This document shows positions 1 through 64,000 of a stretch of 64,000 bases of DNA, in pieces; positions within the stretch are counted from its first letter, which is position 1, and every line of letters starts with the position of its first letter. The notes beneath the pieces were generated by a model. It saw nothing but the letters and a program-made list of their open reading frames with translations, was not told where the DNA came from and ran no database searches. The stretch is from Candidatus Sulfopaludibacter sp. SbA3. Lineage in GTDB: Bacteria > Acidobacteriota > Terriglobia > 20CM-2-55-15. Made by a program: the position numbers and the translations under genes. The stretch spans positions 1 to 64,000 of the forward strand of contig CAMBFR010000008.1 of the NCBI GenBank assembly GCA_945865815.1, in the 5' to 3' direction.

Positions 1-192
1 GATCTTCATGGCCCGCTCCCAAGCTCGGGCCGGATATAACGCCATCCGCTCTTAACCTCCAGTGCGGATGTGACGTTACGTCGACCCTGCCCTTCAGACC
101 GGACATTTCATTTGCTACAGGCACCGGACAGATCATGTGCTACCGACAGCCAATAAATTCGACTCTAGCACGCTGTGTTATAATCCCGCACT

Positions 193-555
193 ATGTTTGG
201 TCTAGACCGCAGACAGCAGTTCCTTTTGCTGATCTTTCTCGGTTTGATTTTCGCTGCCGCTCAGTATGGCCCTCCTTATTTCTATGCTTATCAGTTCAAC
301 GATTTCATCCGGCAGGAAGTGAAATTCGCGGTTTCCGCAAGAAAAACGACGAACGATGTCCGGGCGAATATCGCGAAGAAGGCCTTGGAGTTCAATATTC
401 CGATCACCGCACGCGATATAAAAATCACCCGCCGAGGTCCTGCATTCATCGTGGATATCGAGTACCGGTTTCCGATCAACCTCCGAGTGTATCAGCACGA
501 ATTGGTTTTCCATTCGAACGAGACCGGGGAAATTTTCGAAGATGCTTCCCGTTGA
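193..555 (+). CDS. small membrane-anchored hypothetical protein
   Basis: 120-aa ORF with N-terminal TM segment (FLLLIFLGLIFAAAQYG), just upstream of and overlapping moeA. Confidence 0.6.
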   Translation: MFGLDRRQQFLLLIFLGLIFAAAQYGPPYFYAYQFNDFIRQEVKFAVSARKTTNDVRANIAKKALEFNIPITARDIKITRRGPAFIVDIEYRFPINLRVYQHELVFHSNETGEIFEDASR

Positions 556-1756
556 ACGCGGGATCGAGATCGTCCTGTCCCTCGCAAAAGAGAAGAATCG
601 CGAGGATCGGATGGCTGCCGAATTTGTTCCCCTTCGCGATTCCATTTCCCGAATCCTGAGAGAGGACGTCTGCTGCGACGCGGATTCTCCGCCGTTCGAC
701 AAGTCCGTTCGCGACGGCTTCGCTGTTCGTTCCGAGGATGTGACCGCAATTCCCGCGACCCTGAAAGTCATTGGAGAGTCGCGCGCCGGCGCCGGCGCGT
801 CCGTGGAAGTGCGCCGGGGCGAGTGTTGCGAAATCATGACCGGCGCTCCGCTTCCAAAGGGCGCGGACGCGGTGGTCATGGTCGAACATACCGAAAGGCC
901 GGCGGCGGACTCGGTGCGCGTTCTCAAGACGGTACGCGAAAACGAAGGACTGCTTCGCAGGGCGGCGGAGGCGCGCGAGGGAGAACGTGTGCTCGAGGCG
1001 GGCCGCCGGATCGGCCTTGCCGATCTCGGGCTGCTGGCAACGGTGGGGAAGGCGGCCGTTAAGGTCTCTCAGAAACCGCAGGTCGCAATTATCGCGACCG
1101 GCGACGAACTGGTCGAGGTTCAGGAAAGGCCGCAACCCGCCCAAATCCGCAACAGCAACAGCTACACACTCTATGCGCAGGCCCTGGAGGCTGGTGCTTC
1201 TCCAATGCTCTATGGCATAGCGCGCGACAATCTGGACGATCTCCGGAACAAGATCCGAAAGGGATTGGAACACGACGTTCTCATCGTGTCCGGCGGCGTC
1301 TCCATGGGGAAGTACGATCTGGTCGAGAATGTGTTTGCCGAATGCGGTGTTCAGGTGCTCTTCGACAAGATTGCAATGAAGCCCGGGAAGCCAACCGTAT
1401 TTGGGTACCACGAAAGAGCATATGTCTTTGGGTTGCCAGGTAATCCGGTTTCGACGATTGTCTCGTTTCATATGTTCGTGCGCCCTCTCATCCGCAGTCT
1501 CCTGAAGGCCCGCGAGATTCAGCCGGAAATTCTCGACGCCCGTCTGGAAACACCGGCCAAATGCGATCCGGCGCGTGAATCGATTGTGCCGGCCCATGTA
1601 AGATTCGAGGGAGGCGGGTATTGGATATCCTCGGCGGTGTGGAAGGGTTCGTCGGATCTGGTCGGGCTTGCCCGGGCCAATGCGTTGATAATGATTCCGC
1701 GGCGCGAAGGAACACTGCAGGCTGGCGAGACCGCGCGATTCCTTGCTCTGGAATAA
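542..1756 (+). CDS. moeA: molybdopterin molybdenumtransferase MoeA
   Basis: IATGDELVE, SGGVSMGKYD, MKPGKPTVFG, GLPGNPVS motifs; followed by moaC and mogA. Confidence 0.93.
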   Translation: MLPVERGIEIVLSLAKEKNREDRMAAEFVPLRDSISRILREDVCCDADSPPFDKSVRDGFAVRSEDVTAIPATLKVIGESRAGAGASVEVRRGECCEIMTGAPLPKGADAVVMVEHTERPAADSVRVLKTVRENEGLLRRAAEAREGERVLEAGRRIGLADLGLLATVGKAAVKVSQKPQVAIIATGDELVEVQERPQPAQIRNSNSYTLYAQALEAGASPMLYGIARDNLDDLRNKIRKGLEHDVLIVSGGVSMGKYDLVENVFAECGVQVLFDKIAMKPGKPTVFGYHERAYVFGLPGNPVSTIVSFHMFVRPLIRSLLKAREIQPEILDARLETPAKCDPARESIVPAHVRFEGGGYWISSAVWKGSSDLVGLARANALIMIPRREGTLQAGETARFLALE

Positions 1757-1779
1757 TCTGAAATAAAACGGAGTGACTG

Positions 1780-2271
1780 GTGGCATCTGGAAAGCAGCAA
1801 CTGACTCACGTTGATCGGCGGGGCCGCGCGCGGATGGTGGACGTTACCGCAAAGGGCGAAACTACAAGAGCCGCGAGAGCCGAGGCTTTGGTCGAAATGT
1901 CGGCTGCCACCGTGAAACTTCTTCGCGAGCATCGAATCCCGAAGGGCGATCCCCTGGAGGTGGCGCGAATCGCGGGAATACAGGCGGCGAAAAAGACATC
2001 GGACCTGATTCCGCTGTGCCATCCGATCGCTCTGACGCACGTCGAGGTGGTTATTGAAGTCACTAAGACGGGTGCGAGAATCGAGGCAATTGCGAGAACG
2101 AAGGCGGAAACCGGCGTGGAGATGGAGGCCCTGGTGGCGGCTTCCGTCGCGGCGCTCACCGTCTACGACATGTGCAAGGCCGTCGAGAAAGGCATTTCGA
2201 TCGGACCGGTCCGGCTTCTTGAGAAACTTGGAGGCAAGAGTGGCCGGTGGACCCGGGGTGACCGCCAATGA
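1780..2271 (+). CDS. moaC: cyclic pyranopterin monophosphate synthase MoaC
   Basis: [49 protein letters not shown] motifs; GTG start. Confidence 0.93.
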
Positions 2272-2759
2272 GCTTGGGCCGCGCTCTCGTACTGACGATT
2301 AGCGATTCGGCCGCCGCCCGAAAGCGCGAAGACCTGTCTGGCCCGGAGGCTGGCCGCATTTTGACGGAAGCCGGTTTCGATGTCAGCGGTGTTGAGGTTT
2401 TGCCGGACGAGCGGTTCGATATAGAATCGCGGCTTCGCCGGGCCTGCGAGGAAGGTTTCGTCCTTGTGGTGACTACCGGAGGGACGGGTCTTTCGCCTCG
2501 CGACACGACACCGGAGGCGACGCTGGCGGTCATCGAGCGGGCAGTTCCGGGGATACCCGAACTGATGCGTCTGGAAAGTTTCAAGGTTACTTCCAGAGCG
2601 GCCCTGTCCCGGGCGGTTGCAGGAATTCGCCGGTCGACCTTAATAATCAACTTGCCTGGAAGCGTCAAGGGCGTGCGAGAATGTCTGGGCGCGGTGCAGC
2701 CGATCCTGCCGCATGCGGTTGCGACTTTGAACCGATCGTCGCTTGGTTGCGGCGAGTAA
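2268..2759 (+). CDS. mogA: molybdopterin adenylyltransferase MogA/MoaB family
   Basis: [17 protein letters not shown] motif, position in Moco cluster. Confidence 0.88.
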
Positions 2760-2775
2760 GGAAAGATAGGGGACC

Positions 2776-3144
2776 ATGGAGCAAAACGTCTTAGCCGGTT
2801 ACATACCGATTTTCCTCTTCATGGGGTTGACGCTTCTGTTTCCGATTGTGACGCTGCTGGCGGCCCGCCTGATTCGGCCGCAGACAGGGGGCGCGGGAAA
2901 ACTGGCGCCGTATGAGTGCGGTGTCGACCCGGACTCCGATGCGCGGCAGCGTTATGCGATTCGTTACTACGTCGTCGCGATTTTGTTCGTCATATTTGAC
3001 GTTGAGACCGTTTTCCTTTTTCCCTGGGCGATCAATTTCAACCGACTGGCGCTGTTTGGATTGATCGAGATGCTCGTATTCCTGGGAATTCTGATCGTTG
3101 GATACGTTTGGATTATCAAGAAGGGCGCTCTCGACTGGGCATAG
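2776..3144 (+). CDS. nuoA: NADH-quinone oxidoreductase subunit A (cluster 1)
   Basis: YECGVDP, FDVETVFLFPWA motifs. Confidence 0.93.
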   Translation: MEQNVLAGYIPIFLFMGLTLLFPIVTLLAARLIRPQTGGAGKLAPYECGVDPDSDARQRYAIRYYVVAILFVIFDVETVFLFPWAINFNRLALFGLIEMLVFLGILIVGYVWIIKKGALDWA

Positions 3145-3156
3145 GAGACTCAAAGA

Positions 3157-3729
3157 ATGCCGGCTTGGATTGAAGATCGGTTCGAAAAAAACATCGTTAC
3201 GACAACGGTCGATTTCGTCTTCAACTGGGCGCGCAAATCGGCGCTTTGGCCCATGACGTTTGGGCTCGCCTGCTGCGCCATTGAGATGATGGCGACCGGC
3301 GCCTCCAGATTCGACATGGATCGCTTCGGCGCCGGCATCTTCAGGCCCAGCCCCCGGCAGTCGGATCTTATTATTGTTGCCGGCACTGTCACGCTGAAGA
3401 TGGCTCCCATCGTCCGCCGTGTGTATGACCAGATGCCGGACCCGAAGTGGGTCATTTCGATGGGCGCCTGTTCCAACGTCGGCGGCCCGTTTGACACCTA
3501 CTCGGTCTTGCAGGGCGTGGACCACGTGATTCCGGTGGACGTCTATGTTCCGGGCTGCCCTCCGCGTCCCGAGGCACTGCTGTATGGTCTGATGCGCCTG
3601 CAGGACAAGATCGATCGAATGACGATCGCAAAGAAACCCACCGAAGTCCGACTCGACGACGTGAAAAACGATGAGCGAATTGCCCGCGCCGCGAAAGAAG
3701 AGATGGACCGCATCGGAATGAAGATTTAG
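3157..3729 (+). CDS. nuoB: NADH-quinone oxidoreductase subunit B
   Basis: [31 protein letters not shown] motifs. Confidence 0.96.
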
Positions 3730-3769
3730 GGCTGCCGGGACCTTCGCGCCCACAGGTGGACTGAAGGCG

Positions 3770-4759
3770 ATGTCTCTCATCGAACACCTTCGAAGCAAGA
3801 TTCAGCAATCGGGACCGATTCCGTTTTCTGAATACATGGAAGAGGTCCTGTACCACCCCCGCTTTGGTTACTACTCTTCCTTGAGATTGCCGATCGGCGC
3901 GGAGGGCGACTACTACACGTCCTCCGACCTGGATCCCATATTCGGGAAGCTTCTCGCCAAAAAATTCGAAAGCATGGCTGAAGGATCGGACTCGTTCACG
4001 CTCGTCGAGCTTGGGGCGGGGAAGGGATCACTTGCGCGCCATATCCTGGAGGAACGGCGGTTTCCCTACCTCATCCTCGAACGGAGCGCTGCGATGCGCG
4101 AACATCAGCGCGAGTTATTGAAAGACTTCGACGTTCGATGGATCGAGGATCTGCCTCGGAAGCTAACCGGGTGCATTTTTTCGAACGAGTTTTTCGACGC
4201 CCTTCCCGTTCATCGGATTCGCCGCCGGGATGGCGTGTTGAAGGAGTTGTACGTGAGCGGCGAATTCGAGGAGATTGAAGGTGACCTGCGGCAGCCCATC
4301 GAGTTGCCCCTCAAGGAAGGCCAGACGGCCGACGTCAACCTCGAAGCGCGAGCATGGATTCGCCGGATTGCGGCAAGTCTCGATCGGGGCTACCACCTTG
4401 CGATCGACTATGGGTACCTGCACGACGAGTTCTACGCCCAGCCGCACGGCACATTGATGTGTTACCGGCGCCACCAGGCCGAGGAAAACCCCTACGCTCA
4501 TATCGGCGAACAGGACATGACAGCGCACGTCAATTTTTCAGACCTTATGGATGAAGGCATTCGCGCAGAGCTCCCGACGGAAAATTTCCAGACGCAGATG
4601 AATTTCCTGATCGAACTGGGAATTCTCGACCGGATGCAGCAACTTGCAACTGCCGCCGACGCGGCATCACTCCAGCGCCTGTTGCGGATCAAGAAACTCA
4701 TTTTGCCCGGGAATATGGGCGAACGTTTCAAGGTTTTGGTGCAGAGAAAGGGCACGTAG
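3770..4759 (+). CDS. SAM-dependent methyltransferase, MidA/NDUFAF7 family (PF02636-type)
   Basis: GPIPFSEYMEEVLYHPRFGYYS, GDYYTSSDLDPIFG, VELGAGKGSLA, SNEFFDALPVHR, DMTAHVNF motifs typical of the family; lies between nuoB and nuoC. Confidence 0.88.
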   Translation: MSLIEHLRSKIQQSGPIPFSEYMEEVLYHPRFGYYSSLRLPIGAEGDYYTSSDLDPIFGKLLAKKFESMAEGSDSFTLVELGAGKGSLARHILEERRFPYLILERSAAMREHQRELLKDFDVRWIEDLPRKLTGCIFSNEFFDALPVHRIRRRDGVLKELYVSGEFEEIEGDLRQPIELPLKEGQTADVNLEARAWIRRIAASLDRGYHLAIDYGYLHDEFYAQPHGTLMCYRRHQAEENPYAHIGEQDMTAHVNFSDLMDEGIRAELPTENFQTQMNFLIELGILDRMQQLATAADAASLQRLLRIKKLILPGNMGERFKVLVQRKGT

Positions 4760-4922
4760 CTGCGGCTATTTTTCTGACCGTAATTACTAATGGTTGCGCT
4801 AAGATGCTACGTTGCGCAACGGGGGTGGGCCGGGCCGTTGACAGGTTCGGATCGATATGGTTCAATCCACCGTTTTGCATTCGCTCGTCATTAACTTTCA
4901 GCTTTCCCGGGACTTTATTTGA

Positions 4923-5675
4923 GTGGAAAACGAAAAAGAGAATCAGGGGACCGAAAAACCGGGCGATCCCGCTCAACCAGCCTCGTCGGCTCAACCAAGC
5001 CAGCCGGCGCAATCGGCAGACGAAGCGAAAGCCGCGGCGCCAAAACCTCCTCCTCCGCCTCCTCCTGCGAAGCCGGCAGCGCCTGCGGCTCCTCCGAAGC
5101 CGAAAGGCCCCGTCCAGGAGCCCTGGTCCCATCCATTAGTGGACGCGATCAAGGAGAAATTCGGTGGCGAGTTTGTAAAGGCGTACAGCTTTCTGGGGCA
5201 GAATCAGATTGAAGTGAAGAAGGACCGTATCGTCGAGATCGTGACCTTCCTTCGCGACAATCCGATTGTTCCGTTCGATTACATGGCGGACGAGACGGCC
5301 GTTCACTGGCCCAAGGAAGAGCAGTTCGAGATCGTTTATATCCTCTACTCCTTCGCGAAGAACGAGTACCTCCGCCTGAAAACGCGAATCAAGGAATGGG
5401 AGGACATCGAGAGTGTCTTTGCGGTGTGGCCAACGGCAGACTGGCTGGAGCGCGAGGTCTACGACATGTTTGGTGTCCAATACAGGAACCATCCGGATCT
5501 GCGGCGGATTCTGCTGCCTGAGGATTGGGTGGGTTTCCCGCTGCGCAAGGATTACAACATCCGGTTGCAGGATGTGGAGTGGGTCCGAAAGCATCTTGGC
5601 ATCGACTCGGGACAAAAGTACTACGTAAGCGAAGCCAGGCACGAGAGCCCGGATTACATAACCCCGACCGATTAG
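4923..5675 (+). CDS. nuoC: NADH-quinone oxidoreductase subunit C with Ala/Pro-rich N-terminal extension
   Basis: [42 protein letters not shown] start. Confidence 0.93.
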
Positions 5676-5681
5676 GGAATC

Positions 5682-6797
5682 ATGTCCACCAAAGAAACAT
5701 TATTTGATGCGAATGAAATAACCGTAAGCATGGGGCCGCAGCACCCTTCCACGCATGGGGTGCTTCAGGTGAAGCTGAAACTCGATGGCGAAAGAGTTAT
5801 CGACGCGAATTGCGTTATCGGCTACCTCCATCGCGGGGTCGAAAAGCTCGGCGAAGCCCAGACGTATGGCCAGTTCGTGCCTACTCTCGACCGCATGGAC
5901 TACATTGCTGCGGTTTCGAATTGTCTCGGCTATTGCGAGACCATCGAGAAACTGCTCGGCATCACGGCGCCCCCGCGGGCCCAGTACATTCGCGTCATCC
6001 TGACCGAGTTGAATCGTATTTCCAGCCACCTGCTTTGGCTCGGCACGCACGCGCTCGACATCGGCGCGATGACCGTCTTCCTTTACGCCTTCCGCGAGCG
6101 CGAAGAAATCCTGAAGATCTTCGAGAACTATTGCGGCGCCCGTTTGACGACGCATGTGTTTCGCATCGGCGGAACCCAGTACGAACTCTATGACGGGTTC
6201 GAGGCCCAGGTCCGCGCCTTTGTCAAAGACTTCCCCTCGAAGATCGCGGAATACGAAACGCTTCTGACCGAAAACCGGATCTGGATCAGCCGGACTCGGG
6301 GTGTCGGAGTGATCTCGGCAAAGGATGCGATTGCGATGGGAGTCACGGGACCTTGCCTGCGGGGTTCCGGCGTGGAGTGGGATCTTCGCAAGGCGAAGCC
6401 GTACGCGGCTTATGCGGACTTCCAGTTCGACATTCCTACCGGCGCGACGGGTGATACCTATGACCGTTATATGGTCCGCATGGAGGAGATGCGGCAGTCC
6501 TGCCGCATTGTCGGCCAGGCCGTTGAAAAGATTCCGGACGGACCTCTGATGGCCAAGCTCTCCAAGATCATTAAGCCGCCCGTGGGCGACATCTATCATT
6601 CGATCGAAGCTCCCAAGGGTGAACTCGGGTATTACATCGTCAGCGATGGAACGACGCAGGCCTATCGCGCGCGAGTGCGGCCGCCGTCTTTTGTCAATCT
6701 GCAGGCGCTGCGGCGCATGGTCACCGGGCTCATGGTGGCGGACGTGGTGGCGATCATCGGAACTTTGGATATCGTTTTGGGTGAGATAGACCGCTAA
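5682..6797 (+). CDS. nuoD: NADH-quinone oxidoreductase subunit D
   Basis: [24 protein letters not shown]-terminal DIVLGEIDR. Confidence 0.96.
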
Positions 6798-7831
6798 TGG
6801 AATTTGCGATCAATTACGTCATTCTTCCGCTCGTCAAAATAGGCATCATCCTGGCAGTGCTTCCCCTGCTGGTCGCCGCCATCACGCTTGCCGAGCGCAA
6901 GGTTATCGCGTTCATGCAGGTGCGGCTGGGGCCGATGCGGGTCGGTCCGTGGGGGTTGCTTCAACCCATCGCGGATCCCATCAAGCTGCTGCTGAAGGAA
7001 GACATCATTCCGGCGCGGGCGGACAAATGGGTTTTTGTGGCGGCGCCGATCATCACGCTGATTCCGGCGTTTATTGTTTTTGCCGTCATTCCGTTTGGTC
7101 CGACGATCAACGTTTTAGGTACGCCCGTCACCCTTTACGTCACGGACCTGAACATCGGCGTCCTTTACGTGCTTTCGATTTCGTCGATCGGCGTGCTGGG
7201 TATCATTCTGGCCGGCTGGGCGTCGAACAGCAAATACCCGCTGCTTGGGGCATTGCGGTCGGCCGCGCAGATGGTGAGTTACGAAGTGGCTCTGGGCTTC
7301 TCCATCATGGGCGTGCTCATGCTGTCGGAAACGCTCAGTCTGGTCGGCATAGTCGAAGCGCAGCGAAGTTCAGGCCTCTGGTACGTGTTTCTCCAGCCGG
7401 TCGCGTTCGTTCTTTTCTTTATCTGCGGTGTCGCGGAAACGAACCGGGCGCCTTTCGATTTGCCGGAAGCCGAGTCGGAACTGGTTGCCGGTTTCCACAC
7501 CGAGTACAGCGGTTTCAGGTTCTCCCTGTTCTTTCTGGCTGAATACGCCAACATGATTACCGTGTCGGCGATGGCCGTGACACTCTTTCTGGGCGGGTGG
7601 CTCAGACCTTTTCCGAATGTTGAGGCGCTGGCGTTTCTGGACCTCATTCCCGGAATTCTGTGGTTCGCGATCAAAGTGGTTGTATTCCTTTATTTCTATA
7701 TGTGGTTCCGAGCCAGTTGGCCGCGGTACCGGTATGATCAGCTCATGAAAGTCGGGTGGCAGTTCCTGTTGCCGCTCGCGATTGCGAACGTCATCGTGAC
7801 CGCAATCCTGGCCTTGATATTCAGGGGATAA
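6797..7831 (+). CDS. nuoH: NADH-quinone oxidoreductase subunit H (cluster 1)
   Basis: ERKVIAFMQVRLGPMRVGPWGLLQP, ETNRAPFDLPEAESELVAGFHTEYSG. Confidence 0.96.
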   Translation: MEFAINYVILPLVKIGIILAVLPLLVAAITLAERKVIAFMQVRLGPMRVGPWGLLQPIADPIKLLLKEDIIPARADKWVFVAAPIITLIPAFIVFAVIPFGPTINVLGTPVTLYVTDLNIGVLYVLSISSIGVLGIILAGWASNSKYPLLGALRSAAQMVSYEVALGFSIMGVLMLSETLSLVGIVEAQRSSGLWYVFLQPVAFVLFFICGVAETNRAPFDLPEAESELVAGFHTEYSGFRFSLFFLAEYANMITVSAMAVTLFLGGWLRPFPNVEALAFLDLIPGILWFAIKVVVFLYFYMWFRASWPRYRYDQLMKVGWQFLLPLAIANVIVTAILALIFRG

Positions 7832-7833
7832 CA

Positions 7834-8304
7834 ATGAAGGTCCAACGTCCGGAACTGTCTCTGTTGAAAAAGATTTTTCTTGTCGACCTGTTCAAGGGGC
7901 TGGCGCTGACGTTCTCGTACCAGCGCCCCTCGGCGAACTACACAGAGCAGTATCCGAAGGCGCGGCCCAAGGTCGCCGAACGGTTCCGGGGCGCGCCGCG
8001 GCTGAACAACGATCCCGATAACGGCGAGACTCTCTGCATAGCATGCAATCTGTGCGCGCTTGCGTGCCCGGAGCATTGCATCGAGGTGGGTTGGGAGCGA
8101 ACCGAGGCCGGCAAGAAAGCGCTCACTACATACACCTTCGATATGTCGCGCTGCATGTTCTGCGGATTGTGCGAAGACGCCTGTCCCACGCCGTGCCTGG
8201 AACTCACGCAGGATTTCGAGCTCAGCCTGTACGAACGGCGTGACATGAAATGGGACCGGCAAAAATTGGAAGAGGGCAACCAGCCGGTTGTTTATACGAG
8301 GTAG
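7834..8304 (+). CDS. nuoI: NADH-quinone oxidoreductase subunit I (2x[4Fe-4S] ferredoxin)
   Basis: CIACNLCALACP and CMFCGLCEDACP motifs; start at ATG 7834 directly after nuoH. Confidence 0.94.
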   Translation: MKVQRPELSLLKKIFLVDLFKGLALTFSYQRPSANYTEQYPKARPKVAERFRGAPRLNNDPDNGETLCIACNLCALACPEHCIEVGWERTEAGKKALTTYTFDMSRCMFCGLCEDACPTPCLELTQDFELSLYERRDMKWDRQKLEEGNQPVVYTR

Positions 8305-8305
8305 A

Positions 8306-8827
8306 ATGCTGGAACTCGCTCTCTTTTACATTTTCGGAACGATCGCTGTTGTATCCGCGATTCTCGTCATCACGCAGCATAACGTCGTTCATAGCGCAAT
8401 TTTCCTTGCGGGCACGCTGCTGTCGGTAGCCGGTATTTTTCTCGCGCTCAACGCCGAATTTCTCGCCGGTGTCCAGGTCATTGTGTATGTCGGCGGAATC
8501 CTCGTCCTGTTTGTATTCGTGATCATGCTTATCGCGGTGGAACGTTCGACGTTCGAACGCCAGTTCAATCGGCAGTGGAAGATAGCCCTGATAACTTCCG
8601 CAATCCTGATCGGTGAGCTGGTTTATGTGGTGTATCAGGGGCGGGATACGTTTGTCCTGGCCGAGCCGGCCGTGCCGCTGGTTCAGGGCGCCGCTGGAAA
8701 TTCACAGCAGGTGGGTATGGGTTTGTATACGACATACCTTCTGCCGTTTGAGATTGCGTCGATTCTGTTGCTGGTTGCCATTGTCGGCGCCGTCGTGCTG
8801 GCAAAGAAGAAAACGCAGACCGAGTAG
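8306..8827 (+). CDS. nuoJ: NADH-quinone oxidoreductase subunit J (cluster 1)
   Basis: [24 protein letters not shown]; operon position. Confidence 0.92.
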
Positions 8828-8841
8828 AGGAGACAGCCGGA

Positions 8842-9144
8842 GTGGTTGCAACACATCATTATCTATTTCTCGCCGCGGCTCTTTTTACGATCGGCGTGAT
8901 CGGCGTCTTGACGCGCCGCAACATCATGATCGTCCTCATGTCGATTGAGTTGATGATGAATGCGGTCAACATCAACCTGATTGCATTCTCAAATCACCTG
9001 CAGCAGGTTAACGGGCAGATTTTCGCCATCTTTGTCATAACTGTCGCCGCGGCGGAAGCCGCGGTGGGTCTCGGGATCGTGATCGCGATGTTCAAGAACA
9101 AGGAAACGATGAACATCAACGAGATCGACCTCATGAAGTGGTAG
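8842..9144 (+). CDS. nuoK: NADH-quinone oxidoreductase subunit K (cluster 1)
   Basis: [36 protein letters not shown] start. Confidence 0.94.
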
Positions 9145-9148
9145 ACGA

Positions 9149-11206
9149 ATGAATTTTCTGGATCTCATCTGGCTGATACCGCTGTTTCCTGTCGTTGGCT
9201 TCCTGGTCAATGGCCTCATCGGAAAGCGCCTTCCGAAGTCTGTCGTTGGCATCATTGGCGCCGGCGCAGTTCTTGTATCTTTCATCTTTTCGGCCGGCGC
9301 GGTATTGCAGCTGGCCCAGCTTCCGGCCGAGGAGCGGTCACACACCGTCAGGTTGTACCAGTGGTTCGATGCAGGCGCGGCCCAAACGCTTGGCGGGCAA
9401 ATGGCTCGTTTCCAGGTCGACTTTGGATTCCTGCTGGACCCCTTGTCGTCCGTGATGATCCTCGTCGTCACCGGTATCGGATTCCTGATCCATGTGTATT
9501 CCACCGGCTACATGCATGAAGAAGACGGTTTCTACCGGTTCTTTGCGTACCTGAACCTCTTCATGTTTTCGATGCTCACGCTCGTTCTGGGAAGCAACTA
9601 TCTGATGATGTTCATCGGATGGGAAGGTGTCGGCCTGTGCTCCTATCTGCTCATCGGATACTACTTCCACAAGAAGAGCGCGGGCGACGCGGCAAAGAAG
9701 GCTTTCGTTGTCAATCGCGTGGGCGACTGGGGTCTCTCGATCGGCATCATGCTGATTTTTGTCTCGTTCGGCACGATCGAATTTACGGCTGTCGGAGAAG
9801 CCGTCCGCGAAGGACTGGCTGCCGGCAGCTTTAGCGTCAGCGATCCGCTGTTCATCGGAATAGCCCTGGCTCTGTTTGTCGGCGCCACAGGCAAGTCGGC
9901 TCAGCTTCCTCTGTATGTCTGGTTGCCGGACGCCATGGAAGGGCCGACGCCGGTCAGTGCGCTTATCCACGCCGCGACGATGGTTACGGCCGGCGTTTAT
10001 ATGGTCGCGCGGAGCAACTTCATTTTCCAGATGGCGCCCGAGGCGATGGCCGTGGTCGCGGTGATTGGCGCCCTGACTGCGCTCTTTGCGGCTTCGATCG
10101 GTCTTGTCCAGAACGACATCAAGCGCGTGCTGGCCTATTCGACCGTCAGCCAGCTCGGATACATGTTCCTGGCCCTTGGCGTTGGCGCGTTTGCAGCCGG
10201 CGTCTTCCATCTCATGACGCACGCATTTTTCAAGGCGCTGTTGTTTCTTGGATCGGGAAGTGTGATCCATGCGATGCATCACGAGCAGGACATGCGCAAG
10301 ATGGGCGCGCTGAAGAACAAGATTCCGATAACGTTCAAGACGATGGCAATCGGAACGCTGGCCATCGCAGGAATTCCGGGGCTTGCGGGTTTCTTCTCGA
10401 AGGACGAGATTCTCTGGAAAGCGTTTTCAAACCCGCAGGGGCACGTGATCCTGTGGCTGCTCGGTGTGGTGGTCGCCGGAATGACGGCCTTCTACATGTT
10501 CCGGCTGTTGTTCATGACGTTTTATGGCGAGTCGCGTGTGGATCATCACGTGGAGCACCACATTCATGAATCCCCAAAGTCCATGACGATTCCGCTGATG
10601 GTTCTGGCAGCGGGCTCGGTCGTTTCCGGCTACCTGGGCATTCCGCTGTGGCTGGGAGGCACGAACGCTTTCGAACACTGGCTGGAGCCCGTATTCGAGC
10701 CGTTGCCTATAACGCAGGCTGCAATCGTCGAGCATAGCCATGCTTTCGAGGCGGGAATGGCTGCATTGTCCGTGATGGTGGCGCTGGCCGGAATCTATCT
10801 GGCCTACCGAAAGTACTACAAGACAAGTTACCGTGCGGAAACGGAAGTTGCTTCGTATGGCGCGGCGTACCCGGTGTTGCAGAACAAGTACTACGTGGAT
10901 GAGCTTTACGATGGGCTTTTCGTCAACCGGGTTAAGGACGCGGGCGTCGGGCTCTGGAAATTCGACGCGAAACTGGTCGATGGCGCCGTCAACGGCTCTG
11001 CGTCGCTTACGGTAACCGGCGCGAACGGATCGAACTGGTGGGACCGCTGGATCGTCGATGGGATTGTCCGGTTTATCGGCGGCTTCATCAAGACCGCGAG
11101 CTGGCCCATCCGCTTGATTGAGACCGGATACACGCAGAACTACGCGCTTGTGATGGTTCTTGGCGTCTTGATTATCATTGGCTACGCCCTGTGGGGCGGC
11201 CAGTAA
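9149..11206 (+). CDS. nuoL: NADH-quinone oxidoreductase subunit L (cluster 1)
   Basis: [60 protein letters not shown]. Confidence 0.96.
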   Translation: MNFLDLIWLIPLFPVVGFLVNGLIGKRLPKSVVGIIGAGAVLVSFIFSAGAVLQLAQLPAEERSHTVRLYQWFDAGAAQTLGGQMARFQVDFGFLLDPLSSVMILVVTGIGFLIHVYSTGYMHEEDGFYRFFAYLNLFMFSMLTLVLGSNYLMMFIGWEGVGLCSYLLIGYYFHKKSAGDAAKKAFVVNRVGDWGLSIGIMLIFVSFGTIEFTAVGEAVREGLAAGSFSVSDPLFIGIALALFVGATGKSAQLPLYVWLPDAMEGPTPVSALIHAATMVTAGVYMVARSNFIFQMAPEAMAVVAVIGALTALFAASIGLVQNDIKRVLAYSTVSQLGYMFLALGVGAFAAGVFHLMTHAFFKALLFLGSGSVIHAMHHEQDMRKMGALKNKIPITFKTMAIGTLAIAGIPGLAGFFSKDEILWKAFSNPQGHVILWLLGVVVAGMTAFYMFRLLFMTFYGESRVDHHVEHHIHESPKSMTIPLMVLAAGSVVSGYLGIPLWLGGTNAFEHWLEPVFEPLPITQAAIVEHSHAFEAGMAALSVMVALAGIYLAYRKYYKTSYRAETEVASYGAAYPVLQNKYYVDELYDGLFVNRVKDAGVGLWKFDAKLVDGAVNGSASLTVTGANGSNWWDRWIVDGIVRFIGGFIKTASWPIRLIETGYTQNYALVMVLGVLIIIGYALWGGQ

Positions 11207-11227
11207 TTCGCAATTTGGAGTTTCTTA

Positions 11228-12829
11228 ATGGACTTCTTTCGTCAGCACATCCTGACCATCGTGGCATTCTGGCCGGTCGCAGGGGTGATCGTTCTCGTCT
11301 TTCTCAATAAAGAGAACAAGACCCTGATTCGCTGGTGGGCCAATTTTGTCGCCTTTGCGGGTTTTGTGATCTCCCTTCCGATATGGTTCTGGTTCGATTT
11401 TGAGAATTCCGACCAGATGCAGTTCATCCAGAAGGTGCCATGGATCCAGAACCTCGGTGTGGAGTACCACGTGGGCATCGACGGCATTTCGCTTCTGCTT
11501 GTCATGCTGACGACCTTGCTCGGGCCGCTTGCTCTTCTCTCCTCGTGGGATGCAATCGACAATCGGCTCAAAGAGTATTACGCGTTTCTGCTCATGTTGC
11601 AGACCGGCATGATCGGCGTGTTCATCTCGCTCGATTTCTTCCTCTTCTATGTTTTCTGGGAAGTCATGCTCGTGCCGATGTACTTCCTGATCGGCGTATG
11701 GGGCGGGTCACGGAAACTGTATGCCGCCATCAAGTTCTTCCTGTACACGCTATTCGGCTCGGTGCTGCTGCTTCTGGGAATTCTGGCACTGTACTTCGCC
11801 TACCCGGGCATGGCTGCCCAGCAGCCGTCGCTCGCGGCCGAATTCGGCACTGCACATACGTTCAACGTGCTGGCATTCCAGGCCATGGGTTCGTTCCTGC
11901 CGGCGGGTCTGCAATGGTGGATCTTCCTGGCGTTCTTCGTGGGTTTCGCGATCAAGGTTCCGATGTTCCCGTTCCATACGTGGTTGCCCGATGCTCACGT
12001 CGAGGCCCCGACCGCGGGCTCGGTGATTCTGGCCGGCGTTCTTCTGAAGATGGGGACATACGGATTCCTGCGGTTCAGCCTCCCGATGCTGCCGGAAGGC
12101 ACGAAGGCGTTTATCCCGCTCATGATTACGCTGTCGATTGTCGGTATCGTCTATGGCGCGCTGGTGGCGATGATGCAGCCGGATATGAAGAAGCTTGTGG
12201 CCTATTCCTCGGTGAGTCATATGGGATTCGTCACATTGGGAATGTTCGCCCTCAATCCGAACGGCTTGAACGGCAGCATCATTCAGCAGATCAACCACGG
12301 AATTTCCACGGGCGCGCTGTTCTTGATCGTCGGCATGATTTACGAGCGCCGGCACACGCGCGAAATTTCCCAGTTCGGTGGAATTTCACACGTCATGCCG
12401 GTGTTTGCAGTGGTTTTCCTGATCATGACGATGTCGTCGATCGGTCTGCCGCTGTTGAACGGGTTCATCGGTGAGTTCACGATTCTCATGGGCGCGCTTC
12501 AGGCGAACCTGTGGTACGCCATCGCTGCCGGTTCGGGCATCGTGCTTGGTGCGGCCTACATGCTTTGGCTTTATCAGCGGACGATGTTTGGCACGCTGGA
12601 CAACCCGGCCAATCAGAAGCTCCTCGACATGAATTTCCGCGAAATCGTGACGGTCGCGCCGCTCATCATCATGGCGTTCTGGATCGGTCTTTATCCGGCG
12701 CCGTTTTTCAAGGCTGTAGAGAAGCCGGTGAACAAGATCGTCCTGAAGGTGCGTCCCGACTTCTTCCAGGGAGCGCCGCAGCTTAATGCCGGACAGCCGG
12801 CCGTCCCTGCGCAAGGAGACGCCCGATAA
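11228..12829 (+). CDS. nuoM: NADH-quinone oxidoreductase subunit M (cluster 1)
   Basis: FWEVMLVPMYFLIGVWGG, FPFHTWLPDAHVEAPTAGSVILAGVLLKMG. Confidence 0.96.
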   Translation: MDFFRQHILTIVAFWPVAGVIVLVFLNKENKTLIRWWANFVAFAGFVISLPIWFWFDFENSDQMQFIQKVPWIQNLGVEYHVGIDGISLLLVMLTTLLGPLALLSSWDAIDNRLKEYYAFLLMLQTGMIGVFISLDFFLFYVFWEVMLVPMYFLIGVWGGSRKLYAAIKFFLYTLFGSVLLLLGILALYFAYPGMAAQQPSLAAEFGTAHTFNVLAFQAMGSFLPAGLQWWIFLAFFVGFAIKVPMFPFHTWLPDAHVEAPTAGSVILAGVLLKMGTYGFLRFSLPMLPEGTKAFIPLMITLSIVGIVYGALVAMMQPDMKKLVAYSSVSHMGFVTLGMFALNPNGLNGSIIQQINHGISTGALFLIVGMIYERRHTREISQFGGISHVMPVFAVVFLIMTMSSIGLPLLNGFIGEFTILMGALQANLWYAIAAGSGIVLGAAYMLWLYQRTMFGTLDNPANQKLLDMNFREIVTVAPLIIMAFWIGLYPAPFFKAVEKPVNKIVLKVRPDFFQGAPQLNAGQPAVPAQGDAR

Positions 12830-14277
12830 TGGATCAGTTCTTTCAGATTCAGGACATCGGCGCGATTGCGCCGGAGCTCGAGATGGCCATCTTTGGAATG
12901 ATCCTGCTGGTCGCTGATCTGCTGATTGAGCAAAAAAGAAAGCTTGGCTGGATCGCGCTCGTCGGGATCGGGTGTTCGGCATCGTTTCTGGTGCTGCAGC
13001 GCCTTCGCGACGTGGACGTTTCCGCCTACGGCGGCATGCTCGTTGTCGACCCGTTTTCCGCATTCTTCAAGTTCATTTTCCTGCTGGGCGCCGCGCTGTC
13101 GATCGCCATTTCCCTGAAATACCTCGATATCGAGCGCGAGAACCACGGTGAGTACTACGCTCTCATATTGTTTGCCACGATGGGCATGATGTTCATGGCC
13201 AGCGCAGTCGACCTGGTGACGCTCTACATCGGCCTTGAAACGATGGCGATTGCGACATACGTGCTGGTCGGCTTTTTGCGGAACAATCAGCGTTCGAACG
13301 AAGCGTCAATAAAATATTTCCTGCTCGGGGCGTTCTCGTCGGGAATCCTGCTGTACGGCATGTCGCTGCTGTACGGGATATCGGGATCGACGAAGTTTGT
13401 CGAAATTGCCGAAGCGCTTTCCCGCCGCCCATTGACAGATCCGATCTCGCTTATGGCGATGATCACCCTCCTTGCCGGCATGTTCTTCAAGATTGCCGCC
13501 GTTCCGTTCCACCAGTGGACACCCGATGCATATGAAGGTGCGCCAACGTCGATCACGGCATATATGTCCGTAGCCGTAAAGGCGGCATCGTTTGCCATGA
13601 TGGTGCGCGTTTTCATGGTCGCGATTTATCCACTTCGTCCCGAATGGGTTCCGATCATGTCCGTCGTCTGCGTTCTGACGATGACGCTGGGAAATATCGC
13701 GGCAATTACTCAGTCCAATATCAAGCGTCTGCTCGCCTATTCGTCGATCTCGCACGCGGGCTACATTCTTCTTGGCCTGATAGCGGGCAACGAAACAGGG
13801 CTTGTTGCCATACCGATGTATCTTCTGATCTACACCTTTACGAATATCGGCGTCTGGGCCGTGGTGGTGGCGCTGCGCCGGAAGGACGTGATCGGCGAAC
13901 ACGTCGACGACATGAGCGGCCTGTTCTTCAAGCATCCGGTTTCGGCAATTTTGATGCTGATCTTCTTGCTTTCCCTGGCCGGCATCCCGCCCACCGCGGG
14001 CTTCATAGCGAAATACTTTCTCTTTGCGGCCGCCATTGAAACAGGTCACAACGTGCTTGCGGTGATCGCCGTGCTGAATGCCGCGATCTCGATCTATTTT
14101 TACTTCCGCATCGTTGTTGCGATGTTCATGCGCGAGGCAACAGAGAAGACGGGGCTGGTCTATTCACCAGGAGTCTTGACTGCCCTGGGCGTGGCTATTC
14201 TGTTCACAATCTTCATTGGAATTTATCCCGACCCGCTTATCACGATGGCTCGGCAAGCTGTCGTCATGGCTTTTTAG
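12829..14277 (+). CDS. nuoN: NADH-quinone oxidoreductase subunit N (cluster 1)
   Basis: YIGLETMAIATYVLVGF, KYFLLGAFSSGILLYG, PFHQWTPDAYEGAPTSITAYM. Confidence 0.95.
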   Translation: MDQFFQIQDIGAIAPELEMAIFGMILLVADLLIEQKRKLGWIALVGIGCSASFLVLQRLRDVDVSAYGGMLVVDPFSAFFKFIFLLGAALSIAISLKYLDIERENHGEYYALILFATMGMMFMASAVDLVTLYIGLETMAIATYVLVGFLRNNQRSNEASIKYFLLGAFSSGILLYGMSLLYGISGSTKFVEIAEALSRRPLTDPISLMAMITLLAGMFFKIAAVPFHQWTPDAYEGAPTSITAYMSVAVKAASFAMMVRVFMVAIYPLRPEWVPIMSVVCVLTMTLGNIAAITQSNIKRLLAYSSISHAGYILLGLIAGNETGLVAIPMYLLIYTFTNIGVWAVVVALRRKDVIGEHVDDMSGLFFKHPVSAILMLIFLLSLAGIPPTAGFIAKYFLFAAAIETGHNVLAVIAVLNAAISIYFYFRIVVAMFMREATEKTGLVYSPGVLTALGVAILFTIFIGIYPDPLITMARQAVVMAF

Positions 14278-14299
14278 TCCAACAAGAAAGGGCTGCACC

Positions 14300-15295
14300 A
14301 TGAGAATGTTTGTGTTTCTGCTTACGTTGATGCTTACGTCGTGTGCCGCGGACCAGCCGCCGGCCCCCGAGGTCCCCGCCGGGCCTGCGTTACTTGCCGA
14401 TCTTGGCAAGCAACTGTTTTTTGATAAACGCCTTTCCGGCGCAGGGCAGATGTCGTGCGAGACGTGCCATTTGCCCGAGAAAGGCTGGACCGACGGCCTG
14501 GCCTTGTCGACGAGGGCCGATGGAACCGTGAATACACGCCATACTCCGACGCTCTACAACGTGTCGGTCTACCAGCAGTACTACTGGGATGGCCGTGCAG
14601 CGACGCTCGAGGCCCAGATCCTGGCAGCCTGGAGAGGTCAGATGGGCGGCAATCCGGAAATGGCGGCTGCCGCTCTCGATGCGATTCCACTGTACAAGGC
14701 AAGCTTTGAAAGGCTGGCTGGCGGCCCGCCGTCGCAGGAACGCATCGTGAATGCCCTGGCCGCTTTCGTTCGAACCCTCGAATCGAAAGATTCACCGTGG
14801 GATCGCTACGAGGCGAATGATCGGACGGCCGTGTCCGCGGATGCCATTGCCGGCTTCGATATCTACAGCACGAAGGGACAGTGCACGCTGTGCCACCTCC
14901 CTCCGAACCAGACGGATGCGATGTTCCACAACGTCGGAATCGGGTTCGATAAACCCATGCCCGATCAGGGCCGCGGGGGTTTCCTGACAACCCAGTTAAC
15001 CCAGCAGAACGGCGGGACGCCGGAACAGCAGGCGGAAGCAAAAGCGATGGCGGGCGCGTTCAAAACGCCGACGCTGCGAAGCATTACGGAAACCGCGCCT
15101 TACTTCCACGACGGCCGTTCAGCGACCCTGGAGGAGGCTGTGGACCTGGTGTTGGCGGGAGGAATCCGGAATCCCAATCTGGATGCAAAGCTGAAGCCTG
15201 CCACGCTGACTCCGGAAGAGCGAGGCCAGTTGCTCGCATTCCTGCGCGCGCTCACTCCTGCCGCGCAGCCGTTCGAGCGCCCCACGCTGCCGTAA
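14300..15295 (+). CDS. di-heme cytochrome c peroxidase / MauG-family lipoprotein
   Basis: lipobox-like LMLTSCA, two CxxCH motifs (CETCH, CTLCH), APYFHDGRSATLEEAV; 22-nt gap after nuoN. Confidence 0.88.
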   Translation: MRMFVFLLTLMLTSCAADQPPAPEVPAGPALLADLGKQLFFDKRLSGAGQMSCETCHLPEKGWTDGLALSTRADGTVNTRHTPTLYNVSVYQQYYWDGRAATLEAQILAAWRGQMGGNPEMAAAALDAIPLYKASFERLAGGPPSQERIVNALAAFVRTLESKDSPWDRYEANDRTAVSADAIAGFDIYSTKGQCTLCHLPPNQTDAMFHNVGIGFDKPMPDQGRGGFLTTQLTQQNGGTPEQQAEAKAMAGAFKTPTLRSITETAPYFHDGRSATLEEAVDLVLAGGIRNPNLDAKLKPATLTPEERGQLLAFLRALTPAAQPFERPTLP

Positions 15296-15346
15296 GGTTC
15301 GCTGTGGGCGCGGGGCTTCAGCCCTGTGCCCACAGGTAGACTCCAC

Positions 15347-15385
15347 AAAAAGAAGGGGGGAGCGTTACGCTCCCCCCTTCTTTTT
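15347..15385. terminator. bidirectional intrinsic terminator
   Basis: perfect 18-bp stem AAAAAGAAGGGGGGAGCG / CGCTCCCCCCTTCTTTTT with 3-nt loop TTA, between convergent genes. Confidence 0.9.
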
Positions 15386-15406
15386 TGATCCTTCTGCCGG
15401 CTTCGT

Positions 15407-16000
15407 CTACGTCGAACTCTTCACTTCCGAGAACCGGATGGCGTTGATCGTCCGGGCGCCGACCTTGTACCTTACGAAGCGAAAACCCTTGGTGTCGTAG
15501 GAATACTCGGTGGACATGTCATCGGCGTTCTCTTCCATGGCTTCTTCCATGCCGAACGCGTCCCGCATTGCCGCTTCGCTGCCGTTTGTAAGGGCGCGCG
15601 CGATTTTTGCGTCTTTGACGCCGGTGAGAAACTGCGTAACCTCAATCTTCCGGGCCTTTCCCGTAAGCTTGAACGTGTAGATCACGATGCCGCCGCCTTT
15701 GTAGGCGGTGATGTAATCATCAGCGCCAGTGCGGGTATTGGTGAGTTCGCCAAGGCTCTTTTCGACATTGCGCGTAACGTCTCCCAGTTTGATGCCGAGC
15801 ACGGTGATGTTCCGGCTCGTCCATTCCGGCTGGGTGGTGATATCGTCCTTGGTGAGTTCATACATCGTAACCTGTTCGACAGGCGCTGGAGGCGGCGGTG
15901 CAGCCTCGGGAGTGGGAGCTGGCTCCGGCGGGGCGCCGCAACCGGCCAGGCCAAAAATCAGCATGCTGACAAGAGCAAGCATTCGTACCCTGTGTGACAT
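15407..16000 (-). CDS. Pro-rich hypothetical lipoprotein
   Basis: signal + lipobox (LIFGLAGCGAPP), 197 aa. Confidence 0.7.
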   Translation of the reverse strand: MSHRVRMLALVSMLIFGLAGCGAPPEPAPTPEAAPPPPAPVEQVTMYELTKDDITTQPEWTSRNITVLGIKLGDVTRNVEKSLGELTNTRTGADDYITAYKGGGIVIYTFKLTGKARKIEVTQFLTGVKDAKIARALTNGSEAAMRDAFGMEEAMEENADDMSTEYSYDTKGFRFVRYKVGARTINAIRFSEVKSST

Positions 16001-16094
16001 CGAGGTCCTCCTAGTCGATCTTACTTACGCGGGAACGAAGCCCGCGGCTACATATCGGTCAGAATTAAACTGGATTGAGTAGAGCAATAGAGTT

Positions 16095-16125
16095 TTGAAA
16101 CCGCGTAATTCGGGCAAATTATATA
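16095..16125 (+). promoter_or_regulatory. possible sigma70-like promoter for atp F0 cluster
   Basis: TTGAAA - 18 nt - TTATAT about 20 nt before ATG 16141; AT-rich island in GC-rich context. Confidence 0.3.
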
Positions 16126-16140
16126 CCATCCGAAAAGTGC

Positions 16141-16374
16141 ATGAATAGTGGAAAAGACGACAAACGCCAATCATTTCAGCAGTTGGGCCTGTTAAGCGCC
16201 GGACTGTTGTTTCCCGTCTCCATTGTCATCGGTTATGGCATGGGCTATTTCCTCGACAGGTGGCTCGGTACGTCGTTCCTTAAGATCATTTTCCTGCTGT
16301 TCGGGATTGCCGCTGGTTTTGTGAGTTTTTTTCGAACCATTTCGCAGATCGGGAAGGACCAAGACTCGAAATGA
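16141..16374 (+). CDS. AtpZ/AtpI-family small membrane protein
   Basis: two TM helices, GYGMGYFLDRWLGTSF motif, first gene of atp cluster. Confidence 0.75.
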   Translation: MNSGKDDKRQSFQQLGLLSAGLLFPVSIVIGYGMGYFLDRWLGTSFLKIIFLLFGIAAGFVSFFRTISQIGKDQDSK

Positions 16375-16781
16375 CGACTGACGCGTGGTTCGATGGTCTC
16401 GACCGGAGGCTCGACCGCTCCAGCCTCATCCTGACTGTGGCCGCGATTCCAGCCGCTCTCTACTTCTATTCGCTACAGGCCGCGCTCAGCATTGGGATTG
16501 GTGCAGGCCTGTCCTACGTCAATTTCCACTGGCTGAAACAGGGAGTCGACTTTCTCATTCTGAAGGGAGCACAGGGCGGAGGCGGACGCAGCGTATTGTT
16601 TCGCTTTGTTGCCCGCTACGGTTTGATAGCGTTGTTTCTGTATGTTACGATTCGTAGTTCGTTGCTGCAGTTGGTTTTCGTCTTTGTCGGTCTGCTCGTA
16701 TACGTAGCCGCAATTCTTATCGAATGCGTTTCTGAGGTCTGTCGAGTCTTAATCGGGGATTATCGGAATGGAAGAACATGA
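16371..16781 (+). CDS. atpI: ATP synthase subunit I (AtpI-like)
   Basis: multi-TM 136-aa protein overlapping upstream and downstream atp genes. Confidence 0.65.
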   Translation: MTTDAWFDGLDRRLDRSSLILTVAAIPAALYFYSLQAALSIGIGAGLSYVNFHWLKQGVDFLILKGAQGGGGRSVLFRFVARYGLIALFLYVTIRSSLLQLVFVFVGLLVYVAAILIECVSEVCRVLIGDYRNGRT

Positions 16782-17457
16782 ATCAGGATTAGTGACGTGG
16801 CTGAACGCCGTCCTGCCCGGCCCAACAATCCCGGCACACGTCGTCATGGAGACCGTCGTTCTGCTGGCGATCATCGTCATATTCAGCATTTTGCGTACCC
16901 GGCTCTCGGTCGAAGCGCCGGGCAAAATCCAGCAGGCTTTTGAGCTCTTTGTGGAATTTCTAAAGGAACAGCTCGAGGCCAACATCGGTCACGACGGCCA
17001 CAAATACCTTAATATCATCGGAACTTTCGCCATCTTTATCGTCTTTGCGAATCTGCTTGGCCTCATTCCCGGATTCATTTCACCTACAAGCAATGTGAAC
17101 GTGCCGGCAGGCTGCGCCATCGTGGTGTTTCTGTACTATCAGTACCAGGGAATGAAGAAGCAGGGTGTCTTCAAGTACCTGAAGCACTTCATGGGACCTG
17201 TGCCGTTGCTGGCGCCGTTGATGATCCCGATCGAGGTCATCGGACACGTCGCGCGGCCCGCCACGCTGACGATCCGGCTTTTTGCCAACATCATGGCCGA
17301 AGAACTCGTGATCACGATTTTCTTTGGAATCGTGCCGCTGCTCGTACCGTTGCCGTTTATGGCATTCGCGATCTTTGGCGGACTGCTTCAGGCATTTATT
17401 TTCTGTACGCTGACGATGGTTTACCTCGGCGGCGCTGTCGCTACCGAGGAACACTAA
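16768..17457 (+). CDS. atpB: F0F1 ATP synthase subunit a
   Basis: FANLLGLIPGF, ARPATLTIRLFANIMAEELVI, LLQAFIFCTLTMVYL. Confidence 0.95.
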   Translation: MEEHESGLVTWLNAVLPGPTIPAHVVMETVVLLAIIVIFSILRTRLSVEAPGKIQQAFELFVEFLKEQLEANIGHDGHKYLNIIGTFAIFIVFANLLGLIPGFISPTSNVNVPAGCAIVVFLYYQYQGMKKQGVFKYLKHFMGPVPLLAPLMIPIEVIGHVARPATLTIRLFANIMAEELVITIFFGIVPLLVPLPFMAFAIFGGLLQAFIFCTLTMVYLGGAVATEEH

Positions 17458-17536
17458 CCGCTGCATGCGTGAGGCCGGCTGTAAGGGGTTGCCGGCAACC
17501 ACCTCCGTGCGGCATTCATTTCATAGGAGAGTAACC

Positions 17537-17848
17537 GTGAGAAAACTGCATTTCGCTTTGTTGATGACGTTTGTCATTCTGATGTTCACCACGCCCGTAT
17601 TCGCCCAGGCTGAGGGCGGGGGAATGGTCCACGCCGACTGGGTCGTGATCAGCGCCGGCTTCGCGATGGCGATCGCTTCGTCCGTCTGCGGTCTGGCGCA
17701 GGGCAAGGCCATCTCCGCCGCCTGCGAAGGCCTGGCCCGCAATCCCGGCGCCGCCCCGGCAATCCGCTTCGCGCTTCTGCTCGGCCTGGCGCTGATCGAA
17801 TCCCTCGCCATCTACACACTGGTTGTCATCTTTGTGAAGGTCGCGTAA
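17537..17848 (+). CDS. atpE: F0F1 ATP synthase subunit c with signal-peptide-like N-terminus
   Basis: GLARNPGA polar loop and LALIESLAIYTLVV carboxylate helix; GTG start at 17537. Confidence 0.92.
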   Translation: MRKLHFALLMTFVILMFTTPVFAQAEGGGMVHADWVVISAGFAMAIASSVCGLAQGKAISAACEGLARNPGAAPAIRFALLLGLALIESLAIYTLVVIFVKVA

Positions 17849-17865
17849 GAGAAGGTCGCGTAAGA
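17836..17865. repeat. 15-bp tandem duplication (GAAGGTCGCGTAAGA x2) over the atpE stop codon
   Basis: read directly. Confidence 0.9.
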
Positions 17866-17875
17866 GATTGTGGGG

Positions 17876-17931
17876 AATTGTGGGGACAGACTCCGAATTC
17901 CAGAAAGAATTCGGAGTCTGTCCCCACAATT
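17876..17931. repeat. 25-bp perfect inverted repeat (hairpin), 6-nt loop
   Basis: AATTGTGGGGACAGACTCCGAATTC / GAATTCGGAGTCTGTCCCCACAATT, loop CAGAAA. Confidence 0.95.
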
Positions 17932-18006
17932 CTTCGGCGCAAGCGATACACCGTGCTTCACAGGCCATTGGTGCTAAAGCTAAAGTAACCCTAGTTAGCA
18001 CATGTC

Positions 18007-18072
18007 GCCGAACAATGGCATGGAGCCGACGGCGCAGAAAACGCGCCGCAGCTCATACCCAGGCTGTTATGC
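18007..18072. repeat. attC-like imperfect palindrome
   Basis: GCCGAACAATGGCATGGAGCCGACGGCGC ... GCGCCGCAGCTCATACCCAGGCTGTTATGC; resembles integron attC layout (R''/L''/L'/R'). Confidence 0.45.
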
Positions 18073-18100
18073 CGATGAGAGGCATCTCGGTACAGCGTAG

Positions 18101-18374
<274 letters not shown>

Positions 18375-18388
<14 letters not shown>

Positions 18389-18638
18389 AACCAAAACCGG
18401 CACGCGGGGCGACGAAGACACGATGCGTGCAGAATATGATTTCTCTAAGGCAGTCCGCGGTGTCACCGCCGCTCGATATGCTGAAGGAACCAATGTGGTG
18501 TTGCTGGATCCCGATGTCGCAGAGCTCTTTCCAAATGCTCGCGCCGTCAACGAGGCACTGCGGACTTTCGCGCGTCTCACCAAGCCGGTTTCTCGGACCC
18601 GGGTCCGCAAAACAGCGAACGGTATAACCCGCCGATAA
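18375..18638 (+). CDS. brnA: BrnA-like antitoxin
   Basis: MRAEYDFSKAVRGVTAARYAEGTNVVLLDPDVAELFPNARAVNEALR; overlaps end of BrnT frame. Confidence 0.75.
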
Positions 18639-18738
18639 ACCCGCCGCCGCTGCGGGCGCTGACGCGTCCTGCAGCGGTTCCCTCGCTTCGCTCGGCGCGA
18701 CTCCCCGCTTGTTCGTTTGGGTTACCTGATGCGATTAC

Positions 18739-20187
18739 TTACCTCAGGGCGTTAACCGCCGCCGAAACTGTCCAATCGAGGAATCGTGTGGGGAGGATGC
18801 CGAGATACAGCGTGCCGGCGATCGTGATCGCCAGGGCCAGTTTCAGTGGCCCGGTGGTGCGGACGTCGGCAAATTCTTCATTGGGATCGCGCATATACAT
18901 CTGCACGATTACATACAGGTAGTAATAGAAGGAAACCACCGTCGTGATCACGCCGATAACAGCCAGCCAGATCAGCCCGGATTGAACAGCCGCCTTAAAG
19001 ATGAAAAATTTACCGGCAAATCCTGCCGTGCCGGGCACCCCTGCGAGCGAAAGCATAAAGAGAGATAGAACGGCGGCCAGTCCCGGCCGTTTCGAGGCGA
19101 GGCCGGCGTAGTCGTTCAGATTGACCAGTTTGTCTTCGGAGCGGCTCAACATGGTGACGACCGCGAACGCGCCAAGATTCGTCACGCTGTACGCCAGGGT
19201 ATAGAAAAGAACTGCCGAGACGCCATGCTCCGATCCCGCCGCCACTGCCACGGCGATGTATCCGGCATGAGCTATTGAAGAGTAGGCCAGCATCCGCTTG
19301 ATGTTCGGCTGGACCAGCGCGATGACATTGCCGATCAGCATCGTGAGCGCCGCCACAATCCAGAACACCGATGTCCATCGATCTTCCAGCGTCGGAAACG
19401 CGGTCATGAAGATGCGCAACAGCACCGCAAAGCCTGCGGCCTTGGGTCCCACGGACATGAAACCGGTAACCGGAGTCGGCGCGCCCTCGTACACGTCGGG
19501 CGCCCACACGTGAAATGGCGCCACCGCCACTTTGAAGCAAAGCCCGATAAGCATCAGCGCGGCGGCCAGGGAAACAAGGCTCGTCTGAGGATCGCCGGAC
19601 CTCAATGAGTCCGCTATTACGATTAGATTCGTGCTCCCCGTCGCGCCAAATATCAACGCCACGCCATACAGGAAGAAAGCCGACGAAAATGAGCCCAGCA
19701 GGAAGTATTTCATCGCGGATTCGTTGGACTTCAGGTCCGTGCGGCGGAATCCGGCCAATACATACGTCGCAATGGAAAGAATCTCGAGGCCGAGGAACAC
19801 CATGATCAGTTCATTCGAACCCGCCATCATCATCATGCCGACTGTCGCGAAAAGAAGCAGCGCGTAGTACTCGGTGTGATGGATACCCTCGCGCTGAAGA
19901 AAGTTCATCGAGGTCAGAATGGTTATGGCGGCGATCAGAATAAAAAGAAAGTGGAAGAAAATACTGTAGCTGTCGACGATCCACAGGTTGGTATACCACT
20001 GGCCGGCCTGGCGACTCATCGGCGCCAGGGCCAGCATTGCGGCGATCGTCCCGGCGATCGCAAGCCATCCGAGCCAGGACTTCTTCGCGTCCGAAACGAA
20101 CGGTTCCGCCACCATGATCGCGATGCCAAAAAGCGACAGCATGATTGCCGGGAGTATTGCGCCGAGGTTGACTACCGGAATATTCAT
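18739..20187 (-). CDS. nuoN: NADH-quinone oxidoreductase subunit N (cluster 2)
   Basis: FLGLEILSIATYVLAGF, KYFLLGSFSSAFFLYG, PFHVWAPDVYEGAPTPVTGFM. Confidence 0.95.
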   Translation of the reverse strand: MNIPVVNLGAILPAIMLSLFGIAIMVAEPFVSDAKKSWLGWLAIAGTIAAMLALAPMSRQAGQWYTNLWIVDSYSIFFHFLFILIAAITILTSMNFLQREGIHHTEYYALLLFATVGMMMMAGSNELIMVFLGLEILSIATYVLAGFRRTDLKSNESAMKYFLLGSFSSAFFLYGVALIFGATGSTNLIVIADSLRSGDPQTSLVSLAAALMLIGLCFKVAVAPFHVWAPDVYEGAPTPVTGFMSVGPKAAGFAVLLRIFMTAFPTLEDRWTSVFWIVAALTMLIGNVIALVQPNIKRMLAYSSIAHAGYIAVAVAAGSEHGVSAVLFYTLAYSVTNLGAFAVVTMLSRSEDKLVNLNDYAGLASKRPGLAAVLSLFMLSLAGVPGTAGFAGKFFIFKAAVQSGLIWLAVIGVITTVVSFYYYLYVIVQMYMRDPNEEFADVRTTGPLKLALAITIAGTLYLGILPTRFLDWTVSAAVNALR

Positions 20188-21722
20188 CTACTGTTCTGAT
20201 CCGCAACCTGCACGTCGCGCGATTGCACCTGATTGATAAGTTTCGCCACGGACGCGTCCATGGGACGCAGGAAATGATTCGAATACATCCCCATCCAAAC
20301 GATGAGGGCGAGCAAGGGAACCAGCATCGCGTACTCGCGGCGGTTCATATCGCGCAACGTCTGGTTCGGTTCATGCGTTACTTCGCCCCAGAAGGTCCGT
20401 TGGTACATCCATAACATGTAGACCGCGGACAGGATCACGCCGAGGGCGGCAAACACCGCAAAGCTGCGGCTCACGCCAAATGTTCCCAGCAGGATCAGAA
20501 ACTCGCCGACGAACCCATTCAGGCCGGGCAGCCCGATCGACGAAAGGGTGACGATGAGGAAGAACGCGGCATAGACCGGCATTTTGTGCGCAAGGCCGCC
20601 AAAATCGTCGATCAGGCGCGTGTGGCGCCGTTCGTAGATCATGCCCACCAGCAGGAACAGGGCGCCCGTGGACACGCCATGACTGAGCATCTGATAGATG
20701 GCGCCTTCCATTCCCTGGGTCGTGAAGCTGAAAATACCCAGAACGATGAAGCCGAGATGGCTCACCGAGGAATACGCGACCAGCTTCTTCAAGTCCGGCT
20801 GCACCATCGCCACCAGGGCGCCGTAGATGATGCCCGCAACCGCCAGAAAGGAAATCATGGGTGCGAATAACTGGCTCTGATGCGGAAACAAGGGCAGGCT
20901 GAACCGAACGAGGCCGTAGGTCCCCATTTTCAGCAGAACGCCCGCCAGCAGAACGGATCCTGCCGTCGGCGCTTCGACGTGGGCATCGGGAAGCCAGGTG
21001 TGAAACGGGAACAACGGCACCTTGATCGCAAAGGCCAGGAAGAACGCTAGGAAGAGCGCTCTTTCCATTCCAGGCGCAATGACGAGGCTGTTCGACGCCA
21101 GGGCCGCCATGATCTGGGGATAACTGAACGTGAATGTTCCCGTGGCGCTGCCGTGCAGGAAATACAGGGCGATGATCGCCACCAGCATCAGCACCGACCC
21201 GATCATCGTGTACAAGACGAATTTCATCGCGGCGTAGATCCGCCGTTCTCCGCCCCAAACGCCGATCAGGAAATACATCGGCACCAGCATCACTTCCCAG
21301 AAAACGTAAAACAGGAACAGATCGAGCGACACAAACACGCCGATCATGCCGGTTTCCAGGAGCAACATGAAAATGAAGTATTCCTTTGCCCGGCTTGCGA
21401 TCGACCAGGATGCCAGCATTGCCAGCGGTGTCAGGACGGTGGCCAGCAGAACGAGGTAGAGGCTGATTCCGTCGACTCCCAGTTCGTAGTTGACGCCCAG
21501 CGAAGGAATCCATGGCACGTTAACGGCGAACTGGAATTCCGCAACGCTCGAATCGAAATAAGTGACCAGGTGCAGCGAGAAGACGAAGGTCAGGAGCGTA
21601 ATGATGAAGGCAAACGACCGGATCGACCGGACGTGCGCACGGTTGAAGAACAGGATCAGCACCGCGCCGGCGGCCGGCGTGAAGGCAATGATGGTCAGAA
21701 TGTTCGCTGTAATGACGTCCAT
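20184..21722 (-). CDS. nuoM: NADH-quinone oxidoreductase subunit M (cluster 2)
   Basis: FWEVMLVPMYFLIGVWGGERR, FPFHTWLPDAHVEAPTAGSVLLAGVLLKMG. Confidence 0.95.
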   Translation of the reverse strand: MDVITANILTIIAFTPAAGAVLILFFNRAHVRSIRSFAFIITLLTFVFSLHLVTYFDSSVAEFQFAVNVPWIPSLGVNYELGVDGISLYLVLLATVLTPLAMLASWSIASRAKEYFIFMLLLETGMIGVFVSLDLFLFYVFWEVMLVPMYFLIGVWGGERRIYAAMKFVLYTMIGSVLMLVAIIALYFLHGSATGTFTFSYPQIMAALASNSLVIAPGMERALFLAFFLAFAIKVPLFPFHTWLPDAHVEAPTAGSVLLAGVLLKMGTYGLVRFSLPLFPHQSQLFAPMISFLAVAGIIYGALVAMVQPDLKKLVAYSSVSHLGFIVLGIFSFTTQGMEGAIYQMLSHGVSTGALFLLVGMIYERRHTRLIDDFGGLAHKMPVYAAFFLIVTLSSIGLPGLNGFVGEFLILLGTFGVSRSFAVFAALGVILSAVYMLWMYQRTFWGEVTHEPNQTLRDMNRREYAMLVPLLALIVWMGMYSNHFLRPMDASVAKLINQVQSRDVQVADQNSR

Positions 21723-21738
21723 CTATCTTTCACTTGTT

Positions 21739-21765
21739 GGCACGGGGCTGAAGCCCCGCGCCCGC
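21739..21765. repeat. REP-like hairpin (copy b) between nuoM2 and nuoL2
   Basis: GGCACGGGGCTGAAGCCCCGCGCCCGC. Confidence 0.8.
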
Positions 21766-21778
21766 AGGCGTACCGCAC

Positions 21779-23689
21779 TCATCTCAAAAACCACACAACA
21801 AAGAGCACGCCGCCAAAAAGAATCCATCCGGCATACGTGCGAACGTACCCGGTTTGCATATGTCTGAATCCGCTCCCAGCCGCCCGCACAACCTGACCGG
21901 TTGCATTCACGGTGCCGTCAATGATGCCCTCGTCGACGAACTTCCACAGAAATTCGCGCGACCACCGCAGAATGGGCTTGACCACCGCGACGTTGTAAAC
22001 CTCGTCGACGTAGTACTTGTTCACCAGAATCGCGTACATCGCATGAGCGCTCGAAGCGAGTCTGGCCGGCAAATCCGGACGCGCGACGTAAAACAGGTAC
22101 GCTGTGCCCATTCCTCCAAAAGCCACGGCCACCGATACCAGCATCAAGATCAGTTCTGCTGATGACTCTGCGGCTTCCTCGCCTCCCAGAAACACTTCGA
22201 TGTTGTTGTGCCCGCCCAGGGCGGCCGGGATGCCCACGTATCCGGCAATGATCGAGAAAATGGCCAGGATCGCCAACGGGACCAGCATCGAAGCCGGCGA
22301 CTCATGCACGTGGTGGACGTCGTGTTCGGTGTACTGCGGTTTTCCAAAGAAAGTGAGAATCACGAGGCGGAACGTGTAAAAGGATGTGAATCCGGCCGTG
22401 ATGATCCCCGCCGTCCAGAGCAGCTTTCCGTAGTTCTCGCTGTTCCAGGCCGCCCACAGGATCGCATCCTTGCTGAAGAATCCGGCAAGCCCGGGAATTC
22501 CCGAAATGGCCAGCGCGCCTATAAGGAACGTCCGGAACGTCCACGGCATATGGTGGCGCAGGCCGCCCATTTTTCGAATGTCCTGCAGGCCGCCCATGCC
22601 GTGAATCACGCTGCCCGCGCCGAGGAAGAGCAACGCCTTGAAGAAGGCGTGGGTCATCAGATGGAAAACGCCGGCCGCGTATGCGCCCACGCCGCACGCC
22701 ATGAACATGTAACCCAGTTGGCTGACTGTGGAATATGCGAGAACCCGCTTGATGTCGGTTTGCACCAGTCCGATCGACGCGGCAAAAAGCGCGGTAAAGG
22801 TTCCTATAACGGCAACGACAAGCAACGCGCCCGGAGCATGGTCGAAAAGAGCAGCGGAGCGCGCCACCATGTAAACGCCGGCCGTCACCATGGTTGCCGC
22901 GTGAATCAGCGCGCTCACCGGCGTTGGGCCTTCCATCGCGTCGGGTAGCCAGACGTAAAGCGGAATCTGGGCGGACTTGCCGGCCGCTCCGATAAACAGC
23001 AGCAGGCATATCGTTGTCACAACGCCGACCGTCCCGAGCGTTTCGACAGGGAAGAGCGTCGCATCTTCAATCCGCGAAAAGACCGCCTGGAAATTCACAC
23101 TGTCAAAGGTCCAGAAGATAAGTATCGTGGCGATAATGAATCCAAAATCGCCGATGCGATTTACGATGAACGCCTTCTTGCCTGCGTCCGCAGCCGACTT
23201 CTTGAAGAACCAGAATCCGATCAGGAGATAAGAGCAGAGCCCGACGCCCTCCCAGCCGACGAACATCAGCAGGTAGTTGTTAGCCAGCACCAGCGTGAGC
23301 ATCGAAAACATGAACAGGTTCAGGTAGGCGAAGTACCGGTAAAAACCGGGTTCGTGGGTCATGTAGCCGGCTGAATAAATGTGAATCAGGAGGCCCACGC
23401 CGGTAACGATCAGGATCATCAGTCCGGAGAGGTGGTCCAGCAGAAAGCCGAATTCTGCCTGAAACCTTCCGGCCTGTATCCAGGTGAAGTAGTTCTGTAC
23501 GACCGGGAGTTCCGCTTCCGGCAACTGCAGCATCTGCACGAATGCGGCCAGCGAAATGAGAAATGATCCGGCCACGGATCCCGCGGCTATTCCGGCCACG
23601 GCCTGTTTAGGCAGGCGTTTCCCGAAGACGCCATTGATGACGGCGCCCAGCAGAGGGAGAATCGGAATAAGCCAGAGGAGTCTCACCAT
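21779..23689 (-). CDS. nuoL: NADH-quinone oxidoreductase subunit L (cluster 2)
   Basis: [44 protein letters not shown]. Confidence 0.96.
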
Positions 23690-23985
23690 TTCAACAAATT
23701 ACTGCGATCGACGTTCAAGGTTTCACGATTCCGGTACATGGCGATAACCAGCGCCAGTCCGACCGCGGCTTCGGCCGCCGCGACCACCAGGACAAAAAAC
23801 ACGAAGACCTGTCCGCTGATCTGGCCTCGCTGGCTGGAAAACGCAACGAACGTCAGGTTGACCGCGTTCAACATGATCTCCACAGAGAGCAGCAGCGCAA
23901 TGATGTTGCGCTTGATAAAGAAGCCCAGGACTCCGATCACGAACAACACGGCGGCGAGAATGAGATACCAGTTGAGCGGGATCAT
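23683..23985 (-). CDS. nuoK: NADH-quinone oxidoreductase subunit K (cluster 2)
   Basis: [27 protein letters not shown]...[16 protein letters not shown]...[18 protein letters not shown]; 100 aa inside the longer ORF. Confidence 0.94.
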
Positions 23986-24473
23986 AGGTCCTTCTTCGCG
24001 AACACAACCGCGCCCATTAAAGCAATCAGTATCAAAAGCGATGTGGCTTCGAACGGCAGCAGGTAGTCGGTAAACAGGCTGCGGCCGATCAACTCGGGGG
24101 TTCCTGCCATCTGCGCTTCCACGATGTCTTGCCGCTCGACGTTCCACAGCGTTATGACGGTCAGGAACAGAAAGAACAGGCCCAAGGGAATGCCCAGGAA
24201 CTTCAGCCAGCGAAGCCTGTCGGCGCCGTCTTCGTCCTCGGGCAGATTGAGCAGCATGATGACAAATACGAACAGCACCATGATGGCGCCCGCATAGACA
24301 ATTACCTGGATGACGGCCAGGAAATCCGCGCGTAACAGGATGAACAGCCCCGACATGGACGACAGCAGTACGATCAGTGAAAGGGCGCTGTAGAGGACGT
24401 GCTTCTGGACCAGCACATTGATCGCTGCGCCCACTGCCAATGCCGCAAAGAAGAAAAACAGAATCTCGATCAT
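23982..24473 (-). CDS. nuoJ: NADH-quinone oxidoreductase subunit J (cluster 2)
   Basis: [21 protein letters not shown]...[26 protein letters not shown]; 163 aa inside the longer ORF. Confidence 0.93.
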
Positions 24474-25483
24474 GAAATCGCCACAATCAAGCTGGTTATC
24501 AAAATGTTTGCCAGCGCCAGGGGAAGCAGGACCTTCCAGCTGAATTTCATCAACTGGTCGTATCGAAACCGCGGAAGCGTCGAGCGCAGCAAAACGTAAA
24601 AGAAGATGAAAACGGAAATCTTGCCAACGAACCAGATCGTCGGCAGCACCATTCGAAGCCAATCCGGACCGAACGCCGGTCCCGTCCAGCCACCCAGGAA
24701 CAGTATGGTTGCCAGCGCCGAAACCGTGAGCATGTTCGCGTACTCGGCCAGCATGAACATGGCGAACTTCATCGAGCTGTATTCGGTGTGCCAGCCCCCC
24801 ACCAATTCCTGTTCCGACTCGGCGAGATCGAACGGCAGCCTGTTGGTCTCGGCGATGGCGCTGACCACGTAGATGACGAACGCAACCGGCTGCAGAAAAA
24901 TATTCCAGCGCGGGATGAATCCGAACCATGTGCCTTGCTGTGCTGTTACAAGTTCTCCGAGGCTGAGCGTGTTGGCGATCATCAGCACGCCGACGACGGA
25001 CAGCGTCAGGCTCAATTCGTAGCTGATCATCTGCGCCGAGGACCGCATGGCCCCCATCAACGGATATTTGGAGTTTGAGGCCCAGCCTCCAAGCACGATG
25101 CCGTACACGCCCAGAGAGGTGATCGCAAAGATGAAGAGCAGGCCAACGCTGAGATCGGCGACCTGCAGCCGGGGGCCAAACGGTATGACCGAGAATGAAA
25201 GCAGGGCGGGGATCAGCGCGACAATCGGCGCCAGTATGAAGAGGAACTTGTTCGCCTGTGTCGGAATGATGTCTTCCTTGAACAGGAATTTCAGGCCGTC
25301 GGCGATCGGCTGAAGCAGGCCAAACGGGCCGACTCGCGTCGGACCCGGCCGCATCTGGACGCGTGCCATGACTTTGCGCTCAAGCCATGTCAGGTATGCG
25401 AGCGATCCCATCACGCCACCGAAAATGCCGACGATTTTCGCCATCATCAGCAGGAATTCGGGGCTTATTAAATACTCGATCAT
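24470..25483 (-). CDS. nuoH: NADH-quinone oxidoreductase subunit H (cluster 2)
   Basis: [51 protein letters not shown]. Confidence 0.95.
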
Positions 25484-25956
25484 GCGCGCTTTCGCAGGCC
25501 GTCGATGATTTCTTCGACCTTCCTGACGTCGAGGTCTTCGTAGAACTCGCCATTGATCTGCATTGCAGGCGCCGTGGTACAGGAACCAAGGCATTCGAAC
25601 TCGATTGCCGAGAACAGGCCGTCGGCCGTGATTTCGCCGAATCGAACGCCGAGCTTGCGTTGGACGCAGGCTTCGATTTCATCCGAGCCGCGCAGCATGC
25701 ACGCCAGGTTGGTACAGATCATGATGTGATACCTGCCCACCGGATTGCGGTGAAGAAGCGTGTAAAACGACATGATCGACTCGACCTCCGAAGCGCTGAG
25801 GTCGAGGTACTTCGCCACGTATTCGACGGTCTCGGGCTTGACGTATCCGTGCTCTTTCTGAGCAACGAGCAGCATCGGGATCAGCGCCGATCGCTTGTGG
25901 GGATAAAGGGAAGCCAGATGTTTGAATTTGGACTCTGTTTCTTGAGAAAACATCAT
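25480..25956 (-). CDS. nuoE: NADH-quinone oxidoreductase subunit E ([2Fe-2S])
   Basis: CTNLAC and CLGSC ligand motifs, MSFYTLLHRNPVGRY. Confidence 0.93.
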   Translation of the reverse strand: MMFSQETESKFKHLASLYPHKRSALIPMLLVAQKEHGYVKPETVEYVAKYLDLSASEVESIMSFYTLLHRNPVGRYHIMICTNLACMLRGSDEIEACVQRKLGVRFGEITADGLFSAIEFECLGSCTTAPAMQINGEFYEDLDVRKVEEIIDGLRKRA

Positions 25957-25975
25957 GAATTTGGAGCTTCGGAAC

Positions 25976-26335
25976 TTACCTTTCCCACTCCAGCGCGCCT
26001 TTTTTCCAAACGTAGATATATCCCGCCAGAATGGCGGCTATGAATAGCAACATTTCCAGAAAGCCGAAGATTCGGAGATCGCGATAAACAACGGCCCATG
26101 GAAAGAGGAAAACAGCCTCTATGTCGAACAACAGGAACAGCATGGCCACAAGATAGAACTTAACCGAAAATCGCTCGCGCGCGGTTCCGGTGGGTTGCAT
26201 GCCGCATTCGTAGGGGGCAAGCTTTCTGGAATTGGGCTTCTTGACGCCCATAACGTAGGACATGACCACGGACACGACAGCGAACCCGGTGACGAGTATC
26301 AGAAAAACCAGAACTGGAGCCCAGTCTTGAAGCAT
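25976..26335 (-). CDS. nuoA: NADH-quinone oxidoreductase subunit A (cluster 2)
   Basis: APYECGMQPTG, LFDIEAVFLFPWAV. Confidence 0.94.
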   Translation of the reverse strand: MLQDWAPVLVFLILVTGFAVVSVVMSYVMGVKKPNSRKLAPYECGMQPTGTARERFSVKFYLVAMLFLLFDIEAVFLFPWAVVYRDLRIFGFLEMLLFIAAILAGYIYVWKKGALEWER

Positions 26336-26431
26336 CTTGTGTCCGTAACCTGTTGTCGGCAGTGCGCGAACTACACAAAACTGTGACTATAGACAGCCTG
26401 TCCTCCGGCTGTCAATGCTACAATCCCTGCC

Positions 26432-27424
26432 ATGGCGATCGAAATTCGTCTGAATGGTGAGAATCAACGCCTGCCGGACTCCTTGAGCATCCTCCAGCTT
26501 CTCGAACACCTCGATTTGCCCAAAGACCTGATCGCCGTCGAGCGGAACCGGACGATCGTGCCCAAAGACCAGTGGGAAACAGTCGCGGTGAGTTCAGGCG
26601 ATGAGTTGGAAATCGTCCACTTTGTCGGCGGCGGTGAAGAGACTGAAGAAAAAGACGCCTTCGTGATTGCGGGGCGCGAATTCAAGTCTCGATTAATTGT
26701 CGGAACAGGGAAGTACTCGACGAATCAGGTGATGGCCGAGGCGCACAGGCGCTCCGGAGCCGACATGGTCACTGTGGCGGTCCGGCGCGTGGATCTCAAG
26801 GCCCCGCGGGGCGAGTCTCTCCTCGATTACATCGATCGCGAAAAGTTCATGATCCTGCCCAATACCGCCGCTTGCTACAACGTGGACGATGCGGTGCGAA
26901 CCGCGCGCCTGGGCCGTGAAGCCGGACTTTCGAACTGGGTCAAACTGGAAGTCATCGGCGACGAAAAGACCCTCTTTCCCGACACGATCGCCCTGATCGA
27001 GGCCACGAAAATTCTGGTCAAGGAAGGATTCATCGTCCTGCCTTACACGACCGACGATCTCATCATTGCGCGGAAACTCATCGAAGCCGGCGCAGCGGCC
27101 ATCATGCCGCTGGGCGCGCCGATCGGCTCCGGCATGGGAATTCAGAACATTGCCGGCATTCGAATTCTTCGCGAGATGATCACGGAGGTTCCATTGATTG
27201 TGGATGCCGGAGTCGGAACAGCTTCGGATGCCGCGATCGCAATGGAACTCGGCGCCGATGGCGTCCTTATGAATACCGCTATCGCCGGCGCCAAAGACCC
27301 CGGCGCCATGGCCGAGGCGATGAACTTTGCCGTGAGAGCAGGGCGCCTGGCCTACAAATCCGGCCGCATTCCCCGCAAACTCTACGCAACCGCCTCGTCA
27401 CCGCTGGATGGGTTGATTCGCTGA
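26432..27424 (+). CDS. thiG: ThiS-ThiG fusion (sulfur carrier + thiazole synthase)
   Basis: N-terminal ThiS-like beta-grasp ending VGGG, then [19 protein letters not shown]...[30 protein letters not shown] (ThiG). Confidence 0.92.
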
Positions 27425-27636
27425 AATTGGTTCACGACGCTCCAGATATGACGGTGTCCAACTGGTAGGCACTACGGCGCTATGAGGGGCATATAAACGT
27501 CAGGTGGGCGAGCCGCACTCTTACGATCCATTCCGCACATATCCAACTGCCGCCCTGGTTACCAGCGATCAGCAGGCCACACTTCCGCCTGTGACCAATC
27601 CAGATTTGGCATTTGTACGAAGCACGTAATCCGGGC

Positions 27637-27963
27637 TCAGTCTTCCGCGGTTATCGAGTCCATCTGAATCGTCCCGGTTCTGGCGTCGAGCGTGCCTGCG
27701 ACAGTCACCTTTTTCCCGGCGAACTTTTCAGGCGTCTGCTGGTCGCTTAGCGTGTAGGCGTTCTTGCCGTCATACAGGACATACCTGGCGGCATGTGCGG
27801 CGACGCAGGCAATGGTGCACTCGGCGCCTGTCGGTCCCATTTGCATTCGGGAATGATCGGCTTCGTCGCACATGCTGTCGGTAATGGCGCCGGTGAACCT
27901 CTGCTTTCCCTGGGCGCCGGCCAGGGTTCCCACTAGCAGAAGACTAAAGATCAGAGGCTTCAT
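27637..27963 (-). CDS. secreted hypothetical protein
   Basis: signal peptide MKPLIFSLLLVGTLAGAQG; FTGAITDSMCDEADHSRM... Confidence 0.65.
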   Translation of the reverse strand: MKPLIFSLLLVGTLAGAQGKQRFTGAITDSMCDEADHSRMQMGPTGAECTIACVAAHAARYVLYDGKNAYTLSDQQTPEKFAGKKVTVAGTLDARTGTIQMDSITAED

Positions 27964-27971
27964 GACGGCCT

Positions 27972-28520
27972 TTAGTGGCCCGGCGTCATGATGTGGGCCG
28001 CCGACGTGCCCGCATACATGATCCACGCGCCGCCCTGCCTGCCATTGTCGGGAAGGCCCAGTGACTGCGTGGTGGCGCCCGGCACGGAGGTCGTCGTGTG
28101 CATCCGAGCTTGCGCCTGGTCGGGACCGCTCAGGTTGATGAACACCGATCCGAATTCGGGCTTCACCCAGGTTCCCGCCTTATCGGCAGCTTCGAATGCC
28201 GCCTGAACCGCAGCCTTGTCGCCGCTCGTCTCAATCTTCAGGCTCTGGGCAACCCGCGCCAGATTTGCGACGCTGGTGCACTCCACCGCGAATGGCTGCT
28301 GCCCGGGCTGTCCGGAACGGTCGTAGCAGACCAGGCGGTTGGTGCCGGTCTTCAGGGTTTCGTACGTGAAGTCCGGTTTCCATTTGATGACCGTAGCCGC
28401 TTCCTTCATCTGACGCGGGGCGGCGAGCAAGGCTTTCTCAATCGTTTCCGCAGGCGTTTGGGCGAACACGCTGGCCGAAAGGGCCAGTATGCTGAGAACG
28501 GCAGTTATCATACGTTTCAT
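27972..28520 (-). CDS. secreted hypothetical protein
   Basis: signal peptide MKRMITAVLSILALSASVFAQ, 182 aa. Confidence 0.65.
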   Translation of the reverse strand: MKRMITAVLSILALSASVFAQTPAETIEKALLAAPRQMKEAATVIKWKPDFTYETLKTGTNRLVCYDRSGQPGQQPFAVECTSVANLARVAQSLKIETSGDKAAVQAAFEAADKAGTWVKPEFGSVFINLSGPDQAQARMHTTTSVPGATTQSLGLPDNGRQGGAWIMYAGTSAAHIMTPGH

Positions 28521-28585
28521 TGGTTGACCTCCAGTTCATGTCCGGCATGATGCTACACCCGTAAGCGCCGAACTGTAAAACATCC

Positions 28586-28951
28586 TCAACGGCCGCGCGG
28601 CAGGAAATCTTCTTTCACGGGTGGATGAATCTTCAGGTCGATGACGAGCCACAGCATCTTTGCGTAACGCAACGACCACGTTCCGGTGAGAACCGCTACG
28701 GAAACCATGACGGACAGCGTCACCGCCGGCGACGTAATTCCAAAGCCGTATCTCATGAGCGGCCAGGAGCCGAGCGAGGCGGCGACTGTTGCGGCATACC
28801 CTATGACCACGTGGGGCAGGAAGTATCCGGACTCCCGCATGAAGAAGAAACCGCAGGCGGGGCAGCGTTCCGGGGTATCGAAGAGACTCTTGAAAATCTT
28901 CACGCGATCGCAAACCGGACACCGAAGTGCGAGAAAACCACCGAGAGTCAT
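28586..28951 (-). CDS. DUF983-like zinc-ribbon membrane protein
   Basis: LRCPVCDRVKIFKSLF...RCPACGFFFMRESGYF plus TM helices. Confidence 0.7.
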   Translation of the reverse strand: MTLGGFLALRCPVCDRVKIFKSLFDTPERCPACGFFFMRESGYFLPHVVIGYAATVAASLGSWPLMRYGFGITSPAVTLSVMVSVAVLTGTWSLRYAKMLWLVIDLKIHPPVKEDFLPRGR

Positions 28952-28963
28952 TATAATGATTGT

Positions 28964-29464
28964 ATGCCGGATAACAGTTTTGACGTTGTTTCGATAGTAG
29001 ACCTGCCTGAAGTCCTGAATGCCATCCAGCAGGCCCGAAAAGAAGTACAAACCCGGTTCGATCTGAAGGACAGCAAGTCCGAGATCGAGCTCAACGAGAA
29101 GGACAAGAAGTTGGTTATCCTGAGCATCGATGACTACAAGCTCAAAGCCGTCGTCGAGATCCTTCAGCAGAAGCTGGCGAAGCGCAAAGTGCCGCTGAAG
29201 AATTTTGTTTACGGGACCATCACGCCTGCCGCCGGATCCTTTGCCCGGCAGGAGATTACGATTCAGTCCGGGATTCCCATTGAGAAATGCAAAGAGATCG
29301 TCAAGAAGATCAAGGACAACAAGCTTAAGGCGCAGGCCTCGATCCAGAGCGATCTCGTTCGCGTCAGCGCGAAGAGCCGCGATGTGCTGCAGGAAGTGAT
29401 CCAGCTTTTAAGGCAATCGGATTTCGGTGTGGAACTGCAGTTTACAAACTACAGGACGTTTTAA
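28964..29464 (+). CDS. yajQ: YajQ family nucleotide-binding protein
   Basis: SFDVVSIVDLPEVLNAIQQARKEVQTRFDLKDSKSEIEL. Confidence 0.92.
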   Translation: MPDNSFDVVSIVDLPEVLNAIQQARKEVQTRFDLKDSKSEIELNEKDKKLVILSIDDYKLKAVVEILQQKLAKRKVPLKNFVYGTITPAAGSFARQEITIQSGIPIEKCKEIVKKIKDNKLKAQASIQSDLVRVSAKSRDVLQEVIQLLRQSDFGVELQFTNYRTF

Positions 29465-29591
29465 TCTCAAATCCTGAAATCCGAAAGTTCCAATTGGACG
29501 GACCGCGTCCCGGAACCGCACGCGCACGTGAAACGGGAGCTGCCGAAAGCCAGTTGACCAATCTGATATTTCGGATTTCAGAATTTGAGAT
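29464..29591. repeat. long spaced inverted repeat (23-bp arms, 1 mismatch)
   Basis: ATCTCAAATCCTGAAATCCGAAA (29464-29486) vs reverse complement of TTTCGGATTTCAGAATTTGAGAT (29569-29591). Confidence 0.85.
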
Positions 29592-29633
29592 GCAGGGCTC
29601 GTCCAATCTCAAAACTCCCCCCTCTGTTTGCGG

Positions 29634-30977
29634 CTAACTGTGCGCATCATCCTTCTCAATCCCATATGCCTTCATCTTCCGATAAAGGTAGCTTCTCTCC
29701 AGCCCCAGCATGCGGGCGGTCTGCGAGATGTTCCAGTTATTCTCTTTGAGTTTTGCCACGATGTACTCGCGCTCGAACTGGGCGCGGCCCTGCTGGAGCG
29801 TCGATGCGCGCGCCGGGGCGGAGCTGTTGGGCATGGCAAGGTCATTCACCTGGATCGCCGGGTGTTGCACCATGATCACGAGCCGCTCGACTTCGTTCCT
29901 GAGTTCGCGGACATTGCCCGGCCAGGAGTAGTCGACCATCAGGTCCAGCGCCTCGGAGGAGAACTCTTTCGGGCCGCGGCCGTGTTCGGCCGAAAAGACG
30001 CCCATGAAGTAGCTCGCCAGGACTGGAATGTCCTCGCGCCGTTCGCGCAACGGCGGAACGACAAAGGGAATGACATTCAAACGATAGAACAAGTCCTCAC
30101 GGAATCGCCCAGCCGCTATTTCGCTTTGAAGCTGTTTGTTCGTTGCGGCGATGACTCGCACGTCAACCCGTACCGCCGCGGGCGCGCCAATCGGCTGAAA
30201 GCTCTGGTCCTCGACGGCGCGCAGCACCTTCGCCTGGGTTTTCAGACTCATGTCTGCGATCTCGTCAAGGAAGAGCGTGCCGCCGTCCGCCAGTTCGAAC
30301 TTGCCTTTCTTGTTTTCGTTGGCGCCTGTAAACGAACCCTTCGTATGCCCGAAGAGCTCGCTTTCAATGAGCTCTTCCGGAATTGCGGCGCAGTTCACCT
30401 CGACAAACGGTTCCGCCGATCTGTCGCTGAGAAAATGAATGTTCCGGCTTACCAGTTCCTTGCCGGTTCCGCTCTCGCCGTAGATCAGGACCCGGCTGTT
30501 TGTTGGAGCGACAATACTGATTTGTTTTCGAAGCGCCTTGATCGGGATGCTTTCCCCAACGATGTGGAAGCGTTCCTCGAGTTGGTGGCGGAGCATTTCA
30601 TTGGTCTGTTTCAGCCGCCGTTGCGAGAGCGCGTTACGCGAAATCAAAAGCGTATGTTCCAGCGACAGGGGCTTTTCGATGAAGTCATATGCGCCGAGTT
30701 TGGTGGCGCTGACGGCGGTGGCGATAGTCGCGTGTCCGGAAATCATGACGACGTGCGTATTCGGCCACTTCGCGCGCAACTGGCGCAGTGTCTCGAGGCC
30801 GTCGATGCCGGGCAGCCAGATATCGAGCAGGACGAGGTCGTAGGCGTCCCCTTCCATCTTCCGGAGGCATTCTTCGCCGGAGGTAGCGGCTTCCGCGACA
30901 AAACCTTCGTCCTCGAAAACGCCCTTCAGCGACTGCCGGATACCGGGCTCGTCATCGACAATGAGGATTCTTGGCAT
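29634..30977 (-). CDS. sigma54-dependent response regulator, NtrX-like
   Basis: receiver (ILIVDDEPGIRQSL), AAA+ (GESGTGKELVSRNIH, GAFTGA-type ESELFGHTKGSFTGA), C-terminal Fis HTH. Confidence 0.9.
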   Translation of the reverse strand: MPRILIVDDEPGIRQSLKGVFEDEGFVAEAATSGEECLRKMEGDAYDLVLLDIWLPGIDGLETLRQLRAKWPNTHVVMISGHATIATAVSATKLGAYDFIEKPLSLEHTLLISRNALSQRRLKQTNEMLRHQLEERFHIVGESIPIKALRKQISIVAPTNSRVLIYGESGTGKELVSRNIHFLSDRSAEPFVEVNCAAIPEELIESELFGHTKGSFTGANENKKGKFELADGGTLFLDEIADMSLKTQAKVLRAVEDQSFQPIGAPAAVRVDVRVIAATNKQLQSEIAAGRFREDLFYRLNVIPFVVPPLRERREDIPVLASYFMGVFSAEHGRGPKEFSSEALDLMVDYSWPGNVRELRNEVERLVIMVQHPAIQVNDLAMPNSSAPARASTLQQGRAQFEREYIVAKLKENNWNISQTARMLGLERSYLYRKMKAYGIEKDDAHS

Positions 30978-33025
30978 ACTGGTAATTCAATCATGAAGCG
31001 GGTGCCCACAGGCGAGTTCGGCTCCACTCCGATGTAGCCGCCATGGTCGGCCACGATCCGGCTCGCAATCGCGAGGCCCAGGCCGGTGCCATTCTTTCTG
31101 GTCGAGAAGTAGGGGCTGAACAGGCGCTCTCGGTCTTCGGGAGCGATGCCGCGTCCTGTATCCGACATCGTCAACCGGGCCATCGTACCATCGCGTGTGA
31201 GTTCGCAGCTGATCCTTAATTCCTGAATCGACTCACCGGCGAGAGCTTCGAGCGCATTGTCGATCAGATTGACAAGCACGCGTTTCATTTGAAGCGGATC
31301 CATGAGAATGGGGGGCAGCGTCTCGGGCAGGTCCAGCGTCACACTGACGCTGTTGAGGCGGTCTTCATAGAGGGCCAGGGTCTTGCTTATCAGTTCGTGC
31401 ATGCTGTTGGGCACCCGCGAAACCGCAGGCAGGCGGGCGAAACGCACGAATTCATCGACAAGGTTCTTGAGGCTGGATACTTCGAGAACGATGGCTTCGA
31501 CGCATTCGTCGATCACCTTGACGATCCGTGGGTTGGCAGCAGGCAAACGCACGACATTTCTGGATATGCGTTCGGCCGAAAGCTGGATAGGCGTCAGAGG
31601 ATTCTTGATTTCGTGCGCCAGGCGCCGCGCCACTTCGCGCCATGTGCTCGCTTTTTGCGCGCGCACAACCTCTGTGAGGTCTTCAACGACCAGAACGAAG
31701 CCGCCTGCTGTCAGGCGAGTGGCGGTCACGGCGCTGTGGGCGGGCCTTCCGGGCGTTACGAATGCAATTTCGCGCATTGTGGAATTCGCTCCGGCGTTTT
31801 CCAGCAGCTCGCGGATGGCCTCGAGGTCTTCACCGCTGAAAATCTGGCCGAGCGTGGTTGCCTGTTCCGCCGAAAACATTGCGGCTGCCGCGCGATTGAT
31901 CTTATTCACATGGAGATCGGCATCCATCGAGATAACGCCGGTGGGAACGCTCTCAAGAATGATTTCCATGTAGCGCCTGCGCGCATCCAGTTCTCGCGTG
32001 GTGCCTTGAAGCTGTTCGGCCATGTCGTTAAACAGCCGGACGAGCATTCCCAATTCGTCTTCAGCCTTGATATCGACGCGGTGGTCCAGGTTGCCGGCGG
32101 ATATTTCCCGCGTAGCTACAGACAACGCTTCAATCGGCACGGTGATGCGCTTCGAAAGGAACAGACCGATCCAGACGGCGGCGAAAAGGGCGAGGACCGT
32201 CATCAGAAGCAGAATGTAGACGTAGGTGTCGCGGTACGCCTTGCGGTTCTGGACGAGTTCGCCGTAATTGGCGCGCTGCGCCGCGATTGCGGCGTTCAAT
32301 TCCAGCAGCCGTGCAGGCGGCTCAAAGACCGCGGCAAGGATGCCGCCCTGGTCCGTGCGCCTCGCATTTACCCAGTACGGCGCCGTGCTGATAAGCACTT
32401 CCTTCCGGGTTCCCATGCTTTCCAGGATCTCGTTGGCCAGGCGATCCTGCACGATTTCCGGATCTGCCGAGGAGTTGGTCACCCTGCCTTCGGTATCGAT
32501 GACCATCAGGGCCTTTAACTGGAAATTGCGGCGGGCGGTTTCCAGGTCCTGCCGGGGATCCATGGCCAGGTGGTTGAGGATGCCGCGGCCGATCTGCTCA
32601 TGTTCCAGCTGCCACTGCCTGGTTATTTCAGAGGCCGTAAGAAAGGCCTGGTCCGCCGGCACGCTGAACCACTTGTCGATGCTTCGATTGACCAGGCCGA
32701 ATGCGAATAGGAAAAGCAGTGTTGCCGGCACCAGGGTGAGCGAGATCAGGGAGACCAGAAGGCTTGTCTTGAACTGAGAACCCGGTTTCCGTTGTTTGCG
32801 TTCGACCCAGACCTTTATCAGCGTCCTGGAGAGCACGAAGCCGAACACCAGAAGGACAAGGAAGATGAACGTCGAAAGCGCATAGAGCAGAAGAATCTGG
32901 TCCGGCTCCGACGGACTGATGAACGGGTTGAGGTTGAAGGCTGCCTGCACAAACACGAGCAGCGCGAGCGCGAGGAGGAATCCTCCGGCTACATAGAGTT
33001 TGGTAGTCTTTGCCGCTGCCTTCAT
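30926..33025 (-). CDS. membrane sensor histidine kinase, NtrY-like
   Basis: multiple TMs, HAMP, PAS, WREVARRLAHEIKNPLTPIQLSAERI, GTGLGLAIASRIV. Confidence 0.88.
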   Translation of the reverse strand: MKAAAKTTKLYVAGGFLLALALLVFVQAAFNLNPFISPSEPDQILLLYALSTFIFLVLLVFGFVLSRTLIKVWVERKQRKPGSQFKTSLLVSLISLTLVPATLLFLFAFGLVNRSIDKWFSVPADQAFLTASEITRQWQLEHEQIGRGILNHLAMDPRQDLETARRNFQLKALMVIDTEGRVTNSSADPEIVQDRLANEILESMGTRKEVLISTAPYWVNARRTDQGGILAAVFEPPARLLELNAAIAAQRANYGELVQNRKAYRDTYVYILLLMTVLALFAAVWIGLFLSKRITVPIEALSVATREISAGNLDHRVDIKAEDELGMLVRLFNDMAEQLQGTTRELDARRRYMEIILESVPTGVISMDADLHVNKINRAAAAMFSAEQATTLGQIFSGEDLEAIRELLENAGANSTMREIAFVTPGRPAHSAVTATRLTAGGFVLVVEDLTEVVRAQKASTWREVARRLAHEIKNPLTPIQLSAERISRNVVRLPAANPRIVKVIDECVEAIVLEVSSLKNLVDEFVRFARLPAVSRVPNSMHELISKTLALYEDRLNSVSVTLDLPETLPPILMDPLQMKRVLVNLIDNALEALAGESIQELRISCELTRDGTMARLTMSDTGRGIAPEDRERLFSPYFSTRKNGTGLGLAIASRIVADHGGYIGVEPNSPVGTRFMIELPVCQESSLSMTSPVSGSR

Positions 33026-33136
33026 CCCGGCAATTATGGTACTTTGTGCCTCGTAAACCGTAATGTTTTGTTCGCAATTTTTCCGTCCCGGTAATAAAAA
33101 TACGGTCCGAAATCCATCTCGCCAGAGAGGTTGTAT

Positions 33137-34345
33137 ATGCCGATTTGGAGTTTCAAGGGAACGAATCGCCAGGGAGAAGTCGTATCCGGTGAACGCGCTG
33201 CAGATAACAAGGCGGCCCTGGTCATGGCGTTGCGGCGCGAACAGATCTTCCTGATGGATGCGGAAGAGAAAAAGGCTGGAAGCTGGAAGAACATCGAGTT
33301 CGGTGGGAATCCGACACAAAAAGACCTGGCCGTGTTCACCCGGCAGTTTTCGGTCATGATCGACTCCGGTGTGCCATTGGTCCAGTGTCTGCAGATTCTG
33401 GGCGAAACGCAGGAGAACCCGAAGTTTAAGGCCACGATCAGCGGCGTCCTTAAAGACGTCGAGTCCGGAAATAACCTCGCTGCCTCCATGAAATCCAACG
33501 GCGGTATCTTCGATGACCTTTACTGCAATATGGTGGCGGCCGGCGAGGCCGGCGGTATTCTCGACACTATTTTCCAGCGCCTGTCGGTTTACATCGAAAA
33601 GGCAGTGAGATTGCAGGCTGCCGTGAAATCGGCAATGGTCTACCCGATCGCGGTCGTGTTCATTGCCACCAGCGTGATCACATTGATTTTGTGGAAAGTC
33701 GTCCCCGCGTTCACGGAACTCTTTAACAGCATGAACGTGGATCTGCCGTTGCCAACACGCATCGTTATCGGTGCGAGTTCCTTTGTGGGCAATTTCGGCC
33801 TCTTTATCATCATCGGTTTCTTCGTTTTGGCCGCCATGTTCCGTTCGTACTACAAGACTACGATGGGCCGCTATAACGTCGACAAGATCATCCTGAAGGC
33901 GCCGATTTTCGGGCCTCTGATGCGAAAGATCGCGGTGGCCCGCTTTACCCGGACGATGGCCACGCTGATTGCCAGCGGAGTACCGATTCTCGATGCGCTG
34001 GAGATCACGGCCCGCACGGCAGGCAATGCGGTGATTGAAGAGGCGATTATCAAGGTGAAGGATGCCATTACACAGGGCCTCACGATTGTCGAACCGCTGA
34101 AGGAGTCCAAGGTTTTTCCGAACATGGTGGTTTCAATGATCGGCGTTGGCGAACAGGCCGGCGCATTGGAAACGATGCTGACGAAGATCGCGGATTTCTA
34201 TGAAGAAGAGGTGGACGTGGCGGTTGGCGACCTGATGACTGCAATGGAACCCGCAATGATCGTCGTGCTGGGTGTGACCGTCGGAGGCATCGTCATTTCG
34301 ATGTACCTGCCCATCTTCTCTCTCGTCGGCCAATTGAGTAAATAG
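33137..34345 (+). CDS. pilC: type IV pilus inner membrane protein PilC / GspF family
   Basis: FTRQFSVMIDSGVPLVQCLQIL, duplicated T2SSF domains. Confidence 0.9.
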   Translation: MPIWSFKGTNRQGEVVSGERAADNKAALVMALRREQIFLMDAEEKKAGSWKNIEFGGNPTQKDLAVFTRQFSVMIDSGVPLVQCLQILGETQENPKFKATISGVLKDVESGNNLAASMKSNGGIFDDLYCNMVAAGEAGGILDTIFQRLSVYIEKAVRLQAAVKSAMVYPIAVVFIATSVITLILWKVVPAFTELFNSMNVDLPLPTRIVIGASSFVGNFGLFIIIGFFVLAAMFRSYYKTTMGRYNVDKIILKAPIFGPLMRKIAVARFTRTMATLIASGVPILDALEITARTAGNAVIEEAIIKVKDAITQGLTIVEPLKESKVFPNMVVSMIGVGEQAGALETMLTKIADFYEEEVDVAVGDLMTAMEPAMIVVLGVTVGGIVISMYLPIFSLVGQLSK

Positions 34346-34351
34346 ACAGGA

Positions 34352-35902
34352 ATGGACAGAAGACGCTGGCTTCTTCGTTTGATCTACATTCGAGTCGCCG
34401 TTTTTTCTGTTTTTGTCACTGCCGAACTCTTCGCCCGCCGCGCGGATTCTTCTGTAGACATGCTGGTTCTGCTGGGCGCCGTGTACGCGCTGTCCGCCTG
34501 CTGGTTCACGCTGCTGAAATTCAACAAAGCGTACGTCGTTCAGTCATACGCCCAGATAGCGGTTGATCTGTTGCTGATCACATGGACCGTAAATCGCACG
34601 GGCGGCGTCGACAGCTATTTTTCGCCCCTGTACTTCCTGGAAATCGTCATGTCGAGCATCCTGCTCCAGCGGCGGGGAGCCTTCGTTGCGGCGACGGCGG
34701 CATCGCTGATTCACTTTGTCCATATGGACCTGGCGTACTTCGGGTTGATTCCGTCTACGACCGCCTCCTGGCCCGATTTGACCACGCTGCAGTACATGAT
34801 CAGCCTGAACACCTTCGGTTTCTGTTCCGTCGCATTTCTATCGAACTCCCTCTCCGAACGCCTGAGAAGCGCCGGCGCACAACTGGAAAAATCGACCGGG
34901 CAGGTCGCGTATCTGCGAGATTTCAGCGACCGCATTGTCGAAAGCCTCGGCAGCGGATTGATAACCAGCGATCTGGAAGGCCGCATTTATCTTTTCAATC
35001 GTGCCGCGGAGGGCATTACAGGCCGCCGTACGGACGAGGCCTTGCGCATGACCATGTGGGAAATGTTTCCTGGAATGTCTCCGAGCGTCAGCTCGCCCCG
35101 GTTCGAGCTGACCACCACGCGGCGCGATGGCAGAGAGACGTTCCTGCGTTTTTCGGTAGCGCCGGTCATGATCGACGAAAAGAAGACGGCCGGATACGTC
35201 TGGTGTTTCGAAGACCTGACCGGTCTGCGATCTCTTGAACAGCAGATGCAGCAGAAAGAGCAGATGGCGGCGTTGGGAGCCATGTCTGCCGGCATTGCGC
35301 ACGAGATCCGGAATCCCCTGGCATCGATTACGGGTTCATTTCAGTTGCTCAAGTCCGAGTTGCGTCTCAGTTCGGACCAGCAGCAGCTTGTGGACATCAT
35401 CTCGCGCGAGGCGGACCGGCTCAATCGCACGATCACGGACTTTCTCGCTTATGCCCGCCCGCCGGCGCCCAGATCCAGCGCGGTCGATCTTTCAAAGCTT
35501 ATCTCTGAGACCGTCCGGCTCATGCGCAACAGTTCTGAAGTGAAACCGTCGCACAACATCGAGACCCGCCTCTCGCAGGTCACGGCGGACGTCGACGAAA
35601 GCATGATGCGTCAGGTGTTCTATAATCTGGCGTCCAACGCATTCAAGGCGATGCCCGAAGGCGGAACGCTGAACATCATTCTTGAAAGGCAGAACGGGAG
35701 CGTTCAGATTCGGTTCGAAGATACCGGAATCGGGCTTTCTCGAGAGGACATGAAGAAACTGTTCGTGCCGTTCCATTCCTCTTTCCGGAACGGAACCGGC
35801 CTGGGACTACCTATCGTGTATCAGATTGTAAGCGCCCATAACGGCGTGATTTCGGTCAAGTCGCGCAAGGGCTCCGGCACCGCTTTCATTATTGATCTGT
35901 GA
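34352..35902 (+). CDS. sensor histidine kinase, PilS-like
   Basis: 6-TM N-terminus, PAS, AGIAHEIRNPLASITGSFQLL, GTGLGLPIVYQIV. Confidence 0.85.
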   Translation: MDRRRWLLRLIYIRVAVFSVFVTAELFARRADSSVDMLVLLGAVYALSACWFTLLKFNKAYVVQSYAQIAVDLLLITWTVNRTGGVDSYFSPLYFLEIVMSSILLQRRGAFVAATAASLIHFVHMDLAYFGLIPSTTASWPDLTTLQYMISLNTFGFCSVAFLSNSLSERLRSAGAQLEKSTGQVAYLRDFSDRIVESLGSGLITSDLEGRIYLFNRAAEGITGRRTDEALRMTMWEMFPGMSPSVSSPRFELTTTRRDGRETFLRFSVAPVMIDEKKTAGYVWCFEDLTGLRSLEQQMQQKEQMAALGAMSAGIAHEIRNPLASITGSFQLLKSELRLSSDQQQLVDIISREADRLNRTITDFLAYARPPAPRSSAVDLSKLISETVRLMRNSSEVKPSHNIETRLSQVTADVDESMMRQVFYNLASNAFKAMPEGGTLNIILERQNGSVQIRFEDTGIGLSREDMKKLFVPFHSSFRNGTGLGLPIVYQIVSAHNGVISVKSRKGSGTAFIIDL

Positions 35903-37281
35903 TGGCACAAAGCACGCGCGCAAGAATACTCATCGTCGATGACGAGCGGTCGATTCGCGAACTGCTCGAAATTTTCCTCAAGAAGGAAGGTTTTGCCGTG
36001 GTTGCCGCGGCCACAGGCGCAGACGGACTAGCCCTGGCGAAAGCGACCGAATTCGATCTTATTATTTCGGACATTAAAATGCCCGACATCAGCGGCATCG
36101 ATCTCCTGCGCGACGTACGCGCCGCCAACTTCACCGGCCAGTTCATCCTTCTCACCGCTTTTGCAACCGCCGAGACCGCGATCCAGGCGCTCAAGATGGG
36201 GGCGTTTGACTACATTCTCAAGACCGAGAACTTCATGGAGGAGTTGAAGCTGGTTGTCTACGGCGCACTCGAGGACCGGCGCCTGCGTGAAGAAAACAGG
36301 TATCTGCGGCGAGAGTTCCGCAAGCAGCACGGCATGGGCAACCTCATCGGAAAGAGCCGCAGCATGCAGGAACTCTTCAAGATGATTGAGCTGGTGAGTT
36401 CCACCACCAGCACAGTCCTTATTACAGGCGAGAGCGGCACCGGAAAAGAGCTCGTGGCGAAGGCGATTCACCTGAATAGCCCGCGAGCCGATGAATCGTT
36501 CGTTTCCGTAAACTGCGGCGCGTTTACGGAGACCCTTCTGGAGAGCGAACTGTTTGGGTACGTCAAAGGCTCATTTACAGGCGCGGCATCGAACAAGAAG
36601 GGACTGTTTGAGGTTGCCGACAAAGGGACGATTTTCCTGGACGAAATCGGCGATACCGGCATGGCGATGCAGGTGAAGCTTCTGCGAGTGCTGCAGGAGC
36701 GCACGATCCGCCGCGTCGGCGGCTCCGAAGAGATCCCGATCGATGTGCGCATTATCGCCGCCACCAATCGAGAGCTTCCGGCGATGGTTGCGGAGAATGA
36801 GTTCCGCGAGGACCTCTTCTACCGAATCAGCGTATTTCCGATCGAGCTGCCACCGTTACGCCATCGTCCCGACGACATTCCGCTTCTCGCCAATTTCTTT
36901 CTCTCGCGTCTGAACGCGACCATGGGACGCCGGATCGACAGGCTGTCGGACGACGCTCTCAAAAAACTTGAAGGCTACGAATGGCCGGGCAACGTTCGCG
37001 AACTGGAAAACGCAATGGAGCGCGCCTTCATCCTTGAAACCGGCGACGAGCTTTCCGCGCGGCATCTGCCGGAAAGCGTTTCCAGCGGCAACCGCAATCG
37101 AGCGGTTGCGGACCTTCCTCCGGAGGGATTCGATCTCGAAGCCTACGTGGAAGGCGTCCAGAAAAGTTATCTTCAGGAAGCGCTGCGCAGGACGAATGGC
37201 GTCCAGGTGAAGGCCGCCGAGCTGTTGGGCATGTCCTACCGGTCTTTCCGCCACTACATGCAGAAGTACGACGTTTCCTGA
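35902..37281 (+). CDS. sigma54-dependent response regulator, PilR-like
   Basis: receiver + AAA+ (GESGTGKELVAKAIHLNS, ESELFGYVKGSFTGA) + HTH. Confidence 0.9.
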   Translation: MAQSTRARILIVDDERSIRELLEIFLKKEGFAVVAAATGADGLALAKATEFDLIISDIKMPDISGIDLLRDVRAANFTGQFILLTAFATAETAIQALKMGAFDYILKTENFMEELKLVVYGALEDRRLREENRYLRREFRKQHGMGNLIGKSRSMQELFKMIELVSSTTSTVLITGESGTGKELVAKAIHLNSPRADESFVSVNCGAFTETLLESELFGYVKGSFTGAASNKKGLFEVADKGTIFLDEIGDTGMAMQVKLLRVLQERTIRRVGGSEEIPIDVRIIAATNRELPAMVAENEFREDLFYRISVFPIELPPLRHRPDDIPLLANFFLSRLNATMGRRIDRLSDDALKKLEGYEWPGNVRELENAMERAFILETGDELSARHLPESVSSGNRNRAVADLPPEGFDLEAYVEGVQKSYLQEALRRTNGVQVKAAELLGMSYRSFRHYMQKYDVS

Positions 37282-37293
37282 GTACGCCAGAAC

Positions 37294-37752
37294 ATGAAAG
37301 AAACAGCCCGCATCGACAATCTGCTCCAATGCGCATTTGAGGGAAACGCCTGGCACGGACCTGCGGTGAGGGAAGTGCTTGCCGGGGTCACTGCAAAAGA
37401 CGCCATCTCAAAGCCGATAGCGAGCGCGCATAGCATCTGGGAACTGGTTCTTCACATCGCGGCATGGTCGGAAATTGTGCGGCGGCGCGTCGCGGGGGAG
37501 CAATTCGTCGTGACGGCTGAAATGGACTGGCCTGCTGTAACGTCGGCTGACGAATCCGCCTGGAATATCGCAAAGGACATTCTGGAAAGGGCGCAGGCCT
37601 CGCTGCGGCAGGTTGTCGCTGCCTTGCCGGAATCGCGGCTCGACGAAATCCCCTTTAAGGACGGGCCGTCGGTGTACGTTCTCCTTCACGGCGTGATCCA
37701 GCATCACATCTATCATGCGGGCCAGATCGCGATGCTGAAGAAGGCCCTGTAG
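37294..37752 (+). CDS. DinB-like family protein
   Basis: HSIWELVLHIAAW...VIQHHIYHAGQIAMLKKAL. Confidence 0.8.
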   Translation: MKETARIDNLLQCAFEGNAWHGPAVREVLAGVTAKDAISKPIASAHSIWELVLHIAAWSEIVRRRVAGEQFVVTAEMDWPAVTSADESAWNIAKDILERAQASLRQVVAALPESRLDEIPFKDGPSVYVLLHGVIQHHIYHAGQIAMLKKAL

Positions 37753-37827
37753 CCAGGGGTCCATGTCGTTCAGTGATCCTGCCCTGGCGCGTTAACATAT
37801 CAAAATCAAGATTAATGCGAGGTTAGG

Positions 37828-38187
37828 ATGAGAAACTGGATTTTCCTGCTACTGTTCAGCGCGTTCCTGGCCGGATGCCAGGAACCGGCCCCGCCGGCGG
37901 CTACCGAGCCTGCTGCTGCGCCTGCAACTTCGGAGGCCGCGCCGCCGGAGACAACGGAATTTACGCTCAAAGGCCAGGTCGTCAGTGTGGATGCGGCCCA
38001 GAAAAGCGCGACCATTAACCACGAAAAGATCGAAGGCTTCATGGAAGCCATGACCATGCCGTATCCGGTACCCGAAGACGGCGACCTGCAAAAGTTGAAG
38101 CCGGGCGAGACGATAACCGCAAAAGTGTCTTACATTCGTGCGGAGTCCAAATATTGGCTCACCAACGTCGAGGTTGAGCCGAAGTAA
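37828..38187 (+). CDS. CusF-like copper-binding lipoprotein
   Basis: lipobox FLAGCQEP; KSATINHEKIEGFMEAMTMPYPV. Confidence 0.8.
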   Translation: MRNWIFLLLFSAFLAGCQEPAPPAATEPAAAPATSEAAPPETTEFTLKGQVVSVDAAQKSATINHEKIEGFMEAMTMPYPVPEDGDLQKLKPGETITAKVSYIRAESKYWLTNVEVEPK

Positions 38188-38207
38188 GGCTCAAGAGGAG
38201 AATCACA

Positions 38208-39086
38208 ATGAAACGCTCACTGGTGCTCGGAAGCATCGTTTTCGCCGGATTGATCCTTGCGCTGTTTGTGAATGCACAGCAGGCGCCGCTGGGCACAATC
38301 CAGAAGGTTGCGGACAACCTCTATATGATTCCCGGAGGCGGCGGGAACACGGCAGTCTATGTTGCGGCCAATGGCGTAGTGCTGGTGGATACCAAGCTGG
38401 CCAATAACGGCCAGGGGATTCTCGACCAGGTGAAATCGGTTACGCCGAAACCGATCACCCACATCATCAACACTCATACTCATGGTGACCACAACGGCAG
38501 CAACGAATTTTTCCCCGCCAACGTGGAGATCGTTGCTCACGAGAACACGGCGGCCAGCATGGCCAGGATGCCGGCGTTCCAGGACGCGAAGAAGTTCGCT
38601 CTTCCCGACAGGTCGTTCAACGACAAGCTGACACTGCTTACCGGAAGAGATGCCATTGACCTCTACTATTTCGGCCGCGCGCATACCAACGGTGACGCCT
38701 TCGTGGTGTTCCGCGCGCTGCGCGCCATGCATTCAGGAGATGCATTTGCGCAGAAGGGAACTCCTCTTCTGGATGCCAACAATGGAGGCAGCGGCGTGGC
38801 GATCGTGGACACGATGGCGAAGGCTGCGGCCGGCATCAAGGATGTGGATACTGTCATTCCCGGTCACAGCACGCTGATGAAATGGTCCGACTTCGTGGAA
38901 TTTGGCGAGTTCAACCGCGCGTTCCTCGATGCGGCGCGCGCCGCGCAACGCGCCGGCAGGACTCCGGAACAGGCCGCGGCTGAACTCAAGCTGCCTGAAA
39001 AATTCAAGGATTACGGCTTGGCGCGCGCAGGCGCGAACATGACCGCCATTTTTGCCGAGCTATCTCGTGCGGAGCTATCTCGATAG
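38208..39086 (+). CDS. MBL-fold metallo-hydrolase, secreted
   Basis: signal peptide; THTHGDHNGSNEFF; VIPGHS. Confidence 0.85.
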   Translation: MKRSLVLGSIVFAGLILALFVNAQQAPLGTIQKVADNLYMIPGGGGNTAVYVAANGVVLVDTKLANNGQGILDQVKSVTPKPITHIINTHTHGDHNGSNEFFPANVEIVAHENTAASMARMPAFQDAKKFALPDRSFNDKLTLLTGRDAIDLYYFGRAHTNGDAFVVFRALRAMHSGDAFAQKGTPLLDANNGGSGVAIVDTMAKAAAGIKDVDTVIPGHSTLMKWSDFVEFGEFNRAFLDAARAAQRAGRTPEQAAAELKLPEKFKDYGLARAGANMTAIFAELSRAELSR

Positions 39087-39617
39087 ATTCGGATTGCGCA
39101 GCCGGTAAAGGACATGCCGGCGAAGGCGATGTCCTTCCGGCAGCCGGGGATGATCGAAATCCTCGGCGGGATCGTGAGTCATGCCGAGCTTTTCCATCAT
39201 TCGGCGGGACGCGATATTCTGGGGAGCCGTGAACGAGACGAGCGCGTCGATACCCAGGCTTTCGAAAGCAAACCGGATCACTTCACGCGAGCCCTCCGTC
39301 GCAAGGCCCTGGTTCCAATAAGGCACACCCAGCCTCCATCCGATTTCAACGCAGGGCGTAAAGTGCGCCTGAAACGTGGCGACGTGCAGGCCAATGAAGC
39401 CGATGAGCTTTGCGCCCTCCTTCAACTCGGCTGCAAAGAGGCCAAAGCCGTGGTTGTCGAAATGGGCTTCGGTTCGGTCCACGAATTGATCGCTTTCCTC
39501 GCGAGTGAGGCATTTCGGGAAGAATTCCATGACGCGCGGGTCCGCGTTCATTTCCGCGAACGGTTCGCGGTCGGCTTGTTTCCACCGTCGAAGCAGCAGG
39601 CGATCAGTTTCGAGCAT
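39075..39617 (-). CDS. GNAT family N-acetyltransferase (RimJ/RimL-like)
   Basis: LETDRLLLRRWKQADREPFAEMN, PYWNQGLATEGSREVIRFAFESLGIDALVSFT. Confidence 0.85.
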   Translation of the reverse strand: MLETDRLLLRRWKQADREPFAEMNADPRVMEFFPKCLTREESDQFVDRTEAHFDNHGFGLFAAELKEGAKLIGFIGLHVATFQAHFTPCVEIGWRLGVPYWNQGLATEGSREVIRFAFESLGIDALVSFTAPQNIASRRMMEKLGMTHDPAEDFDHPRLPEGHRLRRHVLYRLRNPNLSR

Positions 39618-39745
39618 TCCCAGATTCTGAGGCTTCGGCGCCGGTGTTGTCCATAGCGGCATCGATCCGTTTCCGGCCGGTGACGGACCATGGGACGGCC
39701 GTTCGTTTATTGTGACAAGATGACCAGATATGACCATAATGGGTC

Positions 39746-40000
39746 ATGCGAACCGCCAAGATTGCCGAATTGAAAGCCAACCTGAGCGCCTACCTGGCGG
39801 AGGTTCGCAAAGGCGAAACCGTTGTTGTATGTGACCGGGCGACGCCCATCGCGCGCCTTGTGCCGTTCGATGAAACTGATGATTTGACGATATTGAGCGC
39901 TGTCGATTCTTCCCGCGAGATCCGAAAGATCAAGGCGCCTAAGCTGCAGAAAGCGGTCGACATCGACAAGTATCTGGCCGAATCACGAACGGACAAATGA
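39746..40000 (+). CDS. Phd/YefM-type antitoxin
   Basis: RTAKIAELKANLSAYLAEVRKGETVVVCDRATPIARLVP. Confidence 0.85.
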   Translation: MRTAKIAELKANLSAYLAEVRKGETVVVCDRATPIARLVPFDETDDLTILSAVDSSREIRKIKAPKLQKAVDIDKYLAESRTDK

Positions 40001-40410
40001 TCGTTTATCTGGACAGCAGCGTTATCCTCCGTGTTCTCCTGGGTCAAAAAAATACCTGGAAGGAGTGGGGACAGTGGGACCATGCCTACTCGAGTTCGCT
40101 GTTGCACCTGGAATCCCGGCGTGTAATCGATCGTCTACGCTTGGAGTCTGTATTGGACGACCACGGCGTGGCGCACATTGGCGCAGAACTTCGTCGCATT
40201 GAGCGGGCAATCAGCCGAGTCGCCCTCAGCCGGTCCGTTTTCGATCGCGCCGCGATGGCCATGCCAACGGTCGTGAAAACCCTCGACGCCATCCACCTGG
40301 CCACCGGCCTCCTGGTCCGTGAACGGCTTCACCAGGATCTCATCTTCGTCACACACGATGCCCAGCAGGCTACTGCCGCCCGTTCGCTCGGTTTCGAATG
40401 CGTAAGCTAG
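39997..40410 (+). CDS. PIN-domain toxin (VapC-like)
   Basis: MIVYLDSSVILRVLLGQ...TLDAIHLATGLLV...FVTHDAQQATAARSLGF. Confidence 0.85.
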   Translation: MIVYLDSSVILRVLLGQKNTWKEWGQWDHAYSSSLLHLESRRVIDRLRLESVLDDHGVAHIGAELRRIERAISRVALSRSVFDRAAMAMPTVVKTLDAIHLATGLLVRERLHQDLIFVTHDAQQATAARSLGFECVS

Positions 40411-40558
40411 AAAGCAGTTTGTGATCACCAGCGTGCCGCGGAGGGGGCTATCCTCAATGCCACTTCACGTAAAAAAGGACACTGTTCGCCTTAAGGACAA
40501 GGCTGATGCCCTGATGCTGAAGGAGCGGTTCGGTCTGACAGACGAGAAGGAAGGGTAG

Positions 40559-40765
40559 ATGCCACTGAGAAAGTTCCGCACCGCCGAAGAATTGAATCAA
40601 CCGATCTGGCGGCGCGCGGGCGGCTCTGCGCTCTCTCGCGCAATCGCCGCCGTGTGGAACTTTGGGTGCCGAACCCGTCCTCGAACGATTCCGCCCGGCG
40701 TCAGAAAATTTCGATCCATCACCGAGATGAAAGACCACCGGTCCGATGGCGGCAGAGGCGAATAG
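40559..40765 (+). CDS. small conserved-looking hypothetical protein
   Basis: MPLRKFRTAEELNQPIWRR...FGCRTRPRTIPPGVRKFRSITEM; resembles small proteins seen near TA genes (from memory). Confidence 0.45.
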   Translation: MPLRKFRTAEELNQPIWRRAGGSALSRAIAAVWNFGCRTRPRTIPPGVRKFRSITEMKDHRSDGGRGE

Positions 40766-40941
40766 CGAACGGCCACTGGCTCAGTTCAAGGAAGGCGGGT
40801 TAAGCGCAACATATTGGATCCACCTCGCTGGAACTCGAACGGGACGGGGATCACTTCCGCTGTTGCAAAAATGTCTCATACTCTTCCGCGTTCCGGCCCC
40901 ATGGGCAAATCACACCTCCGAGGTCAAAATCGGATGGCATC

Positions 40942-42465
40942 TCAGCACTTCATGATTCTTCGGATTTCGCTTTGGTCTTCCGCGGAGGGTAAAGACCAGT
41001 CCTTTGCGTAGTGAAAGATGCCGTGCACGGATTCCGACCCGAAACGATCGTCGATAATTTCGAGATGATCTCCCGTCACCAGCGCCGGATGGCAAACGCC
41101 GCAGGCGCGGCATAACTGCAGCAGTTCCTTGCGCAGCGTGGTCACGTAATTGGCGAAGCGGGCGGCCTTCAGCTCGGGATCAAGCCCGCGCATCAGCCAT
41201 TTGTTCTGGGTCGCCACGCCGGTGGGGCAGCGGCCTGTGTGGCATCGCTGGGCCTGGATGCATCCGATGGACATCATCGCTTCGCGTCCGACGTTGATCA
41301 TGTCGCAGCCGAGGGCGAAGGCGAAGAGCGCGTTTTCGGGAAAACCGAGCTTGCCCGATCCGATGAACATCACGTTGTGATGCATGCCGCTCCTCGCAAA
41401 CTCGCTGAAGACGCGGCCCATGCCCTGCTTGAATGGGAGAGCGACGTGATTGGAAAAAACCAGGGGCGCCGCGCCGGTGCCTCCTTCGCCGCCGTCGATC
41501 GTGATGAAGTCCACGCCGCGTCCCGTCGTATTCATCTGGTGCGCAAGCTCGCGCCAGAAAGCCTGCTCGCCGACGGCGGACTTGATGCCGACCGGCAGGC
41601 CCGTGGCATCGGCAAGGCGTTCGACAAAATCGAGCAGGCTGTCCACGTCGCTGAACGCCGAGTGGCTCGATGGGCTGATGCAGTCCTTGCCCATGGGAAC
41701 GCCGCGCATTTTTGCAATCTCCGGCGTGACCTTGGCCGCGGGAAGAACGCCACCGAGTCCGGGCTTCGCGCCCTGGCTTAACTTGATCTCGATCGCGCGG
41801 ACGGGGCTCCCAGCCACTGTTTCGAGAAAGCGGTCCATCGAAAAACTGCCGTCCGGATTCCGGCAACCAAAGTATCCGGTGCCGATCTGCCAGATGATTT
41901 CTCCACCGCTCCGGTGGTAGGACGAAACACCGCCTTCGCCCGTGTTCTGGAGGCAGCCCGCAATCTTCGCCCCGCGATTGATGGCCTCAATGGCGCGCGC
42001 GCTCAACGAGCCAAAGCTCATCGCCGACGAATTGACAACCGAAGCCGGACGGAAGGCCTTCGCCCGCCCGCGATAGCCGCCCAGGATCTTCGCCGCCGGA
42101 AGCGAGTAGTTCGGGTCGTAACCGGGCTCACCAGGATGGGGCGAGTTCAGCGGAAAGGTCGCGTGCTTGATCACCAGATAGTTGGGCGAGAGTTCGACTT
42201 CGTTGTCGGTTCCGAAGCCGAAGTAGTTGTTCTGCCGCTTCGATGAGGCGTAGATCCAGCTTCGCTGGTCCCGGCTGAAGGGGCGCTCTTCGTTGTTGTT
42301 CGTGACGATGTACTGGCGCAACTCCGGACCCACCGCCTCAAAGATGTAGCGGAAGTGGCCAATGATGGGGAAGTTTCGAAGGACCGCGTGCTTGCGCTGG
42401 ATGAGGTCGTAAATGACAACACACGCGATAAGGAACAGGCCAACAGCTATCCACATGGCCGTCAT
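40942..42465 (-). CDS. FMN-binding glutamate synthase family protein
   Basis: SFGSLSARAIEAINRGAKIAGC, TIDGGEGGTGAAPLVF, CIQAQRCHTGRCPTGVATQ. Confidence 0.9.
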   Translation of the reverse strand: MTAMWIAVGLFLIACVVIYDLIQRKHAVLRNFPIIGHFRYIFEAVGPELRQYIVTNNNEERPFSRDQRSWIYASSKRQNNYFGFGTDNEVELSPNYLVIKHATFPLNSPHPGEPGYDPNYSLPAAKILGGYRGRAKAFRPASVVNSSAMSFGSLSARAIEAINRGAKIAGCLQNTGEGGVSSYHRSGGEIIWQIGTGYFGCRNPDGSFSMDRFLETVAGSPVRAIEIKLSQGAKPGLGGVLPAAKVTPEIAKMRGVPMGKDCISPSSHSAFSDVDSLLDFVERLADATGLPVGIKSAVGEQAFWRELAHQMNTTGRGVDFITIDGGEGGTGAAPLVFSNHVALPFKQGMGRVFSEFARSGMHHNVMFIGSGKLGFPENALFAFALGCDMINVGREAMMSIGCIQAQRCHTGRCPTGVATQNKWLMRGLDPELKAARFANYVTTLRKELLQLCRACGVCHPALVTGDHLEIIDDRFGSESVHGIFHYAKDWSLPSAEDQSEIRRIMKC

Positions 42466-42529
42466 TGTAGGGTAAGCGCGGAACAGACGATAAAGAATGC
42501 TGACGGCGGTTCCGGATTCCGGCCCTCAT

Positions 42530-42566
42530 TGACTGCAGGGGCGGTCCATGGCCGCCCCTGCAGTCA
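42530..42566. repeat. 15-bp perfect hairpin at the end of the MBL pseudogene
   Basis: TGACTGCAGGGGCGG / CCGCCCCTGCAGTCA, 7-nt loop; no clear T-tract. Confidence 0.8.
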
Positions 42567-43645
42567 GAAGCATCCAACCACGCAGTTGCCGGTGCTATGG
42601 AACTCCATTGTCATGCCGCTCAAGGGTACGTAGACAGGTACGCTCCTCCGGCGAGACGCGCGCATGGGACCCTGTTCCAGGATTTCAATGAAACGGGCCG
42701 TGCGGGTGCCGGCGATTGCGCTTCCGTTTTGCGTAGCGGCCTCATTTGCGTGTGAGGGGATTACCGCAACCGCACCGATAAGGTCGGTGACGGCGTAGGC
42801 GGCCTCCTCCGGTCCGGTGGTGAAGTTGTCGCCAATGTTAATGACGACGAGTTTGGCCCCGTACAGCCCCCGGACAACGCTCCTCATCTCGTCTGCCAGT
42901 CCCGTGTCCCCCGAGAGGTAAACACTTAAACCATTCGTAAATGACACGACGAACCCATTTGCGGGACCGACGTAAGCCCCGAGACCGTTCTCCGCGAGGA
43001 TTGTCCGAAGGGAGGCGGAAAGGTAGGCGTTGGGGAGATCGTTCGGATGTTCCGCGTTTACCGTGGCGATCTGAACGCCCTGGTTCGCCGAAGTGTGGCG
43101 AACAGTCCGTTTGGAGCCAATACCCATGCCGGCGGTGCATGGCGCCGTCCGGGGAACGGTAAACTCGTTCGTCAATTCCGCTGTCGGACAGCCTGCGGTG
43201 TTTGCTCCGCGTACAACCGTCGTCATTCTTCCGAGAAATCCGGCCAGCCCTGGACCGGCAAGGATGGCGGAGTTTTTGGCCGCCGCTATTTCCGCTGTAT
43301 TTGTATTTGGCGCAGGGGCCGATGCCGATGTGCCGCAGCTGCCCGAGCCCGAGTTGGGATCCTGGTCAGCCGGTTGCTGCCCATATGGTCGCTGTGCGCG
43401 TGGGAAACCAAAATCACGTGCACCTCGCCAAGGCGGGAATCCGTTCCGCCGGCGACGGTGTTGCCGGGGTCATAAAGGATACGTACGCCGGTTGGGTCTT
43501 CAAACAGAAGCGCGCGATCCTGGCCGCAAAATTCTCCGGTGCGCGAGCCAAGGGGAGTGACCTTCACGTTCTGGGCCTCGGCCACAAGCGAGGTTGCGAA
43601 CAAGGAAATTGTGAAAAAGAATGGAACGAGAACATTCGCCTTCAT
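42564..43645 (-). pseudogene. secreted MBL-fold hydrolase with single frameshift near 43361-43370
   Basis: N-terminal ORF MKANVL...LVSHAHSDHMGSNRLT continues in another frame as DPNSGSGSCG...FLGRMTTVVRG...YLSGDTGLADEM...VIPSHANE. Confidence 0.8.
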
Positions 43646-43692
43646 GTTGTCTCCTTGGGGGTGAGGCGCAAATAGTACAATCCGCACGCCCT

Positions 43693-44844
43693 ATGAAGGT
43701 AATGTTTCTTATTCCTCACATCTCCGATGGCGGCGCGGAGAGGATTCTTTCGGAACTCTCGCAGAATCTCAGCGTGACCGAGCAGGTGCTGGTCGTCTTC
43801 GAGGAGAAGGCCGGATATCCATTTAAAGGCAGGTTGCTGTCACTGGATATGCCGATTGAGCGCGGGTCCGTCCTTAAGCGGGCGCGCGGCCTGATTCGAA
43901 GGGCGTGGAAGCTGCGGCGCATTCTTCGCGAGGAGCGGCCCGACACGGTCGTCAGCTTCATGGGAGAAGCGAACATCCTGAACAGTCTGCTGGCGCCGAA
44001 TCCCATTGTGACCGTCCACAATCACCTTTCGAGTCTCGCCGAACTGACGCGCGCCGGCGCCGCCGGCAAATTGGCGAAGATCCGGCTGTGGTTTGAAGAG
44101 CTCGCGGCTGAAGCCTTGATTCGATCCCTGTATCGGCGGGCGAGGGTCGTCGCGGTGTCCGAGATCATCAGGAAGGAAATGATCGAGCGTTTTCGTGTGC
44201 CCGAACGCCAGGTTGTTGTCATACCCAATGCGATCAACACCGGCGAGATCCGGGCGAAAGCGTCCGAGCCGGCGGCGTGCCCATGGAAACCGGGAATACC
44301 CGTCATTGTTACCGCAGGCCGGCTCACGCTGCAGAAAGGGCAGTGGCGCCTGATCCGCGCATTTGCGGAGGTGCGCAAAACCGTTCCGTGTCAGCTCGCG
44401 ATTCTGGGGACCGGAGAACTGGAAAGCGAGCTGAAATCTCTTGCGAGGAGCCTGGGCGTCGAGGCGGATGTGTACTTCCTGGGCTGGCAGGAGAATCCAT
44501 GGAAATTCATGGCCAGGGCCGACGTCTTTGTCCTGCCATCCATATCCGAAGGTTTTGGGCTTGTGATATTGGAGGCCATGGCATGTGGCGTTCCGGTAAT
44601 CGCAACAGATTGTCCGGGCGCCGCGCGTGAGATCCTGTTTCCGGAGTATGGCGTACTGGTACCACCTCTGGACCTTCTTACAAAGAACGTGGATCAGTTG
44701 TCAGGGGCCATCCTGCGAATGCTGCAGGATGGGGAGGCGCGGCAACGTTACGTCACGGCAGGTTTCGAGAGAGTGCGCCATTTCGAGTACCCGGCGTTCG
44801 TTGAGAAGTACCAGCGCTTGATCGAGAAGACTGCCGGGATGTAA
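43693..44844 (+). CDS. glycosyltransferase, GT4-like
   Basis: FLIPHISDGGAERILSELSQNL; VLPSISEGFGLVILEAMACGVPVIATDCPGAAREIL. Confidence 0.9.
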   Translation: MKVMFLIPHISDGGAERILSELSQNLSVTEQVLVVFEEKAGYPFKGRLLSLDMPIERGSVLKRARGLIRRAWKLRRILREERPDTVVSFMGEANILNSLLAPNPIVTVHNHLSSLAELTRAGAAGKLAKIRLWFEELAAEALIRSLYRRARVVAVSEIIRKEMIERFRVPERQVVVIPNAINTGEIRAKASEPAACPWKPGIPVIVTAGRLTLQKGQWRLIRAFAEVRKTVPCQLAILGTGELESELKSLARSLGVEADVYFLGWQENPWKFMARADVFVLPSISEGFGLVILEAMACGVPVIATDCPGAAREILFPEYGVLVPPLDLLTKNVDQLSGAILRMLQDGEARQRYVTAGFERVRHFEYPAFVEKYQRLIEKTAGM

Positions 44845-44863
44845 TCGGCTGGACAACTTGCCT

Positions 44864-44892
44864 TGTGGGCGCGGGGCGTCAGCCCCGTACAA
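44864..44892. repeat. REP-like hairpin (copy c1)
   Basis: TGTGGGCGCGGGGCGTCAGCCCCGTACA. Confidence 0.75.
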
Positions 44893-44916
44893 AGTCCAGA
44901 AAATGTCTGTTGATCC

Positions 44917-44944
44917 CGGCACGGGGCTGAAGCTCCGCGCCCGA
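44917..44944. repeat. REP-like hairpin (copy c2, inverted relative to c1)
   Basis: GGCACGGGGCTGAAGCTCCGCGCCCGA. Confidence 0.75.
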
Positions 44945-45093
44945 TCAGCTATCGGCTTCCAGCGAGCACCACATTCCTGACGAAAGATTCAGGCAATCTT
45001 CAGATGCGGATCTCGGACTGATCGGTTTATCCTTGTGAGCCCTTCAACGCGACCCTCACGCTCCGTTACCGGTTCCAGTAAGGCGAGGTTCCA

Positions 45094-46650
45094 ATGAATG
45101 TTCGAAAGCTGCTCGACTGGCGCAAACTGCTGATCTATTCCCATCGATGGATGGGAATCGCGTTTGGTCTGCTGTTCTTCTCCTGGTTCGTTTCCGGAAT
45201 CGCGTTCATGTACTGGGGAATGCCGGTGCTCAGCGCTGAAGAACGGCTGGCGCATCAGGATAACGTGGACCTGTCGACTGCAACACTCTCTCCCATTGAA
45301 GCGGCCGACAGAGCCAGCGTTCTGCCGGGCGGATTGCGCATCGAGATGCGCGGCAATCGTCCGGTCTATCGGATTTCCGGATTCCCGGTGTACGCCGACA
45401 CCGGCGAGCCGGTGCAAGCCGTAGCCGATGATCTGAAGGCGTTGGAGATCATTCGCCGCTGGGCTCCCGAACATGCTTCCACCGTACGGTACGACGCGTA
45501 TCTGGAAGATTCCGACCAGTGGACTCTACAGGGCGCACAGCGCAACCAAATGCCACTGCATCGCATTGCCCTCGACGATGAAGCGGACACGTACTACTAC
45601 GTGGCGGCCGATACCGGCGAAATTGCGATGAAAACGGACCGCGTGAGCCGCTTCAAGGGATTCTGGAGCGGAGTGCTGCACTGGGTTTATTTCGTTCCGC
45701 TTCGAAAGCAAGGCTACTGGTGGAATCAGTTCATCATCTGGGGCTCCTTTGTCGGTGCGATCATGTGTCTCACGGGACTGTTCGTGGGCATTTGGCGATT
45801 GTCCCCCAGCCGCCGGTTCCGGCAAAAAGGTGAGAATTCGTTTACGCCTTATGCGGGATTGATGCGCTGGCACCACTACACGGGCCTGGTGTTTGGACTT
45901 CTCAGTTTCACCTTTGTGATCAGCGGCGCATTTTCCGTCAATCCATTCGGCATGTTTTCGGGAACACCGATGACTCCCGGGCAGCGGGAAGTGGTCACCG
46001 GACCCCCGAAGGGGCTGGAACTTGTCACGCTTGAAGCATTGAGGTCGGGAGTTGCGGCAATCAACCAGTCCTTTCCTGTAAAAGAAATAAATCTGATGCA
46101 GTTCCGGGGAGAGCAGTACCTCACAGCCAATCGGCCGCTCTCGGTAACGGAGCATCGGATGGTCTGGTTGGAGCATCCCGAGAAGGGAACGTTCACGAAG
46201 TTCCATGAGGACATCATGATGGACATTGCAAACGAGGCGATGGCCGGCGTTCCCATGGAAGACGCCACCTGGCTGACGGAGTATGACAACTACTGGCGCA
46301 GCCGCGACGGCTCACGCGCGCTTCCCGTGCTTCGCGTTCGATATCTGGATCCCGGCCGCACCTGGTTGTATCTGGATCCAAACCGCGGAACCATGTCCAA
46401 GCAGGAGTGGATCACCCGCGTCGACCGCTGGGCATACGCCGCGCTGCACGAATTCGATTTCCCGTGGCTCTACAACCAGCGTCCGCTCTGGGACATTGTG
46501 CTGATTCTGGTGAGCATTGGCGGAGCGGCCCTCAGTTTCACGACGCTATGGCCGATGTGCAAGCGGCTCGCCCGCCATGGCCGCCGTTTCATCAATGTAT
46601 TCCGCCCATCGCGCGCTCCGCGCCGGGTGGGACGCGTGGAGGCCGACTGA
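45094..46650 (+). CDS. PepSY-associated TM helix membrane protein
   Basis: SHRWMGIAFGLLFFSWFVSGIAFMYWG, repeated PepSY-like domains, MRWHHYTGLVFGLLSFTFVISG. Confidence 0.8.
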   Translation: MNVRKLLDWRKLLIYSHRWMGIAFGLLFFSWFVSGIAFMYWGMPVLSAEERLAHQDNVDLSTATLSPIEAADRASVLPGGLRIEMRGNRPVYRISGFPVYADTGEPVQAVADDLKALEIIRRWAPEHASTVRYDAYLEDSDQWTLQGAQRNQMPLHRIALDDEADTYYYVAADTGEIAMKTDRVSRFKGFWSGVLHWVYFVPLRKQGYWWNQFIIWGSFVGAIMCLTGLFVGIWRLSPSRRFRQKGENSFTPYAGLMRWHHYTGLVFGLLSFTFVISGAFSVNPFGMFSGTPMTPGQREVVTGPPKGLELVTLEALRSGVAAINQSFPVKEINLMQFRGEQYLTANRPLSVTEHRMVWLEHPEKGTFTKFHEDIMMDIANEAMAGVPMEDATWLTEYDNYWRSRDGSRALPVLRVRYLDPGRTWLYLDPNRGTMSKQEWITRVDRWAYAALHEFDFPWLYNQRPLWDIVLILVSIGGAALSFTTLWPMCKRLARHGRRFINVFRPSRAPRRVGRVEAD

Positions 46651-46657
46651 CACTGTC

Positions 46658-46686
46658 TGTGGGCGCGGGGCTTCAGCCCCGTGCCA
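46658..46686. repeat. REP-like hairpin (copy d1)
   Basis: TGTGGGCGCGGGGCTTCAGCCCCGTGCC. Confidence 0.8.
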
Positions 46687-46732
46687 AACTCCAACAGGAA
46701 CTCTTCTTTTTGAACTTTGCACGGGGCTGAAG

Positions 46733-48250
46733 AGCCTGTCCGAGTAATGGAAGGGACCGGAGTTGGTCAAGAAGTGGGTAAAACGGAAGGCATGAGCAAA
46801 ACATTTCGAGAATGGAATGTCGAACAGCCGACGATGTTTCCAGCGGCTGTGCTGGATTGGGTGCCGACGGAGCACTTGGCCCATTTCATAAGAAATCTGG
46901 TTCTAGAGCAGCTGAATCTGTCGAAGATTGTGAGTGCCTACAGCGAGGATAGAGGGTATCCGCCCTATCATCCGGCGATGATGACGGCAGTAATACTGTA
47001 TGCGTATAGCCAAGGCATTTATGCCTCGCGACGGATCGCGAAAGCTTGTGAGCAGCGAGTGGATTTCATGGCGATCACGGGGATGCAACAGCCGGACTTT
47101 CGAACGATCAACGATTTTCGGAAGCGACATATCGGGGCATTGGGGGAGATGTTCGGGCAAGTATTGAAACTTTGCCAGAAGGCGGGAATGGTGAAGTTGG
47201 CGCACGTGGCATTGGATGGGACACGGATAGCGGGCAACGCATCGAAGGCACAGACGATGAAGTACGAGCGGATGAAAAAGAGCGAACAGGAACTGGCCGA
47301 AGAAGTGGCCGGATGGTTCCGAGAAGCCGAACGTCAGGATGCTGAAGAGGACGCCCAATACGGGGCAGACCGACGGGGCGATGAATTGCCGGACTGGGTT
47401 GCGGATAAGCAGAAGCGATTGGAAAAGATCCGTCAGGCGAAGGCGGAGTTGGAAGCCGAAGCCCAGGCCGAGGCGGAGCAGAAGAAGGCCGAGGACCAGA
47501 ACAAGCCCGCCCCGAACCGGGTGCGGAACCCGATTCCCGACGAGCCACCGGATGGGGCCAAGCGGAATCTCACCGACGGCGATAGCCGATTATTGAAAAC
47601 AGCGAATGGCTACGTTCAAGGCTACAACGCACAAGCGGCCGTGGACGGAGACAGTCAAGTCATCGTGGCGCAAATGGTGACCAACGAGCGCAATGATTTG
47701 AAACATTTAATTCCAGTCGTGGAGCAGATTGAGGCCAACACGGAAGATAGCGTCAGGGAAATTTCAGCCGACAGCGGCTATTACTCGGAACAGAATCTGG
47801 AACAACTGGAGCAGAGAGCGGTCCGGGTCTACATGGCAACCGGGGGCCGAAACAAGGACGGCTCCTGGCGCGGCACGGTGGGACCCTTAGGACAACAGAT
47901 GCGGTCGCGCATTACGAGAGGCCGAAAGCGATCCCGGTATCGGCTTCGAGCGCAGACGGTGGAGCCGGTTTTTGGAATCATCAAAAGCGCCCGGGGATTC
48001 CGGCAGTTTCTCCTGCGCGGCATGAATAAAGTTCGCGGGGAATGGAGCCTGCTGTGTACCGTCCATAATATTTTGAAGTTGGCCCACCAGATGGGATGAA
48101 ATCCGGACCTGACAAGGTCCCTTTGAACCTTGCCGAGGTGGTTTCATCCGCATTCGGTTCGGCAATCCGAGATTCTTAGGCGCAGGACCACGCGCTCCAC
48201 ACAGCGAGAGTGCAGCCGCCGCGGCGTGGGATCCATTACTCGGACAGGCT
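46733..48250 (+). mobile_element. IS1182-family insertion sequence, 1518 bp
   Basis: 19-bp terminal IRs AGCCTGTCCGAGTAATGGA / TCCATTACTCGGACAGGCT; 6-bp direct repeat CTGAAG at 46727-46732 and 48251-48256; transposase inside. Confidence 0.92.
46747..48099 (+). CDS. IS1182-family transposase
   Basis: REWNVEQPTMFPAAVLDWVPTEHLAHFI...YHPAMMTAVILYAYSQGIYASRRIAKAC...RTINDFRKRH...YRLRAQTVEPVFGIIKSARGFRQFLLRGMNKV. Confidence 0.92.
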   Translation: MEGTGVGQEVGKTEGMSKTFREWNVEQPTMFPAAVLDWVPTEHLAHFIRNLVLEQLNLSKIVSAYSEDRGYPPYHPAMMTAVILYAYSQGIYASRRIAKACEQRVDFMAITGMQQPDFRTINDFRKRHIGALGEMFGQVLKLCQKAGMVKLAHVALDGTRIAGNASKAQTMKYERMKKSEQELAEEVAGWFREAERQDAEEDAQYGADRRGDELPDWVADKQKRLEKIRQAKAELEAEAQAEAEQKKAEDQNKPAPNRVRNPIPDEPPDGAKRNLTDGDSRLLKTANGYVQGYNAQAAVDGDSQVIVAQMVTNERNDLKHLIPVVEQIEANTEDSVREISADSGYYSEQNLEQLEQRAVRVYMATGGRNKDGSWRGTVGPLGQQMRSRITRGRKRSRYRLRAQTVEPVFGIIKSARGFRQFLLRGMNKVRGEWSLLCTVHNILKLAHQMG

Positions 48251-48496
48251 CTGAAGCCCCGCGCCCACTGATAGAACTAATCCTCCGCATGCGGCTGCCG
48301 CTGCTTCAGTGTGTGGTAAGAAGCCGGCTTGATGGCTGGCATCGAATCAGAGACGCATGGTTACCCGATCGACGCCCACGAATTCCGGGGCCGGACGGAT
48401 CGAGGTCGTGTGGCGAGGATCCCGGACGGTTACAATCAGTCGACGCTCAACCTTTCGATTCGCCGAGACATAACCTTGCAAACGAACGGAGCGTGG

Positions 48497-48973
48497 TTAG
48501 GCCGTCGGCCTGTTCTTTTCGAGGATCTCAAGAACCTGCGCTTTCCACTTATGGAAGGGGTGGTCGGGATCGTCACTAGGCCACTTCGCTTCCTGCATAT
48601 CTTTCTGGCAACTTCCACATTTCTTCGACGACGTATCCCACGGCACTTTCCAATCGTAAACTCCGAAGAGTCCTTGCGGACTGCACGATGGGCACGTGAC
48701 CATGACCCAGCGATATGGTTTCTCTCCGCTCGTCTCGTATGCGTACCCGGTCAGCTCCTGAGCAAAACCACAGAACTTGCATACACGGTACTTACGGTTT
48801 ACGTCAGCGCGTGGCTCAAATCGAGGACTGTAAAAGCCGATAGTCTTGCAGTTGGGACACGGCAGAAGGCCACCGAACGCGAAGTAGCTGTTGCCAGTCC
48901 AGAATGCCGGCGCAGGATTTGCTTTGTCGAAATCCGTTTCCTGCTGCCACGTCTGCTCGGTGTATTCGCTCAT
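48497..48973 (-). CDS. zinc-ribbon-rich hypothetical protein
   Basis: CPNC, CKFC, CPSC, CGSC pairs. Confidence 0.65.
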   Translation of the reverse strand: MSEYTEQTWQQETDFDKANPAPAFWTGNSYFAFGGLLPCPNCKTIGFYSPRFEPRADVNRKYRVCKFCGFAQELTGYAYETSGEKPYRWVMVTCPSCSPQGLFGVYDWKVPWDTSSKKCGSCQKDMQEAKWPSDDPDHPFHKWKAQVLEILEKNRPTA

Positions 48974-48995
48974 CGATACGTCTCGCGGTATTGCG

Positions 48996-49811
48996 TCAGT
49001 CCTTATACTCCCTCAGGTATGGCCGAATCCGCATCGTAGGTTTATCGGGCGGCTCGATTCCTTCGGGCCGCTTGTAGAGGTGCTTCGCTTTTTCGAGTTC
49101 TTCGTGTAGGTCGATCAAGACGCTGAAGCGCAAAGCTCCCCAGATGGTGATCCAGTAGCGAACGACCTTCGGAGTTTCGGCGGCGAAGATCCGCTTAATT
49201 TGGCAGCCCGGACCGAAATCGATGCTCTTCACTCCAGTCACCATGGCTTCCGGGAAAACTACTTCTGCGTTCGCGATAAACGTGCAAACGGTGTACGGAG
49301 GTTCAACGAATCTATTGTTGATGCGGTACTCGCAGCCGCGGACGATCTTCTCCGCCATCAGTGACAATCCCGCGTAGGGAATCAGAATCGATCGCGGTGA
49401 TTCGACACCTTCAGGCGGCCCGAGGCCCGGTATCTTTCCGGGTTTGTCCTCAAGTTCTTCGGTCCGAACCAACTCCGAGCGGATCTTTTTGAGCGTCGCT
49501 TCGCGACGCCGTTTCTCTTCGTCCGAGAGTCCCTCTGCATCGAGCCCCATGGTCCGCAGCGCCTTCGCCGCGAGACCAGCCGCCGCGTCGGACTTCGAGT
49601 CTACGCAAAAGATCATCCTGAGAAAGAGGTCGTGTTCGAGCTGCCCGAATGCGCGATTGCATTTCGGACAGCTCGGCGCGGTCCACCGCTGGACAGTCTT
49701 AGGCGTCGTATCCGGATACCAGGACTTCGGGAACACATGATCCAGTTCTGGAGAGTCAGTCTCGCTCAGGCAATGGATGCATCGTGCGAGGGCAACGGCT
49801 GTTTGAGACAT
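48996..49811 (-). CDS. HNH endonuclease family protein
   Basis: CIHCLSETDSPELDHVFPKSWYPD...APSCPKCNRAFGQLE. Confidence 0.82.
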   Translation of the reverse strand: MSQTAVALARCIHCLSETDSPELDHVFPKSWYPDTTPKTVQRWTAPSCPKCNRAFGQLEHDLFLRMIFCVDSKSDAAAGLAAKALRTMGLDAEGLSDEEKRRREATLKKIRSELVRTEELEDKPGKIPGLGPPEGVESPRSILIPYAGLSLMAEKIVRGCEYRINNRFVEPPYTVCTFIANAEVVFPEAMVTGVKSIDFGPGCQIKRIFAAETPKVVRYWITIWGALRFSVLIDLHEELEKAKHLYKRPEGIEPPDKPTMRIRPYLREYKD

Positions 49812-50041
49812 ATCGGTTAATTTCCGGCATCTATTTTCCGACTCGCTCAGACAGGAAATCAACAGCGTTTCAAGGGGAGTAAATTTTCGTTTCTCAGGAC
49901 CACTTCTGTCCTTCAGCGTGCCTATAAAATAAATAGTTCTGAATCTCGGAATCGCGCAGAACTTGCAGTCGCGCCGCTCGACCGGCCTACCTCTGACAGG
50001 ATGTTCTCCAAGCACGCTCTGAAAAGATTAAGGAAATTTCC

Positions 50042-50158
50042 ATGGCTACGAAAGACGCGCGCAGCGCGAAAACAGGTCAGTACGTTAAACCGGGCTATGC
50101 CAAAACCCACAAAAGCACAACCGTGGTAGAAACAAGACCGGCACCCAAAAAGAAGTAG
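50042..50158 (+). CDS. 38-aa basic small protein (not in ORF track)
   Basis: MATKDARSAKTGQYVKPGYAKTHKSTTVVETRPAPKKK followed by terminator. Confidence 0.7.
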   Translation: MATKDARSAKTGQYVKPGYAKTHKSTTVVETRPAPKKK

Positions 50159-50191
50159 ATCGACCTCCCTCCTTAAACAGCCTTCTTCGCT

Positions 50192-50226
50192 AAAGCCCTC
50201 GCAGTTTGAGGGCTTTTCCCTTTTTT
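50192..50226 (+). terminator. intrinsic terminator after small ORF
   Basis: AAAGCCCTC GCAGTTT GAGGGCTTT then TCCCTTTTTT. Confidence 0.8.
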
Positions 50227-50336
50227 GTGATCTCCTCGCACGGGGACCCATGCTGTCCTAAAGGTGCCGGAGTATCAAAGTGGGTTGCCCTAACCCTTTT
50301 TGTTAATATCTTCCGGCCCAAGTTAGGAAGGTCACG

Positions 50337-51476
50337 ATGATTGCCGAACGTGAAGTAACGACACTTCTGCCGGTCTCGCACGCAAAACCGAAAGCTGTCT
50401 CTCTTTTCTCCGGGGGCGGAGGAATGGATCTCGGCGTGTCAGATGCCGGTTTCGAAGTTCTTGTCAGTATCGAGCGCGATCCGCACTGCTGTGAAACGCT
50501 GCGCTCTCGGGTTGAGCAGTGCAATTCCACTACGCAAATTATGGAGCAAGATATCCGTGAGGTTGACCCGAATATCTTGCGCGAAAGTTTGGGCCTCGAT
50601 CCAGGCGATTTAGATCTCCTCTTCGGGGGCCCTCCCTGTCAGGCTTTCTCTCAAATCGGAAAGCGGTTGAGCCTCGACGACGAGCGGGGCATGTTGCTCT
50701 TCGAAATGGTTCGCTTTGCCGAAACCTTCCGGCCGAGAGCGATTCTGATCGAACAGGTGAAGGGATTGCTGAACGCCCCGGACGAAGGCGGTGTTCCCGG
50801 TAGCGTGCTCTCTGAACTTATGGGAAGGATGAAAAAGTTGGGTTATACACCAACCCTTCAGGTCATCAACTCGGCAGACTACGGCGTTCCTCAATTTCGA
50901 AAGCGGGTGTTCATCGTAGCTACCCGAGGGAAAAAGCGATTTGAGTTTCCTCGTCCGACGCACGGAATTCCTGAAGCCCTTCCTCTACTTGGTATACAAC
51001 CGTATGTGACCGTAGGCGATGTTCTCAAGGGACTCACCCGCCCTGCCTATCGGAAAGAATCGGCGATCCCAAATCACATTGACGTTACGCCCGACCGTGA
51101 CCGGGGACGAATCCAGGGCGTACCGGAGGGCTCTCACTTGGCTAAGGAGCTGCATCTTCCGGTCGAACAGCGTTGCCGATTGGGGAAGAAGGACACTACG
51201 AAATACCGACGGCTCTCTCGAAGCGAGCCATCGTTGACTCTTCGATGCGGGGAAATCTTTTTTCACCCGACGCTGGACAGGTATCTCACGCCGCGCGAGT
51301 ATCTCCGCATTCACGGGTATCCCGACGACTATTTGTTGAAGGGGCCCGTTCGAAGCAGGTCTGGCACGGTTCGCAATTTGGATCAGCATCGCCAAGTCGC
51401 GAATTCGGTTCCTCCGCCAGTCGCCAAAGTTCTGGCGGAATCCATACGGGAGTTCTTGCGTGCCGAGGCTCTTTGA
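50337..51476 (+). CDS. DNA (cytosine-5-)-methyltransferase
   Basis: SLFSGGGGMDLG, FGGPPCQAFSQIGKR, INSADYGVPQFRKRVF, RRLSRSEPSLTLRCG. Confidence 0.93.
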   Translation: MIAEREVTTLLPVSHAKPKAVSLFSGGGGMDLGVSDAGFEVLVSIERDPHCCETLRSRVEQCNSTTQIMEQDIREVDPNILRESLGLDPGDLDLLFGGPPCQAFSQIGKRLSLDDERGMLLFEMVRFAETFRPRAILIEQVKGLLNAPDEGGVPGSVLSELMGRMKKLGYTPTLQVINSADYGVPQFRKRVFIVATRGKKRFEFPRPTHGIPEALPLLGIQPYVTVGDVLKGLTRPAYRKESAIPNHIDVTPDRDRGRIQGVPEGSHLAKELHLPVEQRCRLGKKDTTKYRRLSRSEPSLTLRCGEIFFHPTLDRYLTPREYLRIHGYPDDYLLKGPVRSRSGTVRNLDQHRQVANSVPPPVAKVLAESIREFLRAEAL

Positions 51477-52563
51477 GGTTTTTGGCTTCCGTCTTTCTGA
51501 CAAGTCGGCGGAAGCCAACTCGCACCGCCTGAATGCTCGGTGCCCATTCATGGGCCAAGATTGCGACGGCGGAGGCAACCGGTATCTTTCCTCAGTCAAC
51601 TTCACGACGAACGCCGCTCTTCAGAGACTCTTCAAAGGCCGGGAAGGTGTTCCCGCCGGAGTTTGCTCCATTCAAATGACTCTGGATGGACCGCCGTGGA
51701 TTGTATGTCCTCGAAGGCTTCTCGTTCTCGGCAGACAAGCTGACGACTCTCGCGTGTATCAGCGCAAGTCCGAAGAGCATGTGCTCTCGCTACTGGAATA
51801 CAAGAAGGGCACGAGACTCGGTGTTTGGCCCGAGGTCAAGATGAAGTACACCGGGACGGTGAACGGCCTTCAGAAGTCTTTCGACTACACGTTCGATTAC
51901 GTCGTGATGCCAGTGGGTCGGGCAAGCGACGAACAGATAGCGGAGGCGACGGGGAAGACGTGGTCCGAGATGCGGACGGTCATGCGGCGGTCCGGCTACC
52001 AGATCTCCGAGGAGGGTACTCATCAGTATGTCGAAGACGGTCCGATCGGCATTCCGCACGTCATCGAGATCATGACGTCCAGCACATCGGGCGGCAACAA
52101 GACGAAAAGGACCACGATTCCAATGGCGTTCGAAGACGCGGTTCTCGGGCGTCCGCATGCGGCTCCTGGAATCAACTATCGCCAAGTGTGGGCGAGGATG
52201 GTGAGCCAACTCATCGTCAAATCGGAGATCACTCTCGCATGGGGTGGAAAAACGCTCTGGATCGTTCAGGACGTCCTTGTCGATTACATCACGAGCTCGA
52301 CCGCGCTCAATATCCGCGACTTCCTTGCGAAACGAACGTCGGAAGTGAACATGCTTAGTTTTTCCTACGGCAAGAAGGTCGGCGCGCCGGACGGCGTAAT
52401 CGAACTGAGCGATGAAAGGCTGTATTCCGGTCCGATGGGATCGGGCAAGCGGGAGAAGCCGAGCTTTAAGGACATGATCCGCGCTCCGATTTGCCCGCCC
52501 CTCTCCCGTCTTGTTCTATTGTTGTCCAGGCGAACTCCATCAACTATTCTCATCGCTCCGTAG
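51460..52563 (+). CDS. putative NotI-like type II restriction endonuclease
   Basis: FEVFGFR...CPFMGQDC...GVCSIQM...WIVCPRRLL four-Cys pattern reminiscent of R.NotI; overlaps 5mC methyltransferase, followed by vsr. Confidence 0.7.
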   Translation: MPRLFEVFGFRLSDKSAEANSHRLNARCPFMGQDCDGGGNRYLSSVNFTTNAALQRLFKGREGVPAGVCSIQMTLDGPPWIVCPRRLLVLGRQADDSRVYQRKSEEHVLSLLEYKKGTRLGVWPEVKMKYTGTVNGLQKSFDYTFDYVVMPVGRASDEQIAEATGKTWSEMRTVMRRSGYQISEEGTHQYVEDGPIGIPHVIEIMTSSTSGGNKTKRTTIPMAFEDAVLGRPHAAPGINYRQVWARMVSQLIVKSEITLAWGGKTLWIVQDVLVDYITSSTALNIRDFLAKRTSEVNMLSFSYGKKVGAPDGVIELSDERLYSGPMGSGKREKPSFKDMIRAPICPPLSRLVLLLSRRTPSTILIAP

Positions 52564-52569
52564 GTTCAC

Positions 52570-52974
52570 ATGGACAACGTAGACGCTGCAACGCGGTCCG
52601 CGGTAATGGCGAAGGTCCGTTCTCGCGGCAACCGTTCCACTGAAAGCAGGCTTCGCGCGTATCTCGTCCGGACCGGTGTGTCGGGTTGGATTCTCCACTC
52701 TTCGAAAGTGCTCGGCTGTCCAGACTTCATCTTTCGAGATCCGCGCGTCGCCGTTTTCGTGGATGGGTGCTTCTGGCACGGTTGCCCTGATTGTTTGCGG
52801 CTCCCGAAATCGAACGCAGAGTACTGGCGTCGCAAGGTCTCTGGAAACCAAGCCCGCGACCGGGCCGTAACCACACAGTTGCGTCAGCAAGGATGGCGGG
52901 TCCTCCGGTTTTGGGAGCACGACGTAAAAGCTAGACCTTTGAAAGTGCTTAGGAAGATCCTTCGCTGCGTTTGA
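52570..52974 (+). CDS. vsr: very short patch repair endonuclease Vsr
   Basis: RSAVMAKVRSRGNRSTE, PDFIFRDPRVAVFVDGCFWHGCPDC, YWRRKVSGNQARD, VLRFWEHDV. Confidence 0.94.
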   Translation: MDNVDAATRSAVMAKVRSRGNRSTESRLRAYLVRTGVSGWILHSSKVLGCPDFIFRDPRVAVFVDGCFWHGCPDCLRLPKSNAEYWRRKVSGNQARDRAVTTQLRQQGWRVLRFWEHDVKARPLKVLRKILRCV

Positions 52975-53211
52975 TGTGTGTGTAACCTGTGAACAAGTGG
53001 CGTGGGGGCGGGGGATAACGTCAGAGTAATTTCGGCTGGGGGCTTCGGATTCTCCACGGCATCCCCCTGTGTTTTCCCCAAGTCTATCCACAGGCAGTCC
53101 CCGCATATAACCTAGCGAGACCGGGCTTTTCTCCAGAAACGGGCCTTCTCTACTACCTCTAATTCTTTAATACTATTGGTTACAGAGAGTATGTAGGGGA
53201 GGACTCAAAAG

Positions 53212-53385
53212 TCACTTCCAGAGTTTCCGGACATCCTCTTCGAGCTTCGCCTGGAGATCCTTCACCCAATGCCGTAGTGTTTCGCCGTGATACGGCTCGA
53301 CGCATGCCCCAGCAGCACCGACACCGTTTCGAGATCCACGCCCTTCTTCTCCAGAGGTTTCTTGTGTGTAAAGCGCGGCGAATAA
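53212..53385 (-). pseudogene. C-terminal remnant of tyrosine recombinase/phage integrase, frameshifted
   Basis: minus-strand KKGVDLETVSVLLGHASSRITAKHYGI / (frameshift) WVKDLQAKLEEDVRKLWK. Confidence 0.8.
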
Positions 53386-53410
53386 CACGCACATGGCGCG
53401 TATGGCAAAT

Positions 53411-53827
53411 CTACTTCGGGATGCCGATGCGGACGCGGCGGAGGCGCTCGAGCACGATCTCTTTGGCCTCATGATTGTAGGCGGCGGCAGACAGCGCGCC
53501 GATGAGGCAGGCGACGAGCAAGGCGATGAAGATCTTCGCCGCGTCAAGTCCCCACGAAAGCATCTCGAGGTCGCCAAGCACCCAGAAAACGTTGAAGCTC
53601 GCCCAGAAGGCGACAGCGCCGGAGACTAAAAGCGAGGCTGCCGTCTTCTCGCTGTAACGGACGATCGCCACGCAGGTGAGAATCGTCGGGACGGTAAGAA
53701 CCGCTGCGGGCACGTTCGCGCGAAAGAACCAGGAAATATCGAGCGAGCCCAGCACACCGTATTCAGCGTTTCGAAAAACGCGAGTCTGCGGGCGGTGTGA
53801 ATATGGTCCATGGATGAGCCTCCTCAA
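53411..53827 (-). CDS. hypothetical membrane protein
   Basis: four hydrophobic segments (AAVLTVPTILTCVAIV, ASLLVSGAVAFWASFNVFWVLG, IFIALLVACLIGALSAAAY). Confidence 0.5.
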   Translation of the reverse strand: MRRLIHGPYSHRPQTRVFRNAEYGVLGSLDISWFFRANVPAAVLTVPTILTCVAIVRYSEKTAASLLVSGAVAFWASFNVFWVLGDLEMLSWGLDAAKIFIALLVACLIGALSAAAYNHEAKEIVLERLRRVRIGIPK

Positions 53828-53839
53828 TGGAAGCCGAGT

Positions 53840-54277
53840 CTACTCTGAATGTGCCTTTGCTCGCCGGATGATTTCTTCCTCGGAAACGTCTTCTACGTGA
53901 CATGCCAGCCACCAGCTACTGCCGCCGGGGTCTTTCACGGCGGCGCTGCGATCGCCGTAGAACGTGGTCTGCGGTTCCCGCACGGACACTCCGCCGGCTG
54001 TCAGGGCGCGCCGATACACGGCGTCAACATCATCGACATACATGTGAAGATTCGCCGGCATGGGTTCGGCAGGCGAGTCACCGAGTTCGATCATCGAATC
54101 GCCGATTCGAACTACCGCGTGCATGATCTTGCCGTCGGGCCCCTTGAATGGATCGCCGACTTGGTTCGCGTCAAATGCCCTGGTCAGGAACTCAATGACT
54201 CCGGCCGCGCCGTTGACCACCAGATAAGGTGTGACAGTGTGAAAGCCTTCAGGCCGTTTTTGGATTGGATTTGACAT
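53840..54277 (-). CDS. VOC/glyoxalase superfamily (PhnB-like) protein
   Basis: TVTPYLVVNGAAGVIEFLTRAFDA...DGKIMHAVVRIGDSMIELGD...VKDPGGSSWWLA. Confidence 0.88.
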   Translation of the reverse strand: MSNPIQKRPEGFHTVTPYLVVNGAAGVIEFLTRAFDANQVGDPFKGPDGKIMHAVVRIGDSMIELGDSPAEPMPANLHMYVDDVDAVYRRALTAGGVSVREPQTTFYGDRSAAVKDPGGSSWWLACHVEDVSEEEIIRRAKAHSE

Positions 54278-54345
54278 GTTTCCTCCTGTTCAAGTTTTCT
54301 GGAATCTACAGGGAAGAGGACCGGACGTATTGTAAGAAATTGACC

Positions 54346-55116
54346 TCAGTCAGGAATGCGAACGTGATTGGGGAAAGACGTTCGCAATCCCAGGTACTGT
54401 GTGGGAGTGAGCCCGCAGAACTCTCGAAAATCGTGAATGAGGTGGGCCTGGTCGAAGTAACCCAGAGAAATTCCCAGGTCGACCCAATCCACGTCCGTCT
54501 GCTGCCGAACAGCCTGAATGACCCTGCGAAATCGATAGAGGCGATGGAACCGTTTCGGCGTCAGGCCGACCTCGTTCCGGAATAGTTCGATGAAGTGTCG
54601 GTGGCTGTAGCCGGTCTTGTCCGCGACTTCAGCCGTGGAACCATACGGGCCCGTGAGGAATGCTCGCATTGCAAACGTCACGGCGGGATGACTATGGAAC
54701 TCCTTCCGGATCAGTTGCAGCAGCCACTGTTCGATGACGCGAAATTTTCCCTGTCCCGTCGGTGTCTCGTGCAGCAAGCCGAGTACTTGCTGAGCCTCAT
54801 CTTCGCGGCAAAGATCGCCGAGAGAAATCCCGCGATCCTGCAGTTCGGCTACAGGAAATTGGAGAAGGGGAAAGGCTCCACCGGGCTTGAAGTGGATACC
54901 AAGCAGTTCCTGGTTGGACGTGGTTTGAATGACGACAGAGCGCGTCCGCGGGCCGTAGATTCCCGAATCGGATGTCCGCGCACTGTCGAGTCGAATGATC
55001 AGGTCCACGGTGCCCGTGGGCAGCACGCGCTCCTTCGCGTTCGATACTTCGTGGCCTCGGAAGTACCAGAACAACGAGACAAATTCGGAAAGCGGCGGTC
55101 CCGGGACGTAATGCAT
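54346..55116 (-). CDS. AraC family transcriptional regulator
   Basis: VADKTGYSHRHFIELFRNEVGLTPKRFHRLYRFRRVIQAV...GYFDQAHLIHDFREFCGLTPTQYL. Confidence 0.9.
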   Translation of the reverse strand: MHYVPGPPLSEFVSLFWYFRGHEVSNAKERVLPTGTVDLIIRLDSARTSDSGIYGPRTRSVVIQTTSNQELLGIHFKPGGAFPLLQFPVAELQDRGISLGDLCREDEAQQVLGLLHETPTGQGKFRVIEQWLLQLIRKEFHSHPAVTFAMRAFLTGPYGSTAEVADKTGYSHRHFIELFRNEVGLTPKRFHRLYRFRRVIQAVRQQTDVDWVDLGISLGYFDQAHLIHDFREFCGLTPTQYLGLRTSFPNHVRIPD

Positions 55117-55279
55117 TCGAGCCTTAATACCTCATCCAGAGAACAACCGCAAATTCGTCAACATCACGAGTGAAAATTCCGTGACGTTGACGTATGGACT
55201 GACGGCCAAAGGGGCCTGTTTTGCCTTGACTTGATGAAATCGCACATATAGTTTCCTGACCACTCGGAGGATCACGTCA

Positions 55280-55690
55280 ATGAAGGATCTGAGGATGAAA
55301 AAAACGGCGCTGGTGGCCATGGTTGTGCTCATCTGTTCCGTCCCGATGCTCGCCCATCACGGCACGAACATTTCTTATGATTCATCGAAACCCATAACCC
55401 TGAAAGCCGTCATGACGGATTTCCGCTATACCAACCCGCATCCGCAGATGTTTTTCGACGTGACCGACGAAACCGGAAAGGTTACAAAGTGGGCTGCCGA
55501 AGTGGCGCCGACTCCGTTCACCCTTCAACAGAACGGGTGGAACAAGTCGCGCTCCGTCGAAGCCCTGAAACCGGGTACGAAGGTGACGCTGACGCTGGGC
55601 CCCTCGCGGGCTGGATCGCCCGTTGGTCTTCTGATCAAGGCTGTCAATGAGAACGGCGAGGAAATTCTGTCCGGCAGAAACATCGAATAG
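55280..55690 (+). CDS. DUF6152-like secreted protein
   Basis: signal peptide; AHHGTNISYDSSKPITLKAVMTDFRYTNPHPQMFFDV. Confidence 0.75.
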   Translation: MKDLRMKKTALVAMVVLICSVPMLAHHGTNISYDSSKPITLKAVMTDFRYTNPHPQMFFDVTDETGKVTKWAAEVAPTPFTLQQNGWNKSRSVEALKPGTKVTLTLGPSRAGSPVGLLIKAVNENGEEILSGRNIE

Positions 55691-55698
55691 GAGTTTCA

Positions 55699-56517
55699 AT
55701 GCGACGAGCCTTCAACAAGTCGGTCCTTCTTGCGGGTCTGCTTCTGGTGTTCGTATCGTTGACTTTCGCGCAGGGAAAGGTGACGAACTGGGGCGGTCAG
55801 GCCGAAGGACCTGACGCAAAGTTACCCGCGCTCAATCCCAACGACAAGTTCGATCCGCATGATTTCTCCGGCGTGTGGAGACCTCAACGGGATCGAATGA
55901 TGACCGACTGGGAATATGTTCCAAAGAGAACTGAGGCAGGCGAAAAGCTCTTCCAGAGCAGAGTCACCGGCCGGCCCGGCCCCCAGAAGGAAGCCGTCGA
56001 GCCCGCGAAGGGCAACGATCCCATCATGACGTGCAATCCGAAGGGAATTCCGCGCCTCCTGTTTTACACCGGCGGCCAGGCCGAGTTTCATCACGTGGCG
56101 GGCCGGATTCTCATGGAGTTTCAAAGCCAGGGTTCCACTCGCCACCTGTGGATGGATGGGCGGGAACTTCCGAAGCAGCCCGATGGCCGGTGGATGGGAT
56201 ACTCGGTCGCGCGATGGGACGGCGACACGCTCGTGGTGGACACGACCGGTTTTGACGACCGCGCGTGGCTCGACCAGTGGGGGAACGTCTACAGCGCCAA
56301 TATGAAATTTCAGGAACGGTATCGCCGCTCGGACAGGGATACGATCGAAGCGGTTTACCGCATCGAGGACCCGGCGATGTACGTGAAACCCTGGGTGAGC
56401 ACGACAAAACAATGGAGGCGGCAGGCGGGCGAGCTTCGTGAAGAATTGTGCGCTCCAATGGACGAGATCTTCTTCAATGAATCCGTGCGCGATCCCGCGG
56501 CGGGCATCTTTAAATAG
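55699..56517 (+). CDS. secreted hypothetical protein
   Basis: signal peptide; DFSGVWRPQRDRMM...YSVARWDGDTLVVDTTGFDDRAWLDQWGN. Confidence 0.75.
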   Translation: MRRAFNKSVLLAGLLLVFVSLTFAQGKVTNWGGQAEGPDAKLPALNPNDKFDPHDFSGVWRPQRDRMMTDWEYVPKRTEAGEKLFQSRVTGRPGPQKEAVEPAKGNDPIMTCNPKGIPRLLFYTGGQAEFHHVAGRILMEFQSQGSTRHLWMDGRELPKQPDGRWMGYSVARWDGDTLVVDTTGFDDRAWLDQWGNVYSANMKFQERYRRSDRDTIEAVYRIEDPAMYVKPWVSTTKQWRRQAGELREELCAPMDEIFFNESVRDPAAGIFK

Positions 56518-56540
56518 AGCGAACAAGGTCAGGAGAAACC

Positions 56541-57383
56541 ATGGGAACGCGAGCAAGATTTACACTGCTGTTCACGGCGCTCTTTTTGATCGGCTCAGCC
56601 GCTGATGCGATGGCAGCCATGGCCCAGGAAAGGGGTGCCGGCCAGCGGGGCCAGCGTGGTCAGGGCGGCGGCCGCGGGCAGCAGGCTCCGCCAGCGCCGG
56701 CGCATCATCCGGAAGCCCGGTTTGACGTCGAAACCACGACTGCCGGCCCGGTCAAGATCACACCATTGACGCACGCAAGTCTGCGCCTGGAATTTGCCGG
56801 AAAGATCATCGATATCGACCCGACCGGCGACTATTCATGGATGCCGAAATCGGACCTCATTCTCATTACCGATATTCATGGCGATCATCTGCAGCCCGCC
56901 AGCGTCAATGCGCTCAAAAAGCAGGGGACGGTGATCATCGCGGCGCCCGAAGTTGTAACGTCAGTTACTGAAGCCAAACCGATGGCCAATGGCGCAACGG
57001 AGAACCTGAATGCCGGTGGCACGCAGATTCGCGTCGAGGCTGTTCCCAGTTATAACCTGACCCGCGGTCCCGCGGCCGGCCAGCTTTACCACACCAAAGG
57101 CCGTGGCAATGGCTACATCGTGACGCTCGGAGGTAAAAGGATTTATATGGCCGGCGACACCGAATGTGTCCCTGAGGTCAAGGCGCTGCGGAACATCGAT
57201 GTGGCCTTCCTGCCGATGAACCTGCCGTTCACACAGACGCCGGAAGAAGCGGCCGAGTGCGTCAAGGCATTCCGTCCCAAGGTTGTGTATCCGTATCACT
57301 ATCGTGGTCAGGATACGAAGGTTTTCGAGAACGCTCTTCGGGGAGAAAACGGAGTCGAAGTCCGTTTGCGGGACTGGTACTAA
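56541..57383 (+). CDS. secreted MBL-fold metallo-hydrolase-like protein with variant metal motif
   Basis: ILITDIHGDHLQPASV; VVYPYHYRGQDTKVFENAL. Confidence 0.8.
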   Translation: MGTRARFTLLFTALFLIGSAADAMAAMAQERGAGQRGQRGQGGGRGQQAPPAPAHHPEARFDVETTTAGPVKITPLTHASLRLEFAGKIIDIDPTGDYSWMPKSDLILITDIHGDHLQPASVNALKKQGTVIIAAPEVVTSVTEAKPMANGATENLNAGGTQIRVEAVPSYNLTRGPAAGQLYHTKGRGNGYIVTLGGKRIYMAGDTECVPEVKALRNIDVAFLPMNLPFTQTPEEAAECVKAFRPKVVYPYHYRGQDTKVFENALRGENGVEVRLRDWY

Positions 57384-57562
57384 AAATACATGCTCTGTAC
57401 CCGGAAGGAGAGGTCCGGCCGACTGAAGAAATTCGTAGCGATCTCTTAAAAGAGGTTCCCATGGCGAGAAGTTTGGTGTTTGTTTATGGGGCGATCTGCT
57501 ATCTGATTTTTTAAGTTCCAGTCGCCATTTGATAAAGGGGGCGAACTGGGAGGAGGAAACCA

Positions 57563-60500
57563 ATGTCTGTAGGAAACATTTCTCGTATTGCTGCGGCAGG
57601 ATTGTTGCTTTTGATTTCATTACCTCTGGAGAGTTCCGCGCAGGTGAGCGCAAGCATCGGCGGGACCGTCGCGGACTCCACGGGCGCGCTGATTCCGGGC
57701 GTGGAGGTGGCGGCGGCAAACGTCAACACGGGAATCTCCACGACGCAGCTGACCAATGAAGCCGGAGCCTACCAGATTCCCAGCCTTCAGCCTGGAACAT
57801 ATCGCTTGACGGCGTCGCTGCCGGGATTTCAGACGGCCACGCGCGAGAACATCCAGTTGAGCCAGGGCCAGCAGGTGCGGTTCAACTTCACGTTGCAAGT
57901 CGGTACGATCGCTACAGCGGTGGAGGTTCTTGCCGACTCGGCGACCGCTCTGGCGACGACGACGGCGTCGATCGGCGACGTGCTTCCCGACATTGAAGTG
58001 CGCAGCCTTCCGCTGGCATCCCGCAACGTGATCGACCTTGCGTTCGTTGTGGCCGGTACGGTCGGCGAAAATTTCGGCGGCTCCCGTATGAGCCAGATCA
58101 ACACGACCCGCGACGGCTTGCCCACGGGCGACGGCCGGTACCTGGACTGGAACGGAGCGTATTCGGGGACGTTCACCAGCCCGGACCTCGTGGAAGAAGT
58201 GCAGGTGAATGTCACAAGCGTGGACGCGGCCGTCGGGCGGGGCTCCGGGCAGGTGCGGCTGCAGACCCGTTCGGGCACCAACGAGTTCCACGGGGCACTC
58301 TTCCACTCCAACCAGAATTCGCGACTGGCCGCCAACAACTGGTTTCAGAATCTGGTTGGAACCCCCAAAGACTTCCGTAACCGGAATCAGTTCGGCGGCC
58401 GTGTCGGCGGACCGATCATCCGGAACAAGGCATTTTTCTTCTTCCTGTTTGACGGACAGCGCTACCTCGCGAAGCAGGAGGCTATCGGGCTCGTGCTGAC
58501 GCCCGAAGCGCGGCAGGGCGTCTTCCGGTTCTTAACGGAGGGCGCGCCGGGCAGGGCGGGTGGGACAAGCCGCCGCAATGGGAGTGCGTTTGCGACGACG
58601 CCGTCGGTCGGTCTGCAAGGTAACGTGCTCAGCACGGATCCCCGGACCGGCGCCCCGTTGTTTTTGAATTCGTTCAACGTGTTCAGTGACGTGAGAGATC
58701 CGTTTCGCACCCGGATTGACCCAGTCTGGGTAGGGCCGCAGTATCTGCGCCGGATGCCGGCGCCGAACGACTGGACTATCGGCGATGGCCTGAACACGGC
58801 CGGCATCCGCTGGCAGCGGCGCATAGCCGGGGAGGACGGCGCCACGGGAGACACGCAGACGGCGAACCGCAACCATTCAACCTTCCGGATCGACTATCAG
58901 TTCAACAGCAGCAACAAAGCGTCGTACTCGCTGACGCGGGAAAACAACTGGGGCGTCACGGGACAGACCGGCCTGCCGGATTATCCCGGCGGGTACTTCG
59001 GCGAGATCCGCCGCGACCCGACCTTTTCCACGGCATCGTGGACCTCCACGATTTCACCGACTATTGTGAATGAATTCCGCTGGGGCCGGAAAGTGGATAC
59101 CTGGGAGGGTATGCAACCGACGGACCTGAACTGCTGTCAGGGCGGCGTCTTTGACGCCAGCAAACTTACCGCACTCGCCAAGGAAGCGTTCGAGGCGTTT
59201 CCTCAAATCGCAGGACAGCGGTTCGCGATTCTTCAGGGTATGGTGGGTCCGGGCAATACGGGGACAGGAGTTACTCCCGGACTGGGGGACTTCGCGCGGG
59301 TGAGGCAAAACCCGCGGTTCAACTCGAGCCCGCTGATGCAATTTGCCGACACGCTGAGCTGGACTCGGGGCAGCCATTCGCTCCAGGCCGGCTTCGAGGC
59401 GACATACTCCAGCAGCGGACAATACGACGCCATAAACAGCCGGCCCCAGGCAAATCTGGGCATCGGAACCGTGCCCATTCCGGGTATCACCTCCACAAAT
59501 TTTCCGGGTCTGAACTCGTTCGATATCACCACGGCGCAGGAACTGCTGGCCAACCTCGCCGGCTCGATTGACACCCTTTCGCAGGACTTTTTTCTCCTGA
59601 CGCCGGAACAGAAGGACTTTCTGGGATTCCAGGACGGCGCCGTTCTGAAGACCAGAAACTATCATCAGAACGACTATGCCGGTTTCTTTAAGGACAGTTG
59701 GAAGGTGACGTCCAACCTTACCTTGAACATGGGCGTGCGTTACGACATTTACGGCACACCCTATGACGATACGGGCATGGGTGTGAAGCCTATCGGCGGT
59801 CAATCCGCCCTGTTCGGCATTTCCGGAAAGGATTTCAGCGCGCGGTTTCGCCCCGGCGCCAGCGGCGGGTCGCCTACGATTATTGGGTTTGCGGGAAAGA
59901 ATTCTCCGAATCCCGATACGCTGATCTATAACAACGACTTCAACAACTTTGCCCCCTCGTTCGGCTTCAGTTGGAACGTTCCGTGGTTGGCCCGGTCGAC
60001 GGTCGTGCGCGGCGGCTACGGCGTCAACTATACGGGGGCGCCCACATTCCTGCAGTACTCCAGTATTATCGGCGGCGCGCCGGGATCGTCACTGTCGATC
60101 ACGCAGGCGCCCGGTGTGCTGACACCGTCGCAGTACCTGGACATTGGATCGGCCTTGACGGTCTTTCCATTGCCGAAGGGCGGCCTCCGGCCGCTGCAGC
60201 CGGTCCCGGTCACGAACCGCGTCACGGGATTGCAAGGATTCGCCGACGACCGTGTGGTGCCGTACGTTCAGAACTGGAGCCTGTCGGTCCAGCACGAACT
60301 GGTAAAGAACCTGACAGTGGAGGCCCGCTATGTCGGCAGCAAAGGGACCAAGCTCCGGTCCGCCAAAGAACTCAACACGATCAATATCTTCGAGAACGGC
60401 ATCCTCGATGCGTTCAACATCACGCGCGCCGGAGGCAGTGCGCCCTTGTTCGACACGATGCTCAGGGGCATCCGGATCGGAACGATCACTGTCGGACAAA

Positions 60501-61555
60501 ACGGCAGCGGCTCGGAAGCGCTGCGGCAATTCGCGACGACCAATCAATGGATCGCCAACGGGGAAGCCGCGTCTCTGGCGAACTTTCTGAACAGCTCGTC
60601 TACGGGTACGGGCGAAGCCGGCGGCTTGTTGCGCCGGAACGGACTCCCGGAGAACTTCATCGTCGTCAACCCGCAGTTCGGCTCGCTGCAGCTTCATGGG
60701 AACGACGACAGCTCGACCTATCATTCCCTGCAGACCTCGTTAAGAAAACGTCTATCCAACGGCCTCAGCGCGGAGTTCAACCATACCTGGTCGAGAACCC
60801 TGGGCAATTCCGCTGCCGGCAACGCCAATACGGGCGACACGACCATTAGCGAACGCGATCCACGGAACCGGCAGTTGCAGAAGGGCCTGCTGATTTTCCA
60901 CCGCACGCATACCTTCAAATCGCACGGCACGTGGGCGCTACCGTTCGGTCCCAACAGGGCGCTGCTGGGCGGCGCTCCGGGCTGGGTTCAGCGGATTGTT
61001 GGGGGTTGGGACGTTTCAGGAATCTTCTCCTGGAACTCCGGCCAGCCGCTGAGTATCACCTCGACACGGCGGACCCTGGACAGCCGCGGCAACATCAATA
61101 CTCCGGATCTGATCGGCGTGTTACCGGACAGTCTCGGAAAGGTGCGGCGGGAGGTTGGGTTCGTCGAATTCTTCGAAGGTCTGTCCGTTCGGAGGGCGCC
61201 GGCGCCGAACTTTGGCGGAAATACGGCGGTGGCCGGCCGCTTCAGCAACAACGTCGCCGTCGACAGCGCGGGAAATATCGTTCTTCAGAATCCGCAGCCG
61301 GGCACGGCCGGAAACCTCGGATTGACGCAGTCCGGCGTTGAAGGGCCAGCCCGCCTCGGCTTCGATATGGCGCTGCAAAAGCAGACGCGGCTTACCGAGG
61401 GAACGACGTTCACAATCCGTGCGGACGCGGTCAATGTGCTGAACAGGCCGATATGGGACAACCCGAACGTCGACCTCAATTCCTCGAGTTTCGGCCGCAT
61501 CACCGGCGCCCAAGGGGCACGGACCATAACGATCAACGCCCGGATCGATTTTTGA
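57563..61555 (+). CDS. TonB-dependent receptor with carboxypeptidase-regulatory-like N-terminal domain (Oar-like)
   Basis: signal peptide; IGGTVADSTGALIPGVEVAAANVNTG; plug and beta-barrel; C-terminal ARTITINARIDF. Confidence 0.92.
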   Translation: MSVGNISRIAAAGLLLLISLPLESSAQVSASIGGTVADSTGALIPGVEVAAANVNTGISTTQLTNEAGAYQIPSLQPGTYRLTASLPGFQTATRENIQLSQGQQVRFNFTLQVGTIATAVEVLADSATALATTTASIGDVLPDIEVRSLPLASRNVIDLAFVVAGTVGENFGGSRMSQINTTRDGLPTGDGRYLDWNGAYSGTFTSPDLVEEVQVNVTSVDAAVGRGSGQVRLQTRSGTNEFHGALFHSNQNSRLAANNWFQNLVGTPKDFRNRNQFGGRVGGPIIRNKAFFFFLFDGQRYLAKQEAIGLVLTPEARQGVFRFLTEGAPGRAGGTSRRNGSAFATTPSVGLQGNVLSTDPRTGAPLFLNSFNVFSDVRDPFRTRIDPVWVGPQYLRRMPAPNDWTIGDGLNTAGIRWQRRIAGEDGATGDTQTANRNHSTFRIDYQFNSSNKASYSLTRENNWGVTGQTGLPDYPGGYFGEIRRDPTFSTASWTSTISPTIVNEFRWGRKVDTWEGMQPTDLNCCQGGVFDASKLTALAKEAFEAFPQIAGQRFAILQGMVGPGNTGTGVTPGLGDFARVRQNPRFNSSPLMQFADTLSWTRGSHSLQAGFEATYSSSGQYDAINSRPQANLGIGTVPIPGITSTNFPGLNSFDITTAQELLANLAGSIDTLSQDFFLLTPEQKDFLGFQDGAVLKTRNYHQNDYAGFFKDSWKVTSNLTLNMGVRYDIYGTPYDDTGMGVKPIGGQSALFGISGKDFSARFRPGASGGSPTIIGFAGKNSPNPDTLIYNNDFNNFAPSFGFSWNVPWLARSTVVRGGYGVNYTGAPTFLQYSSIIGGAPGSSLSITQAPGVLTPSQYLDIGSALTVFPLPKGGLRPLQPVPVTNRVTGLQGFADDRVVPYVQNWSLSVQHELVKNLTVEARYVGSKGTKLRSAKELNTINIFENGILDAFNITRAGGSAPLFDTMLRGIRIGTITVGQNGSGSEALRQFATTNQWIANGEAASLANFLNSSSTGTGEAGGLLRRNGLPENFIVVNPQFGSLQLHGNDDSSTYHSLQTSLRKRLSNGLSAEFNHTWSRTLGNSAAGNANTGDTTISERDPRNRQLQKGLLIFHRTHTFKSHGTWALPFGPNRALLGGAPGWVQRIVGGWDVSGIFSWNSGQPLSITSTRRTLDSRGNINTPDLIGVLPDSLGKVRREVGFVEFFEGLSVRRAPAPNFGGNTAVAGRFSNNVAVDSAGNIVLQNPQPGTAGNLGLTQSGVEGPARLGFDMALQKQTRLTEGTTFTIRADAVNVLNRPIWDNPNVDLNSSSFGRITGAQGARTITINARIDF

Positions 61556-61645
61556 CTCTGACGATTCCGGACGGGTGAAAGCCTCACCCGCCCTTCGGGC
61601 AGTGAAAATTTGGGGACATGCGGTGCACGGTTGTTCCGGACGGGT

Positions 61646-62545
61646 TTACCGCTTCGCAACGTGAGGATGGTCAAACTCCGATGGCCTGACTGTGTTCCGA
61701 ACCCGGCGCAGCAGGTTCCAGATCCACGTTTCTCTTATTGAGTGGTGAGGCAACACGAGCGGCTCCAGGTCCGGGATCCACGCTGCGGGCAGGGAACTCT
61801 TGTATTGATTCAACAAGTGCTCGGCCCAGGATCGGCGGCCGGCCATGCTCGCGATGACGATCTGCTTCGCCTGTGCCAGGGGGGCGGACACCAGGGCCGT
61901 CTTTCGCATGAACAGGCAGTCCGCCCATGCCAGCCGCCCGTCCTTGTGCTGCCGAGAGTGCGCTGTTCGGGGCTTCCAGTATTCGGACTGAAGAGCAATC
62001 AATTCGAAGCCGCGCTCGCTCAGATACGATGCGGCTTCGTGAAACGGCGGTTCTCCGATATAGAACGGTTCAAATCGTAACTCGCACTGGATCGCGAGAA
62101 CCTGGGGGAGCATTGCTTCGCAGCTTTGGATGACTTCGAAGTCGAGGCCCTCGAGATCCGTCTTCAGGAAGTCGATGGATTGGATGCCGAGATCACTCAG
62201 CAGGTCCGGAAGGCGCTTGCACTCGACTGCAGATGCGGAAACGATTTCAAAATAGCGCTCGAGCCCGTATCGCTCGATCAATTCGCGGCGCGGCTCGAGC
62301 AGCGACGAGCAAAGGCCGTAGGCGCGCTGAATAAACGTCCGAGTGCCTTCAGTCCCCGCCACCGCGCTTTGAAGGCTGTGTTTTGCCGCGTACGCGCCCC
62401 GGCTTCGCGAGGCTTTGCCCGCATCGATCTCAACCAGCGTTGTTGCGGCGCGGATCGCCGGTGGCAGCGCATAGTCCCGATCGCCGGCTGACCCGAGATT
62501 GACGACGACAAAATGTCCGCGAAGCGAGTCCGCAAGCGTTGTCAT
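61646..62545 (-). CDS. FkbM family methyltransferase
   Basis: VVNLGSAGDRDYALPP...LLSDLGIQSIDFLKTDLEGLDFEVIQSCEAMLPQVLAIQCEL. Confidence 0.85.
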   Translation of the reverse strand: MTTLADSLRGHFVVVNLGSAGDRDYALPPAIRAATTLVEIDAGKASRSRGAYAAKHSLQSAVAGTEGTRTFIQRAYGLCSSLLEPRRELIERYGLERYFEIVSASAVECKRLPDLLSDLGIQSIDFLKTDLEGLDFEVIQSCEAMLPQVLAIQCELRFEPFYIGEPPFHEAASYLSERGFELIALQSEYWKPRTAHSRQHKDGRLAWADCLFMRKTALVSAPLAQAKQIVIASMAGRRSWAEHLLNQYKSSLPAAWIPDLEPLVLPHHSIRETWIWNLLRRVRNTVRPSEFDHPHVAKR

Positions 62546-63588
62546 CGGCCTCCATTGAAACGGATCAGGGCCCGGCCCACGTTTCCTTTTTCGAGATCCT
62601 CGAATGCCTGGTTGATGTCTTCAAACGGGTACTCGTGCGTAATCAAAGCCTCGAGTTTTAATTTCCCTGCAAGGTACAAGTCGGCGTAGTGGGGAATATC
62701 GCGATCCGGACTGGTTTCCCCGCCCCAGGTGCCCACGATCCGTCTACCCCTGATGAGGTCGAAAGGATCGATGGAAATGCGCAGGCCGCTGGCCAGATTC
62801 CCGGCAATGATGCAAAGCCCGCCGGCATCGCGAACCGATTTAAAGGCCGTTTCCATGGTTTCCTGCCGGCCTGCCGCCTCGATGGCGTAATCGACTCCCC
62901 GCCCGCCGGTGATTTGCATGATGCCGGCCAAGGGATCTTCGCGGCCGGCATGGATTGTGTGGGTCGCGCCGAGCGTTCTCGCCTGGTCGAGTTTGTGGTC
63001 GATGACATCGATGCCGATGATTGGATTGGCGCCGCCGATTCCGGCGCCCAGCACGGCGCTCAGCCCTATTCCTCCCAATCCGAAAATCGCGATGCTTTCC
63101 AACGGTTGAATCCGCGCCGCGTTCAATACGGCGCCGGCGCCGGTGGGAATCGCGCATCCGAGCAGAGCGGCCTCCCGAAGCGGCATGCCGCCGGGAATGA
63201 GAGTGAGCCGGTTTTCCGATACGATCGTCTGCTTCATGAACGTGCTGATCGCGCCCGAATTGATGACGCCGCCGCCGCTGTCGTAGGCGTTGGAGGGAAC
63301 GTCGATCCCCGTCCCCTTGATCCACGAAAGCACGACCGCATCTCCAGGCCTTACTTTCGTCACCTCCGGGCCGACGGCAACGACCGTCCCCGAGCCTTCA
63401 TGTCCCAGCGTGTGGGGAAGAAAACGGTCGGGGCCCCTGCGGCCGCGCATCTCATGAAGCTGGCTGTGACACACGCCGCTGTAGGCGACATCCACGAGGA
63501 TCTGGCCTCGCTGGAGCCCTCGCCCGCGCACCTCGATCAGCCGCAGGGGCTTGTTGAGCTCAAAAAGAACGGCCGCCGTTGTATTCAT
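62542..63588 (-). CDS. zinc-dependent alcohol dehydrogenase
   Basis: VAYSGVCHSQLHEMRG, LGHEGSGTVVAVGPEV, FGLGGIGLSAVLGA. Confidence 0.9.
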   Translation of the reverse strand: MNTTAAVLFELNKPLRLIEVRGRGLQRGQILVDVAYSGVCHSQLHEMRGRRGPDRFLPHTLGHEGSGTVVAVGPEVTKVRPGDAVVLSWIKGTGIDVPSNAYDSGGGVINSGAISTFMKQTIVSENRLTLIPGGMPLREAALLGCAIPTGAGAVLNAARIQPLESIAIFGLGGIGLSAVLGAGIGGANPIIGIDVIDHKLDQARTLGATHTIHAGREDPLAGIMQITGGRGVDYAIEAAGRQETMETAFKSVRDAGGLCIIAGNLASGLRISIDPFDLIRGRRIVGTWGGETSPDRDIPHYADLYLAGKLKLEALITHEYPFEDINQAFEDLEKGNVGRALIRFNGGR

Positions 63589-63600
63589 TTGCGTGAGATA

Positions 63601-64000
63601 TTACGCCGATTCCGCGATGAACCAGTAGTAGTCGCCGGTGTAGCCCGCTTCCGCGAACACCTTTTTCCAGTCCTCGATGTGCATGTAAGTCAGCGCGGTC
63701 AGGTTCCACTTCAACATTCGCTCGCGCCCGGCTTCGTTTCTCCATGCGTCCATGGTGACGAAAGCGCTTCGCCGCGAAACGCGTTGGACTTCGCGTAACG
63801 CCCGCTTGCAGTCCTCGAGGGCGAGATTGTGGATCGTGTTAATCGAAATGACGAGATCGAACGATTGGTCCGCATAGGGGAGCGCCGTGGCGTTTCCCAC
63901 CTGTATGAACTCCCGCATGTCCTCGATTGCGTGATCGCGGGCGTATTCGGAAATGTCGAGGCCCGCAATGGTCATGCCGGGCATGAGCAACTTGAAGTCG
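63601..64000 (-). CDS. class I SAM-dependent methyltransferase (truncated by window end)
   Basis: IAGLDISEYARDHAI...GNATALPYADQSFDLVISINTIHNL. Confidence 0.88.
   Translation of the reverse strand, partial: DFKLLMPGMTIAGLDISEYARDHAIEDMREFIQVGNATALPYADQSFDLVISINTIHNLALEDCKRALREVQRVSRRSAFVTMDAWRNEAGRERMLKWNLTALTYMHIEDWKKVFAEAGYTGDYYWFIAESA

Follow-up and report, generated by a model that had tools for sequence, protein, structure and literature searches.

A MidA/NDUFAF7-type methyltransferase gene inside an acidobacterial nuo operon, and its association with complex I carrying arginine in NuoD

Human mitochondria cannot do without the methyltransferase NDUFAF7. MidA is its Dictyostelium counterpart, and Shahul Hameed et al. 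(2018, Cell Rep 24:1996) reportedly argued that it arose in bacteria. In mitochondria NDUFAF7 methylates Arg85 of the complex I subunit NDUFS2 (PMC3829151). The occurrence of the modification in bacteria is already published: mass spectrometry in 2013 found Arg65 of Nqo4 from Paracoccus denitrificans to be symmetrically dimethylated, whereas Escherichia coli has the same arginine in unmethylated form (PMC3750175). In Yarrowia lipolytica, loss of the equivalent arginine abolishes the iron-sulfur cluster N2 (PMC8042128). Hameedi et al. further described a residue switch at this site: Thermus thermophilus has threonine at the NuoD position and arginine in NuoB, Yarrowia has the reverse arrangement, and the two arginine side chains occupy the same space (PMC8042128).

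The window analysed here, a stretch of 64,000 nucleotides from the soil acidobacterium Candidatus Sulfopaludibacter sp. SbA3, carries a forward-strand nuo operon (2776-14277) in which, as an earlier note on this DNA had claimed, a PF02636-like gene lies between nuoB and nuoC on the same strand. Its open reading frame begins with ATG, is bounded exactly by positions 3770 and 4759, encodes 329 amino acids and matches PF02636 with an E-value of 1.3e-48 and a score of 166 bits, above the curated threshold of 23.3; profile searches of the 4.34-Mb assembly recovered it as the single PF02636 gene. Upstream of it are nuoA (2776-3144; PF00507) and nuoB (3157-3729; PF01058/TIGR01957). Downstream, likewise on the forward strand, follow nuoC (4923-5675; PF00329), nuoD (5682-6797; TIGR01962 and PDB alignments), nuoH (6797-7831; PF00146), nuoI (7756-8304, the extent of a reading frame matching Fer4 families, whose true start is probably 3' of the nuoH stop), nuoJ (8288-8827) and nuoK (8842-9144), both by profile match, and nuoL, nuoM and nuoN (9149-14277), by sequence and gene order. 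The methyltransferase gene is separated from nuoB by 40 nt and from the annotated start of nuoC by about 163 nt; within the latter gap (4760-4922) a TTGACA hexamer near 4839 may be an internal promoter. The operon contains no nuoE, nuoF or nuoG and resembles 11-subunit complexes, and a nuoF of the same genome is found on another contig (G000:C7:12617-13843). Immediately 5' of nuoA lie molybdenum cofactor genes (542-2759, forward strand): moeA together with moaC and moaB/mog, the last two identified by sequence.

The earlier note had taken the product to be of the MidA type, an identification upheld by a profile match to Dictyostelium MidA (5ztz) at an E-value of 7.5e-55 and by structural comparison; the protein did not group with an unrelated methyltransferase family. 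Among solved structures, sequence similarity connects it only to 4f3n/4g67, 1zkd and 5ztz. An AlphaFold2 model (pLDDT 93.7), built with 25 aligned relatives, was compared with known structures by Foldseek, and the top ranks were taken by 4g67 (TM 0.92), 4f3n, 1zkd (0.82) and MidA 5ztz/5zu0 (0.84-0.85, with 0.85 for 5ztz), all at E-values of 1e-23 or lower. The next-ranked fold, that of other methyltransferases, lags by about 15 orders of magnitude, at 1e-8 with a TM of about 0.4, and the MidA fold covers the full length of the predicted structure. The nearest solved folds (TM 0.82-0.92), those of Rhodopseudomonas 1zkd and Burkholderia 4f3n/4g67 (COG1565), come from other bacterial lineages, and their database entries name them putative proteins or likely methyltransferases and state no complex I role. 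Examination of the alignment reveals that the motifs E80-x-G-x-G-x-G86, NE140FFDALPVH148, D213YG and G246xxD249xT251 are kept in 24 aligned relatives, with E80, G82, G84, G86, E140, D143 and A144 invariant in the 25 sequences; the AdoMet motif ExGxGxG and the NE-FFDALP motif are also seen in the alignment with 5ztz. The protein shares with Dictyostelium MidA and human NDUFAF7 the Pfam family, the fold, both of these motifs and a partner subunit with the equivalent target arginine, but it is only 22% identical, has no mitochondrial targeting and is encoded in the operon of its proposed substrate. Furthermore, a 163-row methyltransferase tree groups MidA as a pair with 1zkd, an alphaproteobacterial protein (100*), whereas the window protein forms a deep branch, unsure in place and with no supported neighbours, in a tree whose deep branches are poorly supported. 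Membership of PF02636/COG1565 is thus secure, whereas fine orthology to NDUFAF7 is not.

The target arginine was found in the very NuoD segment in which the earlier note expected it. Arg51 (GYLHR51GVEK; codon CGC at 5832-5834 of the forward strand, within the pattern match 5820-5845, GGCTACCTCCATCGCGGGGTCGAAAA) aligns with the NDUFS2 Arg85 position in both TIGR01962 and PDB alignments. In the latter it corresponds to the arginine that E. coli NuoCD, cyanobacterial NdhH and Aquifex have in an HRGxE motif, and in the PDB sequences of T. thermophilus and M. smegmatis NuoD the equivalent site holds threonine. The window NuoB has Thr77 (VAG-T77-VTLKM), the marker of complexes with arginine in NuoD. 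We consider it likely that the window gene encodes a MidA/NDUFAF7-type NuoD-Arg51 methyltransferase acting as a complex I assembly step. What the analysis shows directly is the family, the fold, the operon position, the target arginine, the recurring linkage and the co-occurrence with Arg-in-NuoD complexes, while catalysis, substrate, symmetric dimethylation and timing in assembly are inferred. The enzyme would use S-adenosylmethionine to methylate Arg51, by precedent as a symmetric dimethylation, before or during the docking of NuoD on NuoB; the modified residue would lie between the two subunits beside cluster N2 and help to lock them together. The gene would be cotranscribed with that of its substrate, as befits a dedicated complex I assembly factor. 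P. denitrificans offers the closest bacterial parallel, with the same arginine and the modification that the window gene would make, but it is an alphaproteobacterium in which the modification was measured, whereas in the window the enzyme and its target site were read.

The neighbourhood of PF02636 and nuo genes, which the earlier note proposed to follow across genomes, is not unique to this one. Inspection of 71 PF02636 loci in Acidobacteriota showed nuoB adjoining the methyltransferase gene (MT) in 24 of them, spread over 12 family codes, where a generous chance rate of 2% leads one to expect about 1.4; the orders include nuoA-nuoB-MT, nuoI-nuoB-MT, nuoB-MT alone and MT-nuoA-B-C-D. A scan of all GTDB genomes provided 80 named loci, and nuo or ndh genes lie within 10 kb in 21 of these. 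Linked forms are mostly MT-nuoABCD in Nitrospirota (Nitrospira among them), with one further Nitrospirota locus; ndhH-MT, ndhCKJ-MT and MT-ndhCKJ in cyanobacteria; nuoC-D-I-MT in the Aquificota (Persephonella); a divergent arrangement in Handelsmanbacteria; and both MT-nuoABCD and divergent arrangements in several Chloroflexota. Thus, counting Acidobacteriota, linkage is seen in six phyla, and it changes at least 21 times on the 163-row tree, at least 10 of these changes being forced by starred branches. Among the surveyed loci, only the window showed the complete operon with the methyltransferase placed precisely between nuoB and nuoC. Because the linkage recurs across six phyla in differing gene orders, a chance neighbourhood can be rejected. 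No mention of COG1565 or DUF185 inside nuo operons turned up in the literature searched; as far as this search extends, the placement of the gene in or beside nuo/ndh operons of six phyla is new.

About two thirds of the Acidobacteriota copies, for example all of those in families f2, f21 and f31, lie away from nuo genes. This majority, together with a preliminary observation from 2025 that Wolbachia MidA methylates DNA (PMC12455994), could be read as pointing to a general protein or DNA methyltransferase not specifically connected with complex I, its operon position being incidental. We regard this as highly improbable, given that the linkage recurs in six phyla with varied gene orders, that none of the 13 NuoD-less Acidobacteriota genomes has the gene and that almost none of the genomes with threonine-type NuoD alone has it.

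To place the association on a wider footing, the type of NuoD was compared with the presence of the methyltransferase in about 370 genomes, comprising 197 Acidobacteriota, 121 Chloroflexota and 50 named carriers from about 15 phyla. NuoD was typed by a DNA pattern, with variant motifs re-read for carriers only; some non-carriers typed as Thr-only by the pattern may conceal Arg copies, as G294 does, and errors of MAG binning are possible in the genome counts. Among the Acidobacteriota, genomes with Arg-type NuoD comprise 93 with and 36 without the methyltransferase, and those in which it is absent comprise 1 and 67, respectively (Fisher p 1e-24, a value that ignores the relatedness of genomes). 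Stratification over four mixed families gives a p of about 1e-8, with related genomes still inside the families. Arg-type NuoD is hence present in 93 of 94 carriers, and the exception (G005) is an assembly in 350 pieces in which only a Thr-type complex I NuoD is visible. In the subset of single-NuoD Acidobacteriota genomes, which is free of the bias from carrier-only re-reading, four with arginine have the gene and one does not, as against none of 25 with threonine or serine (p 1.8e-4). The same pattern holds within families: in f2 exactly 4 of 21 genomes have the methyltransferase, and these are the four with a second, Arg-type complex, while in f21 exactly 3 of 14 have it, tracking Arg-type NuoD. 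In Chloroflexota the gene is present in 53 and absent from 21 genomes with Arg-type NuoD, and absent from all 41 typed as Thr-only; all 53 carriers have arginine, eight of them through HRS or HRN variant motifs. All 49 typable genomes of the 50 named carriers have arginine as well. Re-reading assigned arginine to G119 and G135 through an HRC motif that the pattern had overlooked, and serine (AGC) to G021, which the pattern had scored as arginine. The methyltransferase occurs almost only with complex I of the Arg-in-NuoD type, a rule that is also new with respect to the literature searched. Arginine in NuoD is needed for its presence but not sufficient, since E. coli-like lineages have the arginine without the enzyme; a profile search of the E. 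coli control genome found no PF02636 gene. Such cases, which in our survey include the 36 Acidobacteriota and 21 Chloroflexota genomes above, count against the proposed mechanism. Nevertheless, the functional link to complex I, which the earlier note had drawn from a single operon, is strongly supported by linkage and co-occurrence and extends far beyond this genome.

The residue in NuoD is matched by one in NuoB. In about 62 distinct pairs, without exception, complex I combines NuoD arginine with NuoB threonine, or NuoD threonine or serine with NuoB arginine; by locus there are 44 Arg/Thr, 24 Thr/Arg and 1 Ser/Arg combinations (NuoD/NuoB). These are the same two positions as in the switch between T. 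thermophilus and Y. lipolytica (PMC8042128), which concerned one organism pair, whereas here the switch is followed over about 62 pairs and tied to the presence or absence of MidA. Orphan nuoB genes adjoining the methyltransferase are of the Thr type in 23 of 23 cases, and are therefore members of Arg-in-NuoD complexes although nuoD lies elsewhere. One genome, G117, has a Thr-type operon with its own Arg-type nuoB and an Arg-type operon without nuoB, and on a third contig a Thr-type nuoB together with nuoA and the methyltransferase. Further Acidobacteriota Arg-type nuo operons without nuoB were noticed (L195-L203, L017, L019 and L205), and some of these genomes carry a Thr-type nuoB together with the methyltransferase at another site. 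In the NuoD tree the Thr type forms one clade, which rules out many independent Arg/Thr switches and also means that residue and complex lineage are not fully separable. G021 (L178), with a Ser-type NuoD (GFLHSGFEK), an Arg-type NuoB and no methyltransferase, is an apparent separate case of a switch.

With effectively one main switch plus this one serine case, the arginine could be a mere marker of a complex I lineage whose assembly factor modifies another residue or subunit, such as NuoB; indeed, the commonest neighbour of the methyltransferase is nuoB and not nuoD. We find this unlikely, as methylation at NDUFS2 Arg85 has direct precedent in human and at the corresponding site in Paracoccus (PMC3829151, PMC3750175), the switch affects precisely this site and takes the NuoB partner residue with it, and the cyanobacterial gene follows ndhH, the nuoD homologue. 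Methylation of the NuoD arginine remains our preferred reading, and the distribution points to the Arg-in-NuoD design as the condition under which methylation of the NDUFS2 Arg85 site is needed.

Because the gene, across the genomes surveyed, hardly ever occurs without a complex I containing the arginine methylated by the human enzyme, the methyltransferase step in complex I assembly probably has an old bacterial origin and was passed on to mitochondria. The earlier note's proposal of a pre-mitochondrial origin thus keeps its direction, the cross-phylum survey supporting an old bacterial link, but the idea is not new, one operon cannot date it, and lateral transfer may have intervened. Joint spread of the methyltransferase and Arg-type complex I by such transfer, in which case the distribution would say little on age relative to mitochondria, is a reading to which we give appreciable weight, though we think it on balance the less probable history; it does not compete with the methylation mechanism. 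The patchy presence inside f2 and f21 and the lack of resolution among deep branches of the methyltransferase tree are in keeping with it, but the two-complex genomes of these families usually have the gene and the Arg-type nuoD operon on different contigs. With confidence slightly above even, we propose that there are two designs of the N2/quinone site: one with arginine in NuoD, which in many lineages needs MidA methylation to assemble, and a methylation-free one with arginine in NuoB. MidA would be an ancient checkpoint of the first, present in at least 12 bacterial phyla, predating both Proteobacteria and mitochondria, and kept in two-complex genomes for one complex only.

The survey supplies natural controls in the form of Arg-type complexes with MidA, Arg-type without it (E. 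coli), Thr-type without it, and both complexes in one cell. The modification is predicted for cyanobacterial NdhH and for NuoD of Nitrospira, Chloroflexota and Acidobacteriota, and no report of methylated NdhH or NuoD in these groups was found in the literature searched. In four cyanobacterial loci (L118, L145, L157 and L099) the methyltransferase is about 0.1-0.4 kb downstream of ndhH, a proximity that predicts methylated NdhH in photosynthetic NDH-1. The window itself contains a second complex I cluster on the reverse strand (18739-26335) with nuoA, nuoE, nuoH, nuoJ, nuoK, nuoL, nuoM and nuoN. The B, C and D parts of this complex are probably supplied by a 790-aa BCD fusion encoded on contig C47, which has the NuoD motif GFLHRCFEK and LGT in its NuoB part.
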